From contig PLWQ01000019.1 of assembly GCA_003165595.1 (NCBI GenBank), forward strand, positions 61,399 through 125,398: 64,000 nt of DNA. The letters run 5' to 3'. The notes under the pieces were generated by a model, which saw only the letters and a list, made by a program, of their open reading frames with translations, made no database searches and was not told the DNA's origin. The stretch comes from Fibrobacterota bacterium (GTDB taxonomy: Bacteria; Fibrobacterota; Chitinivibrionia; Chitinivibrionales; FEN-1185). Below, one piece after another: positions 1 to 64,000 of the stretch (position 1 is its first letter; each line of letters begins with the position of its first letter). A program made the position numbers and the translations under genes.

Positions 1-31
1 TTACCTATCAGATTGAGAGGTTCCCGACAAC

Positions 32-532
32 ATGGACAAAGCGCCCCTACTTTCCAGACAGGAAATCATCGATTTTGCATCGCGGTATACTTCTCCGGAG
101 GAGGTCGTCGATTTTCCCCACGACGGCGACCTGTTCTGCCTGTTGCAACGCGCGTTGCCGGACAACGCCGTGCTCGCGGACGACAAGGGATGGACGTTTG
201 CGGGATATGGAATATGCTCCGGCTACGCAATTGATGAGACGGAAATACCCGCAGGCAAATGGCTGTGGATGCGTTTTGTGAGCCTGGCGGCGTTCCCGCC
301 GACTTCGCAGACGCTCAAGCTTCAGCCACCCCATATTGCCAAGGGACGGTTTCAGAGCCCGGACCGCAAAATCGAGTTCCGCATTCTAAAGATCGCAACC
401 GGACAGGACCCCGGAGCCGTGCGCGACCGCGAAGCGGTTGCACGGGGGCGAATCGGGAAAAGAAAATCAGGAGAACGCCATACGGGAAAAATTGTCGCGT
501 TCCGGAAGAAGGTCGACGCAAAGCGTGAATAG
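32..532 (+). CDS. hypothetical protein
   Basis: A 166-residue soluble protein with no signal peptide or membrane segment; I recognise no family. The first 100 residues look like a compact mixed alpha/beta domain rich in Asp, Trp and Phe. The tail from about residue 130 is strongly basic (Arg/Lys) and probably flexible. A GAGAGG sequence lies 11 bases before the ATG. The stop codon abuts a strong hairpin terminator, which supports a real transcription unit ending here. It converges on the TolB-like gene. Other frames across the region are open too, so coding status is likely but not certain. Confidence 0.55.
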   Translation: MDKAPLLSRQEIIDFASRYTSPEEVVDFPHDGDLFCLLQRALPDNAVLADDKGWTFAGYGICSGYAIDETEIPAGKWLWMRFVSLAAFPPTSQTLKLQPPHIAKGRFQSPDRKIEFRILKIATGQDPGAVRDREAVARGRIGKRKSGERHTGKIVAFRKKVDAKRE

Positions 533-560
533 AAAAAGGCCCGCGCAGGCGGGCCTTTTT
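533..560. terminator. bidirectional intrinsic terminator
   Basis: A perfect 12-bp inverted repeat, AAAAAGGCCCGC / GCGGGCCTTTTT, with a GCAG loop. It has an A-run on one side and a T-run on the other, so it can stop transcripts on both strands. It lies exactly between the convergent hypothetical gene and the TolB-like gene. Confidence 0.9.
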
Positions 561-584
561 CATGCAGCACCGGCAATGTGCCGG

Positions 585-1625
585 CTACTTTGCAATATGG
601 ATGTCCGGCCACCGGTCGTTCCCCGTATGGAACGTCAACCGTACCGCGTCCTTCTGCGGTGTGCCGATTTTCCATACATATACTTCGTAGTCGTAAATGT
701 CGTGTTCCTGACCGTAAATGGTTGCGCACCAGACCATCCACTGGCCGTCGGAACTTATCGTGGGGAAGTACTCGTGCGAGCGGCGTCCGGGCAGATCCAT
801 GAACCGGAATTTGTTGTCGATGGAGACGCCCCCCGGAATGGCAAGAGGTTTTCCATTGTCGTCAAGATCGAACTTGAGTTCTTCGGTGCTGCCGTTGCCC
901 TGACCTTCGTTCATCCTCACCACCGATTTGTTATCGGGGAACCAGCTGATTTCGCATCCTGCGCCGGTGGTGTACCATTCTTTCTTTTCAAAATTCCAGA
1001 TGCCGGTCTGACGCGTGGTGCCGCGGAGGGTTATCGCAAGAAACTTGCCGCTGGGCGACATTTCAGGTTGCTGCGCCCAGGTACTCTTCTTGAACTGTTT
1101 CTCCGCGTCGAAAATTTCCTTTTCCTCATTGGTGGCAAGGCACTTGATAAACACCTTTGACGCCCGCGCAAAGACGATGGAATCGCCCGTTGGCCGCCAG
1201 GTACCCCATACCGCGCCCTCGGCCACTTTCTTTTCTCCGGTGCCATCGGGCTTGACGGTCCACAGGTCCCATTTGTCGTTCATTTCCGCGTCGTTCTCGG
1301 CGGCCCAGCCGGACTTACTCCGGCAGAAAAGGATTGTGGCGCCATCGGGTGAAAATCGCGGGAACCAATCGACGTTATCCGGACTGTTGGTGACCGGTTT
1401 CAGGTCGGTGCCGTCCGCGTTCATAATCCAGATATCGTGCTTGGAATGAACACGGGACGTGGACCAGCAGATTTTGCCGGTTATTTTTCCCTTGAGACCG
1501 TCAAGCGCCTTCTGTTCGTCCTTTGTGGGCTGGACCGTGGCGCCGGTCGGGGCTTCCTGGGCCCGCACGAAAAGGGAAAAAGAGACGATAGCGCACCCGA
1601 CAATCAAAAGTAAACGCTTGTTCAT
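585..1625 (-). CDS. secreted TolB-like beta-propeller protein
   Basis: 346 residues with a Sec signal peptide (about residues 1-22, ending near VRAQ), so periplasmic or exported. Repeated PD40/WD40-like units of the TolB type are visible: DIWIMNADGTDLKPVT, WFPRFSPDGATILF, DLWTVKPDGTGEKKV, and a last blade near IYDYEVYVWKIG...RLTFHTGNDRWPDIH. Such propellers mediate protein-protein or protein-glycan contact; no catalytic motif is evident. It is the last gene of a minus-strand cluster with two SGNH O-acetylation proteins and an MBOAT, so an accessory role in envelope polymer modification is a reasonable inference. Family call good, specific role unknown. Confidence 0.8.
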   Translation of the reverse strand: MNKRLLLIVGCAIVSFSLFVRAQEAPTGATVQPTKDEQKALDGLKGKITGKICWSTSRVHSKHDIWIMNADGTDLKPVTNSPDNVDWFPRFSPDGATILFCRSKSGWAAENDAEMNDKWDLWTVKPDGTGEKKVAEGAVWGTWRPTGDSIVFARASKVFIKCLATNEEKEIFDAEKQFKKSTWAQQPEMSPSGKFLAITLRGTTRQTGIWNFEKKEWYTTGAGCEISWFPDNKSVVRMNEGQGNGSTEELKFDLDDNGKPLAIPGGVSIDNKFRFMDLPGRRSHEYFPTISSDGQWMVWCATIYGQEHDIYDYEVYVWKIGTPQKDAVRLTFHTGNDRWPDIHIAK

Positions 1626-1695
1626 GAGTCTCTCCTCTACGGTTAATGGTTATCGGTTTATTTCCAGGAATTGAACGTATTGCAATTTCGAACTG

Positions 1696-1735
1696 TCAAC
1701 CATCAAAACTTCAACTTCTCAACCCTTCAACTTTT
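1696..1735. repeat. AAGTTGAAG-type periodic spacer repeat
   Basis: Read on the minus strand, the short gap between the SGNH gene and the TolB-like gene holds repeated units of the form AAGTTGAAG and GGTTGAG, about 9-11 bases apart. A similar unit lies at the end of cysE (33912-33950). Simple periodic intergenic sequence; function unknown. Confidence 0.5.
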
Positions 1736-1739
1736 GGTT

Positions 1740-3746
1740 CTATTTCATTTCTAGCGGCTGCCACAACTGGCTGTAATTAAATAAATCGCGCGCCACCATC
1801 ATGTAGATAACAACTCGTTTCTTGTCGAGGTTGTTCTTGCGTGCGCGGTAGAATTTGTCGCGCACGAGCGGACCGCCGCCCCAACTTGTAACGATGTCGA
1901 GCGGAATGCCAGTATTGGCGGAGATGTGCGCGCCAACGCCGGCGGCTTTGCAATCGATAAGCTCGAACACGCCGGTAAAGCTGTCGCCGATGAGCATGAC
2001 GGGCGATTCCGGATTGGCGCCTTTGTACAGCGAACCATCCGGATTGTGCACCTGCTTCGCGGCGATTTCAACTGCCGGGAATGCTGTCTTGTCGGCTTCT
2101 GCGAGTTTGTCAACAAGATCACCCTGGCGCATGAACGATGTGTCTTTCACAGTGAAGGACACATCGTTTTTTGAAAGGCCCGGATACCACGAATATTGCC
2201 TGATGCGGTCGGCGATAAGCTTCGCGGCGATTTCGAGGCCGCGGTCGGTCCAGTGGGTGTCCTGTCGCTGGTACAACGCTTCCTTATTCTTTGGATCATC
2301 CTTCTTTGCCGCGAGAAAAGAGGGGAGGAGATCGACAACCTCCACGCCCGCGTTCTGCAGGTCGTGCAGGAACTTTCTAGCGTACGGATTGACAATTCCG
2401 TACTCATCCTTGGGCGGGTTGTCTACGGGCAGTTTGTCGAAGTAGACGTCGGATTTGTTTGGCACCGGGACAAAGAGAAGCGAAATGTTTTTGCTCTTGA
2501 GGAATTTTGCGAATTCAACGAGGTGCGGGATGGGGTTCTTGTCGGCCGCCTGCAGCGACATGTCGCCGCAATTGAGGTAGGACACTTCGCCGCGGAAGAA
2601 CAGCCAGTCGTTTTTACCCTTGAACCCCATTTGCTTTTCGGGCAGCGATTTCACGAAGGAGGCCGCAGCAAGCCGGAACGGCTCGTCTTTTTTCGCCCAG
2701 GACGCGTAATCGCCGAAGGTCTTGACTTCCGAATCGAACCGTGCATTGTTGTCCTTGAAGGCGGCCGAGACCGAAGCGTCGAACGGCACGGGCGGGGCCG
2801 TTTGCTGAGCCGCAGGCGCCGCGTTCACAGCGGGCTTCTCTTCCTTGAAATCAACAAGAAATACGTTGTAGAGGATGGTTCCGTAGGGATTGCCGCGAAT
2901 GACCACCAGGGGGTTTTTAGCCGTGTATCCCTTGAGTTCCCCGATCGCATCCTTGTCGGCGTCAGGCGTGGGCCATTGCGACTGGCCGGTAAGGTCCACC
3001 ACATCCGTGTTGAGCTTCGGGTACCAGTAGGAGGCAAGCAGGTTTGCCCAATCCACCACTTGGTCTTTTGTCAACACGGTTCTGGTATAGTCGTTGCGGA
3101 TCCAGTCGAACGCTTTTTGACGCAGTGTCTTGTCCACATTGTCCAATACAAGGCGGCCGTAGATCTCGTGAAAACCGTCTTTTGCCTCGTCGGGAATGCC
3201 CGGGTCCAGGAATTTGACCCAAGGCTTGAATTCGATCTTCACCCATACCTGCGTACTGTCGCCCCGGCCGTGCAGGTAGACGGCGGCGATCTCCTGATAG
3301 GCCATGAACACGTCTGGGTCGGCCCATTTTTCGCCGTTTATCTTTGCGCCCACCTTTGAGAAGGCATCGGATTTTGTGATTTCCCACAGCTTGTTTTGGA
3401 GCGGATCCCATGCCATCGGCATATCTTTTTCTGCGGCCGATAGAGGCGTTTGCGAAAGTGAAACGCACGCCGAAGCCAGCGCGCCGCCGAAGGTGAGGTT
3501 GGTGATGCCAACTTTCCTTGCAGGCTTTTTCGGCGTTACCGCCTGGTGATCGAACCGGATCGGGTTCGCCGTGTATGCCGCATAGTCGAGGTTCGCGAGC
3601 GTCGGCGTCGCGATTGTGCGGATCATGACGCGCGAGGTCACTCGATTGTAGTTCTTGAGTACGGTTTCAAACGGTGCAGCGGACAGCGAACCGAAGATAG
3701 CCGCACCTGCGGTGATAAGCGCGATTGCCTTGGCGTGTCGAATCAT
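1740..3746 (-). CDS. AlgJ/AlgX-like SGNH O-acetyltransferase, secreted, long N-terminal domain
   Basis: 668 residues. A signal peptide covers about residues 1-23. Residues 25-330 form a large N-terminal domain I do not recognise. The C-terminal half is an AlgJ/AlgX-type SGNH domain that opens with GKNDWLFFRGEVSYLN. It carries the paired acid-base motif QDTHWTDRG and the nucleophile motif LIGDSFTG. AlgJ/AlgX proteins move acetyl groups from the membrane MBOAT partner to an exopolysaccharide in the periplasm. The gene lies 15 bases downstream of a paralogue (3762-5402) and in the same operon as an MBOAT. The polymer acted on is unknown; no polymerase is in the window. Confidence 0.82.
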   Translation of the reverse strand: MIRHAKAIALITAGAAIFGSLSAAPFETVLKNYNRVTSRVMIRTIATPTLANLDYAAYTANPIRFDHQAVTPKKPARKVGITNLTFGGALASACVSLSQTPLSAAEKDMPMAWDPLQNKLWEITKSDAFSKVGAKINGEKWADPDVFMAYQEIAAVYLHGRGDSTQVWVKIEFKPWVKFLDPGIPDEAKDGFHEIYGRLVLDNVDKTLRQKAFDWIRNDYTRTVLTKDQVVDWANLLASYWYPKLNTDVVDLTGQSQWPTPDADKDAIGELKGYTAKNPLVVIRGNPYGTILYNVFLVDFKEEKPAVNAAPAAQQTAPPVPFDASVSAAFKDNNARFDSEVKTFGDYASWAKKDEPFRLAAASFVKSLPEKQMGFKGKNDWLFFRGEVSYLNCGDMSLQAADKNPIPHLVEFAKFLKSKNISLLFVPVPNKSDVYFDKLPVDNPPKDEYGIVNPYARKFLHDLQNAGVEVVDLLPSFLAAKKDDPKNKEALYQRQDTHWTDRGLEIAAKLIADRIRQYSWYPGLSKNDVSFTVKDTSFMRQGDLVDKLAEADKTAFPAVEIAAKQVHNPDGSLYKGANPESPVMLIGDSFTGVFELIDCKAAGVGAHISANTGIPLDIVTSWGGGPLVRDKFYRARKNNLDKKRVVIYMMVARDLFNYSQLWQPLEMK

Positions 3747-3761
3747 TAGGGGTGCCCTTTC

Positions 3762-5402
3762 TTACTGTTTTGATGCCACGGTGAGGGGAACGTCTTGCCA
3801 GCCTTCGTTTCCATATCTAAAATCGCGTTCGACGATTTCCCAGACAACAAGTTTCTTTCCCTTGAGCAGGCCGGGTTTTCGCGCCAGCGACTCGCGGACC
3901 AGCGTGGATGCGCCGCCATCGCTCACGATGGAGGTGATGGGCTGTTTGAGCTCCAGCGCGATGTGGGAAATCCATCCCGCCGATCTGGGCTCGTCGGACT
4001 GATAAATGCGCGAGTAGCTGTCGCCGAGGAGAACCACCTGCGCGTTCTTCGGATCGTCTTTGTAAAGGTGACGTTCCGTTTCGTTGCCTTTGTCGTCGCG
4101 TGCCACCTGATACACCTGATAACATTTCGTCCTTTCGGTGGGAAAACTGAGCGCAAGTTCGTGGACCTTTACGGACGGGAGCGTTGTCATAACGCCCACG
4201 TCGCCAACGCGGTCGATAAAAGTGGAATCGACAACATATTCCGTAGTTCCCGGGCGATACCACGAATACTGCTTGATGCGTTCGGCCACTACGTGGGCGG
4301 CGGTGCGGGCTCCGCGCGCGCGCCAGTGCGTGTCCTTCGACAGATACAGGGAATCGCCGGCGATTGAATCGTTTGCGCGTTCGGCGAGGAAGGGCGAGAA
4401 AAGATCGACCGCCTCGACGCCCGCGGCCCGCAGGTCGTTGATTGCTTTGAGCGAGTTGCCGCGGGTTGTCACCAGGCGCGGGTCTGCATTACCCGCCAGC
4501 ATGTCCGGATAAATGCTCGGCTTGCCGGGAATGATGGCAACCAGAAGATCGACGCCGAATTCGGCAAGCTGCTTCTTGAACGTGACCGCCGCTTGAATGG
4601 GGTTGTCGGAGACGACCTTGTCGTTCGGATCCACCTTGAGGGCGCGTTTGTCGAGCACGTAGGGGCGAATCAGATAATCGACATCCTGTTTGTAAAAGAA
4701 CCATCCGTTCTTGCCAAGCACGCCCTTTTCGCCCAGATCCCCGTATAGGGCATACTTGAGAAAAAACATCACGGGCCTGGTTGCTGTGGTGAAAATGGAG
4801 GTGTTTTCGATTTCCTTCTCGAATGGCCGCAGGTACTTAGCGTCCCAGAAGATAACGGGCAGGTTCTTAACAATAAGGACCAGGTCGTGTGCAGGCGCGG
4901 GTTTGCGGTACTGCGCCGCAAGCCGCCCGGTGGATTCCCGCAGAATGGCAATAAAGCGCAGAGCTGCCGGCCTGTCGCCGGCGCGGAGGTTTGCCATGAG
5001 AGAATCGAACGACTGCTGGTACAGGGCGATTGCAGCGACAGGTTTCGACGACTCCGCAGCCTTCACATGGCGGTTGTAGGTGAGCAACGTCTTATGGAGT
5101 TCGGCGGCGTCAACCATGGCTTCGTCGGTCTGGGCCTGCTGCCGCTGGGAATCCCGCGCACCGGTGGAATCCGCGGGAGCGGCCGCAATTTCGGCGGAGA
5201 TCGAATCGATCCTCGCGCCGATGCGGGCAATGAGGCTTCTTTCGATCGCGGCGCGTTTCACCGGCGTTAGGAACGTGTCTTCGATCAGATCGAGCACCTG
5301 GATGCGCTTGCCGCTTGTCACTTCGTAGATCGCCTGGGACACCGGAAGCGCAAATATGATAAACAGGAAGAACAGCGTGAAAATGAACTTTGATTTTTTC
5401 AT
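3762..5402 (-). CDS. AlgJ-like SGNH O-acetyltransferase, membrane-anchored
   Basis: 546 residues. An N-terminal hydrophobic segment (about residues 5-25) is probably an uncleaved anchor, with the rest in the periplasm. Residues 60-200 are helical and variable. The SGNH domain starts at GKNGWFFYKQDVDYLI and contains SKDTHWRARG and the nucleophile block LLGDSYSRIYQ. It parallels the downstream 668-residue protein motif for motif, down to a shared IKQYSWYRPG/IRQYSWYPGL stretch, so the two arose by duplication. With the upstream MBOAT it forms an AlgI-AlgJ-AlgX-like set that O-acetylates a cell-surface or secreted polymer. Confidence 0.82.
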   Translation of the reverse strand: MKKSKFIFTLFFLFIIFALPVSQAIYEVTSGKRIQVLDLIEDTFLTPVKRAAIERSLIARIGARIDSISAEIAAAPADSTGARDSQRQQAQTDEAMVDAAELHKTLLTYNRHVKAAESSKPVAAIALYQQSFDSLMANLRAGDRPAALRFIAILRESTGRLAAQYRKPAPAHDLVLIVKNLPVIFWDAKYLRPFEKEIENTSIFTTATRPVMFFLKYALYGDLGEKGVLGKNGWFFYKQDVDYLIRPYVLDKRALKVDPNDKVVSDNPIQAAVTFKKQLAEFGVDLLVAIIPGKPSIYPDMLAGNADPRLVTTRGNSLKAINDLRAAGVEAVDLFSPFLAERANDSIAGDSLYLSKDTHWRARGARTAAHVVAERIKQYSWYRPGTTEYVVDSTFIDRVGDVGVMTTLPSVKVHELALSFPTERTKCYQVYQVARDDKGNETERHLYKDDPKNAQVVLLGDSYSRIYQSDEPRSAGWISHIALELKQPITSIVSDGGASTLVRESLARKPGLLKGKKLVVWEIVERDFRYGNEGWQDVPLTVASKQ

Positions 5403-5539
5403 GTCGTTTGTATCTCCGGCTTAAATCCTTCGCCCGATGCAATCGGCGAAGATAGTGAAATATTCGGACGCAAAATTTGAAATCGGTTTGTCATTTTCCT
5501 GAAATCCCGGTTATCGGTCTTCCATCCTGAAACTCCCGG

Positions 5540-6970
5540 TCAGAACTGGAAGTAAAGAAACGGGCTGAACGACTGTGTAAACATGCCGAGAATCGCATAC
5601 AGAAAGAGCGCGCCGCACAGCGCGAGCTTGACTGGGGTCATGCCTTTGCCTACCCAGTCGTATGCCTGCACGGGCTGCCAGACGAAGACTGCGCATATCG
5701 CCATCTCGCAAAGGTGGCGCATGGAAAAGATCTGAGCCGTAAGCAGCGGGGCGGAGGCCGAGCCATGGATGATGCCGATCATCGCGCCCCAGTACAGGAC
5801 TGCCTGGTGCAACGTGGGAGCACGGAACACTACCCAGCCGAACAGGACTATTACAAACGTTATGGCGACCTGCAGCCAGGATGGAGCCCGGGAATATATC
5901 GTCTTCTTACCCTGAATGCGTTCTATGATGAGAAATGCGCCCTGATACAGGCCCCAGACGATAAAGGCCATGCTCGCGCCGTGCCAGAGACCGCACAGGA
6001 AAAAGGTAAGCGCGAGGTTGAAATAGGTACGCAACGTTCCTTTCCGGTTGCCGCCAAGCAGCGCAATATACAAATAATCCATGATAAATGATGAAAGAGA
6101 GATGTGCCATCTTTTCCAGAAGATGGAAATGCTCTTTGAAAGATACGGCGCGCTGAAGTTTTTGATAAATTCGATGCCCAGCATACGAGCCAGGCCCACT
6201 GCCATGTCCGAATACCCGCAGAAGTCAAAGTAGATCTGGAACGAATAGGCGAGAACGCCCCACCAGGCGTTGAGCATGCCCGGCGCGTCCGCGCCGAACG
6301 CGGCGTCGGCGATGCCTGCCGACGGGTCGGCCAGCAGAATCTTCTTTGCGAATCCCAGGATAAAGATTGCCGTGCCGCTGGTGAACTTGTCCACCGAATG
6401 CTCGCGTTCCATAAGCTGGTCGGCCACGGTCTGATACCGGATGATGGGGCCGGCAATAAGGTGGGGATACAGCCCGAGGAAGCACGAGAACGCGCCAAAC
6501 GAGGGCGCCTGTTTTGCATCGCCTCTGTAAACGTCGATCACGTACGAGAGCGCCACGAAGGTGTAGAACGATATGCCCGAGGGCAAAAGGACCTGCAGAA
6601 TGTGGAAGGTGTGCGTTGGCCCGCCGCACACGTGAAGAAGCCCGTTGACGCCGCCCATGAAGAACATGTAGTACTTGAAGAAACCGAGCAGCGCCAAGTC
6701 GGTGACAATCGCGAAGACAAGCGCGAATTTGCGCTGTTTCTGCGCAATGCCCGGCTTTACAATTACCTGTGCGCACAGATAGTCTTTATAGGAGGTTATG
6801 AACAGAAGTAGGGTAAACCACGGAACGAGCCAGCCGTAAAAGACATAGCTCATCACCGTAATCCAGATGTTCCGGACGTACATTCCCTTCCATTTGAACG
6901 GAAGCAGGAAATAGACCGTCAAGAAGAACGGAAGAAAATAGAATAGAAATATCTGTGATGAAAAAACCAT
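5540..6970 (-). CDS. MBOAT family O-acyltransferase (AlgI-like)
   Basis: 476 residues, polytopic inner-membrane protein with roughly ten hydrophobic segments. It shows the hallmarks of the AlgI/DltB branch: VIDVYRGDAKQAP, the LYPHLIAGPIIRY block, the ISIFWKRWHISLS motif and the catalytic-His motif CGLWHGASMAF. These proteins pass an acetyl group from a cytoplasmic donor across the membrane to periplasmic SGNH transferases, here probably the two encoded just downstream. Family assignment is firm; the glycan substrate is not visible. Length is close to AlgI. Confidence 0.92.
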   Translation of the reverse strand: MVFSSQIFLFYFLPFFLTVYFLLPFKWKGMYVRNIWITVMSYVFYGWLVPWFTLLLFITSYKDYLCAQVIVKPGIAQKQRKFALVFAIVTDLALLGFFKYYMFFMGGVNGLLHVCGGPTHTFHILQVLLPSGISFYTFVALSYVIDVYRGDAKQAPSFGAFSCFLGLYPHLIAGPIIRYQTVADQLMEREHSVDKFTSGTAIFILGFAKKILLADPSAGIADAAFGADAPGMLNAWWGVLAYSFQIYFDFCGYSDMAVGLARMLGIEFIKNFSAPYLSKSISIFWKRWHISLSSFIMDYLYIALLGGNRKGTLRTYFNLALTFFLCGLWHGASMAFIVWGLYQGAFLIIERIQGKKTIYSRAPSWLQVAITFVIVLFGWVVFRAPTLHQAVLYWGAMIGIIHGSASAPLLTAQIFSMRHLCEMAICAVFVWQPVQAYDWVGKGMTPVKLALCGALFLYAILGMFTQSFSPFLYFQF

Positions 6971-7009
6971 GCGAGTTTCTCCCTGCGATGTCTGGTGTTT
7001 TGGATCGTG

Positions 7010-7519
7010 CTACTGTGCGACGTCGGCCCGCACGGCATAGTATTTGGCAAGGTCCGAATCGGAATATTCGTCGTCAACGGCGTCTTTCCATACCTTTTCT
7101 ATCGGCGTAACGAGCCATAGCTTCTGCTTGGCGCCCACTTCGAATTTCTCTACACTACCGGAAACGTTCTTCTTCATGGCGTCCTTGATCTGGGCGCGCG
7201 GAATAAGGGGATTGTAGTGTCCCACCAGAATTTCCTGCGGTTTGTAGGTGCCTTTCACGACAGAAAGAACCCGGTATTTCATGACGTAAACATAGTTGTA
7301 GAGGTCGTTGGCGGCAAATTTGCCCGGTATTTCCGTGACGCGCGCGATTACCACCAGGGTATCGCCGGTCCGCTTTGATGCGGCCGCTTGTTTTGCGGGT
7401 GCGGCTTTATCGGCCTTCGCCTTTTTGGGTGCGGACGACGAATCGGTCTGAGCAAAGGCCGCCGAATACAGAAATGCGCTGCACAGAACGGCAGCAACCG
7501 TGATAGTGAAACGTTTCAT
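7010..7519 (-). CDS. small secreted protein of the O-acetylation cluster
   Basis: 169 residues. A signal peptide (about 1-23, cleaved near AFAQ) is followed by a low-complexity Ala/Lys linker (residues 25-50). A compact C-terminal domain follows with alternating beta-type stretches such as DTLVVIARVTEIP and YVMKYRVLSVVKG. I do not recognise the family. It is the first gene before the MBOAT, 39 bases upstream and co-directional, and an AAGGAGG ribosome site precedes the ATG. Its position suggests a periplasmic accessory to acetyl transfer or polymer export; that is inference. Confidence 0.7.
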   Translation of the reverse strand: MKRFTITVAAVLCSAFLYSAAFAQTDSSSAPKKAKADKAAPAKQAAASKRTGDTLVVIARVTEIPGKFAANDLYNYVYVMKYRVLSVVKGTYKPQEILVGHYNPLIPRAQIKDAMKKNVSGSVEKFEVGAKQKLWLVTPIEKVWKDAVDDEYSDSDLAKYYAVRADVAQ

Positions 7520-7539
7520 GAAAACCTCCTTGAAAAAAA

Positions 7540-7567
7540 AGTGACAGAGTTACAGAGTAACGGAGTT
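7540..7567. repeat. AGTGACAGAGT-type periodic spacer repeat
   Basis: Units AGTGACAGAGT, TACAGAGTAAC and GGAGTT follow each other just upstream of the small secreted protein. The same 11-base unit recurs in the purD-purE gap (52430-52525), once nearly identical. Non-coding; function unknown. Confidence 0.55.
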
Positions 7568-7574
7568 CAAAAAA

Positions 7575-8480
7575 TCAACCGGCATTTCTCGGAAACACCT
7601 TCGGCAATTGTTCGGAAACCCTTTTCGGCGAATATCCGAGGTCTTTCATCGCGTCCGTCGGATCGAGGTTCGCATCCTGCGTGATGCCGGCGATCACTTG
7701 CCACGTGAGCGGAGGATTGTTCATCGCCAGACCCATTGCCGCAGCTATCATCTTGCACAGCCACACCGGTACATGCAGGATAGGCTTGTGCCGATGGCCC
7801 AGCATTCGCAGGCACAGTCTGGAGAAATCGACAATGCTTATCGCTTCACCGCCGCTCAGGTTATATGTTTTTCGAAACGCTTTTTCGTTTCCGCACATGG
7901 CGAGCAGCCCGTCGTTGACATCGTCAACATACACGGGACGCTTGAGCGACTCGCCTCGGCCGATAAACGGAACCACGGGAAACCTGGCCAGGTAGGCAAG
8001 ATACATGTCGAATTCCTGGCCGCCTTCAGCGCCGTACACCAGAGTTGGCCGCGCTATGGTGTATGCCAGCCCGGATTCTTTCACAATATCTTCGGCCTCC
8101 TGCTTGGAAAGCGAATACGGAGTAGGGCGGGGATAGACAATCGAGGCAGACGACACATAGATGAACTGGCCGAGCCGTGCTCTTTTCGCTTCTTCAATGA
8201 TGTTTCGCGTACCTTCGACATTGACTTGCCGGAAGGCGGTTTCGTTGTTCGAGACGATGACCGCCGCCAGATGGATCACGGCTGCTACGCCGTCACACAC
8301 TCCTTGGCATTGTTCCCGGTTGGCAATGTCGGCGCAGCGTATGTCTGCGGCATAGTCCTTCACCCGGGAAACAAAGGGATCACCGGGCATGCACAGCACG
8401 CGAACACTGTCTCCTCGCTGGTACAGCCTTCGCACGAGCACGCTGCCCATGGCGCCGGTTCCGCCCGTTACAAGAATCAT
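7575..8480 (-). CDS. NAD-dependent epimerase/dehydratase (extended SDR)
   Basis: 301 residues. The Rossmann glycine motif TGGTGAMG follows the start at residues 5-12. The active-site pattern is intact: Ser in IYVSSASIVYP and the YSLSK catalytic Tyr-Lys pair. The substrate region YDDVNDGLLAM/GRGESLKRPVYVDDV is typical of sugar-nucleotide or sterol-type SDRs. I chose the ATG that overlaps the stop of the preceding glycosyltransferase (ATGA) and follows GGGAGGT; a longer frame upstream is only the overlap. It is the third gene of a coupled trio, so it probably reduces or epimerises the sugar handled by the two upstream enzymes. Confidence 0.82.
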   Translation of the reverse strand: MILVTGGTGAMGSVLVRRLYQRGDSVRVLCMPGDPFVSRVKDYAADIRCADIANREQCQGVCDGVAAVIHLAAVIVSNNETAFRQVNVEGTRNIIEEAKRARLGQFIYVSSASIVYPRPTPYSLSKQEAEDIVKESGLAYTIARPTLVYGAEGGQEFDMYLAYLARFPVVPFIGRGESLKRPVYVDDVNDGLLAMCGNEKAFRKTYNLSGGEAISIVDFSRLCLRMLGHRHKPILHVPVWLCKMIAAAMGLAMNNPPLTWQVIAGITQDANLDPTDAMKDLGYSPKRVSEQLPKVFPRNAG

Positions 8481-9223
8481 TGCCTGTCGTACCTCCCGGC
8501 CAGATATTTCGCCAGCACGGCGAGAACCCGAAGCCCGTAGGTTACCGGGTTGAGATGCGATGTCTCGCCGGCATACCTTGTTGGAATGGGCCGTTCCGCT
8601 ATCGCAAGCCCCTGCGCGCGGCACCGGGCGATCACTTCGAGGTCGAAATCGAAGCTTGCGCTCAGGCGGTCGAACGGCAGCGTGTCGAGCGCTTTTCTGC
8701 TGTAAAGCAGCATGCCGCTGTGGTAATCGGTCATCGAAAGGCCAAAAACGATATTTTCAAAGAACGTTAGAACCCTGTTTGCAACGTACTTGTATAACGG
8801 CATGCCGCCCGACAGGGCCGTGCCGGAAGCGATGCGCGAGCCCTGAAGCAAGTCGATGCCCAGCGCCGCCATTGCTTCGACAAAACCCAAAACAGCCTCA
8901 GGCGGATACTGGCCGTCGGCATGCAGGCAGACGGCAAAGTCGCATTTGTCCTGTTGACAGCGAGCAAGCCCTTCGCGCACCGCCTTGCCGTAGCCGCGAT
9001 TGAAACCGAAACGCGCCGACCGGATTTTTGCATTTGCGCTGCACAACCGCTGGACAACCTGGCCGGTAGCGTCGCGGGATCCGTCATCCACGATCCACAC
9101 ATAACGGATGATCTCCCACAATTCCCGCGGAATTCGCGAGATGACGTTTTCCAGGTGGCGGGCCGCATTGTATGCGGGCATGAAGATCGATACTGTTTTG
9201 TCAATCAGACGACCTCCCTGCAT
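8477..9223 (-). CDS. glycosyltransferase family 2 (polyprenyl-phosphate sugar synthase type)
   Basis: About 248 residues of GT-A fold. IFMPAYNAARHLENVI opens the nucleotide-binding half, VDDGSRDATG follows, and LHADGQYPPEAV supplies the DxD-like metal site. It resembles dolichyl/undecaprenyl-phosphate mannose or glucose synthases (DPM1/ArnC-like) and has no C-terminal membrane segments, so it is the soluble form. The start is uncertain: an ATG lies 19 bases inside the upstream gene, but a strong GGGAGG sits just after it, so a CTG or ATT codon a few bases further in is possible. The end overlaps the next gene by four bases. Confidence 0.85.
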   Translation of the reverse strand: MQGGRLIDKTVSIFMPAYNAARHLENVISRIPRELWEIIRYVWIVDDGSRDATGQVVQRLCSANAKIRSARFGFNRGYGKAVREGLARCQQDKCDFAVCLHADGQYPPEAVLGFVEAMAALGIDLLQGSRIASGTALSGGMPLYKYVANRVLTFFENIVFGLSMTDYHSGMLLYSRKALDTLPFDRLSASFDFDLEVIARCRAQGLAIAERPIPTRYAGETSHLNPVTYGLRVLAVLAKYLAGRYDRQ

Positions 9224-10302
9224 GCGAGCGCGCCGCTGTATTCCTTGATGTAGAACCCGATGGCGACACGGAGTGCATCGGTGAGGCAGACGGACGGGCT
9301 CCAGCCCAGGAGTTTCTTTGCCAGCGAAATATCCGGCACGCGCCGGTCTGAGTCTTCGTACCCCGGGCCGTAGAATTCCATTGAGGAAACCGTTTGCGTG
9401 CAAAAGGAAACGTCGGCGCATTCGGGCCGCAGTTCGCTGTAGAGGTCGATCATGATTTTTGCAAGACCGGCAATTGAAATTTCGTTTGCAGGATTGCCGA
9501 TGTTGAAAATGCGTCGCGAAGAATTTTTCGGCTGCGCGAGTATGGCCATGAGCGCGTCGATGGCGTCGGTTATTGCGGTAAACGTGCGGCGGTTTCTTCC
9601 GCCGTCGACAAGCTTGAGCGGCTTGTGCGACAGGAGCGCGTCCATGAAGCAGGCGAGCACCCGCGGGACTCCCTCGCCGTCGATGCCCGGGAGAAAATCC
9701 ATCCGCGGGCCGATAAAATTGAACGGCCGCACGATGGTGTAGTCGAGGCCGTTTTCCTTGCCGTGCGCGAAAATCGCGCGTTCGAGCAGCTGTTTGGCGC
9801 AGGCATAGGTCCATCGCTGGGCGCTGATCGGTCCCAGAACAAGCGGTGTCGATTCCTCCCGGAAAATGTCGGTGGTCGAATTGAACGGCATGCCGGCGCG
9901 GTACGAAATCGTGGTCCCGTAGACTTCGCAGGTGGAAAAATGCACGAGCCGCTTTCTGAGCGCGGCGCAGCGCTCGACGATCTTGAGCGGGCGGGTAAAA
10001 TTGCTGTCTATCACCTGCAAGGGAACCGTATTGTACAGAGATGGATTGCAGAGGGCAACGAGCGAGACGACGGTGTCGCTGCGATTAAGGTATTCGTCGA
10101 CCGCCTCAGCCGAATCGATATCGATGTTCGCGTAGGTGAATTTTGGATTGGTGAGAAACGCCGAGATCTTGGCCGGGTTCCTGTCGATGCCGAACACGTG
10201 CCAGTCGGTGTCGGCGAGGATGCGCTCCGCAAGGTGCGATCCGATGAACCCGCCGCAGCCGAGCAGGCAAATATTTCTGACGGATGAGGTGCGATTTGTC
10301 AT
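9205..10302 (-). CDS. NAD-dependent sugar epimerase/decarboxylase, ArnA C-terminal-like
   Basis: 365 residues of extended SDR. The Rossmann motif is LLGCGGFIGSHLAERI, and the active-site region holds VHFSTCEVYG and the TYACAKQLLER Tyr-Lys pair. RPFNFIGPRMDFLPG and the C-terminal EFYGPGYEDSDRRVPDI closely follow the pattern of the ArnA dehydrogenase/decarboxylase domain, which oxidises and decarboxylates UDP-glucuronate. The formyltransferase domain of full ArnA is absent. With the following GT2 and SDR it could make and load an unusual pentose on a lipid carrier. ATG chosen because the glycine motif follows closely; the ribosome site is weak. Confidence 0.8.
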   Translation of the reverse strand: MTNRTSSVRNICLLGCGGFIGSHLAERILADTDWHVFGIDRNPAKISAFLTNPKFTYANIDIDSAEAVDEYLNRSDTVVSLVALCNPSLYNTVPLQVIDSNFTRPLKIVERCAALRKRLVHFSTCEVYGTTISYRAGMPFNSTTDIFREESTPLVLGPISAQRWTYACAKQLLERAIFAHGKENGLDYTIVRPFNFIGPRMDFLPGIDGEGVPRVLACFMDALLSHKPLKLVDGGRNRRTFTAITDAIDALMAILAQPKNSSRRIFNIGNPANEISIAGLAKIMIDLYSELRPECADVSFCTQTVSSMEFYGPGYEDSDRRVPDISLAKKLLGWSPSVCLTDALRVAIGFYIKEYSGALACREVV

Positions 10303-10438
10303 AGAGATGCGTCCCGCCGGCGTTGCTGCAAAGCAACCCGGAAAATGCCGCTTATGAGAACGACGGGAACGGTCGTGGGGGACGGTTTGATTCCCGCGAG
10401 CAAAGAGCACAACCGCTTAAAATAGTTCATGACTTTCC

Positions 10439-10468
10439 ATTATATATTAGATTTGGTGCGGGATTCCA
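10439..10468 (-). promoter_or_regulatory. possible sigma70 promoter for the sugar-nucleotide trio
   Basis: On the minus strand, TGGAAT, an 18-base spacer and a perfect TATAAT lie about 135 bases upstream of the ArnA-like start. The -35 is weak. The rest of the gap from 10303 to 10680 shows no gene I can support. Confidence 0.35.
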
Positions 10469-10680
10469 GCATAATCGCGAAGTAACCTGCGGCTACTTTC
10501 CATGGTTCCAATCGATTTTTTCCCTGAATAATTTATAACATCTTTTGCAAAACACCTATGGTTTTTTTCTTCCTCTCGGTAAGGGAAAACAGTATGGATT
10601 TTTGCAGGCTATCTTGTTGATTTGCAAATAGAAACCGTTTTGAGGAATTGGTAAAAATTTCACATGTGGAAATACTTCGA

Positions 10681-10800
10681 GGTAAGCCCGCAGTGGCTCT
10701 TAATCATGGATGCACGGATGTGTGAGCGGATTCGTACAGGTAACACTGCGGGTGAAAGTCCGGACCACATCTTAAGGGCACCCGGAAGTCCCATTAACAA
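10681..10800 (+). other. structured leader or group II intron 5-prime relic upstream of bioC
   Basis: CCCGCAGTG (10687-10695) is exactly complementary to CACTGCGGG (10744-10752), with GCTC/GAGC and GCAC/GTGT pairs nested inside. Directly after comes GGTGAAAGTCCGGAC. The segment starting GTGTGAGCGG at 10720 and continuing AGGTAAC...GGTGAAAGTCC also resembles the 5-prime end of bacterial group II introns, which begin GUGYG. No reverse transcriptase or domain V follows, so if it is an intron it is a fragment. It could instead be a leader RNA of the biotin operon. The 98 bases after it up to bioC hold no clear gene. Confidence 0.35.
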
Positions 10801-10898
10801 ACAATATCCGCGGCATGCAGCCTGGAATTTGTGCCAAGAGAGCTGGAATCTTCGACCGGCAATTCCGGGGTTCGCGCGAGTTATTTTGTAGCGTGACC

Positions 10899-11672
10899 AT
10901 GACAACCGAAGTCCCCACAAAACGGCGCATTGCCGCGGCATTCTCCGCTAAAGCAAAAGGCTACAGGACCGGCGCTTTCATTCAGCGGCAGATCCTCACC
11001 ATGCTCGTACCGCATGTCGAGTTCGTTGGACGCTTTCGGGCGCCGTGGCTCGATGCCGGTTGCGGGGCGGGGGGGCTTTGTGACCTGCTGAAAGACGGAA
11101 ACATTCCCGTGCATCTCATGCAAACGGACCTCGGCCGAGGTACACTGCGCTCCGGCCCCCGTTGTCCGGCGGTGCAGTCGGACATCGAGGCTCTGCCGTT
11201 TGCATCGCGCGCATTTGGCGGCGTGGTGGCCTCGTCGGTTCTGCATTGGCTGGCAGATCCGGCTAAGGGTTTAGCGGAAATTCAACGCGTTCTTGTGCCC
11301 GGAGGCGCACTTGTATTTTCCATGTTCACAAAGGGTTCATTCGGCGAAGTGCTGTCGCTGCGCCTGGAGCGGAATCGCTCCGTGCCCGTGATTCTGCCGT
11401 CGGCCGGAGAATTTGAGGCGCTGTTGCAGACGTGCGGATTCCGAATCCCGCGCCTCTCGACTTTCTCAAAGGAATATTATTTTGCCTCGGCGCTGGATGT
11501 GCTCAAATACATGAGCGGCACGGGCACCACTGCGGTTTCCGGCCGGCTGTTTTCTCCACGGGAAATCCTCGAATTATGCCGGAGCTACGAAGACAGGTAT
11601 GGGTGCTCCCGTGGAGTCACTCTGTCGGTCAAAACGATCCTGGGAACAGCCTTGAAAGCAAACGAGATATAA
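10899..11672 (+). CDS. bioC: malonyl-ACP O-methyltransferase BioC
   Basis: 257 residues. Class I SAM methyltransferase: motif I is WLDAGCGAGGLCDLL, then DIEALPFASRAFGGVV and the ASSVLHWLADPAKGL block of the BioC/UbiE group. BioC methylates malonyl-ACP so that fatty-acid synthesis can build pimeloyl-ACP for biotin. The N-terminal KRRIAAAFSAKAKGY matches the usual BioC start, which favours this ATG over longer frames. No good ribosome site is visible; a GTG two codons upstream is an alternative. First gene of a bioCDAF plus esterase operon, five bases before bioD. Confidence 0.9.
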   Translation: MTTEVPTKRRIAAAFSAKAKGYRTGAFIQRQILTMLVPHVEFVGRFRAPWLDAGCGAGGLCDLLKDGNIPVHLMQTDLGRGTLRSGPRCPAVQSDIEALPFASRAFGGVVASSVLHWLADPAKGLAEIQRVLVPGGALVFSMFTKGSFGEVLSLRLERNRSVPVILPSAGEFEALLQTCGFRIPRLSTFSKEYYFASALDVLKYMSGTGTTAVSGRLFSPREILELCRSYEDRYGCSRGVTLSVKTILGTALKANEI

Positions 11673-11677
11673 AGACC

Positions 11678-12370
11678 ATGGCCAGAGGATTTTTCGTAAC
11701 AGGGACTGATACCGGCGTCGGGAAAACGTTTGTGAGCCGGTTGCTCGTAGAGGCGTTGTCGCGCAGGGGGCCGGTGTCGTACATGAAACCCGTGCAAACC
11801 GGCTGCAAGGCGTACAAAGGTTCCGGGCTGCTTGCGCCCGATTTTGAGTATGTCAAGAAGTGGGGGATGCTTGTGCTCGGACCGGAGGAAATCCACGTGC
11901 CGTACCGGTTTGTGCCGGCATGTTCTCCTCATCTGGCTGCACGGTTCGCTCGCAGGAAGATTTCGCTGCCGCGCATCGGGATATGCCTTGACAAAATAGC
12001 AAAGTTGCCGATGATGCGGGGCGGGTGCGTTGTTGTTGAAGGTGCGGGCGGGGTGTTGGTTCCGCTCGGGCCGTCCGAATCGATGATTCATCTTATGGTT
12101 CGCCTTGGGCTTCCCGTCGTCCTCGTCGCAACGCCCGGCCTGGGCACGCTCAATCACACTTTTCTCACCATGTGTGCGCTGGCCAGCGCGGGTCTTCGTT
12201 GTGCCGGCCTTGTTGTCAATTGCGCTAAGCCCTGCCTCCGGGATTTTATCCACCGCGACAATGTGAGGACGCTGCGCGCCTACGCTTCCGCTGTTCCGGT
12301 TCTGGAAATTCGGCGTGGTGCATCCTGCTCCGGCGACGTAGTGGAGTTCTGCAATGAAATCCTCCGATAG
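11678..12370 (+). CDS. bioD: dethiobiotin synthetase BioD
   Basis: 230 residues, the normal length. The P-loop GTDTGVGKTFVS follows the start, and MKPVQTGCK and VVEGAGGVLVPLG are the other family signatures. The enzyme carboxylates and closes the ring of 7,8-diaminopelargonate with ATP and CO2. Start chosen by the position of the P-loop; it sits five bases after bioC, and its 3-prime end overlaps bioA by 17 bases, so translation is coupled. Confidence 0.95.
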   Translation: MARGFFVTGTDTGVGKTFVSRLLVEALSRRGPVSYMKPVQTGCKAYKGSGLLAPDFEYVKKWGMLVLGPEEIHVPYRFVPACSPHLAARFARRKISLPRIGICLDKIAKLPMMRGGCVVVEGAGGVLVPLGPSESMIHLMVRLGLPVVLVATPGLGTLNHTFLTMCALASAGLRCAGLVVNCAKPCLRDFIHRDNVRTLRAYASAVPVLEIRRGASCSGDVVEFCNEILR

Positions 12371-13691
12371 CTCTTTGGACCACCTCTGGTTTCCCTTTAC
12401 CTGTTCGCAGGACCTGAGCGATTTTCCCCCGCGTGTCATCACGCGCGGCGAAGGCCTGTACCTTTACGACAGGGAAGGCAGGCGGTATCTGGATGCCATC
12501 GGGTCGTGGTGGGTGTCGATCCTGGGGCACCGGCATCCGCGGATTAACGCGGCGGTCGGGCGCCAGCTCGACAAGCTTGAACATGTGCTCATGGCAGGGT
12601 TCGTGTCCGATGCGGCGCTGAATCTTTCGACCTCGCTTGCGGCGATGCTGCCCCCGGGCCTCACAAGGATATTCTATTCCGACGACGGGTCCACCGCCGT
12701 GGAAGCGGCGCTCAAGATCGCTCTGCAATACTGGGCGGCGCGCGGCAGGCGCCGCACCGCCTTTGTGTCGCTGGGCGGCGGGTATCACGGCGACACGCTC
12801 GGGGCGATGTCGGTGGGAAACATCCCGGCATACCACTCGCTGTTTCACGACACATTCAAGTCGCAATTGTATACCGACGCGCCCTATTGCTATCGCTGTC
12901 CATGCGGCAGGAACAAGGCATCATGCAACGCCGAATGCATGGAGTCTCTCGAACGCATCCTTGCAGCCAAGGGCGAAACTATTGCGGCATGCGTGTTTGA
13001 GCCCATGCTTCAGGGAGCGGGGGGAATGCGCGTGTATCCGGCCAAGGTGCTCAACCGGCTGTTTGCCGCTTGCAAAGCGTACGGCGTGCTCACCATCGCC
13101 GACGAGGTTGCCACCGGTTTCGGCCGCACCGGGAAGCTTTTCGCGTGCGAACATGCGGGAGTGACTCCCGACATCATGTGCGTGGCCAAAGGCCTCACCG
13201 GCGGATACCTGCCCATGGCCGCCACGGTTGCGCGCGAGGAAATCTACGCCGAATTCTGCGGCGATTATTCGTCAAACAGGGAACTGACGCATGGACACAC
13301 GTTTACCGGCAACCCGCTTGCCGCCGCAGCCGCTTGCGAGACGCTTGCCATTCTGAGGGAAGAGGGCATTCCGCAGTCGCTTGCGACAAAGTCGGCGCTT
13401 CTTGCGTCGAAACTCGAATCGTGCCGGGAAATCGAGGAGGTGGGGGACGTTCGCGTTCTCGGCATGATCGGCGCCCTGGAGCTCGTGGCCGACCGTCGCA
13501 CGAAACGGCCGTTTGCACCGGAGAAACGCATCGGGTTCAAGCTTGCCCGGAAGGCTCTTGACAAAGGGTTGCTGCTGAGGCCGCTGGGGGACGTGGTATA
13601 CTTTGTTCCGGCCTATATAATCACCGAGGATGAAATCTGCACGATGATCGACACGGCCCGCGATTCCATCAAGGACGCGCTGCATGAATGA
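12354..13691 (+). CDS. bioA: adenosylmethionine-8-amino-7-oxononanoate aminotransferase BioA
   Basis: 445 residues, class III PLP aminotransferase. LDHLWFPFTCSQD at the start is the BioA signature, followed by DAIGSWWVSILGHRHP and IADEVATGFGRTG. The PLP lysine lies in CVAKGLTGGYLPMA. It uses SAM as amino donor to convert 8-amino-7-oxononanoate (KAPA) to diaminopelargonate. A Cys-rich stretch CYRCPCGRNKASCNAEC near residue 180-197 sits in the central region and is common in this branch. Overlaps both neighbours (bioD and bioF). Confidence 0.95.
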   Translation: MKSSDSSLDHLWFPFTCSQDLSDFPPRVITRGEGLYLYDREGRRYLDAIGSWWVSILGHRHPRINAAVGRQLDKLEHVLMAGFVSDAALNLSTSLAAMLPPGLTRIFYSDDGSTAVEAALKIALQYWAARGRRRTAFVSLGGGYHGDTLGAMSVGNIPAYHSLFHDTFKSQLYTDAPYCYRCPCGRNKASCNAECMESLERILAAKGETIAACVFEPMLQGAGGMRVYPAKVLNRLFAACKAYGVLTIADEVATGFGRTGKLFACEHAGVTPDIMCVAKGLTGGYLPMAATVAREEIYAEFCGDYSSNRELTHGHTFTGNPLAAAAACETLAILREEGIPQSLATKSALLASKLESCREIEEVGDVRVLGMIGALELVADRRTKRPFAPEKRIGFKLARKALDKGLLLRPLGDVVYFVPAYIITEDEICTMIDTARDSIKDALHE

Positions 13692-14829
13692 GTCGCCCCT
13701 GTATTCGCGCCTGGGCGCGGAGCTTGAAGACAAGAAATCGCGCGGCCTGTTCCGCACGTCGGGCCCGTCGCCGCTCGGCGCTGCCGTCGACATGGCGACC
13801 AACAGTTACCTGTCTCTGCATGCCGATCCCGACGTGCAATCGGAAGCGGAGTACCTTGCCGACTGTTGCTATTCGGGAAATCTGGCATCGAGAATCATCG
13901 AGACCCGGTCGCCTCTTTTCGAGACGCTCGAAGCGGAACTTGCCGAATGGAAGAGGACGCGATGCGCGCTCGTGTTCAACTCGGGCTATGTGGCGAATCT
14001 CGGCATGATCGGGGCGCTGTGCACGCGGCAAACCGAGGTGTTCTGCGACAGGCTCAATCATGCGTCAATTGTGGACGGAATCAGGCTGGCGGGAGCGACG
14101 CTGACGCGCTACCGTCATTGCGACATGTTTGACCTCAAGACACGGCTTGCGGCTTCCGCGAAAACGGAACGGCTCATTGTGACCGACTCGGTGTTCAGCA
14201 TGGACGGCGACATTGCTCCGCTAGCCGATATCTGCGAGCTTGCACGGCGTTTTCGCTGCATGGTGATGGTCGATGAAGCGCATGCAACCGGGGTTTTTGG
14301 GGGAACGCTATCCGGTCTGGTCGAGGAATGCGGAGTCGAGTCCGGGGTCGACGTGGTAATGGGAACGCTTTCCAAGGCAGTTGCGGGGCTGGGCGGTTTT
14401 TTTGCCGGTAGCACCGCGCTCAGAGACTGTTTTGTCAACAAGGCGCGCAGCCTCATTTATTCTACCGGCCTGCCGCAGTCGGTTCTGGCGCACGACCTCG
14501 CGGCAATCCGCCATATTCGAAGACATCCCGAAGCGGGAAGGATGCTGTTGGCCAAAGCGCGGAGGATGCGTGAAACAATCCGTTCCCTCGGCTTCGACAC
14601 GCTCAATACCTCAACGCAAATCATCCCGTGCCTTGTAAAAAGCGACAGCGAAGCCGTCGAGCTTTCCGCCTTCCTGCTGTCGCGTGGAATCAAGGCGCCG
14701 GCCATCCGGCCCCCAACGGTTCCCGTCGGGACATCGCGAATCCGGTTCTCCTTGTGCAGCGGGCACACCGAGGGAGATATCGCGCTTGTCACGGATGCGT
14801 TGACCGATTGGAAGAGATCTCATGGCTGA
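13684..14829 (+). CDS. bioF: 8-amino-7-oxononanoate synthase BioF
   Basis: 381 residues, alpha-oxoamine synthase. NSGYVANLGMIGALC, VTDSVFSMDGDIAPL, VMVDEAHATGVFG and the PLP lysine block MGTLSKAVAGLGGFF are all present. It condenses pimeloyl-ACP or pimeloyl-CoA with alanine. Starts eight bases inside bioA and ends eight bases inside the next gene, so the five genes form one translationally coupled unit. Confidence 0.95.
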   Translation: MNESPLYSRLGAELEDKKSRGLFRTSGPSPLGAAVDMATNSYLSLHADPDVQSEAEYLADCCYSGNLASRIIETRSPLFETLEAELAEWKRTRCALVFNSGYVANLGMIGALCTRQTEVFCDRLNHASIVDGIRLAGATLTRYRHCDMFDLKTRLAASAKTERLIVTDSVFSMDGDIAPLADICELARRFRCMVMVDEAHATGVFGGTLSGLVEECGVESGVDVVMGTLSKAVAGLGGFFAGSTALRDCFVNKARSLIYSTGLPQSVLAHDLAAIRHIRRHPEAGRMLLAKARRMRETIRSLGFDTLNTSTQIIPCLVKSDSEAVELSAFLLSRGIKAPAIRPPTVPVGTSRIRFSLCSGHTEGDIALVTDALTDWKRSHG

Positions 14830-15523
14830 CAAGTGGCTCGTGTTCGGCGGTTGGGGCATGGACGCGGGACTGCTTCGTCCGCTCTTTGGCGACAGCAGCA
14901 TATATGTTGACGTGAATCCCTTGATGCCGTCGCTGCTCAACGGTGCAACGCTGCGGCCCGACTGGGGATGCATCGTTGAACGCGAATATGCACGGGAGTT
15001 CAAGGCAACGGGCCGAATCGCCGGCTGGTCGACAGGCGCGATCGTGGCCTGTTCGCTGGCGAAGCGGGTTCGGACAAGCAAAATGGTCTTGCTGTCTGCC
15101 ACACCGTCGTTTTGCAGGCGGGAAGGCTTCAGGTTCGGGTGGAAGCCGGGCGTATTAGTTGCTATGCGCGAACGGCTCGCCGTACCGCACAATACGGTGC
15201 TGGGCGATTTCGTGGCCGCGGCGGGCCTGCCGCCCGACTATGCGGGCCGCGCAGTGTACAGCGCGGATACGCTCATTGCAGGACTTGTTTTCCTCGAACA
15301 AGCATGCCTTCTCAACATTGCTTCGACGGTGAGCTGCCCGTCCTTCGTACTTCACGGTAACAGGGACGAAATCGTTCCGCACCAGGCTGGAGCAGCCTTG
15401 GCGCGCTCGATGGGCGCGCAGTTCCGGCTGGTTGACGGCGGACATGCGTTTTTCGCCGGGTGGGGACGGGGCAAAATCGACCGCTTGCTGGATGACTCTC
15501 TACGAGGACGCTATGTTCTGTAA
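14822..15523 (+). CDS. BioH/BioG-like pimeloyl-ACP methyl ester esterase
   Basis: 233 residues of alpha/beta hydrolase. The oxyanion region is FGGWGMD, the nucleophile elbow IAGWSTGAIVA (Ser), then Asp in HGNRDEIVPHQAG and His in VDGGHAFFAGW, so the Ser-Asp-His triad is complete. The product fits the gatekeeper that cleaves the methyl ester left by BioC. The sequence is divergent (Thr after the Ser), so whether it is closer to BioH or BioG cannot be settled here and no symbol is assigned. Position after bioF supports the biotin role. Confidence 0.8.
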   Translation: MADKWLVFGGWGMDAGLLRPLFGDSSIYVDVNPLMPSLLNGATLRPDWGCIVEREYAREFKATGRIAGWSTGAIVACSLAKRVRTSKMVLLSATPSFCRREGFRFGWKPGVLVAMRERLAVPHNTVLGDFVAAAGLPPDYAGRAVYSADTLIAGLVFLEQACLLNIASTVSCPSFVLHGNRDEIVPHQAGAALARSMGAQFRLVDGGHAFFAGWGRGKIDRLLDDSLRGRYVL

Positions 15524-15578
15524 ACGAAATTTCCCGGGAAAGACTCGGTACATTTCAGAAACGGGTATCATTTTATTG

Positions 15579-15607
15579 TTGTAAAAAGCTCCCCGCCAGT
15601 TTATAAT
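15579..15607 (+). promoter_or_regulatory. sigma70 promoter upstream of the histidine kinase
   Basis: TTGTAA, a 17-base spacer and a perfect TATAAT lie after the esterase stop. Transcription would start near 15614, so the sensor kinase and the SGNH gene can be expressed apart from bioCDAF. Confidence 0.6.
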
Positions 15608-15677
15608 TTTACTTTGCACTTGCAAGCACCCCCCTCACAAGTGCGATCCGACAACCGTCACAAGTGTCAGGACCGCC

Positions 15678-18287
15678 ATGCCGATTTCCCACGGTCGAGT
15701 GAAGAACCCCGCAGCAAGCTGCGGGGCATCTTCCATCGCTAAGGAAGAAGACAATTGTAGTCGTTTGCCAGCCCCGAAGCTTGCTTCGGGGACCGCGATT
15801 ACGACCGGATGTACACCTCGGAGAGCAGCCTGTAATGCGCAAACTTTGGGATTCAACCGGTTTCTCGTTGCCGCTCTCGTGATCGGATGCGCGTTGCCGA
15901 TAGCAGGAGCGCAGCAGGCTTTTTCTGTAGGGTCCTCGCGCAATGCATGTCCGGTCAACGCGGCGGCTCGATTCTACTGCGACAAGACGCGGTCGAAATC
16001 CCCGCACGAGATTGTTTCCCCTTCTTTTGCCGATTCATTTGGCGTCACGACTTCCGGTACTCCCAATTTCGGGTTCTCGCGGTCTGTGTATTGGGCACGC
16101 CTGGTTCTGCGCGACAGCTCCGTGCAGGGCGACAGGTGGGTCCTTGAAACCGGGGTCCCCTGCATTCACAAAGTAGACTGTTTCTGGGTGGCCGACACGG
16201 GAATCGTGATGCAGCGATCCGGATTTTTGCGCCGCGGACCGCAACGCGCTCTGCAATTTTTGTATCCGTGCTTTACACTTCCGTCCGTCCCGAACGGAGA
16301 ACTGACGGTCTATCTCAGGTACGAAAGCGAAACGCCGCTTATGCTGCCGCTCACCTTGTACCGGGAAAGCGCGTATGCCAAGCACGACCGGGCGGTACAA
16401 ACCGTGCTTGCGGTCTACTTCGGTGCACTCTTCATCATGGCACTGTACCACCTCATTGTGTTTGCGTTCCTGCGCGACGCGAGTTTCGTCTACTACGCGC
16501 TGTTCATCGTCCTGTTTGCGGCGGGGCAAATGACGTCGGTGTACGGCTTCCTGGTGGGACAGGATTCGTCGCGATTCGCTCGGACGGCGTTTCCGTATTT
16601 GCACATTATCAACTTCGGCGCGTGCGCTGTGGCGCTGCTCTTTGCACGCGCCCTTCTCGACACGCGCAGGTTGGCGCCTCGGACAAATTTGGCTCTTGTG
16701 GCGGTTGCCGCAATCTGCGCGGGAATAGGAGCCGCGTCTCCGGCGCTGGGGTTTATTGCCTCCGAACAAATCCTGGTGATTATGAATTTGGCAGTATCTG
16801 CGGTCATGACTGCTGCGGCGGTTTTGGTGCTCAGAAGAAAATACAGCCCTGGATTGTATTTCCTGTGGGGAGTGGGCGTGCTGGTCTTCGGTATTGTCCT
16901 CTACAATCTTATGTATGGTTTCAACCTGTTTCCCTTTAGTTTTGTCGTATACTTTATTCCGAATATCTGTTTCGTCTTCACGATTCTCCTTTTCTCGGTG
17001 GGTATTGCGCAGCGTATTCTCACGATCCAGCTCGAAAGGAATTCGGCGTATTCCGAAGCCGTCCATAATCTTGAACAGATATTGCAGTATAAAGAGGAAA
17101 AGGCAAAACTCGAAGAAGAACTTTCGCATGCCCGCACGATGGAGGCTATAGGCCACCTTGTAAGCGGCGTCTGCCACGACCTCAAGAACCTTCTTACGCC
17201 GCTTTTCGGCTACGCCGACCTTATACGGATGAAAGCCGCCGACAATCCCCAAATCAAGCAGCATGCCGACGGGCTGTACGCGGCCGCCGACAAAACGCGG
17301 GAATTGGTGATGAAGCTGCTTGACTTTTCGAGAAAAAAGCCGAAGATGTCCGTGCCGGTCAAGATGGACGGCATCGTGAGCGATGTGACGTCGCTGTTGC
17401 GTCACGGCACGCGGCATGGCATAGCTGTGACGACCGCAACGCACGTCGCCGATGCATGGGTCCTGGGTGATCCTTCGTCATTCCAGAATGCGCTCCTCAA
17501 TCTCGGACTCAACGCGGTTGACGCAATGCCTGCGGGCGGAACCGTGTCGTTTGAGGTGAGGGGCGAAACGCTTGGCGGCGAAAATGATCTTCTCAGGAAG
17601 TTCAGCGCTCCGGCGGGCGACTACGTGGTGGTATCGGTGAGCGACACAGGTACGGGCATCCCGCCCGAGATCATGGGCAGAATCTTTGAGCCGTTCTTTA
17701 CTACAAAGGGTGCGGGCAAAGGCACCGGGCTCGGACTCGCAAGCGTATACGGCTGCGTCAAGAGCCACTGCGGTTGCGTCACGGTAGCGAGCGAAATCGG
17801 CAAGGGGAGCACCTTTGCGTTGTATTTTCAAAAAGCGAAGCCCGGCCCGGGCGACACGGGGGCCGCAGCCGTTTCCCGGACGAAAGCCGCCGGTGGCACG
17901 GTGCTACTAATCAACGACGACGAAATGATGAAGGACATGATTACCGAAGCACTCGTAGACATCGGGTATTTCGTGGTGCACGTGCGAGGCATTGACAAGG
18001 GAAATGAGTACTACCGGCGAAATGTTGATGCCGTCGACCTTGTGGTAATCGACGCAAAAGCGGAAAATGGCAATGCACTGTGCAGTTTTGAGGGACTCAA
18101 GAAAATTAACCCCGGCATTCGTGCCGTACTCATTACGGATGCGTCGGACCGGCGCGAATGCGACCAGCTTCTTGATCGCGGCGTTTCCGCTATTGTCAAG
18201 AAGCCTTTCGAACTTGACGCGTTTGTGAAAGCGGTGGCGCAGCCGGCCGCCGGGGACGCACCCAAAGAAAGGCCCGCAGATGCATAA
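15678..18287 (+). CDS. 7TM-DISM hybrid sensor histidine kinase
   Basis: Up to 869 residues. Numbering from the first ATG: a signal peptide at about 57-82, a periplasmic DISMED2-like sensing domain (about 95-240), seven membrane helices (about 245-455), a short coiled coil, HisKA with the phospho-acceptor His in GVCHDLKNLLTP (near 497), and a complete HATPase (NLGLNAVDAMP, DTGTGIPPEI, GKGTGLGLASVYG). A C-terminal receiver (about 735-860) follows, with NDDE, Asp in LVVIDAK and VKKPFEL. The first 56 residues are translated from palindromic repeats and are probably not made; a TTG at 15846 directly before the signal peptide is the better start. The ligand is unknown; DISM sensors often bind carbohydrates. 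Confidence 0.85.
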   Translation: MPISHGRVKNPAASCGASSIAKEEDNCSRLPAPKLASGTAITTGCTPRRAACNAQTLGFNRFLVAALVIGCALPIAGAQQAFSVGSSRNACPVNAAARFYCDKTRSKSPHEIVSPSFADSFGVTTSGTPNFGFSRSVYWARLVLRDSSVQGDRWVLETGVPCIHKVDCFWVADTGIVMQRSGFLRRGPQRALQFLYPCFTLPSVPNGELTVYLRYESETPLMLPLTLYRESAYAKHDRAVQTVLAVYFGALFIMALYHLIVFAFLRDASFVYYALFIVLFAAGQMTSVYGFLVGQDSSRFARTAFPYLHIINFGACAVALLFARALLDTRRLAPRTNLALVAVAAICAGIGAASPALGFIASEQILVIMNLAVSAVMTAAAVLVLRRKYSPGLYFLWGVGVLVFGIVLYNLMYGFNLFPFSFVVYFIPNICFVFTILLFSVGIAQRILTIQLERNSAYSEAVHNLEQILQYKEEKAKLEEELSHARTMEAIGHLVSGVCHDLKNLLTPLFGYADLIRMKAADNPQIKQHADGLYAAADKTRELVMKLLDFSRKKPKMSVPVKMDGIVSDVTSLLRHGTRHGIAVTTATHVADAWVLGDPSSFQNALLNLGLNAVDAMPAGGTVSFEVRGETLGGENDLLRKFSAPAGDYVVVSVSDTGTGIPPEIMGRIFEPFFTTKGAGKGTGLGLASVYGCVKSHCGCVTVASEIGKGSTFALYFQKAKPGPGDTGAAAVSRTKAAGGTVLLINDDEMMKDMITEALVDIGYFVVHVRGIDKGNEYYRRNVDAVDLVVIDAKAENGNALCSFEGLKKINPGIRAVLITDASDRRECDQLLDRGVSAIVKKPFELDAFVKAVAQPAAGDAPKERPADA
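15701..15733. repeat. CCCCGCAGC palindromic repeat
   Basis: GAAGA and CCCCGCAGC pair with GCTGCGGGG and TCTTC around a two-base centre, giving a long hairpin. A related hairpin follows 40 bases later. It lies in the leader of the kinase gene and looks like a dispersed intergenic palindrome that has landed there. Confidence 0.75.
15772..15791. repeat. CCCCGAAGC palindromic repeat
   Basis: CCCCGAAGC and GCTTCGGGG form a 9-bp palindrome around TT, the second hairpin in the leader of the kinase gene. Same layout as the CCCCGCAGC copy just upstream. Confidence 0.7.
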
Positions 18288-19725
18288 ACTGGCCGCGCTC
18301 GGCGATTCTCTCACCATGGGATTTTCGTCGGGCGCCATTTACAAGACGCAATACTCCTATCCCGCCATGATTGCGCGTGCCCTGGGTGCGCAGGATTCCT
18401 TCCGCGCGCCGGCGTTCGACATCGACAAAGGTTCTACCGGCGGTTTTCCGCTCAACCTTGAGACCCTTCTCAGGATGCTGCAGAAGGATTATCCGCACGG
18501 CATTAGTCCGGTGCGGTTTGTGGGGTCGTTGTGGACTATTAACTGGTTCATGCATTCGGTGGAAAAGTTCTGGGAACGAGGGCATTGGTTCCACGCCGAG
18601 GCGCAACCGTTCAACAATCTGGCCGTGCTCAGCTACACGGTGCAGGAGGCATATCGTCTTTCGGCAGATATTTGCGCCAAAGAGATTGCTCACCCCAAGA
18701 ACCAGTTCTTTTTGTTTGATCAGGTGCCGGAATTCCCCCTGTATCGGGCGGCGCTCGCAACGCTCGCCTCGAAGCAGAGTCGGGTTACCGCGCTTTCGCG
18801 ACTGGAACAGCTCTGCGCCGACGGGGGAGTCGAGAATCTGATTGTGGCGATCGGGGCCAACAACTGCCTCGGCGCGATTATCGACCTGTCGATAAAATTC
18901 TCCGAAGAGGCCGATCTGTATCGTCAGCCGCACGAGCGGAAATGCAATCTGTGGCTGCCCCGGCATTTTGAAGCCTGCATCGTCGAGCTCGCACGACGCA
19001 TCCGGTCGCTCTCCGTGAAGAATGTTTTTGTCTCGACCGTGCCCCACGTTACCATCCCTCCCGTGACGCGCGGCACGCCGCCCCAGCATACGCACAAGTA
19101 TTACGAGTATTACACGCGGCCGTGGATATGGGACCGTACGTTCGATGGCGATATCCACCCGCACCTGACCGGAAACGACATGATGCTCCTGGACGAATTC
19201 GTGGATTATTACAACGAATCGATACGCGGTGTAGCGCGGGACAACGGCTGGCACGTCGTTGACTTCTGCGCCTTTCTCGACAGTCTGGCGTATCGCAGGC
19301 TGCACGGCGCGGTGTCGTATCGCTGGCCTTCCGGGGCGCTGGCGGCGCTCGCCAAAGACGGACGGGCGTCGTATCTGGTGCGGGGCAACGCCGCCACGCT
19401 GGATACCCGGTACATTGAACTTGACAAAGAGGAAAAGATAAGGCGCGGTGGTCTGTTTGGCCTCGACGGCGTGCATCCCACCACCATCATGTACGGACTT
19501 GTCGCCGACGTATTCCTCGACAAAATGAAGGAACAATCGGTCACCCGGGTCGACGGCTCCGCACCGGCCATGGACTGGGACTACGCCGTATCGAACGACT
19601 CGCTGATCACCTCTCCGCCGCCAATGCTTAAAGACCTGCGGAAGGTGCTCTCACTGCTTTCGGGCAGGGTGTACGGTAAGATCCTGTTCTCCGTACTCGA
19701 AAAGTTGAGAGGCAATGTCAGTTGA
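18280..19725 (+). CDS. SGNH/GDSL-type hydrolase, cytoplasmic
   Basis: 481 residues, no signal peptide. Block I is LAALGDSLTMGFSSG at the start (nucleophile Ser). Asn in VAIGANNCLGA may be block III, and block V is GLDGVHPTTIMYGLVAD (Asp-x-x-His). This makes a complete GDSL esterase/lipase set, but the chain is about twice the usual size, with long inserts around residues 90-140 and 250-330. It starts eight bases inside the kinase gene, so the two are coupled. Substrate unknown. Confidence 0.75.
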   Translation: MHKLAALGDSLTMGFSSGAIYKTQYSYPAMIARALGAQDSFRAPAFDIDKGSTGGFPLNLETLLRMLQKDYPHGISPVRFVGSLWTINWFMHSVEKFWERGHWFHAEAQPFNNLAVLSYTVQEAYRLSADICAKEIAHPKNQFFLFDQVPEFPLYRAALATLASKQSRVTALSRLEQLCADGGVENLIVAIGANNCLGAIIDLSIKFSEEADLYRQPHERKCNLWLPRHFEACIVELARRIRSLSVKNVFVSTVPHVTIPPVTRGTPPQHTHKYYEYYTRPWIWDRTFDGDIHPHLTGNDMMLLDEFVDYYNESIRGVARDNGWHVVDFCAFLDSLAYRRLHGAVSYRWPSGALAALAKDGRASYLVRGNAATLDTRYIELDKEEKIRRGGLFGLDGVHPTTIMYGLVADVFLDKMKEQSVTRVDGSAPAMDWDYAVSNDSLITSPPPMLKDLRKVLSLLSGRVYGKILFSVLEKLRGNVS

Positions 19726-19771
19726 AAGTTCGAACAGCGCCGGGGCGCGGGTGCGGCCAAATTCTCTGCGT

Positions 19772-19800
19772 TTGACAAACCCTTTTCCCCCAGCTATTTT
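19772..19800 (+). promoter_or_regulatory. strong sigma70-type promoter for bioB
   Basis: A perfect TTGACA, a 17-base spacer and TATTTT. The predicted transcription start (about 19807) lies only some five bases before the bioB ATG, and no ribosome-binding site is visible, so the bioB mRNA may be leaderless or nearly so. Confidence 0.65.
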
Positions 19801-19811
19801 TTCCGCACTCT

Positions 19812-20783
19812 ATGAATCCCTTCGAAAAAGCGCAGCGCCTGTATCGGACCTCTCTGGATAACGCCATAACATCCGACGACCTCGATGCCATTGTCGCCTG
19901 GCCCGCGAGCGAAATTTCGCTTCTCTTCGCCTGCGCCGACCTTGTGCGGCGGGCGCATTTCGAGAACGTGGTAGATCCATGCGCTCTCATGAACATCAAG
20001 TCGGGAAACTGCAGCGAGGACTGCGCATACTGCAGCCAGTCGTCACACAACAAGGCGGATGTGGCGGTTCGCGATCTTGCCGGCACGGCCGAAATAGTCG
20101 CGGGCAACGCCGCCGCCGCGGAAAAGAACCTCGCCTTTTGTGTTGTGTCAAGCGGCAGGCGCGTTTCGCCGGCAGAGCTGCGGGAAGTTGCAGCGGCTCT
20201 TGGGCAATGCAAAGGAGAACTGCACGCATCGCTCGGCATTCTTTCGGAAGAAGAATTCCGCTTGCTCAAGGCGGCAGGCGTATCGTGCTACAACCACAAC
20301 CTGGAAACCAGCAGACGGTATTATTCGTCAATCGTGTCGACGCACCGTTACGACGACCGCGTGAACACCGTGCGGGCGGCGAAGAAGGCTGGTTTGCGGG
20401 TGTGCTGCGGCGGGATATTCGGCATGGGGGAAACCTGGGACGACCGGAAAGCCCTGTGCCTGGAGCTGCGGGAGCTTGACGTCGACACCATACCGATCAA
20501 CTTCCTTATCCCCATTCCCGGCATCCGCCTCGAACCGCCCAGGGAATCACCCTTGGAATTTCTCAAGATCGTATCGATGTTCCGGCTCGCTCATCCGAAA
20601 AAGACCATCAAGGTTTGCGGCGGGAGGGAAAAGAACCTGGGTGCGATGCAGGCGCTCATTTTCTACGCCGGCGCCAACGGGTACATCTCGGGTGATTACC
20701 TTACCACAAAAGGCCGCGGCGTTGAGGCGGACGACGAGATGATCGGCCGCCTTGGGTTGACAAAGAGGCATGTTGCCGCATAG
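19812..20783 (+). CDS. bioB: biotin synthase BioB
   Basis: 323 residues, radical SAM. The 4Fe-4S motif is CSEDCAYC after NIKSGN. YNHNLETSRRYY, the VCCGGIFGMGE block and the 2Fe-2S-region Arg in VCGGREKNLG are the family marks. It inserts sulfur into dethiobiotin, the last step of the pathway whose earlier genes lie 4.3 kb upstream. Separated from them by the kinase and SGNH genes, and with its own promoter immediately upstream. The start fits the normal N-terminus of the family although no ribosome site is seen. Confidence 0.95.
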   Translation: MNPFEKAQRLYRTSLDNAITSDDLDAIVAWPASEISLLFACADLVRRAHFENVVDPCALMNIKSGNCSEDCAYCSQSSHNKADVAVRDLAGTAEIVAGNAAAAEKNLAFCVVSSGRRVSPAELREVAAALGQCKGELHASLGILSEEEFRLLKAAGVSCYNHNLETSRRYYSSIVSTHRYDDRVNTVRAAKKAGLRVCCGGIFGMGETWDDRKALCLELRELDVDTIPINFLIPIPGIRLEPPRESPLEFLKIVSMFRLAHPKKTIKVCGGREKNLGAMQALIFYAGANGYISGDYLTTKGRGVEADDEMIGRLGLTKRHVAA

Positions 20784-20964
20784 GTCCCGATTCTTTGCCT
20801 TTAGGCCCCTTTGGTATTGCCTAAGTGTTTTGCCGGGCATATTTTAAGGCCATCGCGTGAGGCGACCTCGATCAGGACGCGTGCGGTTCCAATCGCCGCC
20901 CAAAATCCTTCTTTCGTACGGGGAATCACGTACACAATCCCAAATCGTGCAAAAGGCGACCACA

Positions 20965-21837
20965 ATGGAAACTCTTCGCGACGACGACTCCGTGCTGGAA
21001 ACACCCTCGGCAAAGCACAACCGCACGTTCACCACTTTCAAGCCGCAGCCGCACGAGTTTTCATCCGGGGCCGGCTCCAAAAAGAAACGCGGCGGCATAT
21101 GGGCCGTGCTTGCCGGAATAGGAGTCGTTCTTTACAAACTCAAAGCCGTTATCGTCGCGCTCAAGTTCGGCAAGTTTGCGGCCACCATAATCTCGATGTT
21201 CGTGATGATATGGGTCTATGCCACGCAGTTCGGGTGGTGGTACGCCGCGGGATTTGTGATTCTCATCGCCGTGCACGAAAGCGGTCACGTGCTAGCGGCG
21301 CGCGGCGCCGGGCTCAAGGTGTCCATGCCCATTTTCATTCCCTTTATAGGGGCCTTTATTTCAATGAAACAGCAGCCCACCAATGCCCGCACTGAGGCGA
21401 TCGTTGCCGCGGGAGGGCCCGTGGTGGGCAGCATCGGCGCGTTTGCGTGCCTGGCGCTGGGGATCGCGCTCAATAGCCAATTATTTCTGGCACTTGCCTA
21501 TACCGGCTGCCTTCTCAATCTCTTCAACCTTGTGCCCGTGCATCCGCTTGACGGCGGGCGAATCGTGACCGCCATATCGCCCATGATGTGGATTGTGGGA
21601 ATTCCGGTGCTGGCCTATGTGGCCATCCGGTATCCCAATCCGATTGTGATCCTTTTTGTCATTCTCGGCGCCTTCCAGGCATTCAAGATGTGGCGTTCGC
21701 CCAACAAGGAATACTTCTCGGTCTCAAAGTCGACGCGAATCACTTTTGCCGTGCTGTATTTCGGCTTGATGCTCACGCTGGGCGCGGTGATGTCGTGGAT
21801 TCACACCTTGCGGACGGCGACGGCAAGCGGGATCTAG
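20965..21837 (+). CDS. site-2 protease family (M50) metallopeptidase
   Basis: 290 residues. A soluble N-terminal 45 residues is followed by about six membrane helices. The zinc motif HESGH (near residue 105) and the second motif VHPLDGGRIV (near 195) are the signature of intramembrane M50 proteases. No PDZ or CBS domain is present. Such proteases cut membrane-bound regulators; the target is unknown. The chosen ATG leaves out an upstream open stretch with no ribosome site. It stands alone between bioB and the convergent heme operon. Confidence 0.88.
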   Translation: METLRDDDSVLETPSAKHNRTFTTFKPQPHEFSSGAGSKKKRGGIWAVLAGIGVVLYKLKAVIVALKFGKFAATIISMFVMIWVYATQFGWWYAAGFVILIAVHESGHVLAARGAGLKVSMPIFIPFIGAFISMKQQPTNARTEAIVAAGGPVVGSIGAFACLALGIALNSQLFLALAYTGCLLNLFNLVPVHPLDGGRIVTAISPMMWIVGIPVLAYVAIRYPNPIVILFVILGAFQAFKMWRSPNKEYFSVSKSTRITFAVLYFGLMLTLGAVMSWIHTLRTATASGI

Positions 21838-21958
21838 AGTTATGTCCCGGAAATGCCTGCACAAAAATCATTGCCGCGAAAGCGGGGCCGCGACTTCACC
21901 AGCATACAGCGCTCATGGAGCAGAGGCTCTTGCCAATCCAGCCGTTGGTTATCGCTGG

Positions 21959-21978
21959 ATGCCCGTTTTCACGGGCAT
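21959..21978. repeat. ATGCCCGT palindromic repeat
   Basis: ATGCCCGT-TTTC-ACGGGCAT hairpin with flanking GCTGGATGCCC and GCATGAC, the form of a widespread bacterial intergenic palindrome. It lies between the convergent M50 gene and the ahb operon and may act as a terminator, though no T-run follows. Confidence 0.6.
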
Positions 21979-22047
21979 GACAGCAGCAGGATATAGTGAG
22001 GGAATTTAGGGGACAGCACACGATAATCCGCTTCGAGGTCCATGATG

Positions 22048-22530
22048 CTAAAGTGATGCCCGCGAATCAAACGACGTCTTCTTGAACTCCTTCACCGTCG
22101 GCAACACGAGCATGTCTTTGCCTTGCACCGCAGCTTTCAAGCTCGCAATATTCCGCTTCAACTCCGTCTTGCTTTTGGCGTGAACCATGGCATACAGGGT
22201 GTACGGCCAGTCGGGATACGATTTCCGCCAATAGCAGTGTGTGACAAACGGGAAAGCGGCGGCCGCGGCCCCGGCCTTTTTGCACAAACGCGGCGGTACA
22301 AGGAAGGCCACCATGGCGTTGCTGCGAAACCCTGCCTTGTCATGTTTGAGAATGCCGGCGACACGCCGCACCACGCCACGGCGGATGAGGCCGGCCAGCG
22401 CATCAACCACGCCCTGCTGCGACATTCCGAGACGCTCCGCCGCAACCGCGAAGGGCTCGGCCGCAAGCGGCAGCGGCGCGGAAAGCACAGACGCAAGCAA
22501 ACGTTCGGCTTTCCGTGCCCTTCTAGACAT
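22048..22530 (-). CDS. ahbB: siroheme decarboxylase subunit AhbB
   Basis: 160 residues of the AsnC/Lrp-like NirDL/AhbAB family. An N-terminal helix-turn-helix-like part (AERLGMSQQGVVDALAGL) is followed by a ligand domain carrying the AhbB signature FVTHCYWRKSYPDWPYTLYAMVH. Together with AhbA it removes two carboxyl groups from siroheme to give 12,18-didecarboxysiroheme. The HTH part is a relic of the fold and need not bind DNA. Last gene of the operon, overlapping ahbA by eight bases. Confidence 0.9.
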   Translation of the reverse strand: MSRRARKAERLLASVLSAPLPLAAEPFAVAAERLGMSQQGVVDALAGLIRRGVVRRVAGILKHDKAGFRSNAMVAFLVPPRLCKKAGAAAAAFPFVTHCYWRKSYPDWPYTLYAMVHAKSKTELKRNIASLKAAVQGKDMLVLPTVKEFKKTSFDSRASL

Positions 22531-22969
22531 CCAGCACCAATCCTATTTTGTAAATTGCAAGGCTCGGAAATTTCCGGCATCGTTTCACGCCTGGAAGTGC
22601 CCGGACGGCTTTGACAAAGTGAGACGCATCGCGTTTGCTTTCGCAGGTGAAGGTAAACCAGAGATTAAGCGGCCCCTTGCGAAGATAGTTGTGCGTGACG
22701 CCCGGGGCTCGGCCAACAACGTCCGCAACGGCGGTCACGCTTGAATCGTCCACTTCCATTCCCACAAGAACGCTTTCGAAGCCGAGTTTCTTCCACGCAA
22801 AGACCGGTTTGATTGCGCGGAGGATGCCGCGCTCGGTAAGCGCTCCGAGCAAACTGATGCAGCGTTTCTCGGAAATGCCGAGCCGTTTTCCGAGAGAGCG
22901 AAACGGCCGGATCTGGAGCGGAAAGTCCTTTTGCACTTCATTGAGCAGGCGGCGTTCGAGAGGCGTCAT
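22523..22969 (-). CDS. ahbA: siroheme decarboxylase subunit AhbA
   Basis: 148 residues, paralogue of AhbB. The family signature is GVTHNYLRKGPLNLWFTFTC, where the His and Tyr are the residues expected in the siroheme site, and GVKRCRKFPSLAIYKIG closes the domain. It forms the decarboxylase with AhbB. Start and stop overlap both neighbours (ATGA with cobA-hemD, eight bases with ahbB). Confidence 0.9.
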   Translation of the reverse strand: MTPLERRLLNEVQKDFPLQIRPFRSLGKRLGISEKRCISLLGALTERGILRAIKPVFAWKKLGFESVLVGMEVDDSSVTAVADVVGRAPGVTHNYLRKGPLNLWFTFTCESKRDASHFVKAVRALPGVKRCRKFPSLAIYKIGLVLDV

Positions 22970-24465
22970 CGTGATTCTCCGCGCCTTGTTCTGCGTACTG
23001 CTTTCACAACCGTGGCGACCAGCGACTTCATGGTGGCCGAAGGCGCCACAAACATGCGTCCGCGATAATGGCGGCGAAGCGTTGCGGCGGTAATATGGCC
23101 CAGACAGCAGGGAACTATTCGAACCCTGGAGCGTTGTTTGTCGGAGTAGTACGATTCCACCATCGACGAACTGGTGAACAGTACAACATCATCGTTTTGC
23201 ACCGGGCACTGCGGTGCGGCAACCCTTATGGTATCGTACAGTGGAAGTATTGTCACGGCTGCTCCACGGCGCCGCAGGGTTTCCGGCAGGATCTCGCGGG
23301 CAGCGGAAGCCCGGGGAATCAGAATATTCTCATTGCGCAAGTCTTTTGGAAAGACGGCCAGCAGTCCTTCGGCAACAAATCGCCGGGGAACGGCGTCGGG
23401 AACAATACCGAAGCGGCCGAGGGCCGCCGCAGTGCCGCTTCCTATCGCGTAGACCCGTTTGCCCGCAAACAAGCGGGAGTCGTGGCCTTTTCCGAAAAGC
23501 GCGCGGAAGAAGATATCGACCGCGTTGGGGCTTGTAAAGGCAATGGAAGTAAAAGGAGCCAGCCACAGCTTGTCGATGCGTCCAAGCGAAGCGGAACGCG
23601 GCCGGATGGCAATAAGCGGACGTTGTACCACCGTGGCGCCCAGCTCCGTTAGCAGACCCGTGATTTCGGCTGATTGCCCGGAGGTGCGGAGAACCACGAC
23701 ACGCTTTCCCGCCAAAGGCGGCGTTTTGTACCACGAAAGTGATTTTGCAAGCCGCACTACGTTGCCCACCACGAGAATCGCGGGCGGACGGATTTGGTGC
23801 GAGTCTCGAAGCGCGACCATCCTGCCGAGCGTTCCCGAAACCGTCTTCTGTACGGGCAGGGTTCCGTCTTGAATGATCGCTGCGGGGGTCGCCTGTGTAA
23901 ACTGGCCGCCGGCAAGCATGGCGGCCACAATTTTCTCAAGGTTCTCCATGGCCATGAGAAACACGAGCGTGTCGGCCCTGGGAATTGCGAGCGAGGCTAT
24001 TGAATCGCCGCTCTTGAGGTGCCCGGTGACAAATGCGACCGAGCGGGACACGCTTCGGTGGGTTACCGGGATTCCGGCAAAGGCGGGCGCGGCAATGGCC
24101 GACGTAATGCCGGGGACTATTTCAAAGGGTATGGCACGGGTGCGGAGAAATTCCATTTCTTCGCTTCCGCGGCCAAAAAGGAGCGGGTCGCCGCCCTTGA
24201 GACGTGCCACGCGCAGGCCTCTTGTGGCTTCACGCTCAAGAATCCTGTTGATGGCATCCTGCGTTTTGGACGGTTTTCCGCCGCGTTTGCCGGCAAAAAT
24301 GCGCCGTACCGCAGAGGGGAGCGAATCAACGATCTGCGTGTTTACAAGCGCGTCGTACACCACGACGTCGGCTTTTAGAAGCAGATCGCGGCCGCGGACC
24401 GAAATGAGGCCGGGGTCGCCCGGCCCTGCGCCGATGAGATACACGGTGCCACGCTGTTTCTTCAC
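22966..24465 (-). CDS. cobA-hemD: fused uroporphyrinogen-III C-methyltransferase / uroporphyrinogen-III synthase
   Basis: 499 residues in two domains. Residues 1-245 are the SAM-dependent CobA/SUMT domain: YLIGAGPGDPGLISVRG, RLKGGDPLLFGRG, VPGITSAIAAPAFAGIPVTH. Residues 250-490 are HemD: RVVVLRTSGQ, IAFTSPNAVDIFF and VLFTSSSMVESYY. One chain thus closes hydroxymethylbilane to uroporphyrinogen III and methylates it twice to precorrin-2. Such fusions are common in anaerobes that make heme or B12 through precorrin-2. Coupled by ATGA to sirC upstream and ahbA downstream. Confidence 0.95.
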   Translation of the reverse strand: MKKQRGTVYLIGAGPGDPGLISVRGRDLLLKADVVVYDALVNTQIVDSLPSAVRRIFAGKRGGKPSKTQDAINRILEREATRGLRVARLKGGDPLLFGRGSEEMEFLRTRAIPFEIVPGITSAIAAPAFAGIPVTHRSVSRSVAFVTGHLKSGDSIASLAIPRADTLVFLMAMENLEKIVAAMLAGGQFTQATPAAIIQDGTLPVQKTVSGTLGRMVALRDSHQIRPPAILVVGNVVRLAKSLSWYKTPPLAGKRVVVLRTSGQSAEITGLLTELGATVVQRPLIAIRPRSASLGRIDKLWLAPFTSIAFTSPNAVDIFFRALFGKGHDSRLFAGKRVYAIGSGTAAALGRFGIVPDAVPRRFVAEGLLAVFPKDLRNENILIPRASAAREILPETLRRRGAAVTILPLYDTIRVAAPQCPVQNDDVVLFTSSSMVESYYSDKQRSRVRIVPCCLGHITAATLRRHYRGRMFVAPSATMKSLVATVVKAVRRTRRGESR

Positions 24466-25112
24466 GAATTGCCCCGGCCGTCCAGTAATGATTCCATGAG
24501 ATCGAGTCCCAGTGCCTCCACGTGGGCAGCGCCGCGATCACCGACAAGCGCGACCGGATCAACCGCGAAGAAGGATTCCCAGAACCTGGCGCGGACGCCG
24601 GGCTCCTTGATCCGCCGCCGCAGGGCGACGCGCAGGCGCGAGAGAACGGCTCCGAGAGCGCCGTACTCGGGGCCGATGTTCTCGGCGATCCGCTTGCGGA
24701 TCGCGCGGGCAAGAAAGGGGCTCGCTCCGCCGGTGGAAACCGCAATGCTCACGGGCCCGCGGCGAAGCACTGAGGGGACAATAAACCCGCACAGCTCCGG
24801 ATTGTCTACAATGTTGCACAATACCCGCGCCTCGGCGCACGCGGCTGCAATAGCCATGTTGACATCGAGGGAATCGGTTGCGCCGATGACAAGGGCGAAT
24901 TCCCGAACAACGTCGCCTTCTGCGAAGCACCGCTCCAGGCAGCATACGCGCTCCCCGAGCATCGTGAATCTCGGAATGAACCGCTTGGCAATAACGGTGA
25001 CTTTGGCGCCGGCGCGCAGAAGGCCGACGACTTTACGGAATGCGACCCTGCCGCCGCCCACCACGAGGCAGGGTTTGCTGGCGAGATCGATTGAAATGGA
25101 GTAGTAGGGCAT
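24462..25112 (-). CDS. sirC: precorrin-2 dehydrogenase / sirohydrochlorin synthase
   Basis: 216 residues, like the N-terminal half of CysG and Met8. NAD-binding motif CLVVGGGRVAFRKVVGLLRAGAKVTV, Asp in GATDSLDVNMAIA (catalytic Asp position of Met8/CysG) and FIVPSVLRRGPVSIAVSTGGASPFLARAIR. It oxidises precorrin-2 to sirohydrochlorin. Members of this family can also insert iron; no separate CbiK/CbiX-type chelatase is in the window, so this protein may do both steps (inference). Two bases after hemC. Confidence 0.92.
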   Translation of the reverse strand: MPYYSISIDLASKPCLVVGGGRVAFRKVVGLLRAGAKVTVIAKRFIPRFTMLGERVCCLERCFAEGDVVREFALVIGATDSLDVNMAIAAACAEARVLCNIVDNPELCGFIVPSVLRRGPVSIAVSTGGASPFLARAIRKRIAENIGPEYGALGAVLSRLRVALRRRIKEPGVRARFWESFFAVDPVALVGDRGAAHVEALGLDLMESLLDGRGNS

Positions 25113-25114
25113 AG

Positions 25115-26041
25115 TCAGGTTTCCGGTGCCGACAAGAACATCGCGCCCAGCCGTGCGCCCACAGACGAAGGATCGTCCGCACTTCCACGCATCTCTCGCT
25201 CGACAAAGGCGTTGCCGGACGTTGTGACGATAAATCCACGCATGAGAATATCGTTTCCGGCCAGCGTGGTATGCACGCCGAGCGGCGCGCGGCAGTCGAA
25301 TCCCACTGCGCGCAGCAGGCCGAGATCGGCGAGCGATCTGGTCCGCTGGTCGGGGTCGCCTGCGGCCTCGCAGGCCGCCTGCGACCTCCGGTCGCCGCTA
25401 CGGATTTCCAGTGCAATCACACCCTGCCCCGGCGCGGGATAAAAGACCGCCGGGTCGAATTCGTGCGAGACCCGGTGGTCCAGGTTGAGCCGGATGAGGC
25501 CGGCCTTCGAAAGGAGAACGCCATGGTATAGGCCGCTGTCGAGTTTTGCGAGTCGCGTCTCCACATTCCCGCGAATATCTCTGATGTCAAGATCGGGGCG
25601 AAGCCGTGTGAGCAGGGCTCGCCGCCGCATGCTGCCGGTGCCGATAAGAGCGCCGCGCGGAAGCGCGGCGAAAGTAAAACCTTCGCGGAGCACCAGAGCG
25701 TCGGCCTGCGATTCGGGGGAGAAGAAGGCGCAGAGCTGGAGCCCCGGGGCGGTTGCGGCGGTGACGTCTTTGAAACTGTGGACGGCAACGTCTATGGTAG
25801 TATCGAACAATGCCTGTTCAATCTCGCGGATAAAAACGCCCTTGCCGCCCATTACCAAAAGGGAACTGTGCTGGTCGCGGTCGCCGGCGGTTGCGATAAC
25901 GCGTGTTTCGATAGTGAGGGAGGGGTTTGCCTTCTCAAGCCGTTGCCTCGCAATGTCGGCCTGGGCGCGCGCCAAAGCGGAGCCCCGCGTTCCCAGTATT
26001 ACGGTGCTTCGCAAACCAGCCTCGTTTTTACGTTGTACCAT
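25115..26041 (-). CDS. hemC: hydroxymethylbilane synthase (porphobilinogen deaminase)
   Basis: 308 residues, full length. ILGTRGSALARAQADI, VHSFKDV, the Arg block IGTGSMRRRALL and IRGNVETRLAKLD are present. The dipyrromethane-binding Cys is in VGFDCRAPLG. It polymerises four porphobilinogens. The ATG overlaps hemA by 43 bases; a TTG at 26014, nine codons in and preceded by GAGG at good spacing, is an equally good start and gives the more usual N-terminus. Confidence 0.95.
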   Translation of the reverse strand: MVQRKNEAGLRSTVILGTRGSALARAQADIARQRLEKANPSLTIETRVIATAGDRDQHSSLLVMGGKGVFIREIEQALFDTTIDVAVHSFKDVTAATAPGLQLCAFFSPESQADALVLREGFTFAALPRGALIGTGSMRRRALLTRLRPDLDIRDIRGNVETRLAKLDSGLYHGVLLSKAGLIRLNLDHRVSHEFDPAVFYPAPGQGVIALEIRSGDRRSQAACEAAGDPDQRTRSLADLGLLRAVGFDCRAPLGVHTTLAGNDILMRGFIVTTSGNAFVEREMRGSADDPSSVGARLGAMFLSAPET

Positions 26042-27075
26042 TTTGTGAATTTGTCCGCCTGTTCTTCGATAATCGCCGAAATAAGGTCCATGTCTTTCCT
26101 TCGATCGGCAAGACGTCGCTGTGAAATTTCCTTGAGATCGTCCACGCACACCAGCGTTACGCCGGGCGCCGCGCCGATGGCAGGGTCGGCGTTCCTCGGC
26201 GCCCCGAGATCGACGACCACCATCCGCCGCGCATTGTCCCGGTCATTCGGAATGTTGTCCCGAGAGACAATAGGGCTCTTGGAAGCGGTCGCGAGAATGA
26301 CGATGTCGAATGCCGCAAAGCGGTTGCGCAACTCGGAATAGGGGAGAAAATGGAGGCCGAAATGCCCGCAATATTTTTGCGCCCGCTCGTTTGTGCGGTT
26401 GGCAAGCGTGAGGGAGTGTGCGCCGGCAGACGTGAGCCGCTTGACAGCCCGGATTCCCATTGTGCCTGCGCCCACCACAAGGATGTCCGAGTTGTCAATG
26501 TTACCGCACAGTTCCAGGATGCGCTCGATGGCAATCGACCCCACCGACAGCGCACCGCGCCCGGCGCTTGTAAGCGCCCGCACTTTTTTTCCGGTTGCAA
26601 CGGCGTGCTGGAACAATCTGTTGAGATAGGAATCGGTAGTCTTGTTCCGGTAGCACTGGTGGTACGCATCGCGGACCTGTCCGAGAATCTCGTGTTCGCC
26701 GAACACCATGGATTCGGTTCCCGACACCACCTGCAGGAGGTGTCGTACCGCCTCGGCGCACCGGTACTCTTTGAAGGCGCGGTCGAGGTGGGAACGCGGA
26801 ACGCCATGGAACTTGACAAGATGATCGCGCAACCATGATGAGGCCGCGGCATGATCGTCGCACACGTAATAAATTTCTATTCGATTGCAGGTCGACAGCG
26901 CAACGACTTCGCGGAGAGGGGAGTCTTTGGGCAACGAGTTGAAGAATGCGACCAGTTTCTCGTTGTCGAGGTACAGCGCGTCGCGCATGCTCAGCGATGC
27001 CGACTTGAAGTCGGTGCCGAGAGCGCCGACGTGCAGTTGCGTTGTGGTACTGTGCGGATGCGTCATGAGAGACAT
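25999..27075 (-). CDS. hemA: glutamyl-tRNA reductase
   Basis: 358 residues. The catalytic Cys is in ALSTCNRIEIYY, followed by GTESMVFGEHEILGQVRDAY and the NADPH motif VVGAGTMGIRAVKRL. It reduces glutamyl-tRNA to glutamate-1-semialdehyde, the entry step of tetrapyrrole synthesis in the C5 pathway. It is about 60 residues shorter than most family members: the chain stops soon after VVDLGAPRNADPAI plus one helix, so most of the C-terminal dimerisation domain is missing. It overlaps hemL upstream (13 bases) and hemC downstream. Confidence 0.93.
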   Translation of the reverse strand: MSLMTHPHSTTTQLHVGALGTDFKSASLSMRDALYLDNEKLVAFFNSLPKDSPLREVVALSTCNRIEIYYVCDDHAAASSWLRDHLVKFHGVPRSHLDRAFKEYRCAEAVRHLLQVVSGTESMVFGEHEILGQVRDAYHQCYRNKTTDSYLNRLFQHAVATGKKVRALTSAGRGALSVGSIAIERILELCGNIDNSDILVVGAGTMGIRAVKRLTSAGAHSLTLANRTNERAQKYCGHFGLHFLPYSELRNRFAAFDIVILATASKSPIVSRDNIPNDRDNARRMVVVDLGAPRNADPAIGAAPGVTLVCVDDLKEISQRRLADRRKDMDLISAIIEEQADKFTKWYNVKTRLVCEAP

Positions 27076-28355
27076 CCCAACGCTTGTTTGCTTTTGGCGA
27101 GCGCGATGTCGATGTCTTCATCGGTATGGGCCGAGGAGACGAACAGCGCCTCGAACTGCGAGGGCGCAAGGTAGATGCCGCGGTCGAGCGATGCGTGAAA
27201 GTACCGCGCGTAGGCCTGCCGGTCGCACGCGAGAGCCGAGTTGTAGTCGAAAACGGGGCTGCCGTTTGAAAAGAACAGCGTCAGCATCGATCCGACACGG
27301 TTGACAACCGCTTTTATGCCCGTGTCCCGGCAGTTCTTCTCCAGCCCCGCAGCCAGACGCGCGGCGAGCCGGTCGAGTCTTTCGTAAAACCCCGGGTCGC
27401 GGCGGATGATGCGAAGCGTGGCGAGCCCTGCCGCGACAGCGAGGGGATTGCCCGAAAGCGTGCCCGCCTGGTACACCGCGCCCGCGGGAGCGACATAACG
27501 CATTATTTCCTGCGACGCGCCATAGGCGCCCACGGGCAGGCCGCCGCCAATGGTTTTGCCGAGCGTCGTGATATCGGGTGTGCAATTGTAAAGTTGCTGT
27601 GCGCCGCCGGCCGAGAGCCGGAATCCGGTTATCACTTCGTCGAAAATAAGCAACGATCCGTGTTTACGGGTGATATCGCGCAATGCGGGGAGGAATCCCG
27701 GCGCCGGAGGGACAACGCCCATGTTGCCCGCGACAGGCTCCACGATCACCGCGGCAATGGACGGTCCGCGCTCGGCAAACAGATTGTCGACCGATTTGAT
27801 GTTATTGTACTGCGCAACCAGGGTGTCGGCCGCCGTTCCCCTGGTGACTCCGGGGCTGTCGGGCGCACCGAGCGTTGCGGCGCCGGACCCCGCCGCAATG
27901 AGAAACGAATCCGCGTGACCGTGGTAACAACCGGCAAACTTGATAATTGCGCTTCTGCCGGTAATCCCGCGGGCAAGCCGGACCGCGCTCATGGTCGCCT
28001 CGGTGCCGGAATTAACGAGCCGCACCATTTTAACGGACGGGACCAGGGCGACGATTTCCCGTGCAAGCTCCGTTTCCGCCTCGGTGGGTGCGCCGAAGGT
28101 GGTGCCGCGGCGCGCGGCCGCGACGACAGCCTCCACAACCTCCGGGGGGGCGTGTCCGGCGATAAGCGGTCCCCACGAACCCACGAAATCGAGGTAGCGG
28201 TTGCCGTCGAGGTCGGTAAGAAAGGCTCCCTTGCCGGATGCGAAGAATACCGGGGTGCCGCCGACGCCGCCGAATGCGCGCACGGGCGAGTTTACCCCGC
28301 CGGGAATGCAGCGCTGCGCGGCCGCAAAGGCGCTATCGCTTCTTTGACGTTGCAA
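27063..28355 (-). CDS. hemL: glutamate-1-semialdehyde 2,1-aminomutase
   Basis: 430 residues from a TTG start; this codon follows GGAAGGG at eight bases and lies just before SDSAFAAAQRCIPGGVNSPVRAF, the normal N-terminus. No ATG is available there. PLP lysine in TTLGKTIGGGLPVGAYG; FDEVITGFR and VNSGTEATMSAVRLARG are family motifs. It makes 5-aminolevulinate. Overlaps ahbD by 23 bases. Confidence 0.95.
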   Translation of the reverse strand: MQRQRSDSAFAAAQRCIPGGVNSPVRAFGGVGGTPVFFASGKGAFLTDLDGNRYLDFVGSWGPLIAGHAPPEVVEAVVAAARRGTTFGAPTEAETELAREIVALVPSVKMVRLVNSGTEATMSAVRLARGITGRSAIIKFAGCYHGHADSFLIAAGSGAATLGAPDSPGVTRGTAADTLVAQYNNIKSVDNLFAERGPSIAAVIVEPVAGNMGVVPPAPGFLPALRDITRKHGSLLIFDEVITGFRLSAGGAQQLYNCTPDITTLGKTIGGGLPVGAYGASQEIMRYVAPAGAVYQAGTLSGNPLAVAAGLATLRIIRRDPGFYERLDRLAARLAAGLEKNCRDTGIKAVVNRVGSMLTLFFSNGSPVFDYNSALACDRQAYARYFHASLDRGIYLAPSQFEALFVSSAHTDEDIDIALAKSKQALGCLS

Positions 28356-29442
28356 GGCGTTTCCCTTCCGCTCGCGCCGATGGTTGATATACGCAGAATG
28401 GTTCGTCGCCCAGGTAGTCGCCCGAAGAGGCGAATGCGCGCGCGCGGCATCCGCCGCATACCGCATGATATTCGCATCGGCCGCATTTGCCGTGATACGA
28501 TTGACGGTCGCGAATACTCGCAAAGAGTTCCGACGTCTCCCATATGGTCTTTACATCGTAGTCGTTGGCGCGAAGGTCGCCGGCTTCCTTGTCGAGAAAC
28601 CCGCATATCTGCATCTTGCCGACATGCGAAATAAAGGCGAAACCGTGCCCTCCCAGGCATCCTCGTGTCATGGCGTTTATCGGATGCGTCACTCCCGGCG
28701 CAATTTTTGCGGAAACGGTGCGCCGGGCCTGGCGCATGATTCGATGATAGTGAGGCGCACAGGTAGGCTTGATGGAGATGGGCGTGACGGCGGCCTTCTC
28801 GTTGATCCAAGCCAGCGTCTGTTCGTACTGTAAGGGCGTTATCGATTCGGCCTCCATATCCTTGCCGCGTCCGGTTGGGACCAGCAGGAAGGGATGAAAC
28901 GACACGGCGCCCAGTTGAATGGACAAATCGAGAATAGCCGGAAGCTCCGCGAGATTCCGGCTGGTGACGGTGGTATTCACCTGGAACGAAAGCCCGGCGA
29001 CCCGTGCCGCGGCAAGGCCCTTCTTGAGCGTGTCGAAGGCGCCGTCCATGCCGCGGAAGGAATCATGCGATGCGGCGGTGGCGCCGTCGATGCTCACGCT
29101 GATCCGCTGTATGCCGGCTTCCACGATGCGGCCGCACGCATCTGCCGTGAGAAGGAGTCCGCACGGCGCCATCACCATGCGAGCGCCCAGCCCGCTTCCC
29201 AGCCGCGCGATACGGTAGATGTCGGGACGAAGCATTGGCTCGCCGCCGGTGAGGATCACTATCGGCTTTGCAAAGGATACAATCGACAGCAGGATCCGCT
29301 CGCATTCCTCGGTGGAGAGTTCATGAGGGTACGGGCCGGCCTGCGCCGATGCGCGGCAATGACGGCAATGCAACAGGCACGATCGCGTGAGCTCCCATGC
29401 AACCAGCCGCAGGGGAGGGGGCGTCGGGGCGCGGTGAATCAC
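28333..29442 (-). CDS. ahbD: radical SAM heme b synthase AhbD
   Basis: 369 residues. The N-terminal motif LRLVAWELTRSCLLHCRHCRA supplies the SAM cluster CxxxCxxC. The C-terminal SPASM-like part has CGF...CGRCEYHAVCGGCRAR for auxiliary clusters. PLRLVAWE-type starts are characteristic of AhbD, which decarboxylates the two propionates of iron-coproporphyrin III to vinyl groups, the last step of the siroheme route to heme b. Distinguished from AhbC by its N-terminus and by the presence of a clear AhbC in the same operon. ATGA overlap with hemB. Confidence 0.9.
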   Translation of the reverse strand: MIHRAPTPPPLRLVAWELTRSCLLHCRHCRASAQAGPYPHELSTEECERILLSIVSFAKPIVILTGGEPMLRPDIYRIARLGSGLGARMVMAPCGLLLTADACGRIVEAGIQRISVSIDGATAASHDSFRGMDGAFDTLKKGLAAARVAGLSFQVNTTVTSRNLAELPAILDLSIQLGAVSFHPFLLVPTGRGKDMEAESITPLQYEQTLAWINEKAAVTPISIKPTCAPHYHRIMRQARRTVSAKIAPGVTHPINAMTRGCLGGHGFAFISHVGKMQICGFLDKEAGDLRANDYDVKTIWETSELFASIRDRQSYHGKCGRCEYHAVCGGCRARAFASSGDYLGDEPFCVYQPSARAEGKRLATSKKR

Positions 29443-30425
29443 AGTGCGCCCGCTTTGGAAAGGATACGGGCGGCTTCGAGCGCGTGGTAGGTGATGATGA
29501 TGTCCGCCCCGGCGCGTTGCATGGAGGTCAGGATTTCCATCACGAGCCGGTCTTCGTCTATCCAGCCCCGCGCCGCGGCGGCCTTTACCATGGAGAATTC
29601 TCCGCTCACGTTATAGGCGGCCACGGGAACGCCGAATGTGTCCTTAACGCGGCGCACAATATCGAGGTAGGCCAGCGCCGGCTTTATCATCACGATGTCG
29701 GCCCCCTCCGAAATATCAAGCTCGACCTCGCGTAGCGCCTCGTTGGAATTGGCCGGGTTCATCTGATAGGTGGCGCGGTCGCCGCTTTTGGGAGCGCAAT
29801 CGGCCGCGTCGCGGAACGGGCCGTAAAACGCGGATGCGTATTTCGCCGAATACGCCATTATCGGCAGGTTTGTGTAGCCGCCCGCGTCAAGCGCGCCGCG
29901 GATCGCGCCCACCCGGCCGTCCATCATGTCGCTGGGCGCAACCATGTCGGCGCCTGCTGCCGCGTGCGACAATGCCTGCCTGGCCAGCACGGAGAGCGTG
30001 AGATCGTTGTCCACGTCGCCGCCGGTAAGCGGGCCGCAATGGCCGTGGGTGGTGTATTCGCAGTTGCACACGTCCGTAATCACGAGCAGCCGGGGCACCG
30101 CCGCTTTTATGGCCCGTACCGCCTGCTGCACTACGCCGTCTTCCCGCGCGCCGATCTCGCCGGTTTCGTCTTTACGGTCGGGAATTCCAAACAGAATTAC
30201 CGCGCCGATCCCGGCGCCGGCAATGCGCTTGCATTCTTCCACGAGGCAGTCCTGCGAGAAACGGAAATTGCCGGGCATCGAGTCTATCGGGATTTTTTTC
30301 CCCGTGCCCGTGCAGGCAAACAGCGGCATCACAAGCCGTTGCGGGCAAAGACGGGTCTCCTGCACGAGGCTCCGAAGCGCCGGGCTGGCGCGAAGTCGCC
30401 GCATACGTGTTTGTGGAAAGGACAT
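29439..30425 (-). CDS. hemB: porphobilinogen synthase (5-aminolevulinate dehydratase)
   Basis: 328 residues, full length. Zinc-type active site: the three Cys of DVCNCEYTTHGHCG. The two catalytic lysines are in IMAYSAKYASAFYGPFRDA and MIKPALAYLDIV. It condenses two 5-aminolevulinates. The start is the ATG 14 bases after the ahbC stop, just before SFPQTRMRRLRAS, the standard beginning. Overlaps ahbD by four bases. Confidence 0.96.
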   Translation of the reverse strand: MSFPQTRMRRLRASPALRSLVQETRLCPQRLVMPLFACTGTGKKIPIDSMPGNFRFSQDCLVEECKRIAGAGIGAVILFGIPDRKDETGEIGAREDGVVQQAVRAIKAAVPRLLVITDVCNCEYTTHGHCGPLTGGDVDNDLTLSVLARQALSHAAAGADMVAPSDMMDGRVGAIRGALDAGGYTNLPIMAYSAKYASAFYGPFRDAADCAPKSGDRATYQMNPANSNEALREVELDISEGADIVMIKPALAYLDIVRRVKDTFGVPVAAYNVSGEFSMVKAAAARGWIDEDRLVMEILTSMQRAGADIIITYHALEAARILSKAGAL

Positions 30426-30439
30426 GAACACTCCTCGCG

Positions 30440-31627
30440 CTACGGTTGGTTTGCAATTTCGTCTTCGGTAAGGTAACACGCGGGATCTTCGGCCCACACA
30501 TCGCTGTGCACCGCCTCTGCCCTTTCGCGGAGGTTGCCGTTGCAGATGTCTTTCCATGCGCACCGGCCGCATTTCCCGGTAAGCAATTGTTTACGGTTGC
30601 GAAGATTCGCAAGAAGCCGGTCTCCTCCCGAGGCCCAGAGCTCGCTAAAAGGCCGGGTACGAACGTTGCCGACGCTGTAGTGGCGCCAGAACTGGTCCGG
30701 ATGCACGGTGCCGTCCCAGCTGACGCAACCGATGCCATGTCCGGTGCTGTTGCCGCCGTTCATTCGCAGGAGGCGCAGCACGTCCGCGGCGCGTTGCGGC
30801 TGTTCTTTGAGCAACCTCAGGTAGAGATACACGCCGTCGGCGTGGTTGTCCACCGTGAGCACCTCGGCGGGAATTCCTTTTTTGTGAAGCGCGGCCGTTC
30901 TCTCCACAATGAGGTCCACGGTGGCGCGGGTGGCGGCTGCATCGAGGTCTTCTTCAACGAGCTCGGTTGCGCGGCCGGTGTAGACCAGATGGTAAAAGCA
31001 GATTCGGGGAATTCCCTCTTTTTCAAGAAGGTCGAACACGCCGGGAATTTCTTCGACGTTGATCCGGTTGACGGTAAAGCGGAGGCCCACCTTGACGCCT
31101 GCCTTCCGGCAGGCCCGGATGCCCGCGAGCGCGCGTGCGTATGCGCCGGAGACGCCGCGGAACCGGTCGTGGACGGCTTCCAGGCCGTCGATGCTGATGC
31201 CCACGTAGGAAAGTCCGGCATCGCGAAACGATGCGGCACGTTCGTCGGTGATGAGTGTTCCGTTGGTGGAAATCACGGCGCGAATGCCGCGTTTGCGGGC
31301 TGCCGCAACCAGCGTGAGCAGATCGTCCCTCAAAAGGGGCTCGCCGCCCGAAAAGAGCAGCACCGGCACCCCGAAAGCGGCGAGGTCGTCGATGAGGGCA
31401 AGGCCCTCGGGGGTGGTAAGTTCGCCCTTGTAATCCAGGTCGGCCGATTGTGAATAGCAGTGGATGCAACGGAGGTTGCACCGCCGCGTCACGTTCCACA
31501 CCACCACCGGCTTCTTGTCTTTTGAGAACTGAAGAAGGTGGGAGGGAAGTTTGCCTGAGTCACGGTCGTACCTGAGCGCATCGGACGACTCGACCGTGCC
31601 GCAGTAGAGCTTGGAAATTCCTATCAT
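30440..31627 (-). CDS. ahbC: radical SAM 12,18-didecarboxysiroheme deacetylase AhbC
   Basis: 395 residues. It starts with MIGISKLYCGTVESSDALRY and LPSHLLQFSKDKKPVVVWN, the typical AhbC opening, then the SAM cluster CNLRCIHCYS and LLFSGGEPLLRDDL. C-terminal SPASM-type cysteines: CVSWDGTVHPDQFW, CGRCAWKDICNGN and a last Cys near DPACYL. It removes the two acetate side chains of didecarboxysiroheme to give iron-coproporphyrin III. First gene of the ten-gene heme operon. Confidence 0.92.
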   Translation of the reverse strand: MIGISKLYCGTVESSDALRYDRDSGKLPSHLLQFSKDKKPVVVWNVTRRCNLRCIHCYSQSADLDYKGELTTPEGLALIDDLAAFGVPVLLFSGGEPLLRDDLLTLVAAARKRGIRAVISTNGTLITDERAASFRDAGLSYVGISIDGLEAVHDRFRGVSGAYARALAGIRACRKAGVKVGLRFTVNRINVEEIPGVFDLLEKEGIPRICFYHLVYTGRATELVEEDLDAAATRATVDLIVERTAALHKKGIPAEVLTVDNHADGVYLYLRLLKEQPQRAADVLRLLRMNGGNSTGHGIGCVSWDGTVHPDQFWRHYSVGNVRTRPFSELWASGGDRLLANLRNRKQLLTGKCGRCAWKDICNGNLRERAEAVHSDVWAEDPACYLTEDEIANQP

Positions 31628-31920
31628 GCTTCGATCGCTTTCGATAAACCGGAATGCACGTTCCAATAGATCGATGCAGTCCGAGGCAAGCCAGGGGGTA
31701 GTCTTGCCGTGGACATCAGGGTTGTAATATGCTGGTAATATAATTCCCGTTCCCCGGGATTATTCCGGAGCAACGATGGAATTATGCGTCTGCGGCGAAG
31801 TCCAGTGCGCCCCAGCGCTCTATTCCTTTCGAGCGCCGCAGGAATATAGTATTTTTCGATAGGGTGTTGGATTCGTGCGTCGGGCAATCCATTGACAAGA
31901 AGAAAAGAAGGATACTCCGG
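31628..31920. promoter_or_regulatory. divergent intergenic region of ahbC and metA
   Basis: 293 bases that must hold the promoter of the minus-strand heme operon and that of plus-strand metA. On the plus strand TTCCTT and TATAGT stand 16 bases apart near 31824-31851, a weak candidate for metA. An AT-rich stretch TAATATGCTGGTAATATAATT near 31730-31750 may contain the heme-operon -10. No strong consensus and no riboswitch is recognised. Confidence 0.35.
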
Positions 31921-32814
31921 ATGACCATCGTTCTACCAAAGGACTACCATGCGAAGCAGGAGCTTCAGAAGCGCCGCGTACTGGTAATCGATCAGGACAA
32001 TGCTCTCAAGGAAGACATTCGCGCCTTGCGGATTGGCGTGCTCAACATCATGCCGCAAGCGGAGCGGTACGAGCTGAGTCTGCTGGCCCCGCTCGGCAGA
32101 TCGGTGCTGCAGATTGAACCCATTTGGATTCGCCTGGAAACCCACAAGTACACCAGCACCGACCAATCGCATCTCGACAAGCTGTATGTAACGTTCGAGG
32201 AGGCCGTATCACACCAGAAGCTCGACGGGCTCATCGTCACGGGCGCGCCTGTGGAGGAGATTCCCTTTGAGCAAGTTACCTATTGGGAGGAGATCCTTCG
32301 CATCCTCAGGTACGCACATCGCAACGCTGCCTCGACGCTGGGATTGTGCTGGGGCGCCCTTGCCATCGCAAAATTCCTGGGCATGGAGAAGGAAATATTT
32401 CCGAAAAAGCTTTTCGGCGTGTTTGAAACGGTCAACCTTGACCGCAGCCACCGGGTAACAGGCGATATGGACGACGTGTTCTGGTGCCCGCAAAGCAGGC
32501 ATTCAGGAATTCCCGACGCGGTGCTGGAAGAACAGCGCGACAAGGGGAAGATCCGCCTTCTCGCATATTCGAAAGACGCGGGGTACGTTATTTTCGAAAG
32601 CGCCGACCAGCGGTTTCTCATGCACCTTGGCCATCTGGAATACGAGCCGTCGCGGCTCGTCGAAGAATACAAACGGGACCTCGCGGCCGGCAAAAAGAAC
32701 GTCGAGGCGCCAAAGAACGTCAACCTTGAGGCTCCGGTTAATGTCTGGCGCGCCCATGGAAACGAATTTTTTTCCCAATGGATCAAGTTCGTCCACGAAT
32801 CAACACAATACTAG
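31921..32814 (+). CDS. metA: homoserine O-acetyltransferase, MetA type
   Basis: 297 residues, the MetA fold related to glutamine amidotransferases. LRIGVLNIMPQAERYE opens the domain. The nucleophile Cys is in TLGLCWGALAIAKF, followed by PQSRHSGIP and the late His-x-Glu of LMHLGHLEYEP. In GAPVEEIPFEQVTYW the position that sets acyl-donor choice carries Glu, which in studied MetA proteins marks acetyl-CoA rather than succinyl-CoA users. It activates homoserine for methionine synthesis. A GAAGG site precedes the ATG. Next to a serine acetyltransferase gene, so both sulfur amino acid entry steps lie together. Confidence 0.92.
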   Translation: MTIVLPKDYHAKQELQKRRVLVIDQDNALKEDIRALRIGVLNIMPQAERYELSLLAPLGRSVLQIEPIWIRLETHKYTSTDQSHLDKLYVTFEEAVSHQKLDGLIVTGAPVEEIPFEQVTYWEEILRILRYAHRNAASTLGLCWGALAIAKFLGMEKEIFPKKLFGVFETVNLDRSHRVTGDMDDVFWCPQSRHSGIPDAVLEEQRDKGKIRLLAYSKDAGYVIFESADQRFLMHLGHLEYEPSRLVEEYKRDLAAGKKNVEAPKNVNLEAPVNVWRAHGNEFFSQWIKFVHESTQY

Positions 32815-33015
32815 CGCGGACGAAATGCACGCTCTCCGCGAAGACGCGAACCGGCTTGCGAAACAGGAGGAATGCGGACATCAAAATGCGGACTGCCTGA
32901 GACGCCCGCATGGTGCTTCAATTACCTTTTTCGCATAGTGCCGCAGAAATTCACTTTGCGTCCTTCGCGCCTTGCAGTGAATCTTTTTGTTCGTCGCAGC
33001 GGAAAGTCGGTCATC

Positions 33016-33954
33016 ATGCAAACCGTCGAATGGATCAACAAGAACATACCGCCCATCGCCGACAAGCTGGAACGGGGCGTTCTCAACGGATTCTCCGCCG
33101 AAGGCGAAGAAGGGCTCGATTTGTCGGGAAGGAACACCATATACGAGGTGCTCAACGACATTCTCGCCGTGCTGTTTCCGGGATTTTACAGCAAAGACAA
33201 GGTGCTCAGGAAGGAGATGAATTTCTATCTGGGCGACATGCTGCGGCATATCAGCCTGCGGCTCGTGAGAGTGATGACGGAGATCCTCAAGTATCATTGC
33301 AAGAAGAAGGACGGTTGCGACGACTGCACGTGCGAGGAGCGCGCGCAGAAATCGCTTGAGACGATCATCGAATCGCTTCCGTCGATCCGTGCGATGCTGT
33401 TTGAAGACGTCAAAGCCGCCTACGCCGGCGATCCCGCCGCCACCTGCCTCGAGGAGATCATTCTGAGTTACCCCTGCATCGAGGCGATCGCCACGTACCG
33501 CATCGCGAATCTGCTGTACAGACTGGAAGTGCCGTTTGTGCCGCGGATCATGACCGAGCACGCCCATTCGAGGACCGGCATCGATATCCACCCGGGCGCA
33601 ACCATAGCGCCGGGGTTCTTTATCGATCACGGCACGGGCACGGTTATCGGCGAGACCACGTCAATAGGGAAGAACGTACGGCTGTACCAGGGCGTGACTC
33701 TCGGCGCGGTATCGCCTTTCGACAAGCAGGGAAATCCCAAACGCGGAATCAAACGCCATCCGACCATTGAGGATGAAGTGATCATCTATGCAAACGCGAC
33801 GATTCTCGGAGGTGAGACGGTTATCGGCAAGGGCGCAATTATCGGCGGCAACACCTGGATCACGAGGTCGGTGCCTCCGGGCGCGGTGGTGTACAAGGGG
33901 CAGGAGGATGAACGAAGGTCGAAAAGTTCAGAAGTTGAAAGTGGGAAAGGCTAA
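33016..33954 (+). CDS. cysE: serine O-acetyltransferase (CysE/EpsC type)
   Basis: 312 residues. The N-terminal helical part (about 1-170) includes a small Cys cluster CKKKDGCDDCTCEE near residue 95-110. A left-handed beta-helix follows: GIDIHPGATIAPGFFIDHGTGTVIGE, then VRLYQGVTLGAVS, and GGNTWITRSVPPGAVVYKG. It acetylates serine for cysteine synthesis. The last 14 residues (ERRSKSSEVESGKG) are translated from an AAGTTGAAAG-type repeat that runs past the natural domain end. ATG chosen by domain start; a 200-base gap after metA holds no other gene. Confidence 0.9.
   Translation: MQTVEWINKNIPPIADKLERGVLNGFSAEGEEGLDLSGRNTIYEVLNDILAVLFPGFYSKDKVLRKEMNFYLGDMLRHISLRLVRVMTEILKYHCKKKDGCDDCTCEERAQKSLETIIESLPSIRAMLFEDVKAAYAGDPAATCLEEIILSYPCIEAIATYRIANLLYRLEVPFVPRIMTEHAHSRTGIDIHPGATIAPGFFIDHGTGTVIGETTSIGKNVRLYQGVTLGAVSPFDKQGNPKRGIKRHPTIEDEVIIYANATILGGETVIGKGAIIGGNTWITRSVPPGAVVYKGQEDERRSKSSEVESGKG
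33912..33950. repeat. AAGTTGAAAG-type repeat inside the cysE 3-prime end
   Basis: GAAAAGTTCAGAAGTTGAAAGTGGGAAAGG repeats a short AAGTT(G/C)A unit and resembles, in the same sense as the minus strand of 1696-1735, the periodic spacer found there. It encodes the last residues of CysE. Confidence 0.45.
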
Positions 33955-34353
33955 GTGGAAGTCAATCTGCTATGATGCCGCTCGATAGCCTGTCGCTCGC
34001 AGCGCTTTCGGAATGCGACACGGTCAATCTGCTGCGGTTCCAGCCGGTGATGCGGGACCGGGGCTCACATTTTGTCGAAGAAAATGTTTCGCGCTGCCGG
34101 GCGCGCCGTTGCGCCTGCCGTGCGTACCTTTAAGAGCCCCGGCGCCACGCGGCATGGGTTTGGAAGACGGGGCTGCGGATTGCCGAACGGGTGCAGCGAT
34201 TTCAAGATAAGGATTTGAGCGCCCCGCTGCAATAGCAAAATAACAAAAGCGCCGACCTCGCCCCGACCCCGCTCCTGAAGTGAGAAGGGCACGGTTTGTT
34301 CTTTAGGCACCTCTCAGGACCGAAATAAAGCCTCGGCCCTTAGCCGTGGTTGT
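33955..34353. other. intergenic gap, no supported gene
   Basis: 399 bases between cysE and the convergent sugar-isomerase-like gene. A 53-codon frame (33972-34133, starting MMPLDSLSLAALSECDTV) is open, but it lacks a ribosome site and a recognisable family. No clear terminator; short GC-rich inverted pieces only. Confidence 0.5.
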
Positions 34354-35565
34354 TTACAAACGAAAGTTGGTAATGGGAACAAATGCCGTTTGAATCCCGT
34401 TTACAAAGCAACCGATGGTGTAGGAGCCCGGCGCAATGTGACGCAGATCAAGCGACACGCTTCCTCTGCCCGCCGGTGATGTGACCGAAGTAATCCTGCC
34501 CATGTACCGGCCTCTGCTGTCTAAAAGCCGGAACCAAAGCGTTGCAGCCGCGGACACGGAATAGGAAATTTCGGCGCACCCGGCAAAGCTACGCACAAGA
34601 ACAAATTGATTATTGAGATTCGCACGCACGCCGGTTCCCGCAATGCCGGTTGTTTGACTCACTGCCGAGCGAACCTCAGCCAGGTATTTCGGCACCACAA
34701 CAAGCGGATCGCCGGACAGTGCCTCGATGAGCAAATACCCCTGAAACGAACTGTTGCGCGCAAGCTGGATCACGGCCGGTAGGGTGGTCTCCACATTTTG
34801 CTTGAGGAGAAAATTGGTCGCATAGGGCAAGGCTTTCGCAAGATCGGCGTCCAGGTTTGTGGTGGTGAACGATCCCGTATCCAGCAGAACCCCGAAATTG
34901 TCGGAATTGACAAGCGTGCAAAGTTCGATGATCTGGTCCGCCGTTTGAAGCATGTCGTTGTGGTTCTGCACGATCACTTTCACGCCAAGCGGCTTGCCGT
35001 AGTCCGCGCATTGACGGATGCTGTCGGCAATCCAGGCTGCAACCTCATCCCATTTCGTTTCGTATCCGGCCGGCATGTTGCCGCTAAAGACGCGAATTGC
35101 CGGCGCGCCCATTTTGACCGCAACGTCGATCCATTTTTGCACAAGCGCAACATCATTCGCCCTGCCCTGCGCATCGGCGTTGCCGAAATTATTGTTTACG
35201 CCCGTGCCGCTTATTGCAATGCCCAGATCAAGGGCTTTTGTTTTGAAAGCGGCAATTGCCGCGTCCGTGGGAACCGTCGGATAGCCGGGAAAGTAGTATC
35301 CCTGGGCATCGATTGCATCAAACTTGTTATTGGCGCAGAAGTCGAGCGCGTCGGCGAGGGTCATCTGGGGATTGGTTCCGGTAAGCTGCGCGTTGAACGA
35401 ATAGCAATTCAGACTGATCCTGTAGGGTCCTTCATATCCGGCAGTTGCGAGCTGCCTTGCATCGGATTGGGAGTGAAACACGTGAATTCCCGCTGCCACG
35501 CCGCATGCCGACAAGGCGGCATCTTTGATGAATGTTCTTCGATTGATTTCTGATAGCATCGGCAT
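34354..35565 (-). CDS. exported sugar phosphate isomerase/epimerase-like protein with C-terminal sorting-like domain
   Basis: 403 residues. A twin-arginine-like signal (NRRTFIKDAALSACGVAAG) leads into an AP-endonuclease-2/xylose-isomerase-like TIM barrel (about 45-290): LADALDFCANNKFDAIDAQGY, GAPAIRVFSGN, VIVQNHNDML and GVLLDTGSF carry the Glu/His/Asp pattern of the family. Residues 320-403 form a beta domain with LLDSRGRYMGRITS and LDLRHIAPGSYTIG, like type IX or Por-type C-terminal sorting domains. Likely exported folded. Substrate unknown. Confidence 0.8.
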   Translation of the reverse strand: MPMLSEINRRTFIKDAALSACGVAAGIHVFHSQSDARQLATAGYEGPYRISLNCYSFNAQLTGTNPQMTLADALDFCANNKFDAIDAQGYYFPGYPTVPTDAAIAAFKTKALDLGIAISGTGVNNNFGNADAQGRANDVALVQKWIDVAVKMGAPAIRVFSGNMPAGYETKWDEVAAWIADSIRQCADYGKPLGVKVIVQNHNDMLQTADQIIELCTLVNSDNFGVLLDTGSFTTTNLDADLAKALPYATNFLLKQNVETTLPAVIQLARNSSFQGYLLIEALSGDPLVVVPKYLAEVRSAVSQTTGIAGTGVRANLNNQFVLVRSFAGCAEISYSVSAAATLWFRLLDSRGRYMGRITSVTSPAGRGSVSLDLRHIAPGSYTIGCFVNGIQTAFVPITNFRL

Positions 35566-35893
35566 CTCGTTTGTTGTTTGTTTTGAGCGGGAAAGTATAC
35601 AGGTAATATATCATAAAAACACGAGGTGGGATTCATTTTTTGGAAGAAGTGGGAGCGGTACAGTCCTGCCAAGTCGTAATCAGATACTCGTATTCAGCCA
35701 TCTTCTCCGGTGCCCCCTCAGGGGGACAGGGGGCGAGGGATACGGCGTGATGGATCATCAGGTCTTGGCATGGAATATGCTGCTATTTGGGGTTAGGAGC
35801 TGCTTGCCGCGGCGAGTAGGGCCGAAGTGAAGCAGCCCGGCTTGTGTTTTGCGCCCTTAATCTAATCACGTCTGAGTTTGGAGGGAGTTTATT
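35566..35893. other. intergenic gap with a CCCCCTCAGGGGG palindrome
   Basis: 328 bases between divergent genes. CCCCC-TCA-GGGGG (35713-35725) is embedded in GGTGCCCCCTCAGGGGGAC, followed by AGGGGGCGAGGG, a common intergenic palindrome type. GGAGGGAG near 35880 is the ribosome site of the next gene. No gene seen. Confidence 0.55.
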
Positions 35894-36271
35894 ATGAATC
35901 CTACGCAGTTACCTCTCCTGGTTGAAGGAATCTTGATCTTGATAGCCGGAACCTTTGGATTTATTCTGGGCAGGGCAGGAAGACCCTACGGCAAGGTGAA
36001 ACTCGCGGTTCACCTGTTTTTCGTTCTTTGGTTCGCCGTGGGTTATGGCTTCATAGCGTACGCGATTCTTACAAAGGGTAGTGCAACAATGGGAATTCTG
36101 GTCCCGGTCACCGTAATGGGTTTGGCGATTTTGACCCAACTGGTTACCGGAATCCTGATGCTGGCTTCCAAGAAAGCAGAAAAGGCGATTCCGAAGATCC
36201 ACATTGTATCGGCAAGCTTGCTGGTTGCGTCTGATATCTGTGCATTCTTCATGGCAGGGCTCCGTCCATAA
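35894..36271 (+). CDS. small four-helix membrane protein
   Basis: 125 residues with four predicted membrane helices: about 8-26 (LLVEGILILIAGTFGFIL), 35-58, 65-90 and 102-122. Small basic loops (GRAGRPYGKVK, KKAEKAIPK) lie between helices 1/2 and 3/4. A GGAGGGAG site precedes the ATG at good distance, so the gene is credible. I do not recognise a named family, and no functional residue stands out. Confidence 0.75.
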   Translation: MNPTQLPLLVEGILILIAGTFGFILGRAGRPYGKVKLAVHLFFVLWFAVGYGFIAYAILTKGSATMGILVPVTVMGLAILTQLVTGILMLASKKAEKAIPKIHIVSASLLVASDICAFFMAGLRP

Positions 36272-36786
36272 GGAATGTTTCGGTGATACAGGGCACCGGT
36301 GCGATTCTTCCCAGCTCCGTATTGTGGCCAGCCCCGGGTTTTGCCGGAGCGCTGCACGCCGCCTGTCCAGGCCACCGTGGAAGGCTTACCATGCAACTTC
36401 GAGGTACTTGAAGGCGTGGAAAACCTGCTCCCGAAAAACCGGCCTTTCTTACGCTTCTAATCAAAGCCACGACCTGTATTCTCCGATTTGCCTAAGGTGG
36501 CCGGAGATATCTATATTTTTCCTCGAAACAGTTCGCAATGTGGAAGGCGGCGACGCTTCGAAGTACCCGAAGGGGTAAAGCGGGAAAGCGGGGAAACAAG
36601 TGAGCGTATGTAAATGAGCTCTCTTTCGCCCACCTGCCCGCGAAAAACAATTTGCCCGCTCCTAATCCTAAAAGGAGGAGTAAGACAGGTTGCCCCGCTA
36701 CATGCGAATGTTTTTTTTCATATCATATGCAATTGGCATAATACTCTTTCGAGATTTTCCTAATCTAACATTTTAAAGGGGGGTCA
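36272..36786. other. intergenic gap, no supported gene
   Basis: 515 bases. CTCCT...AGGAG arms near 36659-36680 could form a small hairpin. The last 90 bases are AT-rich (T-run, CATATCATATG, GGCATAATACT) and probably hold the promoter of the following secreted-protein gene, without a clear -35. No open frame with a ribosome site is convincing. Confidence 0.45.
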
Positions 36787-37749
36787 ATGCTTCACAAATG
36801 TTTCCTTGCACTAGCAGCGCTCGGCCTGGCAACGTTCCTCATGGCTGCCATGCCGGCCAATTATCTGGGCACGGTGTTTACAGGCGATACTCTCAAAGGC
36901 CATCCCCAGCATCTTCCCGGCGACATCCATATGGCCTATTTCGACGAAGGGGCCGACGGCGTGGCTTTTCACTACATGTTCGGGTACCAGGGCGACTGCA
37001 GCATTCGAACGGGCCACACGGGCACAACCGTGCCCATGCAGTCGTTTCAGGCGTGGAGGGACTTTCTTTCCGGACCCACCGGCGGCATCAACGATACCGA
37101 CGTGAAGCACGCCAATGTCTGCTACCTCGGCTGGACGGAAAACAAGAACGGAGACTGGGAATGGATGAATTATACCGTGCACGTGGATACGGCGGGCACC
37201 TACAGCCTCCAGATTCATGAATCGGATGCGAAATATCCTAATCTCGTCAGGGTGACTTTTAGCGGCGTCGCCACCGACTCCGTGGTGAACATGGCGCTCA
37301 GCATAGATTCTCCCGGGGATCTTGAGATATATCATGACTGGAAGTGGGACGATACTCCCAATAAGATCGTGCTCGACACCGGGATGTACGTCCTCAATGT
37401 TAACCTGGACGTAGGCAACTGGAACTTGGCCACCATGAGGTTCAAGCTTGTCACGCCGGCCAAAGGCATTGTGATGCCCAGGGTGATAAGTCCGAATTCG
37501 GCGCAGTTGTCGGCAGGTCTTGTGGGAAACCACCTGGCTGTCTGTTACGATTTGAAGGAGCCCGGCCGCACCACGCTGTCGGTGTTCGATTGCGCCGGCA
37601 GAATGCTGCTGCCGGCCATTGAGGGCAGCGGGTCGTCCGGAAGCCACACACAGACTATTGCCCTGAGCCATTGCGGCCCGGGCGTGCACTTTGTGAGGCT
37701 TGACCAGAATGGGGTGTCGCGGGTGAAATCGTTTTTTATCACTCGTTAG
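36787..37749 (+). CDS. secreted protein with C-terminal sorting-like domain
   Basis: 320 residues. A signal peptide (about 1-21) leads to a beta-rich region (25-225) reminiscent of carbohydrate-binding or jelly-roll modules: WMNYTVHVDTAGTYSLQIHESD, then VNMALSIDSPGD and LDTGMYVLNVNLDVGNWNLATMRF follow the rhythm of CBM6-like domains. A C-terminal domain (240-320) has LSVFDCAGRMLLPAI and HFVRLDQNGVSRVKSFFITR, typical of type A secretion tails. AAAGGGGGG precedes the ATG. Cell-surface or secreted glycan binding is an inference. Confidence 0.75.
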   Translation: MLHKCFLALAALGLATFLMAAMPANYLGTVFTGDTLKGHPQHLPGDIHMAYFDEGADGVAFHYMFGYQGDCSIRTGHTGTTVPMQSFQAWRDFLSGPTGGINDTDVKHANVCYLGWTENKNGDWEWMNYTVHVDTAGTYSLQIHESDAKYPNLVRVTFSGVATDSVVNMALSIDSPGDLEIYHDWKWDDTPNKIVLDTGMYVLNVNLDVGNWNLATMRFKLVTPAKGIVMPRVISPNSAQLSAGLVGNHLAVCYDLKEPGRTTLSVFDCAGRMLLPAIEGSGSSGSHTQTIALSHCGPGVHFVRLDQNGVSRVKSFFITR

Positions 37750-38238
37750 CCTTGCATAGAATAATAGGGACTCGGGGGTTACCCGGCGCACTGCGCCGGG
37801 CCGGCCTCTCTCCAGGCCACCCCTTCCTCGATTTCGGATCGAGGTTTGTCGATCCATTTCGCACGTGCGCCTATTGGCCAGGCACGTAGCGAACCCCTCT
37901 ATTTGTTACATCCAACGAACTTGACCAAAGGTAGAAGATGATCGTTGTATGTACAAGTAGGTTGCCATGATTGCTACGGTTACTGTATGGAGCAAGTGAG
38001 GGGAGGCTTAACGCGAGAAAAGCCGGAATACCTGGCGGACTGGCCGGAACTTGAAGTCACGCTAATCGAGCGCTTTGTACCAGAACCGAGACGCATGCCG
38101 ATTTGGAATGAATTTCGTACTTTGCGGAGGGATTGTGGAAATTTGCGGGAGGATAGCATTCGGGTAGCTGGTGGGCATTTGGGCGCTAGCAATTGAGAAT
38201 ACGCGCGAGTAACCTGATTGCCATCCGTGGCAAGCAAT
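37750..38238. repeat. intergenic gap with a cluster of hairpins
   Basis: Three hairpins follow the stop of the secreted protein: CCCGGCGC/GCGCCGGG (37782-37800), GGCCT/AGGCC (37803-37818) and CCTCGAT/ATCGAGG with a TTCGG loop (37826-37844). They may serve as a terminator or belong to a dispersed repeat. The rest, to the convergent methyltransferase gene, has an 83-codon open frame (37945-38196) without support. Confidence 0.55.
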
Positions 38239-39207
38239 CTAAGATAGGATATTTCCAAAACGAAATTTACTTGCTTGGAGATATTCGCTTTCGGATTCAA
38301 TAGCAATCCATTTTCTTCTTAGTCGTTCCGATACCCAGCCTGTTGTGTTCGATCCCGCAAAAGGATCCAATACAATATCATTCATATCGGTTGTGAGCTT
38401 AACAAAAAACTCAGGCAATGCAGCAGGAAACCGAGCTGGATGAATTTTGATTCCTTGCTCCTTACACGCAACTGTGTATTTGTCGTTTGCTGTATTATTT
38501 CCGAACTTCAGCATATCGCTCGGGAGGCATTCTTCTTCTATTACATTTGGTGGAATTGACCCGCCAGATTCAATTTTTTTGAAACTTTCCCTGATTGCAT
38601 GTCCAGAAGGTCTTACGGTTTCCCTAAGGCCTCTCTGATTCAGTCTGATCATATCTGCACTATAAGGTTTTAGCACTTTTGTATTATCTGCTTTAGGGTG
38701 AGGTGTTTTTGACAACCACCAGACATATTCTACCGCTTCCTTAATTCGCTCTCTTCTTACTGTCACCCATTCGGCAGGAACCGGCATTTTTGCTGGATTG
38801 TACCAAAAGCATTCTTGAGCAAGATAGAAACCTATTTCTTCTACTAATCTTATAAGCAATTTGAAATGATAAAGAGATTTTGTTGGTTCCCCTTTGTTGT
38901 AGCTTCCGCCAATATTTAAAATAAAACTTCCATCGTCCTTTAAAACCCGATGAATATTCTCTGCAAAAGGGAGAAACCAATCTACATAATCTTTTTTGTC
39001 TGCATTACCATATTCTTTTTTGAAATGCAAAGCATAAGGTGGCGAAGTAATAACTGAATTAATGCTTTTTTCAGGTAATTCCCTCAAAACATCAAGTGAA
39101 TTTGCATGATAGGCAATTCCAAATTCGGTCTTGTAATATGCTTGATAGCTATGAAGCAATTCCTCATGCGTTGGATATTCAAATTGTAAGGCCTGTTGCG
39201 TAGCCAT
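38239..39207 (-). CDS. site-specific DNA methyltransferase (N4-cytosine/N6-adenine, beta class)
   Basis: 322 residues. The catalytic motif TSPPY (residues 54-58) precedes the SAM motif [11 protein letters not shown] (about 280-290), the beta-class order; TSPPY is most often seen in N4-cytosine enzymes. The target-recognition region lies between. It protects host DNA against the nuclease encoded divergently next door. Codon usage and base composition are clearly more AT-rich than the surroundings, suggesting recent transfer. Recognition sequence unknown. Confidence 0.9.
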
Positions 39208-39241
39208 TAAGCCCTCTCATTTACGAGCGTTCATTGCCCCA

Positions 39242-39259
39242 ATACCGGGAAAACGGTAT
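39242..39259. promoter_or_regulatory. operator-like palindrome ATACCG-N6-CGGTAT
   Basis: A perfect 6-bp inverted repeat with a six-base spacer, near the methyltransferase start in the divergent region of the restriction-modification cassette. A candidate site for the small HTH protein encoded alongside. Confidence 0.45.
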
Positions 39260-39266
39260 ATTATAA

Positions 39267-39288
39267 AACCAGTTTTAATATACTGGTT
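39267..39288. promoter_or_regulatory. operator-like palindrome AACCAGT-N8-ACTGGTT
   Basis: A perfect 7-bp inverted repeat with an AT spacer. A plus-strand TATAAT (39303-39308) and a minus-strand TATAAT just left of it bracket the palindrome, so a protein bound here could switch between nuclease and methyltransferase transcription, as in C-protein controlled systems. Confidence 0.5.
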
Positions 39289-39341
39289 CTAGAAGACCTT
39301 AATATAATATAACACATTTGGTTGTCAGCGTCAACATATTT

Positions 39342-39575
39342 ATGACAAAAATCCTCATTGAAACTGAAGATTGGATTTCCCTTGCGGAAGCTGCTCGTAT
39401 TCGAGGTATTTCACGCCAAGGTATATCCAATCTGGTTAATCGGGGCAGACTCCCTTGTTTGCGAATTTCAAATGCCATATTTGTGCAACGTTCGGTTATT
39501 CAAGACTTTACCGAACTTCCACCAGGAAGAAAATCTTCTAAGAAGGGAAAATCATGTCAAGATCCGAGGAAATAG
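39342..39575 (+). CDS. small helix-turn-helix regulator of the restriction-modification cassette
   Basis: 77 residues. WISLAEAARIRGISRQGISN is a clear helix-turn-helix of the excisionase/MerR-like type, followed by LVNRGRLPCLRISNAIFVQR, the wing seen in DNA-binding domains of the Xis or HTH_17 group. It overlaps the nuclease gene by 22 bases, and its promoter region holds two palindromes, so it probably plays the controller role. A Lys-rich tail (GRKSSKKGKS) ends it. ATG chosen at MTKILIE; an upstream GTG/ATG in frame is less likely. Confidence 0.75.
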   Translation: MTKILIETEDWISLAEAARIRGISRQGISNLVNRGRLPCLRISNAIFVQRSVIQDFTELPPGRKSSKKGKSCQDPRK

Positions 39576-40243
39576 CTTCATTTCTGGAGAATTGCTCTGA
39601 AAGTGAACGTCGATGGATTTTTGACTACTTACGGAAGAAATATTCAATTCATCCAATTGAAAAAAAACTGAATGTTTCAGCTGAAGTGATATTGGAAGCG
39701 ATTGATCGTGCCAGCGATCTTACAATTCGTGGCATTCGGGGGATAATTGCCGAAGCATCTTTCAAACAGTACGTTCTCAATTCCTTGAATGATTGGTCAG
39801 ATGTAACCAAACCCGGAGATATTCCATATGATTATTTATTAACAAAAAACAACAAGCAGGTACGCATTCAAGTAAAAATGCAGCGTTTAAAGGCACACCT
39901 TCCAATGATGGCAAATGAAGGATATCGAATTCTTTCTGCTGATAAATTTGTGGTGGAAACTCAGCGTACCCGAGGCGGCAAAGATAAAAAATCAAATTCC
40001 GATACTCGACCATATCATTTTGGTGAATTTGATATTCTGGCGGTATCAATGCAGCCGTCAACAGGAAATTGGAACGAATTTCTTTATACCGTTTCATCTT
40101 GGCTACTTCCAAGAAAAGAAAACAAAAAACTTCTTCTTAAATTCCAGCCGGTTCCAAAGCAACCAAACGACGAATGGACTGATAACATCCTTCTATGTTT
40201 TGATTGGTTTTTCTCTGGCAAAAAGAAAAGAATTTCCGTTTAG
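39554..40243 (+). CDS. putative type II restriction endonuclease
   Basis: 229 residues. I infer the function from context and a PD-(D/E)XK-like pattern: Asp93 in GDIPYDYLL and Gln106-Val-Lys108 in VRIQVKMQ, with Glu68 in IIAEASFK as the preceding acidic residue. The N-terminus (about 1-50) is helical. AGAAGGG precedes the ATG. It is convergent with nothing, follows the controller with overlap, and lies divergent to the methyltransferase. Same AT-rich composition as its partners. Specificity unknown. Confidence 0.75.
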   Translation: MSRSEEIASFLENCSESERRWIFDYLRKKYSIHPIEKKLNVSAEVILEAIDRASDLTIRGIRGIIAEASFKQYVLNSLNDWSDVTKPGDIPYDYLLTKNNKQVRIQVKMQRLKAHLPMMANEGYRILSADKFVVETQRTRGGKDKKSNSDTRPYHFGEFDILAVSMQPSTGNWNEFLYTVSSWLLPRKENKKLLLKFQPVPKQPNDEWTDNILLCFDWFFSGKKKRISV

Positions 40244-40247
40244 CTAG

Positions 40248-40272
40248 GTATCCTTGCTTCCTGCAAGGATAC
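40248..40272. terminator. hairpin after the restriction cassette
   Basis: GTATCCTTGC-TTCCT-GCAAGGATAC, a perfect 10-bp stem right after the nuclease stop. No T-run follows, so termination may be weak. Nearby AATACGCGCGTATT (from about 40280) is a second perfect palindrome. Confidence 0.55.
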
Positions 40273-40420
40273 TTGACATAATACGCGCGTATTCAAAAAC
40301 AAATGCGCCCAAACGATCCACCAACACAAGTAGCCGCGCCATGCATCGAATAGCGCCCCATAAATGCAGCGAAAGAAAAGGTCAAAATGAAGTCACCATC
40401 TGCTGCAAAGGCTCCGTAAA

Positions 40421-41164
40421 ATGGCATTCGACCCAAACAACAATGTTGTTAAACTCTGTGTTCAAGGTATGGACATGGAAGGAAAAGGCAAACCTGAAGA
40501 GGCAAGCAGACTATTTCTTCTAGCCTGGAACGAAGCGACAAACGACTTTGAAAGATTTATTGCTGCTCATTATGTGGCTCGACATCAAGCAAATGTTTCC
40601 GGCAAATTAAAGTGGCTGGAAACAGCTTTGCAATTTGCATCAAGAATAGATGATGACACTGTTAAGGGTGCTTTTCCTTCTCTATATTCGAACATTGCAA
40701 AATGCTATGAAGACTCCGGCGACCTAGTCAACGCAAAAAAGAATTATGAAATAGCAATTTCCTTCACGGGCAAACTCACTGACAGCGGTCCCTTTTATCA
40801 CGGGACAAAAGCAGATTTGCAGATTGGCGATTTGCTAACGGCAGGGAGCAGGTCTAATTACAACCCGGAAGTCACAATGAATCACACTTATTTCACAGCC
40901 TTGGTTAATGGTGCGGGACTTGCTGCGGCATTAGCTAAAGGTGATGGACGTGAACGTGTTTATATAGTTGAACCGACAGGGAGCTTTGAAAGTGACCCGA
41001 ACGTTACAGACAAGAAATTTCCTGGCAATCCGACACGTTCCTATCGCACCCAAGCACCACTGAAAATCGTTGGCGAAGTAACAGATTGGGTGAGACAAAC
41101 ACCCGAGCAACTCCAAAAATGGCGCGACAGGTTGGCGAATGCCAAAGGCGAAATTATCAACTAA
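40421..41164 (+). CDS. arr: TPR domain-rifampin ADP-ribosyltransferase (Arr) fusion
   Basis: 247 residues. Residues 1-120 are helical repeats (AAHYVARHQANVSGKLKWLETAL, NIAKCYEDSGDLVNAKKNYEIAI read as TPR-like). Residues 123-225 are a full Arr domain: GPFYHGTKADLQIGDLLTAG, MNHTYFTALVNGA, RVYIVEPTGSFESDPN and FPGNPTRSYRTQAPLKIVGE. The catalytic positions match His128, Tyr157 and Asp192. Arr transfers ADP-ribose from NAD to rifampin. Typical Arr is about 140 residues, so the added N-terminal repeat domain is unusual and may change target or partner. It lies just after the restriction cassette. Confidence 0.88.
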   Translation: MAFDPNNNVVKLCVQGMDMEGKGKPEEASRLFLLAWNEATNDFERFIAAHYVARHQANVSGKLKWLETALQFASRIDDDTVKGAFPSLYSNIAKCYEDSGDLVNAKKNYEIAISFTGKLTDSGPFYHGTKADLQIGDLLTAGSRSNYNPEVTMNHTYFTALVNGAGLAAALAKGDGRERVYIVEPTGSFESDPNVTDKKFPGNPTRSYRTQAPLKIVGEVTDWVRQTPEQLQKWRDRLANAKGEIIN

Positions 41165-41316
41165 TTTTACCTTTACTCAAAACCGCCCACCAGAGCGAAG
41201 AAAGCCGCCACCGGAAAAGGGAGAGAAAGAGCAGCACGCCTAAGAGTGCCGCAAAAATGCGGCGAAGAACAAATCAACCAGTTACCTGTTGGCCGGTCGG
41301 AACCAAGAGAAATACG

Positions 41317-41520
41317 ATGGCGCTTCCCAAAATAGAAGCTAAGAGAAATATGGCTAAAGCAAGAGTCAGCAGATCCGCGGAAGGCGTGGCCGCGATGCGT
41401 GCGATTGAGATGCGCAAACCTGAAGCCGATCGCATCAGCGAAAGTGTGCAGGGTCAAGAGCTAAGCTGGATGTCAGCCTTCCAACAGGGCCTGGGAGTAA
41501 ATGAGAACGCCGGTGACTGA
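41317..41520 (+). pseudogene. possible N-terminal remnant of a SAM-dependent methyltransferase
   Basis: The frame MAKARVSRSAEGVAAMRAIE followed by MRKPEADRI resembles the start of the TIGR00027/LCM-like methyltransferases, but homology stops after about 45 residues and the frame ends 27 codons later without any SAM motif. It overlaps the DUF1737-like gene on the other strand. Probably a decayed fragment; a chance match is possible. Confidence 0.3.
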
Positions 41521-41652
41521 CAAAGAAGTGGAGACGCCTCCGACGCATTTGAAACCATTTCTCAAAAGTCCCGATACTTTATCCTCAAACTCTTGTTGGT
41601 CCTTTTCCTCAGTCTCTTCCTTTACTTCGTGTGTCACGACAAGATATCTCAT
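41473..41652 (-). CDS. DUF1737-like small protein
   Basis: 59 residues: MRYLVVTHEVKEE opens, a short helix FEDKVSGLLRNGFKC follows, then VGGVSTSLSVTG and a closing strand LIYSQALLEG. This is the layout of DUF1737-type proteins (strand, helix ending in a glycine turn, GGVS, Y-x-QA). A perfect AGGAGG lies six bases before the ATG, which makes a real gene very likely despite the size. Function unknown. Stands alone next to the NAD-binding protein gene, same strand. Confidence 0.72.
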   Translation of the reverse strand: MRYLVVTHEVKEETEEKDQQEFEDKVSGLLRNGFKCVGGVSTSLSVTGVLIYSQALLEG

Positions 41653-41702
41653 AAATCCTCCTTTGGATTTCCGCTAATCTTTTGCAGGGTGAGGGAGAAC
41701 GT

Positions 41703-42338
41703 TCACCCGCCGAGATGCACGCGTTTGCCTAGAAACGTCGTCGACTCGCACGCCTCGACCATGAAGTCGGCGACGTCGGCGCGGGAGATCGTCGCCGGCA
41801 TGCCGATCAGCTCTGCCGTGCGCACGTACCTTCCCTTAGCCTTGCCGTTCGTGAGCCGCATGGGGCGCGCGATGACGAAGTCGAGACCGCTGGCCTGCGT
41901 CATGCGCTCCTGAACGTCGTGATCGCGGAAGACGCCCTTTAAGAGACCGCCAATGAGGAACGTCCTCTGAAACCAGCTCGCCGCGGGCCTGCTCTCTCCG
42001 ACGCCGTACGCGCTGAGGACCACCAGGCGCTTTACGCCGTGCTCCTTCATCGCGTCGATGCAGTACTTCGTGCCGCGCGAGAAATAGTCGGGCTTCTCTT
42101 TGATCCCGCCCAGTGAACTCGGCGACACGCAGATGATCACGGCGTCGTGACCGGCTACCGAGCTGCGCACCGAGGCTGCGTCGTGGAAGTCGCCCGCGAC
42201 CTTCGTCAGCGCGGGGTGTGTAATGTCGAGCTTCGCGGGCGAACGCGAAAACGCGGTCACCGAGTGACCCTTTGCGAGGGCCGACTTGACGCAAAGGGCG
42301 CCGGTTCCATGCGAGGCGCCGAGGACGAGGATTTTCAT
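41703..42338 (-). CDS. NAD(P)H-binding atypical SDR protein
   Basis: 211 residues. MKILVLGASHGTGALCVKSAL is the GxxGxxG nucleotide site of the atypical SDR-a (NmrA/YwnB-like) group, followed by VAGDFHDAASVRSSVAGHDAVI, RLVVLSAYGVGESRP and FVIARPMRLTNGKAKG. There is no classical YxxxK. Members act as flavin reductases or redox sensors. No operon partner apart from the small DUF1737-like gene downstream. Confidence 0.82.
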   Translation of the reverse strand: MKILVLGASHGTGALCVKSALAKGHSVTAFSRSPAKLDITHPALTKVAGDFHDAASVRSSVAGHDAVIICVSPSSLGGIKEKPDYFSRGTKYCIDAMKEHGVKRLVVLSAYGVGESRPAASWFQRTFLIGGLLKGVFRDHDVQERMTQASGLDFVIARPMRLTNGKAKGRYVRTAELIGMPATISRADVADFMVEACESTTFLGKRVHLGG

Positions 42339-42559
42339 AGGTGCTCCTTAACCGACAGGAAGAGGTTCTTTGCAGACTTCCACAACTTTACCCTTTGCCC
42401 CGCCTTTGCCGTCTGCGTATTGATCGGCTTCAAGGAAAAATATAGACATTTCCGCATACCATGTCAAATCTGATGGCAGCGGGTTTTTGGGGTGATATTG
42501 CGGCGGGGCGCCCGGATTTTTCCCCGGTACTCTTGCGCTATCCCGAAGCGCCCTAAAGA

Positions 42560-43312
42560 TTATTTATCAAGTGCCGCCAGAAACGTCTCGGCTTCTTTGT
42601 GGAAGTACGTCCCCGTGAGCGGATAATCGTCGCGTATGGAAACCAGCAATTCGCGGATGGTCGCTTTGTCTCCGCTGTCAATTAACAGCGACAATATGGA
42701 AATCTTGTCGATCTTTTCTTTTATGCCGGTCTTGGGAATGTACCGCGATTTGTACCGCGAAAGGTCGAAATACCCGCCCATCTTTTCCCGGATGTCCAGA
42801 AACACGTCAGAAGTGATCAGGCCGTCGAAATAGACATCGAGCCAGGATTCAAGATTGAGGCCGTATACATGGTAGGGCGCCTTGCCGAAAGGATACAGCG
42901 TATCATTGAGATGCGTGAGTTTTCCCAGCCACATGCTCACGAAGGCCTCGTCGCTTTCACCGCTCACGACCCGGATGCTGTTGTAGCAGGTAACAAGGTC
43001 CGCTACGCCGAGGCTTTCCAGAATCGGAATTCCAAACAACCTGCACGCGCCCGTTCTCCACAGATGAACGCCGCAGAGCTTATCCTGTAAAAACGCACAG
43101 ACGAGATTGCCTTCACACGTTTCACTCAAGCGCGGAGCGGCAAAAATGAATTTCTCCAGATCGGCCGACGGAAGATTGTCGCAGCAGTAATGGATAAGAT
43201 AGATGAACTCGGCAAGCGTGCAGGTGGGCGAGACGCAGCAGCGGCCGCATTGCTCGCAGGCGACCTGGGGCAGTTCGGCGTAGAGTTCCCGGATTTGGGT
43301 GAGCAGGTTCAT
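42560..43312 (-). CDS. YkgJ family cysteine-cluster protein
   Basis: 250 residues. VACEQCGRCCVSPTCTLAEF near residue 18 and later single Cys (CEGNLVCAFLQDKLCGVH, TGACRLFG) give the YkgJ/Fli-type metal site (zinc or iron-sulfur). The C-terminal half is helical and unassigned. ATG chosen at MNLLTQIRELYAELP, just before the Cys cluster; upstream open sequence overlaps the divergent CAP gene and is not coding. Function of the family is not established. Confidence 0.78.
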   Translation of the reverse strand: MNLLTQIRELYAELPQVACEQCGRCCVSPTCTLAEFIYLIHYCCDNLPSADLEKFIFAAPRLSETCEGNLVCAFLQDKLCGVHLWRTGACRLFGIPILESLGVADLVTCYNSIRVVSGESDEAFVSMWLGKLTHLNDTLYPFGKAPYHVYGLNLESWLDVYFDGLITSDVFLDIREKMGGYFDLSRYKSRYIPKTGIKEKIDKISILSLLIDSGDKATIRELLVSIRDDYPLTGTYFHKEAETFLAALDK

Positions 43313-43390
43313 GTTCGCGGTTGACTGTCCTCGTGTCCAATTTGTAATATACTTAGTGGGGGCTGGGCCATAATAGAAGTGGGGAAGAAC

Positions 43391-44641
43391 ATGAAAACCG
43401 TTCCGGCAATTGCTTGTGCCTTTGTCATGGGAGCTTCGTCGGCCTTCGCGGGCTACGGCGACAAGGTCAATGGTCTTCCTAATTGGCAAGAACGCGCCAT
43501 TCTGGTGCTTACCAACGCGTGCCGTATGGCGCCCGTACAGTACCGCAACACGTATCTGGGTGCCACCTACAACATTCTCCTTCCGGCAAATTATCCGGCT
43601 GTGCCGCCGGTCTACTGGAATCTTGCCCTCAATGGCTCTGCGCGGTTCCATGCGATCCAGATGGCGGATACCTGCGGCATGACCCACAATTCCTGCAACG
43701 GGGACGCATTTAACGTTCGGATCGAGCTCTTCTACAACAACAAGAGCTACACCATCGGGGAAGACATTGCCGCCGGTAGTACGGATCCATCCGGCACCAT
43801 GCAGCAATGGCTGCTCGACGAGCAAAACGGAACAGTCCCGCTCGACAACAGCACGTGCGGCACCTCCCGATGCGACGGACACCGGTGGAATATCATGAAC
43901 AAATCCTACAGAGAAATGGGCACGGGCTACGCCTATGGTCCGCAGACCTACAATTATTTCTGGTGCCAGGATCTGGGCGGGGGCGCACCGGAATTCGTCA
44001 ATCCGATTGTTTCCGCGGCCCACCTGTTCATCGAGACGGGGAAGACCACGTTTCTCGCCGACTATTTCGACCCCGCGGGTAAGCCGTCCAATCCATCACT
44101 CTATGTTGACAATCAGAAAAGCTCACTCACGCTCCTGATGGGAGCGGATTCGGCCGGCACGTATTCGGTCTCCCTTGCCAGGACCACCGCGTGCAGGAAC
44201 TACTATTTCACGTTTACGAACGCAAAGGGTACGCTCTTTCGGTATCCGGAAACGGGCGACCTGGTAACGTTCGGCGAAGGATCATGCGCGAGAGACTTTG
44301 TTCCGGCCGAGAGCCTGAGCGTGGGAGGGATGCTGGGCATACCGGTTCTTCGGGACGGGCGGACAACATTCTCCATAAAGGGGTCTGTCTTGACCGCGCG
44401 GGTACGAGGCAAAGTCAACGACATTGAGGAAAGCGCACTGTACGATTCAAGAGGAAGATCCCTGGTTACTATCGTGTGGAGCGTCGGCGGGGGCATTACC
44501 CGGCGAGCTGCCTCCCAGGATGAAACGGTTTACCTTGCGAGAATAGACAGAGACATTTCTCGCGGGATCTACTTTGTTCGGACCCGATTCTCCGACGGGA
44601 CGATGAGAACAGCATCGGTCGTGGCAAGCGGGGGTGAGTAA
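43391..44641 (+). CDS. secreted CAP (SCP/PR-1) domain protein with C-terminal sorting-like domain
   Basis: 416 residues. Signal peptide (about 1-20, ending SAFAGYG). The CAP domain spans about 25-200: NGSARFHAIQMADTCGMTHN, YTIGEDIAAGS, CDGHRWNIMNKSYREMGTGYAYG supply the His/Glu/Glu-His positions of the CAP cavity. Middle region (230-330) is beta-rich. The end (SALYDSRGRSLVTIV, GIYFVRTRFSDGTMRTASVV) is a type A sorting-like domain. GGGGA lies six bases before the ATG. Extracellular; substrate unknown. Confidence 0.82.
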   Translation: MKTVPAIACAFVMGASSAFAGYGDKVNGLPNWQERAILVLTNACRMAPVQYRNTYLGATYNILLPANYPAVPPVYWNLALNGSARFHAIQMADTCGMTHNSCNGDAFNVRIELFYNNKSYTIGEDIAAGSTDPSGTMQQWLLDEQNGTVPLDNSTCGTSRCDGHRWNIMNKSYREMGTGYAYGPQTYNYFWCQDLGGGAPEFVNPIVSAAHLFIETGKTTFLADYFDPAGKPSNPSLYVDNQKSSLTLLMGADSAGTYSVSLARTTACRNYYFTFTNAKGTLFRYPETGDLVTFGEGSCARDFVPAESLSVGGMLGIPVLRDGRTTFSIKGSVLTARVRGKVNDIEESALYDSRGRSLVTIVWSVGGGITRRAASQDETVYLARIDRDISRGIYFVRTRFSDGTMRTASVVASGGE

Positions 44642-44723
44642 GGGAGCAAATGGTTTAACGAAGGCACGGGTCCGTTATACTGTTCGGGCAACTGTGCAAA
44701 TTTCCGATCGTTCTCCCCAAAAG

Positions 44724-45077
44724 TTACACCTCCCTCGGTTCCGTCACAAGCTTGAGCCCTTCCAATATTTCCCGAATCCTTCTCGCTGTAACCCGACCGA
44801 TTTTTTCCTTGAGATCCGACTTGTCGAAAGTAACCATTTGCGTCACGTTGGCTACGCTGGCCTTTGGCAACCCGGCTTCGCCTTTTCGCAGAAGAACATT
44901 TCCGGGAACGGATGAGCGCGACAGGTTGGAGGTAAGCGCGATTCCAATGGTTGTGTTGATGCGGCTGGCATTAAACACGTTATTCTGGATTATCACGTAC
45001 GGATGCCTGTACCCTGGTTCCGATCCGCTTGGTTCGGCCAATTGAACCCAGAAAATGTCTCCCTGCTGGATTACCAT
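44724..45077 (-). CDS. mazF: MazF-type endoribonuclease toxin
   Basis: 117 residues of PemK/MazF fold: GDIFWVQLAEPSGSEPGYRHPYVIIQNN, then INTTIGIALTSNLSR, PGNVLLRKGEAGLPKASVANVTQ and GRVTARRIREILEGL. Such toxins cut mRNA at short sequences. Start overlaps the antitoxin gene by seven bases, the normal arrangement. Confidence 0.92.
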   Translation of the reverse strand: MVIQQGDIFWVQLAEPSGSEPGYRHPYVIIQNNVFNASRINTTIGIALTSNLSRSSVPGNVLLRKGEAGLPKASVANVTQMVTFDKSDLKEKIGRVTARRIREILEGLKLVTEPREV

Positions 45078-45319
45078 ACGTCCGCATGCTTTCGGCGCGA
45101 ATAGGCTTTTTCACTTTCGAGGCGCGAAAGGTCCTCCGCATCTTCACCGTAAGAGGCATTTATTTTGCGGATCAAATCCAGGTTCTCATCTTTGTCAATC
45201 ATGTGCTTCGCGGCCTGGCCAAAGAATTGGCTCCTCGAAATGTGAAGTTTCTTGGTGAGACGTTGAACCTTCCTAAACGTTTTTGTGTCGATGGAGATGG
45301 CGGTCTTTATGGTACTCAT
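45071..45319 (-). CDS. ribbon-helix-helix antitoxin partner of MazF
   Basis: 82 residues. KTAISIDTKTFRKVQRLTKK and LHISRSQFFGQAAKHMI form a ribbon-helix-helix; the acidic C-terminal part (DKDENLDLIRKIN..EDAEDLSRLESEK) would bind and neutralise the toxin. AAGGAG precedes the ATG chosen here by seven bases. A TTG two codons upstream is in frame but not needed. Confidence 0.88.
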   Translation of the reverse strand: MSTIKTAISIDTKTFRKVQRLTKKLHISRSQFFGQAAKHMIDKDENLDLIRKINASYGEDAEDLSRLESEKAYSRRKHADVW

Positions 45320-45514
45320 GGACAACTCCTTATGGTTATACCGGAAGTATAAATTCTGGCGCCGCAGAAGTCAAATTTCCGCGCCTTTGAATCCGTGCAA
45401 TGCGGTGTTACTGTGTTTCCCGGGACGGTGCGCAATCAATGAGCGGCGATATATTTTAGAAATTGTAGTAACAAAGAAACGACGGATATCGTTCAAACCT
45501 CTGGAGCCGCTTCC

Positions 45515-46585
45515 ATGATCATTCACCTGACCCGCGATGCAACGGCCAAAGACAAAGAGGACATTCTCGACAGGATACAAGCGGCCGGTCTCGGGTACGA
45601 GGACCTTCATTCGACCACGGGGACCGTTCTTATCGGGGTGCTGGGCGACACCAGCACGGTCGAAGAAGGGTATTTTCTCGAACTTTCCGGCGTGGACAAG
45701 GTTATTCGCATTTCGCGGCCCTACAAACTTGTCTCACGAGAATTTTCGAGCGCGTCCAAAACCGTCTTTGCGGGCGATCTGGCCATCGGCGGAGACAATC
45801 TCGTTGTGATGGCCGGCCCGTGCGCGCTGGAAAACGAGGCGCAGGTGGAGGCCATAGCTCGCTATGTTTCGGGGCTGGGCATAGCCGTGATGCGCGGCGG
45901 TGCCTACAAGCCGCGTACCTCGCCCTATGCGTTCCAAGGGCTGGGGCTTGGCGGGCTCAAGCTTCTCGCCGCCATGAGGGAAAAATACAAACTCAAAATC
46001 GTAACGGAGGCAACAGGCCTGCACCGGCATATGACGGCCGGCGGCGGCAGGGAAGAGAAGACCGTGCTCGAAAACGTTATCGAATATGCCGACATTATCC
46101 AGGTGGGCGCCCGTAGCATGAAGGCCTACGGTTTTCTCCAGGAACTCGCCATGTTGACAAAGGACAGCAAAAAGCCGATTTTGCTCAAGCGCGGGGAGTC
46201 GTCGACAATCAAAGACTTTCTCCTTGCCGCGGAATACCTGGTAGCCAACGGCAACCCCAACGTCATCCTCTGCCTGCGCGGCATCCGCGCCTTCGAGGAG
46301 GAAAAATTCCAGCGCTATACCGCGGATATCGGGGCGATTCCGGTTCTCAAAAAGGAATCAAACCTTCCCGTTTTCTTCGACCCGTCGCACGCCACGGGAT
46401 ACCGGACCAACGTGTATCACTTGAGTATGGCTGCGGTGGCTGCCGGCGCGGATGGCCTCATCATTGAGACCCACAACGATCCGGCGCATGCCCTGTGCGA
46501 CGGGGAGCAGTGCGTCACGGAAGCTCAGTTGAAAAAAATCAAGATCGATGCGGAAAAAATACGGGCCCTGTTGCTCGGCCGGTAG
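45515..46585 (+). CDS. aroF: 3-deoxy-7-phosphoheptulonate synthase (AroF, type I-beta)
   Basis: 356 residues. An N-terminal ferredoxin-like regulatory domain (about 1-70, [24 protein letters not shown]) is joined to the catalytic barrel: [68 protein letters not shown] and [13 protein letters not shown]. First step of aromatic synthesis from phosphoenolpyruvate and erythrose-4-phosphate. Single transcript, GGAG before the ATG. Confidence 0.95.
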
Positions 46586-46658
46586 AAAAACGGCCTACGT
46601 GGCGCTGCGGGAGCCGTTGTGCACGTGGAGGTCGACTTGATAAAGGAGAACATCGCAG

Positions 46659-47651
46659 GTGAGCATCGTAGCGGAATTCGCGCGCACACTTCACGAATCG
46701 GTTCCCATTCAAACCGGGCGGACGCTTGCGCCGATTGAGTACCCGTCGCGAACCGTGCGGCTCAGCGGAATCAGGGTGGTCGTATTCGACATGTACGGCA
46801 CCCTCATGAATTACTGGCGTCCCGAATTCGGCAGCGCACAGGCGAAACAGGATGTTCTTCTTTCGGCCTTTCGCAGGACCATAGCCAAGTTCGGCATGGA
46901 GGAATTTCTTGTCCGGATGAATCCCGGAGAGCCTGCCGAAAAGACGCTCAGCGACTTGTACCACGGTCTCATTGCGCTCAAGCACGAACAGGCTGCCGGG
47001 AAGAAAATCGAGTTTCCGGAAATAAAGATTGAGAGCGTGTGGGAGGCCATTGTGCTCATGCTCAAGCGGCGAGGCTACGATCCCGCGCGCATGGCACTGG
47101 GCGCGCAAGGCGATTTTGTCAAATGCGTGGCATATTGCTACAACTTTTTTTCGTTCGCGCGGGGTCTGTACCCGGGCGTGTACGGGGCGCTTGCGCGTTT
47201 GCAGGCGGGCAACCTCAGGCTCGGCATTGTGTCGAATGCGCAGTTCTATACCCTTGTCGACCTGTCGCTCTTTCTGCGCGACCAGAGCAAGGGCGAGTGC
47301 GACGATTACATACGGGTGTTTGACCCGAACTTGATGTTCTTCTCGTTCGAATACGGCGTCGCGAAACCGCATCCACTGCTTTTTCGGAAGCTGTTCGACG
47401 CCTTGTACGAATATCATGTTCTTCCTTCTCAGACTCTTTTTGTCGGCAACGATCTCGTGACCGACCTCCGCCCGGCCCAGGAAGCAGGCATGAAAACCGC
47501 GTTCTTCACCGGCGACGATAGAAGCGCTTTTGTCCATGATCTGTCGGGCAAGGTTGTGCCCGACCTGTCGTTTTCGTCGTGGGACGACCTTGCCTCCCGG
47601 GTGACCTTTTATTCCAGTGAAGGCGAAAAAGAAACGAAAGGAATGGAGTAA
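46659..47651 (+). CDS. HAD superfamily hydrolase
   Basis: 330 residues from a GTG start preceded by AAGGAG. HAD motif I is VVVFDMYGTLMNYW (Asp-x-Tyr), motif II LGIVSNAQF, motif III Lys in YGVAKPHPLLFRKL and motif IV FVGNDLVTDLRPAQEAGMK. The cap is a long helical insert (about 65-190). A small-molecule phosphatase is likely; substrate unknown. Its stop overlaps the ATG of the TPR protein by one base. Confidence 0.85.
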   Translation: MSIVAEFARTLHESVPIQTGRTLAPIEYPSRTVRLSGIRVVVFDMYGTLMNYWRPEFGSAQAKQDVLLSAFRRTIAKFGMEEFLVRMNPGEPAEKTLSDLYHGLIALKHEQAAGKKIEFPEIKIESVWEAIVLMLKRRGYDPARMALGAQGDFVKCVAYCYNFFSFARGLYPGVYGALARLQAGNLRLGIVSNAQFYTLVDLSLFLRDQSKGECDDYIRVFDPNLMFFSFEYGVAKPHPLLFRKLFDALYEYHVLPSQTLFVGNDLVTDLRPAQEAGMKTAFFTGDDRSAFVHDLSGKVVPDLSFSSWDDLASRVTFYSSEGEKETKGME

Positions 47652-50600
47652 TGGCACGAGCACGTATCATGCAGCTTGCGTTGGCGTGCGCAGTATCCCT
47701 GGCATTCGCGGGGACGTCGGCGATGCAATTTTTTTCCGATTCAATCGGCGGGATCAACGCGCTGCCGGCCGCGCTCTTGCGCGGCGCCCAGGAAGCCTAT
47801 GGCGTTAACATGAAGGGGCTGGACGCGCTTGACAGAGGCGACTTCGACAGCGCTGCCGTTTATTTCTCCAGGGCGATGTCGCTGATACCAAATTATTCCG
47901 ACGCGCACAACAACATGGGAGTAGTGCATTTCCGCAAGGGCAATATTTCGCAGGCGCGCGCGATATGGCAGTCGATAACCGAGACCGACCCCGACTATGC
48001 AATCGCGTTTTACAACCTTGCGGTGGTTGATTATCACGAGAAAGACTATCAGGGGAGTGTGCCGTTTCTTCAAAGGGCCATCGGCATCAACAGAAAATTC
48101 GTCGAAGCGCTCATCATGGCCGGACGCGTTGATCTCATGCTCAATAAAAAGAAGGAGGCGGCAGGTTATTTTCGTGAAGCGTTCAAGGTCGATCCCGAGC
48201 GCGCCGAGTCATGGCAATTTTTGGCCTATGGTTTGGTTCAGGAGGGCGATACGGCCGGCGCCATTGCGGTACTGTCACGCCACCAGAGCAATGCCGAGGC
48301 ACTCAAAATGCTCGGTGAAATAGAATCGTTCCGCAAGAACTATAAAGCCGCCTCGACGTACTTTTCCGACGCGGTGTCGCATGGGGGCAATGCCGATCAG
48401 CTGCTGGATCTTGCCTCGTCGCAAATCGACCAACAGGCATGCAAGGATGCGCTTGCCACGCTTAAATTGTATGCCTCAAAAGTGTCGGTACAGGCCGCGG
48501 ACGCCTACCTCTACGCGGGCATCGCCGCAAAGGAGTGCGGGGACCTTGCCGAGTCACGCTCGTCTTTCGAAAAGGGAGTTGAGAAGTATCCTGCGGATGC
48601 GATTCTCAGGTACAACCTTGGTCAGGTCTATTTTCACTTGAAACAATACGACCAGGCCGAGTCGATGTGGAACACCGTAAGTGATTCGCTCAACGACCCC
48701 TCGCTCTATTATCTGCGCGCCCTCAATGCGCGGCGGAAGGGGAACCTTGACCTTGCCGAAACCTACATTCGCAGCGCCTTGCGACGCGACGAAAGACCCG
48801 AGTACCTCGACCTGTTGGGCGTGCTGCTCTATGCAAAAGGAAACAGCGACGAGGCAACGGCCAATTTCAGGAAAGCGCTCAGGCTGGATCCGGATCTTCG
48901 TTCGGCGCAGTTGAATCTGGCGCTTATTTCCCAATCCAAAGACGATCTCGAAAAGTCAGCCGCCGACCTTGAAAAAGACCGCAGTGAGTGCCGGAGCAAG
49001 TGTCAGGATATTGCCCTTAAGCTTTCCATCGTGTACTATCACCAGGGTTTGGTCGACAAGGCGGCGCGCCTGCTCGAATCGCTTCCGGATGGAGAGAAGA
49101 ACGAACGCATTTTTCGTCACCTGGCCCTGTATTTCCGTGATCTTCACGACTGGGACAAGGCAATCAAGACGCTCGAAAAGGCAAAGACGTTCTTTGTTCT
49201 GGACGTGCAAACAGAGTACGAATTGGCCGAAGATTATCTCTTCTCCGGCGACAATCGCAAGGCCGTGGACGCGCTCAACGAACTCCTGGGGAAATGGGAC
49301 CAGAATCCCTGGCGAATCTATTATCAGCTCGGTTATGCATACATGGAAATGAAGGAGTTTTCAAAAGCGAAATCGGCCTTAGAGCAAAGCCTTAAGAAGA
49401 AGCAGGATAACCTTGCAGCACAAGGGCTTATGGCATACATTCTCAATACGGAAGGCGATGTTTCGCAGGCACGGAACATTTGGGAAAAGACGCTTCGGGA
49501 AGACCCGTCGAATTTCACTTTGCTTATCAACATGGGGCTGTCGCTTGAGAAAGACGGCAGGTGCGAAGAGGCGCTCGCGTATTACCAGAAAGCCCAATTG
49601 CTCAAGCGCGACGACAATGCAATTCAGATCAATATCGGCAATGCATACGGCTGCATGGACAAGAATCGCGAGGCAATCACGGCCTACACTGCGGCCCTTA
49701 CGTCGCCAAAGCGCAATTTGGCTTCATTCAATATCTTTTTGCTTGCACAAAAGACCGGCGACCAGACAAACGCCGCCTCAATGCTGTCCATTCTGACGTC
49801 GGAATTTCCGTCATCGTCCTATACTGTTCGCGCGCAAGCCGACATGAGTCTGTGGAAAAAAGACACGGCGACCGCCCTTGCCAAGCTGGAAGCGGTACCC
49901 GACAAGGATCCGGGAGACTATGTCGTGCTGGCGCGCATCTACGCAAACCGGAGGAATTCCTCAAAGGCAATGGGCTTTCTTGCAAAGCTTCCGGCGGAAC
50001 CCTACTGGGAAAAGGCGAAAACAGGCGTGATGGCCCAGATGGATTTTGTCTCCGGTGATTATGCGAAGGCTCTCTCGGAAATGAAAAGCATCGGCGACTC
50101 CAGCTTTGCCGCCCTGTACAACATGGCCGTCGCCGCGTTCAACGCCAAAGCGTACGACGACGCCATTGCCATAGGAGAGAAGATCGTATCCAGGGCAAAA
50201 GGAGAAGACCGGGCCGACGTTTGCCGGCTGGTCGGCAACGCGGCCATGGGAAAGAAACAATGGAAAAAGGCGCTCGAATGGTACCAACAGCTCGAAGACC
50301 TCAAGCACGGCGATCCGCTCGTCCAGTATAACCTCGCGGTTATCTGCTACAATGTGGGCAACATGGAAGAATCCTGGACCTACTACCAAAAGGCGCGCCA
50401 GCTCGACCCGAAGATCGAAAACAAGGATATCGAAAAACGATACCAGAGCCTGCATTCCCAGGGCGCGGGCATTTCACAGATAATGGATTCCGTTGACTAT
50501 TGGTACAATACCGCGGTCACGATGCAGGACAGCGCCCGCGATACCACGGCCGAGGCCTATTACAAGAAGATCCTCGAGAAGAACCCCACCTATTACCGGG

Positions 50601-50851
50601 CCTGGAACAATCTGGGCGCGATATACTCCGGAAGGGGAGAACTCGACAAAGCGGTGGAGTGTTATCTCAAATCCGTGGAGAAACAGCACGACATTCCCGA
50701 AGCGTATGCCAATCTCGTGAATATCTACATTGAAATGAAGAACGTCAAGGAGGCTCAGCGGTGGATAATCAAGGGTCTGGGCCACAATCCGGACAGCGAT
50801 ATGCTCAAGGAGCTTGATGCAAAAGTAAAAGCCCTGGCAAGGAAGAAGTAG
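47651..50851 (+). CDS. large secreted tetratricopeptide-repeat protein
   Basis: 1066 residues. A signal peptide (about 1-24, ending SAMQ) is followed by TPR units along almost the whole chain: AHNNMGVVHFRKGNISQARAIW, YNLAVVDYHEKDYQGSVPFL and YNLGQVYFHLKQYDQAESMW are clear examples; the last ones are AWNNLGAIYSGRGELDKAVECY and AYANLVNIYIEMKNVKEAQRW. About 25 repeats can be counted by eye, in two blocks. No enzyme motif. Probably a periplasmic scaffold for envelope or export machinery, coupled to the HAD gene. Confidence 0.88.
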   Translation: MARARIMQLALACAVSLAFAGTSAMQFFSDSIGGINALPAALLRGAQEAYGVNMKGLDALDRGDFDSAAVYFSRAMSLIPNYSDAHNNMGVVHFRKGNISQARAIWQSITETDPDYAIAFYNLAVVDYHEKDYQGSVPFLQRAIGINRKFVEALIMAGRVDLMLNKKKEAAGYFREAFKVDPERAESWQFLAYGLVQEGDTAGAIAVLSRHQSNAEALKMLGEIESFRKNYKAASTYFSDAVSHGGNADQLLDLASSQIDQQACKDALATLKLYASKVSVQAADAYLYAGIAAKECGDLAESRSSFEKGVEKYPADAILRYNLGQVYFHLKQYDQAESMWNTVSDSLNDPSLYYLRALNARRKGNLDLAETYIRSALRRDERPEYLDLLGVLLYAKGNSDEATANFRKALRLDPDLRSAQLNLALISQSKDDLEKSAADLEKDRSECRSKCQDIALKLSIVYYHQGLVDKAARLLESLPDGEKNERIFRHLALYFRDLHDWDKAIKTLEKAKTFFVLDVQTEYELAEDYLFSGDNRKAVDALNELLGKWDQNPWRIYYQLGYAYMEMKEFSKAKSALEQSLKKKQDNLAAQGLMAYILNTEGDVSQARNIWEKTLREDPSNFTLLINMGLSLEKDGRCEEALAYYQKAQLLKRDDNAIQINIGNAYGCMDKNREAITAYTAALTSPKRNLASFNIFLLAQKTGDQTNAASMLSILTSEFPSSSYTVRAQADMSLWKKDTATALAKLEAVPDKDPGDYVVLARIYANRRNSSKAMGFLAKLPAEPYWEKAKTGVMAQMDFVSGDYAKALSEMKSIGDSSFAALYNMAVAAFNAKAYDDAIAIGEKIVSRAKGEDRADVCRLVGNAAMGKKQWKKALEWYQQLEDLKHGDPLVQYNLAVICYNVGNMEESWTYYQKARQLDPKIENKDIEKRYQSLHSQGAGISQIMDSVDYWYNTAVTMQDSARDTTAEAYYKKILEKNPTYYRAWNNLGAIYSGRGELDKAVECYLKSVEKQHDIPEAYANLVNIYIEMKNVKEAQRWIIKGLGHNPDSDMLKELDAKVKALARKK

Positions 50852-50856
50852 CGCGC

Positions 50857-51003
50857 ATGAAATCGGCAACCAACCGGTATCGCCCGCCGCGAGTTCGCTA
50901 TGACCTCGATGGCTGGCGAAAGAAGGGTTCCCAGGGAAACGCGCAGCCGCAGTACGGTAGGCAGGCGCTGGGGTTCGGCAAGCGCAAAAAGGGAAAAGCA
51001 TGA
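50857..51003 (+). CDS. possible small basic protein
   Basis: 48 residues, MKSATNRYRPPRVRYDLDGW then a glycine/glutamine-rich stretch and a final KRKKGKA. It begins five bases after the TPR stop and ends 84 bases before purD. The TPR stop region (AAGGAAG) could serve as ribosome site but is far. Strongly basic, no family recognised. Coding status uncertain. Confidence 0.4.
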   Translation: MKSATNRYRPPRVRYDLDGWRKKGSQGNAQPQYGRQALGFGKRKKGKA

Positions 51004-51087
51004 ACCGCTGATTGCCTTCATGTATTTTGAGCGAAGAATTTACCTGTGCCGGGAAAGTCCCGTTTGTCCGGTATCCGGAGGAAAAAT

Positions 51088-52419
51088 ATGGACTACATGA
51101 GTTCGGTTCTGATTGTCGGCGGCGGCGGCCGCGAGCACGCGATGGTGAAGGCTCTTCTGCGTTCCGACCACCCGTTGTGCATGTATGCGTACCCGGGCAA
51201 CCCCGGCATGCAGAACGACGGTTGCACGCTCGTTGACGGCACAATAAAAAGCTGGAACGAACTCGCCGAATGGGTTGACAAGAACGAAATCGATCTTACC
51301 ATTGTGGGCCCCGAAGCGCCGCTTGTGGAGGGCATCGTCGAAATCTTCAAGAAGAAAGGCCGCGCCATCTTCGGGCCGGGGAAGAAGGCTGCGCAAATTG
51401 AGGGCAACAAGGCGTTTGCCAAGAAATTCATGAAGAAGTACGGCATTCCGACCGCAGCGTTTTCCGTTTTCGACAACAAGGATGCGGCAACAGCCTATGT
51501 TAAGAAAATGGGGGCGCCCATCGTGGTCAAAGCAAGCGGCCTTGCCGCGGGCAAGGGCGCCGTGGTGTGCGAAACACTCAAAGAAGCCACCGACGCAATC
51601 GGCAGCATGCTCGACGCCAGGGTGTTCGGCGAGGCGGGAAGCACCGTTGTGATCGAGGAAAAAATGACCGGCGAAGAGGCTTCGGTTTTTGTTCTCGCCG
51701 ACGGCAAGTCGTATAAGATCCTGCCCGTGTCGCAGGACCACAAGCGCATCGGCGACCAAGACACCGGTCCCAACACCGGCGGCATGGGCGCGTATGCGCC
51801 GTGTCCGCTCGTCGACAAAAAACTGCTTGCTCAAATTGAAGAGGAAATAATCGTACCCACCCTCGACGGCATGAAAAAGGACGGTTTCCCGTATCACGGG
51901 CTTCTGTACGTCGGCGTGATGGTCACCGAGAGCGGCCCCAGGGTGGTCGAATACAACTGCCGGTTCGGCGACCCGGAGACCCAGGCGGTGCTGCCGCTTG
52001 TCGATTGCGACTGGTACGAACTGTTCCTGGCGTGCGCCACCGGAAGACTTTCGTCGGTAAAGTGGCACGTGAGGCCCGAGTACTGCGTGTCGGTGGTGCT
52101 GGCGTCCAAAGGATACCCCGGCAAGTACGAAAAGGGCAAGCTCATCGGCGGCATCGAGAAGGCCGAAGGGCACAAGAGCAACGTCGACGTCTACCATGCG
52201 GGGACCGCGCTCAACAAAGACGGCCAGATCGTCACCAATGGCGGGCGCGTGCTCACGGTGAGCGCGTGGGCCGACTCCATTTCCGATGCGATTACCGAGG
52301 CCTACGAAGCGGTCGGCGCCATTCATTTTGACGGCATGACATACAGGAAAGACATAGCGGCAAAAGGCATGGCCCGGGTGAAGAAGAACAAAGAGGCCGA
52401 GTCGGTAAGAACAAAGTAG
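51088..52419 (+). CDS. purD: phosphoribosylamine-glycine ligase
   Basis: 443 residues, ATP-grasp. [83 protein letters not shown] and [17 protein letters not shown] are all family blocks. Second step of purine synthesis. GGAGG six bases before ATGGACTAC fixes the start, against a longer upstream frame. purE follows after a repeat-filled gap. Confidence 0.96.
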
Positions 52420-52429
52420 ATAGAAAGAA

Positions 52430-52525
52430 AGTAACAAAGTGGCATAGTGACAAAGTTGGAAATAGAAATAATCAGCTGATCGCTTTGTCGGCTTCTTGAC
52501 TTTGTAACTTTGTTACTCTGTCACT
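52430..52525. repeat. inverted array of AGTNACANAGT units
   Basis: AGTAACAAAGT (52430-52440) and AGTGACAAAGT (52446-52456) face ACTTTGTTACT (52507-52517, exact inverse) and ACTCTGTCACT. The gap between purD and purE can thus fold into a long imperfect hairpin. The right arm, read on the minus strand, nearly equals the repeat at 7540-7567. Confidence 0.65.
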
Positions 52526-52545
52526 ACTCGTTAGAAGGAGTCTTC

Positions 52546-53010
52546 ATGTCCGGCATGAAAGTCGCCCTTGTCATGGGGTCTAAATCCGACAAAGAGCTTG
52601 CCGACAAAGCCGAGGCCTTGCTCAAGGAATTCGGCGTGGATTGCGAATCATTCGTTATTTCCGCACACCGGAACCCGAACAAGATAAGAAAATTCGCCAG
52701 GGCAGCCGAGGAAAATGGCTTTGGTGTGATTGTCGCCATGGCCGGGCTTGCCGCGCATCTGCCCGGCGTTGTGGCAAGCCTTACGGTTCTGCCGGTGATC
52801 GGCGTTCCCGTTGAGTCGGGCCCGCTTTGCGGGGAAGACGCACTGCTCTCTATTGTCCAGATGCCGCCGGGAATCCCGGTTGCCACGGTCGGCATCGGCA
52901 ATGCAAGAAACGCCGCGCTGCTCGCCGTGCAAATTCTGTCGGTGCACAATCTCAAGCTGCGCGAGAAAATGAAAGAGTACCGCAAGCAATACGGTGACGA
53001 TCTTGACTGA
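52546..53010 (+). CDS. purE: 5-(carboxyamino)imidazole ribonucleotide mutase, class I PurE
   Basis: 154 residues. VALVMGSKSDKELADKA, the SAHRNPNKI active-site His, VIVAMAGLAAHLPGVVAS and PVIGVPVESGPLCGEDALLS identify it. It shifts the carboxyl of N5-CAIR to CAIR; no PurK is in view. AGAAGGAG precedes the ATG. Its 3-prime end overlaps tsaC by 17 bases. Confidence 0.96.
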   Translation: MSGMKVALVMGSKSDKELADKAEALLKEFGVDCESFVISAHRNPNKIRKFARAAEENGFGVIVAMAGLAAHLPGVVASLTVLPVIGVPVESGPLCGEDALLSIVQMPPGIPVATVGIGNARNAALLAVQILSVHNLKLREKMKEYRKQYGDDLD

Positions 53011-53626
53011 GCGGATAAGTCTTGCCTCGCTGGCGCACTCCGGAAAGTCCGCCGAAAACCTGGACAAGCTTGTTGGCCGGATCAACCAGGGTGCGGTGTT
53101 TGTCTACCCGACCGAAACCATTTACGGCATCGGAGGCAGGGCCGACAGCGAAGACGTCGAGAAGCGCATCAGGTCCATAAAAGGGCGGCACAAGGTTTCA
53201 CCGCTCATACTTATTGCCGCGGACGTCAAACATTTCAATTCCCTCGGTCTTCGCTTTACCCGCAGCGCCCGGCTGCTTGCCGAAAAATTCTGGCCGGGCA
53301 ACCTCACGCTCATTGTGCAGTCGACCCGTACACGCGACGGCGTGGGAATCAGGATCTCCGACCATCCCTTTATCACCGCTCTTTACACACGTCTCGATGT
53401 CCCGCTGTTTTCCACGAGCGCCAACATTAGCGACACGCCGTACGCCAACGACCCGGACGCCATTTTCAACACATTTCGGGGGAAAGTTGATTTCATGATC
53501 GACGCGGGAGTCTTGCCCGAGTCCATGCCGTCAACGGTCGCAAGAATCGCCGAAGACGACACCGTTGAGATCCTTCGTGAGGGTGTCGTGCCTGCCGAGC
53601 GAGTGATGCAAACGGTCCGGCAGTAG
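52994..53626 (+). CDS. threonylcarbamoyl-AMP synthase (Sua5/YrdC/YciO family)
   Basis: 210 residues. INQGAVFVYPTETIYGIGG, KGRHKVSPLILIAAD, FWPGNLTLIVQ, GVGIRISDHPF and LFSTSANISDTPYA are the YrdC nucleotide/threonine site. It makes the activated threonylcarbamate for t6A in tRNA. The C-terminal Sua5 domain is absent. Overlap with purE couples the two. Confidence 0.9.
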   Translation: MTILTERISLASLAHSGKSAENLDKLVGRINQGAVFVYPTETIYGIGGRADSEDVEKRIRSIKGRHKVSPLILIAADVKHFNSLGLRFTRSARLLAEKFWPGNLTLIVQSTRTRDGVGIRISDHPFITALYTRLDVPLFSTSANISDTPYANDPDAIFNTFRGKVDFMIDAGVLPESMPSTVARIAEDDTVEILREGVVPAERVMQTVRQ

Positions 53627-53653
53627 AACAAAACGCACCATGGCAGGATCACC

Positions 53654-55237
53654 ATGAAGCAGGCAAACGAAGGAGCCGGGCGGGCAGGGGCGAGGCCGAG
53701 GTTGCTGCTTGTAAACCCATTCGCGGAAATAAAGCAATTTGCCTCGAACATCGGCTTTACGCGGCTTATCGGAAAGAAGGCGGGGACCACGCCGCTTGCC
53801 CTTCCATTGCTCGCCGCCCATGCGCCGGCCCATTGGGACGTGCGCATCATTGATGAGGAGATCGAGGCGATTCCGCTGGACATTTCCGCCGATCTTGTCG
53901 GAATCACCGCACTCACCACCACCATCGACCGCGCCTACCGGATCGCCGACTCGTTTCGCAGCCGCGGCATCAAGGTTGTGATGGGTGGACCCACGGTCAC
54001 CTATAATTCTTCCGAAGCGCTCCTGCATGCAGACAGCGTGGTGATCGGCGAGGCGGAACACGTGTGGAAGGAGATCCTTGATGGAGCGGAATCCGGCAGG
54101 CTTGAGCAGGTGTACCGCTCCGAAACACCCGTTGCGTACAAACACTCTCCGATTCCTCGGTGGGACCTTGTGGACACACGGAATTTGGCGGCACTTCCGG
54201 TCCAGGTGTCGCGCGGCTGCCCGTTTCATTGCGATTTTTGTCTCGTGTCGCAGATGTTCGGACAAACCATGCGCTATCGCGACATAGACGACATTATCGC
54301 CGAAGTGCAGTCCCTTCCCAAGAAGACGGTGTTTTTCGTTGACGACAATCTTACGGCAAACAAAAACTTTGCGCGCGGGCTCATGAAGCGTCTTATGCCG
54401 CTCGGACTGTCGTGGATAGGGCAGGTGAGCATTGAAATCGCCGAATTTCCGGACCTGCTTGCCGACATGGCGGCCGCGGGGTGCATGCACGTTCTGGTGG
54501 GACTGGAATCCGTAAACGAGGCCAGCCTTGGAGAAGCGCACAAACGGCAGAACAACGCCGCGCGCTACGCCGAGGCCATACGGAAAATCAACAATGCGGG
54601 CATTCACGTGAATGCCTCCATGATTGTCGGCTTCGATAACGACACGCTCGCCGAATTCGACCGGATTCACGAATTCATGAATGCCGCGGATCTGTGGTAT
54701 GTCAACCTGAACCTCCTTGACGCCATTCCGGGAACCGCGCTTCACCAGAGGATCGCGGCGCAGGGCCGGTGGTGCGGCCGGCCCAACAGGTTCACGGGCG
54801 GCATGTTTCCCACGATCCGGTATATGCACATGTCGCAGTCGGACCTTTTCGACGCCTACTTGAATACCATGCGCGCAATTTACTCCTGGGAAGACCTGCT
54901 TCCGCGCATCGTCCGGCTGTTCTCAAGCGGCTGGTATCTGCGGCCCGAACGAAACAAGGACATCCATGCCTTTGACAAAATAAGAATGTCTATTGCAATG
55001 ATCTGGAGATTCCTTGTCCGCGGCGAACCCGCCAAGCGACGGGTATTTTTGGAATTGTTCCGGCTTGTCCGCCTGCGAAAAGTTTCTCCCGAAAAGGTCG
55101 TCTTCTTCCTTCTCACGGTGGAGGGAATCCACCGGCTGTTTGCCGACATACAGCCGCTGCTTCCGGAGTGGCGCGCGCAGATCGCGCTTCGGGATTCGGG
55201 GCCGTTTTCCGTGACAAGGGAGTCCGGTGCCCTCTAA
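53654..55237 (+). CDS. B12-binding domain radical SAM protein
   Basis: 527 residues. The N-terminal cobalamin-binding-like domain (about 15-160) has LLLVNPFAE, GTTPLALPLLAAHAP, ADLVGITALTTTIDRAY and VVMGGPTVTYN. The radical SAM cluster VSRGCPFHCDFCLVSQMFG follows near residue 187, and the C-terminal part (about 400-520) resembles DUF4070. Relatives methylate or rearrange lipids and other small molecules, as in hopanoid or bacteriochlorophyll methylases; the substrate here cannot be told. Starts 27 bases after tsaC. Confidence 0.85.
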   Translation: MKQANEGAGRAGARPRLLLVNPFAEIKQFASNIGFTRLIGKKAGTTPLALPLLAAHAPAHWDVRIIDEEIEAIPLDISADLVGITALTTTIDRAYRIADSFRSRGIKVVMGGPTVTYNSSEALLHADSVVIGEAEHVWKEILDGAESGRLEQVYRSETPVAYKHSPIPRWDLVDTRNLAALPVQVSRGCPFHCDFCLVSQMFGQTMRYRDIDDIIAEVQSLPKKTVFFVDDNLTANKNFARGLMKRLMPLGLSWIGQVSIEIAEFPDLLADMAAAGCMHVLVGLESVNEASLGEAHKRQNNAARYAEAIRKINNAGIHVNASMIVGFDNDTLAEFDRIHEFMNAADLWYVNLNLLDAIPGTALHQRIAAQGRWCGRPNRFTGGMFPTIRYMHMSQSDLFDAYLNTMRAIYSWEDLLPRIVRLFSSGWYLRPERNKDIHAFDKIRMSIAMIWRFLVRGEPAKRRVFLELFRLVRLRKVSPEKVVFFLLTVEGIHRLFADIQPLLPEWRAQIALRDSGPFSVTRESGAL

Positions 55238-55290
55238 AGGCACGGCTGCCGACCGAGGCACGCTCCTACGCATTTGCTATATTACTACAG

Positions 55291-55400
55291 TAAAGAACCA
55301 CGGCCATAGGCCGTGGCTTTGATGAGGGGTAAAACCCCGAAATCAAAGAAAAGCACGTACGTGCTTTAGCGTAACGTTGTGCATCACGCCCACAGGCGTG
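55291..55400. repeat. composite hairpin array (REP/MITE-like)
   Basis: Successive perfect hairpins: CCACGGCC-ATA-GGCCGTGG; then CTTTGAT...ATCAAAG enclosing GGGGT-AAA-ACCCC; then the palindrome AAAGCAC-GTAC-GTGCTTT; then CACGCC-CACA-GGCGTG. The first block TAAAGAACCACGGCCATAG recurs inverted with one change at 59648-59668. It fills most of the gap between the radical SAM gene and the next methyltransferase. Either a dispersed mobile repeat or a structured RNA. Confidence 0.7.
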
Positions 55401-55457
55401 GTCTCCTTTTGAGAAACGCCATAGGCTTTTCACCTGTACCCGTTTGCGCTGCACAAA

Positions 55458-56135
55458 ATGAATCTCCCATTCTTCAGTTCGCCTACAAAGCTGAACGTCA
55501 CCGATTTTGTGCGTGCCGTGCGTCGCAGGCTCGAACAGAAATGCGGGCTGGCGGGAGGGAAGTCGATCCTGTTTGTGCACGATGACGAAATTCCTCTTCT
55601 TGCCTGGCTTGCGGAGCAGAGCAGGGTTGGCATTGTAGAAATCGGTTGTTTGTACGGCGGCAGCACGGCTCTTATCCTGGAGAACAAGAATTATTCTGTT
55701 CCCTTTACGTCAATTGATCCTTTTGTGCCCGATAGCATGGGAAAGGAAAACGCGGGCGGGGAGAAACAGGCCCTGCGCAACATCGCGGCCTATGCTGGAC
55801 CGCTCGATAAACACAAATTTCGTTTGATCGCCGATTATAGCTATCACGTTTCGCCCGGGTGGAATCAACCGATTGATCTGCTGTGGCTGGACGGCGATCA
55901 TGAATACGACGGGGTAAAAAGGGATTTCGAGGAATGGCGGGGCTTTGTTGCCTCCGGCGGCAGGATCGCGCTGCACGATTCTCGAAGGCCCCAGGTCTCC
56001 AATATTCCGGAAAGCGAATACGATCGTGGCTGGCCCGGGCCAACCACGCTTGCAAACGAGATAAGAACCGGGCATTCGGCGGAATTCTTCGTTGAAATGG
56101 AAGTTGGGAGTATTGTTGTTTTCCAAAAGAAATGA
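55458..56135 (+). CDS. class I SAM-dependent methyltransferase (Methyltransf_24 type)
   Basis: 225 residues. Motif I is VGIVEIGCLYGGSTALIL, then VPFTSIDPFVPD, IDLLWLDGDHEYDGVKRDFEEW and GGRIALHDSRRP, the layout of the small-molecule/sugar methyltransferases of this Pfam group. No membrane part. Substrate unknown. Preceded by the hairpin array and followed by a membrane protein gene. Confidence 0.85.
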   Translation: MNLPFFSSPTKLNVTDFVRAVRRRLEQKCGLAGGKSILFVHDDEIPLLAWLAEQSRVGIVEIGCLYGGSTALILENKNYSVPFTSIDPFVPDSMGKENAGGEKQALRNIAAYAGPLDKHKFRLIADYSYHVSPGWNQPIDLLWLDGDHEYDGVKRDFEEWRGFVASGGRIALHDSRRPQVSNIPESEYDRGWPGPTTLANEIRTGHSAEFFVEMEVGSIVVFQKK

Positions 56136-56175
56136 ACGGGCAAATCATGCACGACAACTTTAGCAGGAGGCGAGC

Positions 56176-56718
56176 GTGAAAATGGGCTTTTTCTTCTCGG
56201 GCATCTTCTGGGGCAGTGTCCTTATTCTTCTGGGGCTTTCGGTGATAGTTCGCATCATGTTTCATATCCACATTCCGCTGGCGCGGGTTATCTTCGCGCT
56301 TGTTCTTATCTATTTTGGCGTTCGCGTCCTGGTTGGAGGTTCGTGGTGCAAATGGAACGGGAACAACGGTTCCACCGTTCTTTTCAGCGAGGCGAAGACC
56401 GAACTTTCGCGTGACTCATCCGAGTACAACATCATCTTCGGCAAAGGCGTGGTCAACCTCGCCGATCCTTCACTTGCCGAAAAGGGCAAGAGAGTGAAGG
56501 TAAACACAATCTTCGGCGCGGGCGAAATCCGGGTGAGCCCGGCGGTGCCGGCGCTCGTACGCGTGAGCTCCGCGTTCGCCGGCGCGAGAATGCCAGATGG
56601 AAACATCATTTCCTTTGGGCAATACGTGTATAAAACCAAGGCATATTCCGATACCGCCAAGGGGCTGATTGTCGATGCGACCGTGGTATTCGGAGGGCTG
56701 GAGATAACCGAGCGATAA
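56176..56718 (+). CDS. LiaF/YvqF-like membrane protein
   Basis: 180 residues from a GTG start five bases after AGGAGG. Two N-terminal helices (about 5-25 and 34-55) followed by a soluble beta domain: YNIIFGKGVVNLAD, KVNTIFGAGEIRVS and VDATVVFGGLEITER show the repeated xFGxGxxxL unit of the LiaF C-terminal domain. LiaF-type proteins damp envelope-stress signalling; no LiaRS pair is nearby, so the role is open. Confidence 0.75.
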   Translation: MKMGFFFSGIFWGSVLILLGLSVIVRIMFHIHIPLARVIFALVLIYFGVRVLVGGSWCKWNGNNGSTVLFSEAKTELSRDSSEYNIIFGKGVVNLADPSLAEKGKRVKVNTIFGAGEIRVSPAVPALVRVSSAFAGARMPDGNIISFGQYVYKTKAYSDTAKGLIVDATVVFGGLEITER

Positions 56719-56751
56719 GGTCCCGCCACCTTGCTCATTTCCGCCGGGTGG

Positions 56752-56771
56752 CCGCGGACACCTGTCTGCGG
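56752..56771. terminator. hairpin after the LiaF-like gene
   Basis: CCGCGGACA-CC-TGTCTGCGG forms a 9-bp stem with one G-T pair, 34 bases past the stop, followed by a short T-rich stretch. Plausible terminator. Confidence 0.5.
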
Positions 56772-57076
56772 CACCTTTGTTTGATGCGGCGGCGGGCCGT
56801 CGCCGCTTGGGCATTTTACCGGTTACCGACGTAATTGCGCGATCCCGCCGCACCCGTCACTGCGCATACATTCTTTCCCGCCAATACGTTATCCATCGTC
56901 CCCGGCAGCGCTGCTCTTACCGCAGGTAAGAAAAAAACAGTGGAAAATTCCTTGGAATGAGGTAATATTACTATGCAGAGGATCGTTGAACTGGCGCATG
57001 AAGATGCTTTGCATTTGGCATTTTCCAGGAAAAACCTCACGTGCCGGTTTCAATCTTAGCCTAGTCAGGGTCCGTT
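56772..57076. other. intergenic region before the TIGR02147 gene
   Basis: 305 bases with no supported gene. TGGAAA and TAATAT, 16 bases apart near 56941-56968, are a weak promoter candidate for the TIGR02147/lipoprotein pair. Confidence 0.35.
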
Positions 57077-57922
57077 ATGCCCAACCTCTATGAATTCGTA
57101 AACTACCGGTTGTATCTGCAGGAATTCCTTGCAGATCACAAGAAAGACTCCGAGCCCGATTTTTCCCACAAGATGATTCTTGCCAAGATGGGAATTTCGT
57201 CGACCGGATTCCTTTCCAATGTCGTGGCGGGCAGGAAGAACCTCACGCCCATCCAGATCATAAAGCTTGCCAAGATTCTCAAGATGAACAAGGCCGAAGC
57301 CGCGTATTTCGAGGCAATGGTCTATTTTACGCAGGCAAAGCTCATCGACGAAAAGAACGAGTACTTCAACCGGCTTGTTACCCTTCAAAAAGTAAACCTC
57401 AAGGTTCTTGACAAAAAGAAAATGTCGGTTTTCTCAAAATGGTACTACGTCGTGGTGCGGGAACTGCTGTATTTTTACCGGTATAACGGCAGCAATCCCT
57501 CCAGTCTGGGACACTTGGTTGAGCCCACGATCCGCCAATCCGAAGCGGAACACGCCATTGAGTATCTGGAGGAGCTGGGTCTTATAGAAAAGGACGCCGG
57601 CGGGTACTACAAGCAGGTCGAAAATGCCGTAACTTCCGGCGATGAAGTGCGATCTCTTCATCTCACCAATTTCCAGATCGCCACCATGGAACTTGCCAAG
57701 CGGGCTATCCAGCGGATTCCCGCTGCAGACCGTGACGTGTCGGTGTTGACGATGACATTGTCGCAGGACACGTTTCAAATGGTGAAATCGGAGCTCCAGC
57801 ACATCAGGAAGCGCATCGCGAAAATAGCGGTCGACGAAGACAAACCCGACAGGGTATATCAACTCAACATCCAGTTTTTCCCGGTTTCCAAGAAGCCGGA
57901 CGCGGCATCGACAGATGAATAA
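57077..57922 (+). CDS. TIGR02147 / DUF4423 family protein
   Basis: 281 residues. The N-terminus LYEFVNYRLYLQEFLADHKK is followed by a helix-turn-helix-like part (MILAKMGISSTGFLSNVVAGRKNLT), then AEAAYFEAMVYFTQAK, VFSKWYYVVVRELLYFYR, a winged part (AIEYLEELGLIEKDAGGYY) and the closing DRVYQLNIQFFPVSKK, all hallmarks of the family expanded in Fibrobacter. Probably a DNA-binding regulator. It overlaps the lipoprotein gene by eight bases and may control it. Confidence 0.88.
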   Translation: MPNLYEFVNYRLYLQEFLADHKKDSEPDFSHKMILAKMGISSTGFLSNVVAGRKNLTPIQIIKLAKILKMNKAEAAYFEAMVYFTQAKLIDEKNEYFNRLVTLQKVNLKVLDKKKMSVFSKWYYVVVRELLYFYRYNGSNPSSLGHLVEPTIRQSEAEHAIEYLEELGLIEKDAGGYYKQVENAVTSGDEVRSLHLTNFQIATMELAKRAIQRIPAADRDVSVLTMTLSQDTFQMVKSELQHIRKRIAKIAVDEDKPDRVYQLNIQFFPVSKKPDAASTDE

Positions 57923-59594
57923 ATTGACGTACAAGATCCTCTTTCCTTTTGCGTGCGTGGTGTGCGGCGCGTGGGCGTGCCTCGTGGTGTCGTGCACGTA
58001 CAATGTCGCGGGCAGCGTCACCGAAGGCGGCAACGTGGCGGTCGGCACGGTAGTAGACGCCAACGGCAAGGGGATTGCCGGGGTGCAGGTGGCCCTGCGG
58101 CCAAGCGATTTCCTTGCCGATACCGCGGGCGCGCTGCCTTCCCGAAACATTTCGGCAAATGCGGTCACCGACGGCAAAGGCCGGTTTAGACTCGACTCCA
58201 TCGGTCCGGGGCAATACTGTATCGCGGCAACAAGCGGCGAGTCTCTGGCCGTCAAGTGGAAAGTGGAATTCCAGGCGGGAGTATTTACAGATACCACGCT
58301 TGCGGCGACCCAGATCAAAGCTGCGGCGAAAATAGATGGCATCGTGGTCAATCAGGCGAAAACCAACAACGCCACGTATGTCCGGGTCTACGGTCTCGAT
58401 AGAATCGCGCGGGTAGACAGCGTCTCCGGCAGGTACGCGCTCGGCGCCATTCCCGAAGGAACGTACCAGCTTCAGATCGACGTCTCGTCGCAGTTATTCA
58501 AGCCGGTTCCCATTCCCAATATTTCCTGCACCAATGGTGAAGACAAAACGATCGACACTATCGCGATCGCACCGTTCTACGGCGAAGACTACAGCCTGTG
58601 GAGCAACACTCTATCCATAAAGCTCAATACCACGGCCGGCGGTGCCAATATCGCAAACACGATCACCGGCATCCCGGTGCTGGTTCGGTTGCGCTCGCCG
58701 ACAATTGCGTTTGGCCAGTGTTTGCCCGACGGCCGGGATCTGCGCTTTGCAAACAGCAAAGGAATTCATCTACCGTTTGAAATCGAGCGGTTCGACCCCA
58801 ATGCCCAGATAGCCGATGTGTGGGTACTTGTCGACACCGTAAAGGGCAACGATTCCACATTTCTCTCCGTGTACTGGGGAAACGCCAACGCAGCTACTCA
58901 GTCCATGTCGTCAACGGTCTTCGACACTGCACTTGGCTATGTGGCGGTCTGGCACCTCAACGACAGGGCGCTCAATGACCGTCATGATGCCACCGGAAGC
59001 GGCAACAACGCGGTTCCTGCGCCAGGCACCTATGAAGGCGACGAGTGGACCTACGGCCTCATAGGCGGCTGCGACAGTCTCGACGACAACGATGACCATT
59101 TGCTCGGACCCAGTATCAACACGGGCGGTGCGATCACCCTGAGCATGTGGGTCAACCTGTACGAACTCACGGCATCGCTCAAGCAGTATTTCATCGGGAA
59201 GACGGGCCCTGTTGTCGGAAAACAACCGCTGTATTCCCTCATGTTAAACGAGAAGAACCAGTTGGCAATGAATGTCACAACGGCAGCCAAACCCGATTCC
59301 GTGACCGGCGGTTCAATTGCGCTCAACGCCTGGTATTACGTCGCAGGCACCTATGACGGCGCAATGGTCAGGATTTATGTCAACGGAGTCCAGGTGGGCA
59401 GCAAGGCGGTCTCGGGAGCAATCGACACGAGCAACACCGACCTCGGCATCGGATATTACGACAAGGATTCTCAAAAGACCCACGGGAAAATAGACGAAGT
59501 TCGGATACTCAGGAGCGCCCAGAGCGCGGATTGGATTAGGTTGAATTACGAGAACCAGAAGGAAAACGGAACGCTTGTAACCTTCGGTAACTGA
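57915..59594 (+). CDS. surface lipoprotein with regulatory-like, DUF2341-like and LamG-like domains
   Basis: 559 residues. Lipoprotein signal: hydrophobic stretch then LVVSC (lipobox Cys near residue 32). Residues 38-150 are carboxypeptidase regulatory-like beta units (GTVVDANGKGIAGVQVALRP, IDGIVVNQAKTNNATYV). Residues 240-330 carry PVLVRLRSPTIAFGQ, GRDLRFANSKGIHLPFEIE and FLSVYWGN, as in DUF2341. Residues 350-555 are a concanavalin/LamG-like lectin domain (GGAITLSMWVNLYE, WYYVAGTYDGAMVRIYVNG, KIDEVRILRSAQSADWIRL). Likely outer-surface glycan binding. Confidence 0.85.
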   Translation: MNKLTYKILFPFACVVCGAWACLVVSCTYNVAGSVTEGGNVAVGTVVDANGKGIAGVQVALRPSDFLADTAGALPSRNISANAVTDGKGRFRLDSIGPGQYCIAATSGESLAVKWKVEFQAGVFTDTTLAATQIKAAAKIDGIVVNQAKTNNATYVRVYGLDRIARVDSVSGRYALGAIPEGTYQLQIDVSSQLFKPVPIPNISCTNGEDKTIDTIAIAPFYGEDYSLWSNTLSIKLNTTAGGANIANTITGIPVLVRLRSPTIAFGQCLPDGRDLRFANSKGIHLPFEIERFDPNAQIADVWVLVDTVKGNDSTFLSVYWGNANAATQSMSSTVFDTALGYVAVWHLNDRALNDRHDATGSGNNAVPAPGTYEGDEWTYGLIGGCDSLDDNDDHLLGPSINTGGAITLSMWVNLYELTASLKQYFIGKTGPVVGKQPLYSLMLNEKNQLAMNVTTAAKPDSVTGGSIALNAWYYVAGTYDGAMVRIYVNGVQVGSKAVSGAIDTSNTDLGIGYYDKDSQKTHGKIDEVRILRSAQSADWIRLNYENQKENGTLVTFGN

Positions 59595-59641
59595 CAACAA
59601 AGCGGGTTTCCGGACAGAATCTCATTTTGTGCTGCATTTAT

Positions 59642-59665
59642 GAGCCGCGGCTATGGCCGCGGTTC
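59642..59665. repeat. GAGCCGCGGC hairpin, second copy of the CGGCCATAG repeat
   Basis: GAGCCGCGGC-TATG-GCCGCGGTTC, ten-bp stem. On the minus strand it reads TAAAGAACCGCGGCCATAG, 18 of 19 bases equal to 55291-55309. It lies between convergent genes and may also end transcription. Confidence 0.7.
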
Positions 59666-59666
59666 T

Positions 59667-60320
59667 TTACCCTCTCTTACGCCAAAGCTTCAGGATTTCC
59701 ACCCTCGTTTTTCCGTCATTAACGAATTCTTCCCACGCCAGGGCAAAGGCAAAGCCGGCGGCAGATGCCGATTTTTTGAAGAGATCCCACCATTGCCTGC
59801 ACGGGTCCGCGACGTAGGCGATGCCCCCGGACGCCAGCGCGTCCCGCAGAAAGAGCAAAACAGGGTCGACCCAACGTTGCTCGTAGATAACGTCCGAGGC
59901 CACGACGCAATTGAAAACCGGCCGAAAACAAAGATGCCGCCAGTCGATGCAGGCGACCCTCGCACCGGGACCATGCAACAGAATGTTGTGACGCGAAAAC
60001 CGGCAGGCATCAAACGAAATGTCGGTCGCAATGCAGCGGATGTTGTTGCGGGCCAAAACCGCGGACACGAGGCCGAGGCCGCTGCCTAGTTCGCACACAA
60101 GCCCTTGCGACGGCACGGCGGCAACGCTATGGGCCGCGAGAAAATCAAAGAGCGCAAACGAGGCAGGCCATTGTTCGGCCCAATAGGGCAGCAGTTTGTC
60201 CTTTTCGTATTCTTCGTCCGACATGGAATCGAGGATGCTCTCCGGGTCTGCGGGCCGCACAAATTCCATGTTCTCTGATCCGCAGGGCATGGAGAAGGCG
60301 ACGTAGGGAACGGGAAGCAT
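59667..60320 (-). CDS. class I SAM-dependent methyltransferase, METTL21/Nnt1-like
   Basis: 217 residues. LLPYWAEQWPASFALFDFL, the SAM motif VCELGSGLGLVSAVLA, CIATDISFDACRFSRHNI and VVASDVIYEQRWVDPVL are the pattern of the lysine/nicotinamide methyltransferase-like group (protein lysine or small-molecule N-methylation). Upstream ATGs offer a choice; the first is kept although an ATG 11 codons in (MPCGSENME) is as likely. Confidence 0.82.
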   Translation of the reverse strand: MLPVPYVAFSMPCGSENMEFVRPADPESILDSMSDEEYEKDKLLPYWAEQWPASFALFDFLAAHSVAAVPSQGLVCELGSGLGLVSAVLARNNIRCIATDISFDACRFSRHNILLHGPGARVACIDWRHLCFRPVFNCVVASDVIYEQRWVDPVLLFLRDALASGGIAYVADPCRQWWDLFKKSASAAGFAFALAWEEFVNDGKTRVEILKLWRKRG

Positions 60321-60469
60321 GCCGTAAAACTACCTTGCGGAGAAGTTGGAAATCAATGCCGCCGGAAACGGGGTAGACCGGATTGTGCTCCCGCGTGAGT
60401 CCCGGACTATGTCGTGCGCACCGCGGAATACTCGCTTGTAAATAGTGCCCGGCGCGAACATGATTTCAA

Positions 60470-60498
60470 TTGACCGTTCCGGAGATTATAGGTATAAT
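60470..60498 (+). promoter_or_regulatory. strong sigma70 promoter for the HD-GYP gene
   Basis: TTGACC, a 17-base spacer and a perfect TATAAT. Transcription from about 60505 makes the in-frame GTG at 60515 too close for a ribosome site, which favours the ATG at 60560. Confidence 0.75.
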
Positions 60499-60559
60499 CT
60501 AAAGGCAAAAATTCGTGGTTGCCTCGCAGAATCCTTATTCTCAGCACACGCTGGTGGCA

Positions 60560-61783
60560 ATGGAACAGGCGGAGAAGAAAATCTCGATAGACGATCTGGT
60601 TGTGGGCATGTTCGTGCAGGACGTGTTTAACGCGCGAGACGTTCTCATGGTCTCCGCCAACAGCATGATTTGGGATCAGTCGCAAATCGAATCTCTCAAA
60701 CGTCAAGGTGTTCGTCATGTGCACATCAACGTGCAAAAGGGGAAAGACGTTTCCCCGGATCACACGCCGTTGCCCGCGCCTTTGCCAAAGAACGCCCCCG
60801 ATGAGCCCACGACGCGCGAGCACGAATACTACAAGGAACTCGACCGGGCAAAGCTGGTTCACCGCCAGACCATAGAAACCGCACGTGAAGTGCTCGATTC
60901 CATCAAGAGCGGCGGCTCTTTCTCCGTGGAAAAGGTAGAAAAGGCCGCCGAGGGCGTCGTGGAGAGCATTCTTCGCAACCCGGACACGCTCATCAGCCTG
61001 AGCCAGATCAAAGGCTACGACGAATACACCTACACCCACTCCGTGGGTGTGAGCGTGCTCGTTACGTCGCTGGCCAACGCCATGGGATACAAAGGAGAAC
61101 GCCTGCTGGAGGTGGGAATCGGCGGACTTTTGCACGACATCGGGAAGATGCGCGTTCCGGAAAGCATCCTCAACAAGCCCGGCAAGTACACGGAATGGGA
61201 ATTCAAGGTAATGAAGAAGCATCCCGAGCACGGCATCGATATCCTCAAAGATAAGAAGAAAGTCTCCGATTTTTCCAGGGCCGTCATTATCCAGCATCAC
61301 GAACGCTACAACGGGAATGGCTATCCGTACGGCCTTAAAGGAGAACAAATTGACGAAGTAGGACTCATGGCCGCTGTTGCCGACGTGTACGACGCTCTCA
61401 CTTCGAACCGCGTGTACCGCGCAGCCTGGCCGCCGCAAAAGGCGCTGGCGCTCATCTTTAGGGGGGCGGACGAGGACTATTCCAGGAGAATAGTTGAACG
61501 ATTCACCAAACACCTCGGCATTTATCCCGCGGGGAGTTTTGTGCGACTGATTTCCGGCGCAATGGGCGTTGTGGTTCGGGTCGACAGGGGCAACCTGCTG
61601 GCGCCGTCCATTGTGGTGATTTTCGACGAATTGGGGAAACGGCTCGAAAAACCGTACGAATGGGATCTCGCAGAGAAACAAAAGGGTTCGGACGGACGGA
61701 AATACCATGTGGAGATATCGCTCAATCCCAAGGCATACCGCGTCGACCCGGGGCAGTATTTGTCCGAAAATCCGATGCAATAG
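60560..61783 (+). CDS. HD-GYP domain cyclic-di-GMP phosphodiesterase
   Basis: 407 residues. An N-terminal DUF3391-like part (ISIDDLVVGMFVQDVF, GVRHVHINVQKGKDV) about residues 5-75 is joined by a linker to the HD-GYP domain (about 150-330): HSVGVSVLVTSLANAMGY, GGLLHDIGKMRVPESIL, MKKHPEHGIDIL and IQHHERYNGNGYPYGLKG carry the metal ligands and GYP. A C-terminal beta part of about 80 residues ends it. Degrades c-di-GMP. The small gene 33 bases downstream is probably co-transcribed. Confidence 0.92.
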   Translation: MEQAEKKISIDDLVVGMFVQDVFNARDVLMVSANSMIWDQSQIESLKRQGVRHVHINVQKGKDVSPDHTPLPAPLPKNAPDEPTTREHEYYKELDRAKLVHRQTIETAREVLDSIKSGGSFSVEKVEKAAEGVVESILRNPDTLISLSQIKGYDEYTYTHSVGVSVLVTSLANAMGYKGERLLEVGIGGLLHDIGKMRVPESILNKPGKYTEWEFKVMKKHPEHGIDILKDKKKVSDFSRAVIIQHHERYNGNGYPYGLKGEQIDEVGLMAAVADVYDALTSNRVYRAAWPPQKALALIFRGADEDYSRRIVERFTKHLGIYPAGSFVRLISGAMGVVVRVDRGNLLAPSIVVIFDELGKRLEKPYEWDLAEKQKGSDGRKYHVEISLNPKAYRVDPGQYLSENPMQ

Positions 61784-61816
61784 ACTTCGAACAACAACAA
61801 AGATTGGGAACCTGCG

Positions 61817-62065
61817 ATGAAAGGGAAAAGCTGCAAGCTCTACGACGAAAACCTCGTACATAGCATCATGATTGCCACGGGGCTCTCGATTGTGGAATAT
61901 ATCAAGCAATTCAAGAGCGTTGACGCTGCGGACATCTGCGATTTTGTCGAACAGAACGCGGACCACATCATCCAGAATACCATCGACGATATGAACCAGG
62001 AGCTGCCCGAAGGCCCGCCGGCGCCGCTCGACGCCCCGGACGACGACGGACCTGTTTCTTATTGA
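61817..62065 (+). CDS. small acidic hypothetical protein
   Basis: 82 residues. A helical N-terminal two-thirds (VHSIMIATGLSIVEYIKQF, DICDFVEQNADHIIQNTIDD) and a Pro/Asp-rich tail (EGPPAPLDAPDDDGP). No family recognised. Co-directional with the HD-GYP gene and followed by tRNA-Leu. Likely real from its codon use and position. Confidence 0.65.
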   Translation: MKGKSCKLYDENLVHSIMIATGLSIVEYIKQFKSVDAADICDFVEQNADHIIQNTIDDMNQELPEGPPAPLDAPDDDGPVSY

Positions 62066-62129
62066 CACATGCTATACTCTCCGGGTTGCATGCAGTCCCA
62101 ACATCAATTAGTTTATTAGACCTCGTCGT

Positions 62130-62213
62130 GCCGAGGTGGCGGAACTGGTAGACGCAGTGGACTCAAAATCCACCGGTCGCAAGGCCATGAGAGTTCGATT
62201 CTCTCCTTCGGCA
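62130..62213 (+). tRNA. tRNA-Leu (anticodon CAA)
   Basis: 84 bases. The acceptor arm GCCGAGG pairs with CTTCGGC (one G-T), then a D-arm of class II type GGCGGAACTGGTAGACGC, the anticodon stem GTGGA/TCCAC around loop CTCAAAA (anticodon CAA, codon UUG), a long variable arm (CGGTCGCAAGGCCAT) and T-arm GAGAGTTCGATTCTCTC. The discriminator is A. The 3-prime CCA is not encoded. Confidence 0.95.
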
Positions 62214-62437
62214 ATAAGCAAAAAGCCTTAAACCAACTCAATTGACGCGGTTCTTAGGACTTTTTCTATTCGCTCTGCACTTCTTCACTATACCGAGAAA
62301 TACCCCTTTTATTTACACTGGAACCCGAGAATTGGTTCTATTTCGTCCTTCTACAAAGTATTTTCCCATGCTCTCGAACAGCCCTTTTGTGCTGCTCCGT
62401 AATACGCATTTGAGATATTCGCACAGGAGTTTCGCTC

Positions 62438-63892
62438 ATGTCGGAACCGTGGCGGGATATAAATGACCCTGGATTTTTTCGACCTGTAAAAAAGGTCGAA
62501 AAGAAGCCTTCTGCTCCTTATTTGACCGACACTGTCCAAACAGAACAAGAGGACAAATCGCTGGAAGTCAACCTTTCGAACCCCGTGTTCATCAAAGGGG
62601 ACGAAGGCTTTGAATTCAACAAAAAATGCGGGGTGCAAGTAAGCGTTGAATTCCTGAAACCTACCGCCCGGAAGAAGGTAACATTTAAACTTTTCTCCGT
62701 ATATAAAGACGAAGAACAGGACATGCATTGCCAGGCGGAGGGCTTTGAGCAGGGCGGCATTGCAAAAGCCGACCTTACGCTTTTCTACAACGACGCACAT
62801 TACAACGACTACTGCGACGATCCGTCGGCAACGCTCGATTACTTTTTCAAGGCGTCGCATTCCACCGGAAACGAGGTGGAAAGTCCGCGGATCACCATGC
62901 CCTGCAATCCGACAGACGTGCATCGCGTGCGGCTTGTGGGCATGCTCTTTGACGCAAACAAATGTTTTCTTCTTCCGCAAGGTTTGCCAGGAATCAAGTC
63001 AATCATCGAAATGCATGAGAAATACAAGAAAGCGGAAGTGCTCATCGTGGGCCATGCCGGCGGCGACGAAGACCTCGCCGGGCTTGATATGGCGCTTGAC
63101 CGTGCGGAAATGCTGTCCGCGTTCCTCACCAACAAGTCCGATCTCTGGCTCGAATGGTTTTCTCCACAAAAAGAAACGCGGGTGCGATGGGGCACGAGGG
63201 AGGTACAGCTTATGCTTTCGGTTTTGCCCGAAGGCCAGAAACCCTTTTACACGGGCATTGCGCCGGGGATTACAGACAAAACCACCACGCAGGCAATCAT
63301 GGACTTCCAGAAATTTTCAAATGAAAACAAGGGGACAAGTCTTGCGGTAGACGGCACGGCCGGCCCGGAAATGCGCAAGGCGCTTGTCGAAGCCTACATG
63401 AGCCTGGAGGATACGAGCCTCAGCGCCGACATAGTGCCGGTGATGCACGGTTGCGAAGGTCACTTCGACGACACCGCAACCGAAGACGGCTTGCAACCCG
63501 ATGACCGAAGACTTGAAGTGTTCTTTTTTGAAAGAGCCATTGACCCGGAACCTTCGACACAGACCACTTCTGCCGGATCAACGGAATACCCTGCCTGGCT
63601 GGATCAGGTACTTGATACAAAGGATTTCGAATATCACGGTATAAATGTGCAGATCGTCGACTCCACGAATCAACCCGTACCGCAGGCAACGGTCACCCTG
63701 GAAGGCCCGACCTCGCATAATGCAACAACCGATGATCATGGCTATGTCTCCTTCTCCGGGCTCAAGGCCGGAGAATACACTATCCATTCTGAGAAGAAGG
63801 AATACAAGATCGGCGATTCGAAATTGACATATCCGACGGCAAAGACAGTGCCGGGAAGTGTCAAGTCTCCCGCAGCGGAAATGGCAAGTTAA
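62438..63892 (+). CDS. OmpA-like / peptidoglycan-binding / Ig-like cargo or accessory protein
   Basis: 484 residues, no signal peptide. Residues 40-150 are beta-rich. Residues 165-255 are OmpA-like: VGMLFDANKCFLLPQGLPGI, VLIVGHAGGDEDLAGLDMAL and DRAEMLSAFLTN. Residues 285-325 are a PG-binding-1-like unit (TQAIMDFQKFSNE, LAVDGTAGPEMRKALVEAY). Residues 405-484 are a SpaA/carboxypeptidase-regulatory Ig-like unit (VQIVDSTNQPVPQATVTLEG, TTDDHGYVSFSGLKAGEYTI). Proteins of this make-up and opening occur with VgrG/PAAR genes of type VI and related injection systems. AGGAG lies nine bases before the ATG. Role inferred, not shown. Confidence 0.7.
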   Translation: MSEPWRDINDPGFFRPVKKVEKKPSAPYLTDTVQTEQEDKSLEVNLSNPVFIKGDEGFEFNKKCGVQVSVEFLKPTARKKVTFKLFSVYKDEEQDMHCQAEGFEQGGIAKADLTLFYNDAHYNDYCDDPSATLDYFFKASHSTGNEVESPRITMPCNPTDVHRVRLVGMLFDANKCFLLPQGLPGIKSIIEMHEKYKKAEVLIVGHAGGDEDLAGLDMALDRAEMLSAFLTNKSDLWLEWFSPQKETRVRWGTREVQLMLSVLPEGQKPFYTGIAPGITDKTTTQAIMDFQKFSNENKGTSLAVDGTAGPEMRKALVEAYMSLEDTSLSADIVPVMHGCEGHFDDTATEDGLQPDDRRLEVFFFERAIDPEPSTQTTSAGSTEYPAWLDQVLDTKDFEYHGINVQIVDSTNQPVPQATVTLEGPTSHNATTDDHGYVSFSGLKAGEYTIHSEKKEYKIGDSKLTYPTAKTVPGSVKSPAAEMAS

Positions 63893-63911
63893 CTTTAACA
63901 ACGGTTGAATA

Positions 63912-64000
63912 ATGGCTGACGATATCGAAGAAGTGCCAGGCACAGTAGCGCCTGCGAACACCGGGGCTCCGGTAGAAGACGCAGACGCCAAGGCACAAGC
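63912..64000 (+). CDS. partial gene at window end
   Basis: MADDIEEVPGTVAPANTGAP and nine further residues before the window ends. Low-complexity Ala/Pro/Asp-rich start 19 bases after the OmpA-like gene, same strand, so likely the next gene of the same cluster. The ribosome site is weak and no domain is visible yet. Confidence 0.5.
   Translation, partial: MADDIEEVPGTVAPANTGAPVEDADAKAQ

Follow-up and report, generated by a model that had tools for sequence, protein, structure and literature searches.

Organisation of the heme gene cluster

The window analysed here, a stretch of 64,000 nucleotides from a Fibrobacterota bacterium, contains ten open reading frames that run in frame on the minus strand from position 31627 down to position 22048. 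Each of them is named by family scans, and their order proved to be that of the original prediction: ahbC, hemB, ahbD, hemL, hemA, hemC, sirC (or cysG-N, as explained below), cobA-hemD, ahbA and ahbB. The operon and its upstream flank are set out below, with predicted products and family-profile scores.

ahbC, 30440..31627, minus strand: putative 12,18-didecarboxysiroheme deacetylase, radical SAM/SPASM; ATG start; TIGR04546, 675 bits
hemB, 29439..30425, minus strand: putative porphobilinogen synthase; NF006762, 498 bits
ahbD, 28333..29442, minus strand: putative heme synthase, radical SAM/SPASM; GTG start; TIGR04545, 457 bits
hemL, 27063..28355, minus strand: putative glutamate-1-semialdehyde aminomutase; TTG start; TIGR00713, 604 bits
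hemA, 25999..27075, minus strand: putative glutamyl-tRNA reductase, 358 aa; TIGR01035, 294 bits
hemC, 25115..26014, minus strand: putative hydroxymethylbilane synthase; TTG start at 26014, alternative ATG at 26041; TIGR00212, 277 bits
'sirC', 24462..25112, minus strand: putative CysG-N-type precorrin-2 dehydrogenase; TIGR01470, 161 bits, plus CysG_dimeriser
cobA-hemD fusion, 22966..24465, minus strand: putative uroporphyrinogen-III C-methyltransferase and uroporphyrinogen-III synthase; GTG start; TIGR01469, 270 bits, and PF02602, 148 bits
ahbA, 22523..22969, minus strand: putative siroheme decarboxylase subunit alpha; NF040708, 139 bits; HNYLR
ahbB, 22048..22530, minus strand: putative siroheme decarboxylase subunit beta; NF040707, 150 bits; HCYWR
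intergenic region 5' of ahbC, 31628..31863, unstranded: presumed promoter region
homoserine O-succinyltransferase gene, 31864-32814, plus strand: divergent from ahbC, with the same intergenic region between both

The content and packing of the ten genes are far beyond chance. With hemL starting at TTG 28355 and hemC at TTG 26014, the longest overlap between neighbours is 23 bases and the widest gap 14 bases, three junctions being 4-base overlaps, and the claim that every overlap or gap is shorter than 25 bases is upheld for these starts; were hemC to start at ATG 26041, the hemA/hemC overlap would be 43 bases. Such tight packing suggests a single transcript with translational coupling. Promoter and terminator scans of the window gave a yield at about chance level, with no convincing promoter ahead of ahbC, and no riboswitch was found in the window using Rfam.

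The family matches of all ten genes support assignment to the siroheme-dependent (Ahb) pathway from glutamyl-tRNA to heme b, as had been proposed. HemA and HemL would furnish 5-aminolevulinate, from which HemB, HemC and HemD would form uroporphyrinogen III, and CobA would convert this into precorrin-2. The CysG-N-type protein would then oxidise precorrin-2, and probably insert iron, to yield siroheme. Removal of two acetate carboxyls from siroheme by AhbA and AhbB would be followed by removal of the two remaining acetate side chains by AhbC, to give iron-coproporphyrin III, and by formation of two vinyl groups by AhbD, to give heme b.

Assignment of the siroheme-specific enzymes

The functions of AhbA, AhbB, AhbC and AhbD, like those of the operon as a whole, are predicted from sequence. 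The curated cut-offs are 650 bits for TIGR04546, 500 for TIGR04545, 140 for NF040708, 125 for NF040707 and 515 for NirJ. AhbC lies above its cut-off, carries the motif CNLRCIHC and has the N-terminus MIGISKLYCG, which an alignment showed to be kept in relatives. For AhbD, TIGR04545 is the best family by 131 bits, though its score falls just below the cut-off; a motif scan revealed the radical-SAM CX3CX2C motif together with the eight cysteines of the C-terminal SPASM motif, whose spacing is slightly relaxed. AhbB clears its threshold, while AhbA lies 1.4 bits under its own. The scores of AhbD and AhbA, slightly below the curated values, were counted against the best explanation. Each decarboxylase subunit finds its counterpart in 4czd, the solved structure of the Desulfovibrio siroheme decarboxylase: the best PDB match of AhbA is chain A, ahead of chain B, and that of AhbB is chain B, ahead of chain A. 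A motif scan detected in both subunits (HNYLR in AhbA, HCYWR in AhbB) the HXYXR motif of siroheme decarboxylases (PMC4145669).

The heme d1 proteins NirDL/GH and NirJ are homologues of AhbA/B, AhbC and AhbD, and the heme d1 and heme b routes both pass through siroheme, so the radical SAM proteins might conceivably make heme d1, or the operon might serve siroheme or cobalamin only. This is most improbable. AhbC scores only 421 bits against the NirJ family, compared with 675 bits against TIGR04546; in the tree, a check that the original prediction had called for, it groups with AhbC of its own order and away from the well-supported NirJ clade. A NirJ/heme d1 identity of AhbC is rejected on profile scores and tree together. 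Heme b synthase is the best family of AhbD, and the genome encodes c-type cytochrome machinery, for which heme b is needed.

Earlier steps: the siroheme branch and a short HemA

The product of 'sirC' had been taken for SirC, and the precorrin-2 dehydrogenase part of that label stands. A stand-alone, dehydrogenase-only SirC was rejected, the N-terminal module of the bifunctional CysG being closer: the best PDB match is CysG 1pjq (127 bits), against 60 bits for SirC 3dfz and 29 bits for Met8p, and the aspartate equivalent to CysG D104 is retained. Because of this similarity to CysG, and because no CbiX/CbiK chelatase was found in the same genome, iron insertion is assigned to this protein, which probably acts also as sirohydrochlorin ferrochelatase. 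A chelatase other than the CysG-N protein, CbiX or CbiK could exist.

HemA is also unusual. Canonical glutamyl-tRNA reductase has a C-terminal dimerisation domain, whereas in the 358-residue window protein the family scan gave no match to GlutR_dimer, and the match to TIGR01035 covers profile positions 3-334 of 416. The catalytic STCNR is present, and four relatives with the same operon type have HemA proteins of 342-349 aa. The short HemA is here assumed to be active as a glutamyl-tRNA reductase.

The sole detectable route to heme, and its probable users

The original prediction that the window lacks hemE, hemN, hemH and any coproheme-route gene holds, and a profile search extended it to the genome: in the 98%-complete draft none of hemE, hemH, hemQ and true hemN scored above cut-off. 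Even if hemF, hemG or hemY were present, they could not form a classical route in a genome lacking hemE and hemH. With no second complete route found elsewhere, the Ahb operon is the only detectable heme route of the host genome; and it is very probable that this single operon leads all the way from glutamyl-tRNA to heme b and is the bacterium's only detectable heme source. The existence of such Ahb-only bacteria means that pathway assignment based on hemE, hemN and hemH alone wrongly calls them heme auxotrophs.

The heme would be supplied to c-type cytochromes matured by CcsBA and to a cytochrome c oxidase. The genome contains CcsBA, COX1-4 with Sco1, a diheme peroxidase, and proteins with 5 and with 11 CXXCH motifs (cytochromes were counted in 0.9 Mb); its heme users do not include cytochrome bd, NrfA or cytochrome b (PF00033). 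COX1-4 is predicted to encode an oxygen-consuming, aa3-type cytochrome c oxidase. A Rieske gene near the oxidase was considered as part of an alternative complex III and rejected, its neighbours being an efflux system. The suggestion of a hemoprotein-dependent anaerobic lifestyle becomes doubtful, because the same genome encodes this predicted oxidase, together with the diheme peroxidase.

Distribution and two operon types

Reviews assign the route from siroheme to heme to archaea and sulfate reducers, from which the Ahb pathway is already known, and the original prediction called a whole-pathway cluster outside those groups unusual. This is not borne out: AhbC is present in 17 of 41 genomes searched (in three of the 17 as contig-end fragments only), the same ten genes are kept together in relatives within the host's order of Fibrobacterota, and comparable clusters occur in MAGs of KSB1, Kiritimatiellota, Lentisphaerota and Hydrogenedentota. 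In much of this order the genomes show no heme route but Ahb, and the full cluster extends to several further phyla.

Given where the pathway was described, and since the order ahbC-hemB-ahbD is common to the operon and to Desulfobacterota, the operon might have come laterally from sulfate reducers or archaea into the window genome. In an AhbC tree of 93 rows, however, the window protein joins its own order, and next Planctomycetota and Kiritimatiellota/Lentisphaerota; archaeal AhbC forms its own starred clade, Desulfobacterales rows form a separate group, and the same gene set is spread throughout the order. Recent transfer from either source is unsupported by this tree, and such an origin is very unlikely.

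What survives of the lateral spread suggested in the original prediction is movement between families of the order. Two operon types are found there: type A, as in the window, has a glutamyl-tRNA reductase without the dimerisation domain, while type B (genomes G002, G011, G021, G022, G025, G028 and G030) has a full-length enzyme, and AhbA and AhbB often fused into one protein. The distribution of types conflicts with both the RpoB tree and the family tree, so operons have moved or been replaced within the order; the operon is resident there in two versions, exchanged between families. An alternative is ancient duplication, both types having been present in the ancestor of the order and then differentially lost. 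In its favour, the type A CobA-HemD branch is long and old (1.19, support 100/100), and no donor was identified. Yet no genome holding both types was seen among those examined, and duplication needs many parallel losses; moreover, the tight pairing of G002, from the window's own family, with G030, from another (CobA-HemD 100/100, hemC 95), is more simply explained by transfer. We regard duplication as unlikely.

A more specific proposal, plausible if tentative, is that heme supply in the order is an exchangeable cassette for the whole pathway; that the complete type A operon, whose front end is divergent in its HemC, its CobA-HemD and its short glutamyl-tRNA reductase (which lacks the dimerisation domain), has replaced type B operons or been exchanged with them between families; and that in the window's host its radical-SAM route is the sole source of heme for an aa3-type oxidase. 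As the only heme supply of an oxygen-reducing enzyme, the route would have to function in oxygen or be protected from it. The operon and the predicted oxidase together offer a bacterial case in which to study how heme synthesis by radical SAM enzymes tolerates oxygen.

Comparison with known systems

The Ahb pathway of Desulfovibrio vulgaris, D. desulfuricans and Methanosarcina barkeri (PMC3942049, PMC4145669, PMC7242693) uses the same enzyme families after uroporphyrinogen III. AhbA and AhbB are separate in Desulfovibrio and methanogens, as in the window, whereas they are fused in archaea outside the methanogens, and AhbD of the Desulfovibrio/Methanosarcina pathway is likewise of the eight-cysteine SPASM type. 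The window system differs in its Fibrobacterota host, its ten genes in a single operon, its CysG-N-type dehydrogenase, its short HemA, and in that CbiK/CbiX were not found. The most complete archaeal cluster, that of Pyrobaculum aerophilum, is likewise a single one, large and uninterrupted, with 10 of 11 candidate heme genes, including hem genes, uroporphyrinogen methyltransferase, precorrin-2 dehydrogenase and Ahb genes; in archaeal heme clusters a ferrochelatase gene was not identified (PMC3004389). The type B operons and those of KSB1, Kiritimatiellota, Lentisphaerota and Hydrogenedentota house the same pathway and a near-identical gene set in one cluster, but differ from the window in gene order, in a full-length HemA (407-425 aa where intact) and, often, in an AhbA-AhbB fusion protein of 320-347 aa. 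The window operon offers a compact ten-gene source from which to rebuild the entire route.

Haloferax volcanii has both Ahb and ChdC routes (PMC5746218), and in this resembles the relative G011, which combines Ahb with an oxygen-linked end route, carrying hemQ-hemE-hemH-hemY. Haloferax lacks hemE and ferrochelatase (PMC5746218), unlike G011; and the window genome, unlike either, has Ahb only.

The operon and the heme route of its host

The minus-strand operon running from 31627 down to 22048 in the window is a real and complete operon for the siroheme-dependent (Ahb) heme pathway, the only way of making heme that could be detected in its host. It adds a member to an already known kind of system, and its interest lies in the swapping of operon types, a short glutamyl-tRNA reductase and coexistence with an oxidase. 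The ten open reading frames are arranged exactly as in the original prediction, each with a clear family:

ahbC, minus strand: TIGR04546, 675 bits (cut-off 650)
ahbD, minus strand: TIGR04545 is the best family, at 457 bits, below the cut-off of 500
ahbA, minus strand: 139 bits (cut-off 140)
ahbB, minus strand: 150 bits (cut-off 125)
hemB, hemL, hemA, hemC, the CysG-N/SirC gene and the cobA-hemD fusion, minus strand: a clear family for each

The best structural matches of AhbA and AhbB are, respectively, chains A and B of the Desulfovibrio siroheme decarboxylase 4czd, and both proteins retain the HXYXR motif reported to be conserved in this enzyme (PMC4145669). With starts assumed at TTG 28355 (hemL) and TTG 26014 (hemC), the overlaps between adjacent genes reach 23 bases and the gaps 14, with 4-base overlaps at three junctions. 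We infer, as the natural reading, a single transcript with translational coupling; promoter scans at the operon were uninformative.

The 5.39-Mb genome containing the window (42 contigs, 98% complete) was searched for hemE, hemH, ChdC/HemQ and HemN. It gave no match to hemE (TIGR01464), hemH or ChdC/HemQ, and a single weak, HemW-sized match to the HemN family (114 bits, cut-off 325), so the predicted absence of hemE, hemN and hemH extends from the window to the genome. These searches did detect their targets in controls, E. coli and B. subtilis among them, with hemN above cut-off in three.

The claim that every step is encoded in the operon needs refinement at iron insertion: no CbiX- or CbiK-type chelatase was found in the window's genome, nor in most of the relatives bearing the pathway. 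The 'sirC' product scores higher against CysG's N-terminal module (127 bits) than against SirC 3dfz (60 bits). It also carries the dimerisation region of CysG, and an aspartate at the position of CysG D104. Because CysG-N-type modules are capable of both dehydrogenation and chelation, it is probably this protein that inserts iron into sirohydrochlorin.

Distribution

Of 41 genomes, made up of the window's own and those of 40 relatives, 14 encode full-length AhbC, usually accompanied by neighbouring operon genes, and three others (G002, G015 and G029) have partial genes at the ends of contigs; in G040, a more distant member of the phylum, the match is of NirJ1 type. Most or all of the genes are clustered in MAGs labelled KSB1 (L080), Kiritimatiellota (L033), Lentisphaerae (L038) and Hydrogenedentes (L109), ahbC-hemB-ahbD are kept together in many Desulfobacterota, and a 2010 report described one cluster with ten of eleven heme genes in Pyrobaculum aerophilum (PMC3004389). 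The whole-pathway cluster therefore has precedent, and the view that it is unusual outside sulfate reducers and archaea is not supported.

Two operon types

Two versions of the operon occur in the window's order. Type A (the window, G026, G027, G029 and G037, with G031 and G039 grouped here by AhbC) has the order ahbC-hemB-ahbD-hemL-hemA-hemC-sirC-cobA-hemD-ahbA-ahbB. Type B (G002, G011, G021, G022, G025, G028 and G030) has a full-length HemA, of 407-425 aa where intact, encoded ahead of the remaining genes. In many type B operons AhbA-AhbB is one protein of 320-347 aa, a fusion known in archaea, whereas the two are separate in type A.

Wherever hemA is readable in a type A operon, its product (342-358 aa) ends before the C-terminal dimerisation domain; that of the window (25999-27075) retains the catalytic STCNR. 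NCBIfam includes one short glutamyl-tRNA reductase model, the chlamydial NF001909 (338 positions), so a HemA of reduced length has a precedent.

Probable exchange between families of the order

RpoB places family f3 in a single clade; outside it, the genome of the window is paired with G001, of its own genus and family (f1). In the CobA-HemD tree, however, the window groups with the type A genomes of f3, and G002, also of f1, groups with G030 of f3 (support 100/100 for each). Constraining f3 to be together was rejected (p-AU 2e-61 for CobA-HemD, 4e-4 for HemC), as was constraining f1 (5e-155 and 1e-5). AhbC, HemC and SirC likewise place G002 beside G030 or neighbours of G030. The G002 assembly is fragmented, a 79% draft with an operon contig of only 3.6 kb, so this contig is possibly misbinned; the rejection of f3 monophyly is independent of it. 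The conflict with RpoB indicates that the operon, judged from these gene trees, was either exchanged or replaced within the order, or anciently duplicated and then lost.

The suggested lateral spread is thus supported as probable movement within the order, and not as recent import, of which a 93-row AhbC tree gives no sign. There the window falls with its own order, adjacent to Planctomycetota and Kiritimatiellota/Lentisphaerota; archaeal AhbC forms a separate starred clade and Desulfobacterales a separate group. NirJ from three alphaproteobacterial plasmids, when compared, formed a clade of its own (100/100), apart from the window's AhbC.

AhbC, hemE and hemH were not found in G001, which carries a cytochrome c assembly gene. 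The same genome encodes a NirJ2/AhbD-like radical SAM protein (L027:9976-11016, G001:C52).

Heme users and lifestyle

Cytochromes were inventoried from 0.9 Mb of the window's genome; searches of this genome for cytochrome bd, NrfA and PF00033-type cytochrome b found none, and the following were identified:

L176:593-5152 (G000:C37:300593-305152): predicted aa3-type cytochrome c oxidase operon encoding COX1, COX2 with a cytochrome c domain, COX3, COX4 and Sco1
about 6.5 kb from the oxidase operon: MauG/CCP-type diheme peroxidase
L192:16619-17599 and L175:7094-7876: multiheme cytochromes of c type, carrying 11 and 5 CXXCH motifs

COX1 scores 641 bits to CtaD/CoxA, below the cut-off of 671, and CcsBA is encoded on contig 8. 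The suggested anaerobic lifestyle is weakened in its strict form, since a predicted oxygen-reducing oxidase speaks against strict anaerobiosis of the host. Desulfovibrio vulgaris also pairs Ahb heme with oxygen reductases, and such co-occurrence may therefore not be unique.

In G011, a 96-kb contig carries both the Ahb operon and, some 6 kb away, hemQ-hemE-hemH-hemY (L112:6744-10911, G011:C99:40744-44911; also L015), and it encodes NrfA as well; cytochrome bd is encoded elsewhere in that genome. A genome with two heme routes is likewise known from Haloferax, which uses ahbD in anaerobic growth and pitA in aerobic growth (PMC5746218). Separately, positions 1740-6970 of the window hold alginate-type acetylation genes, with two AlgX-like proteins and an MBOAT acyltransferase encoded consecutively.
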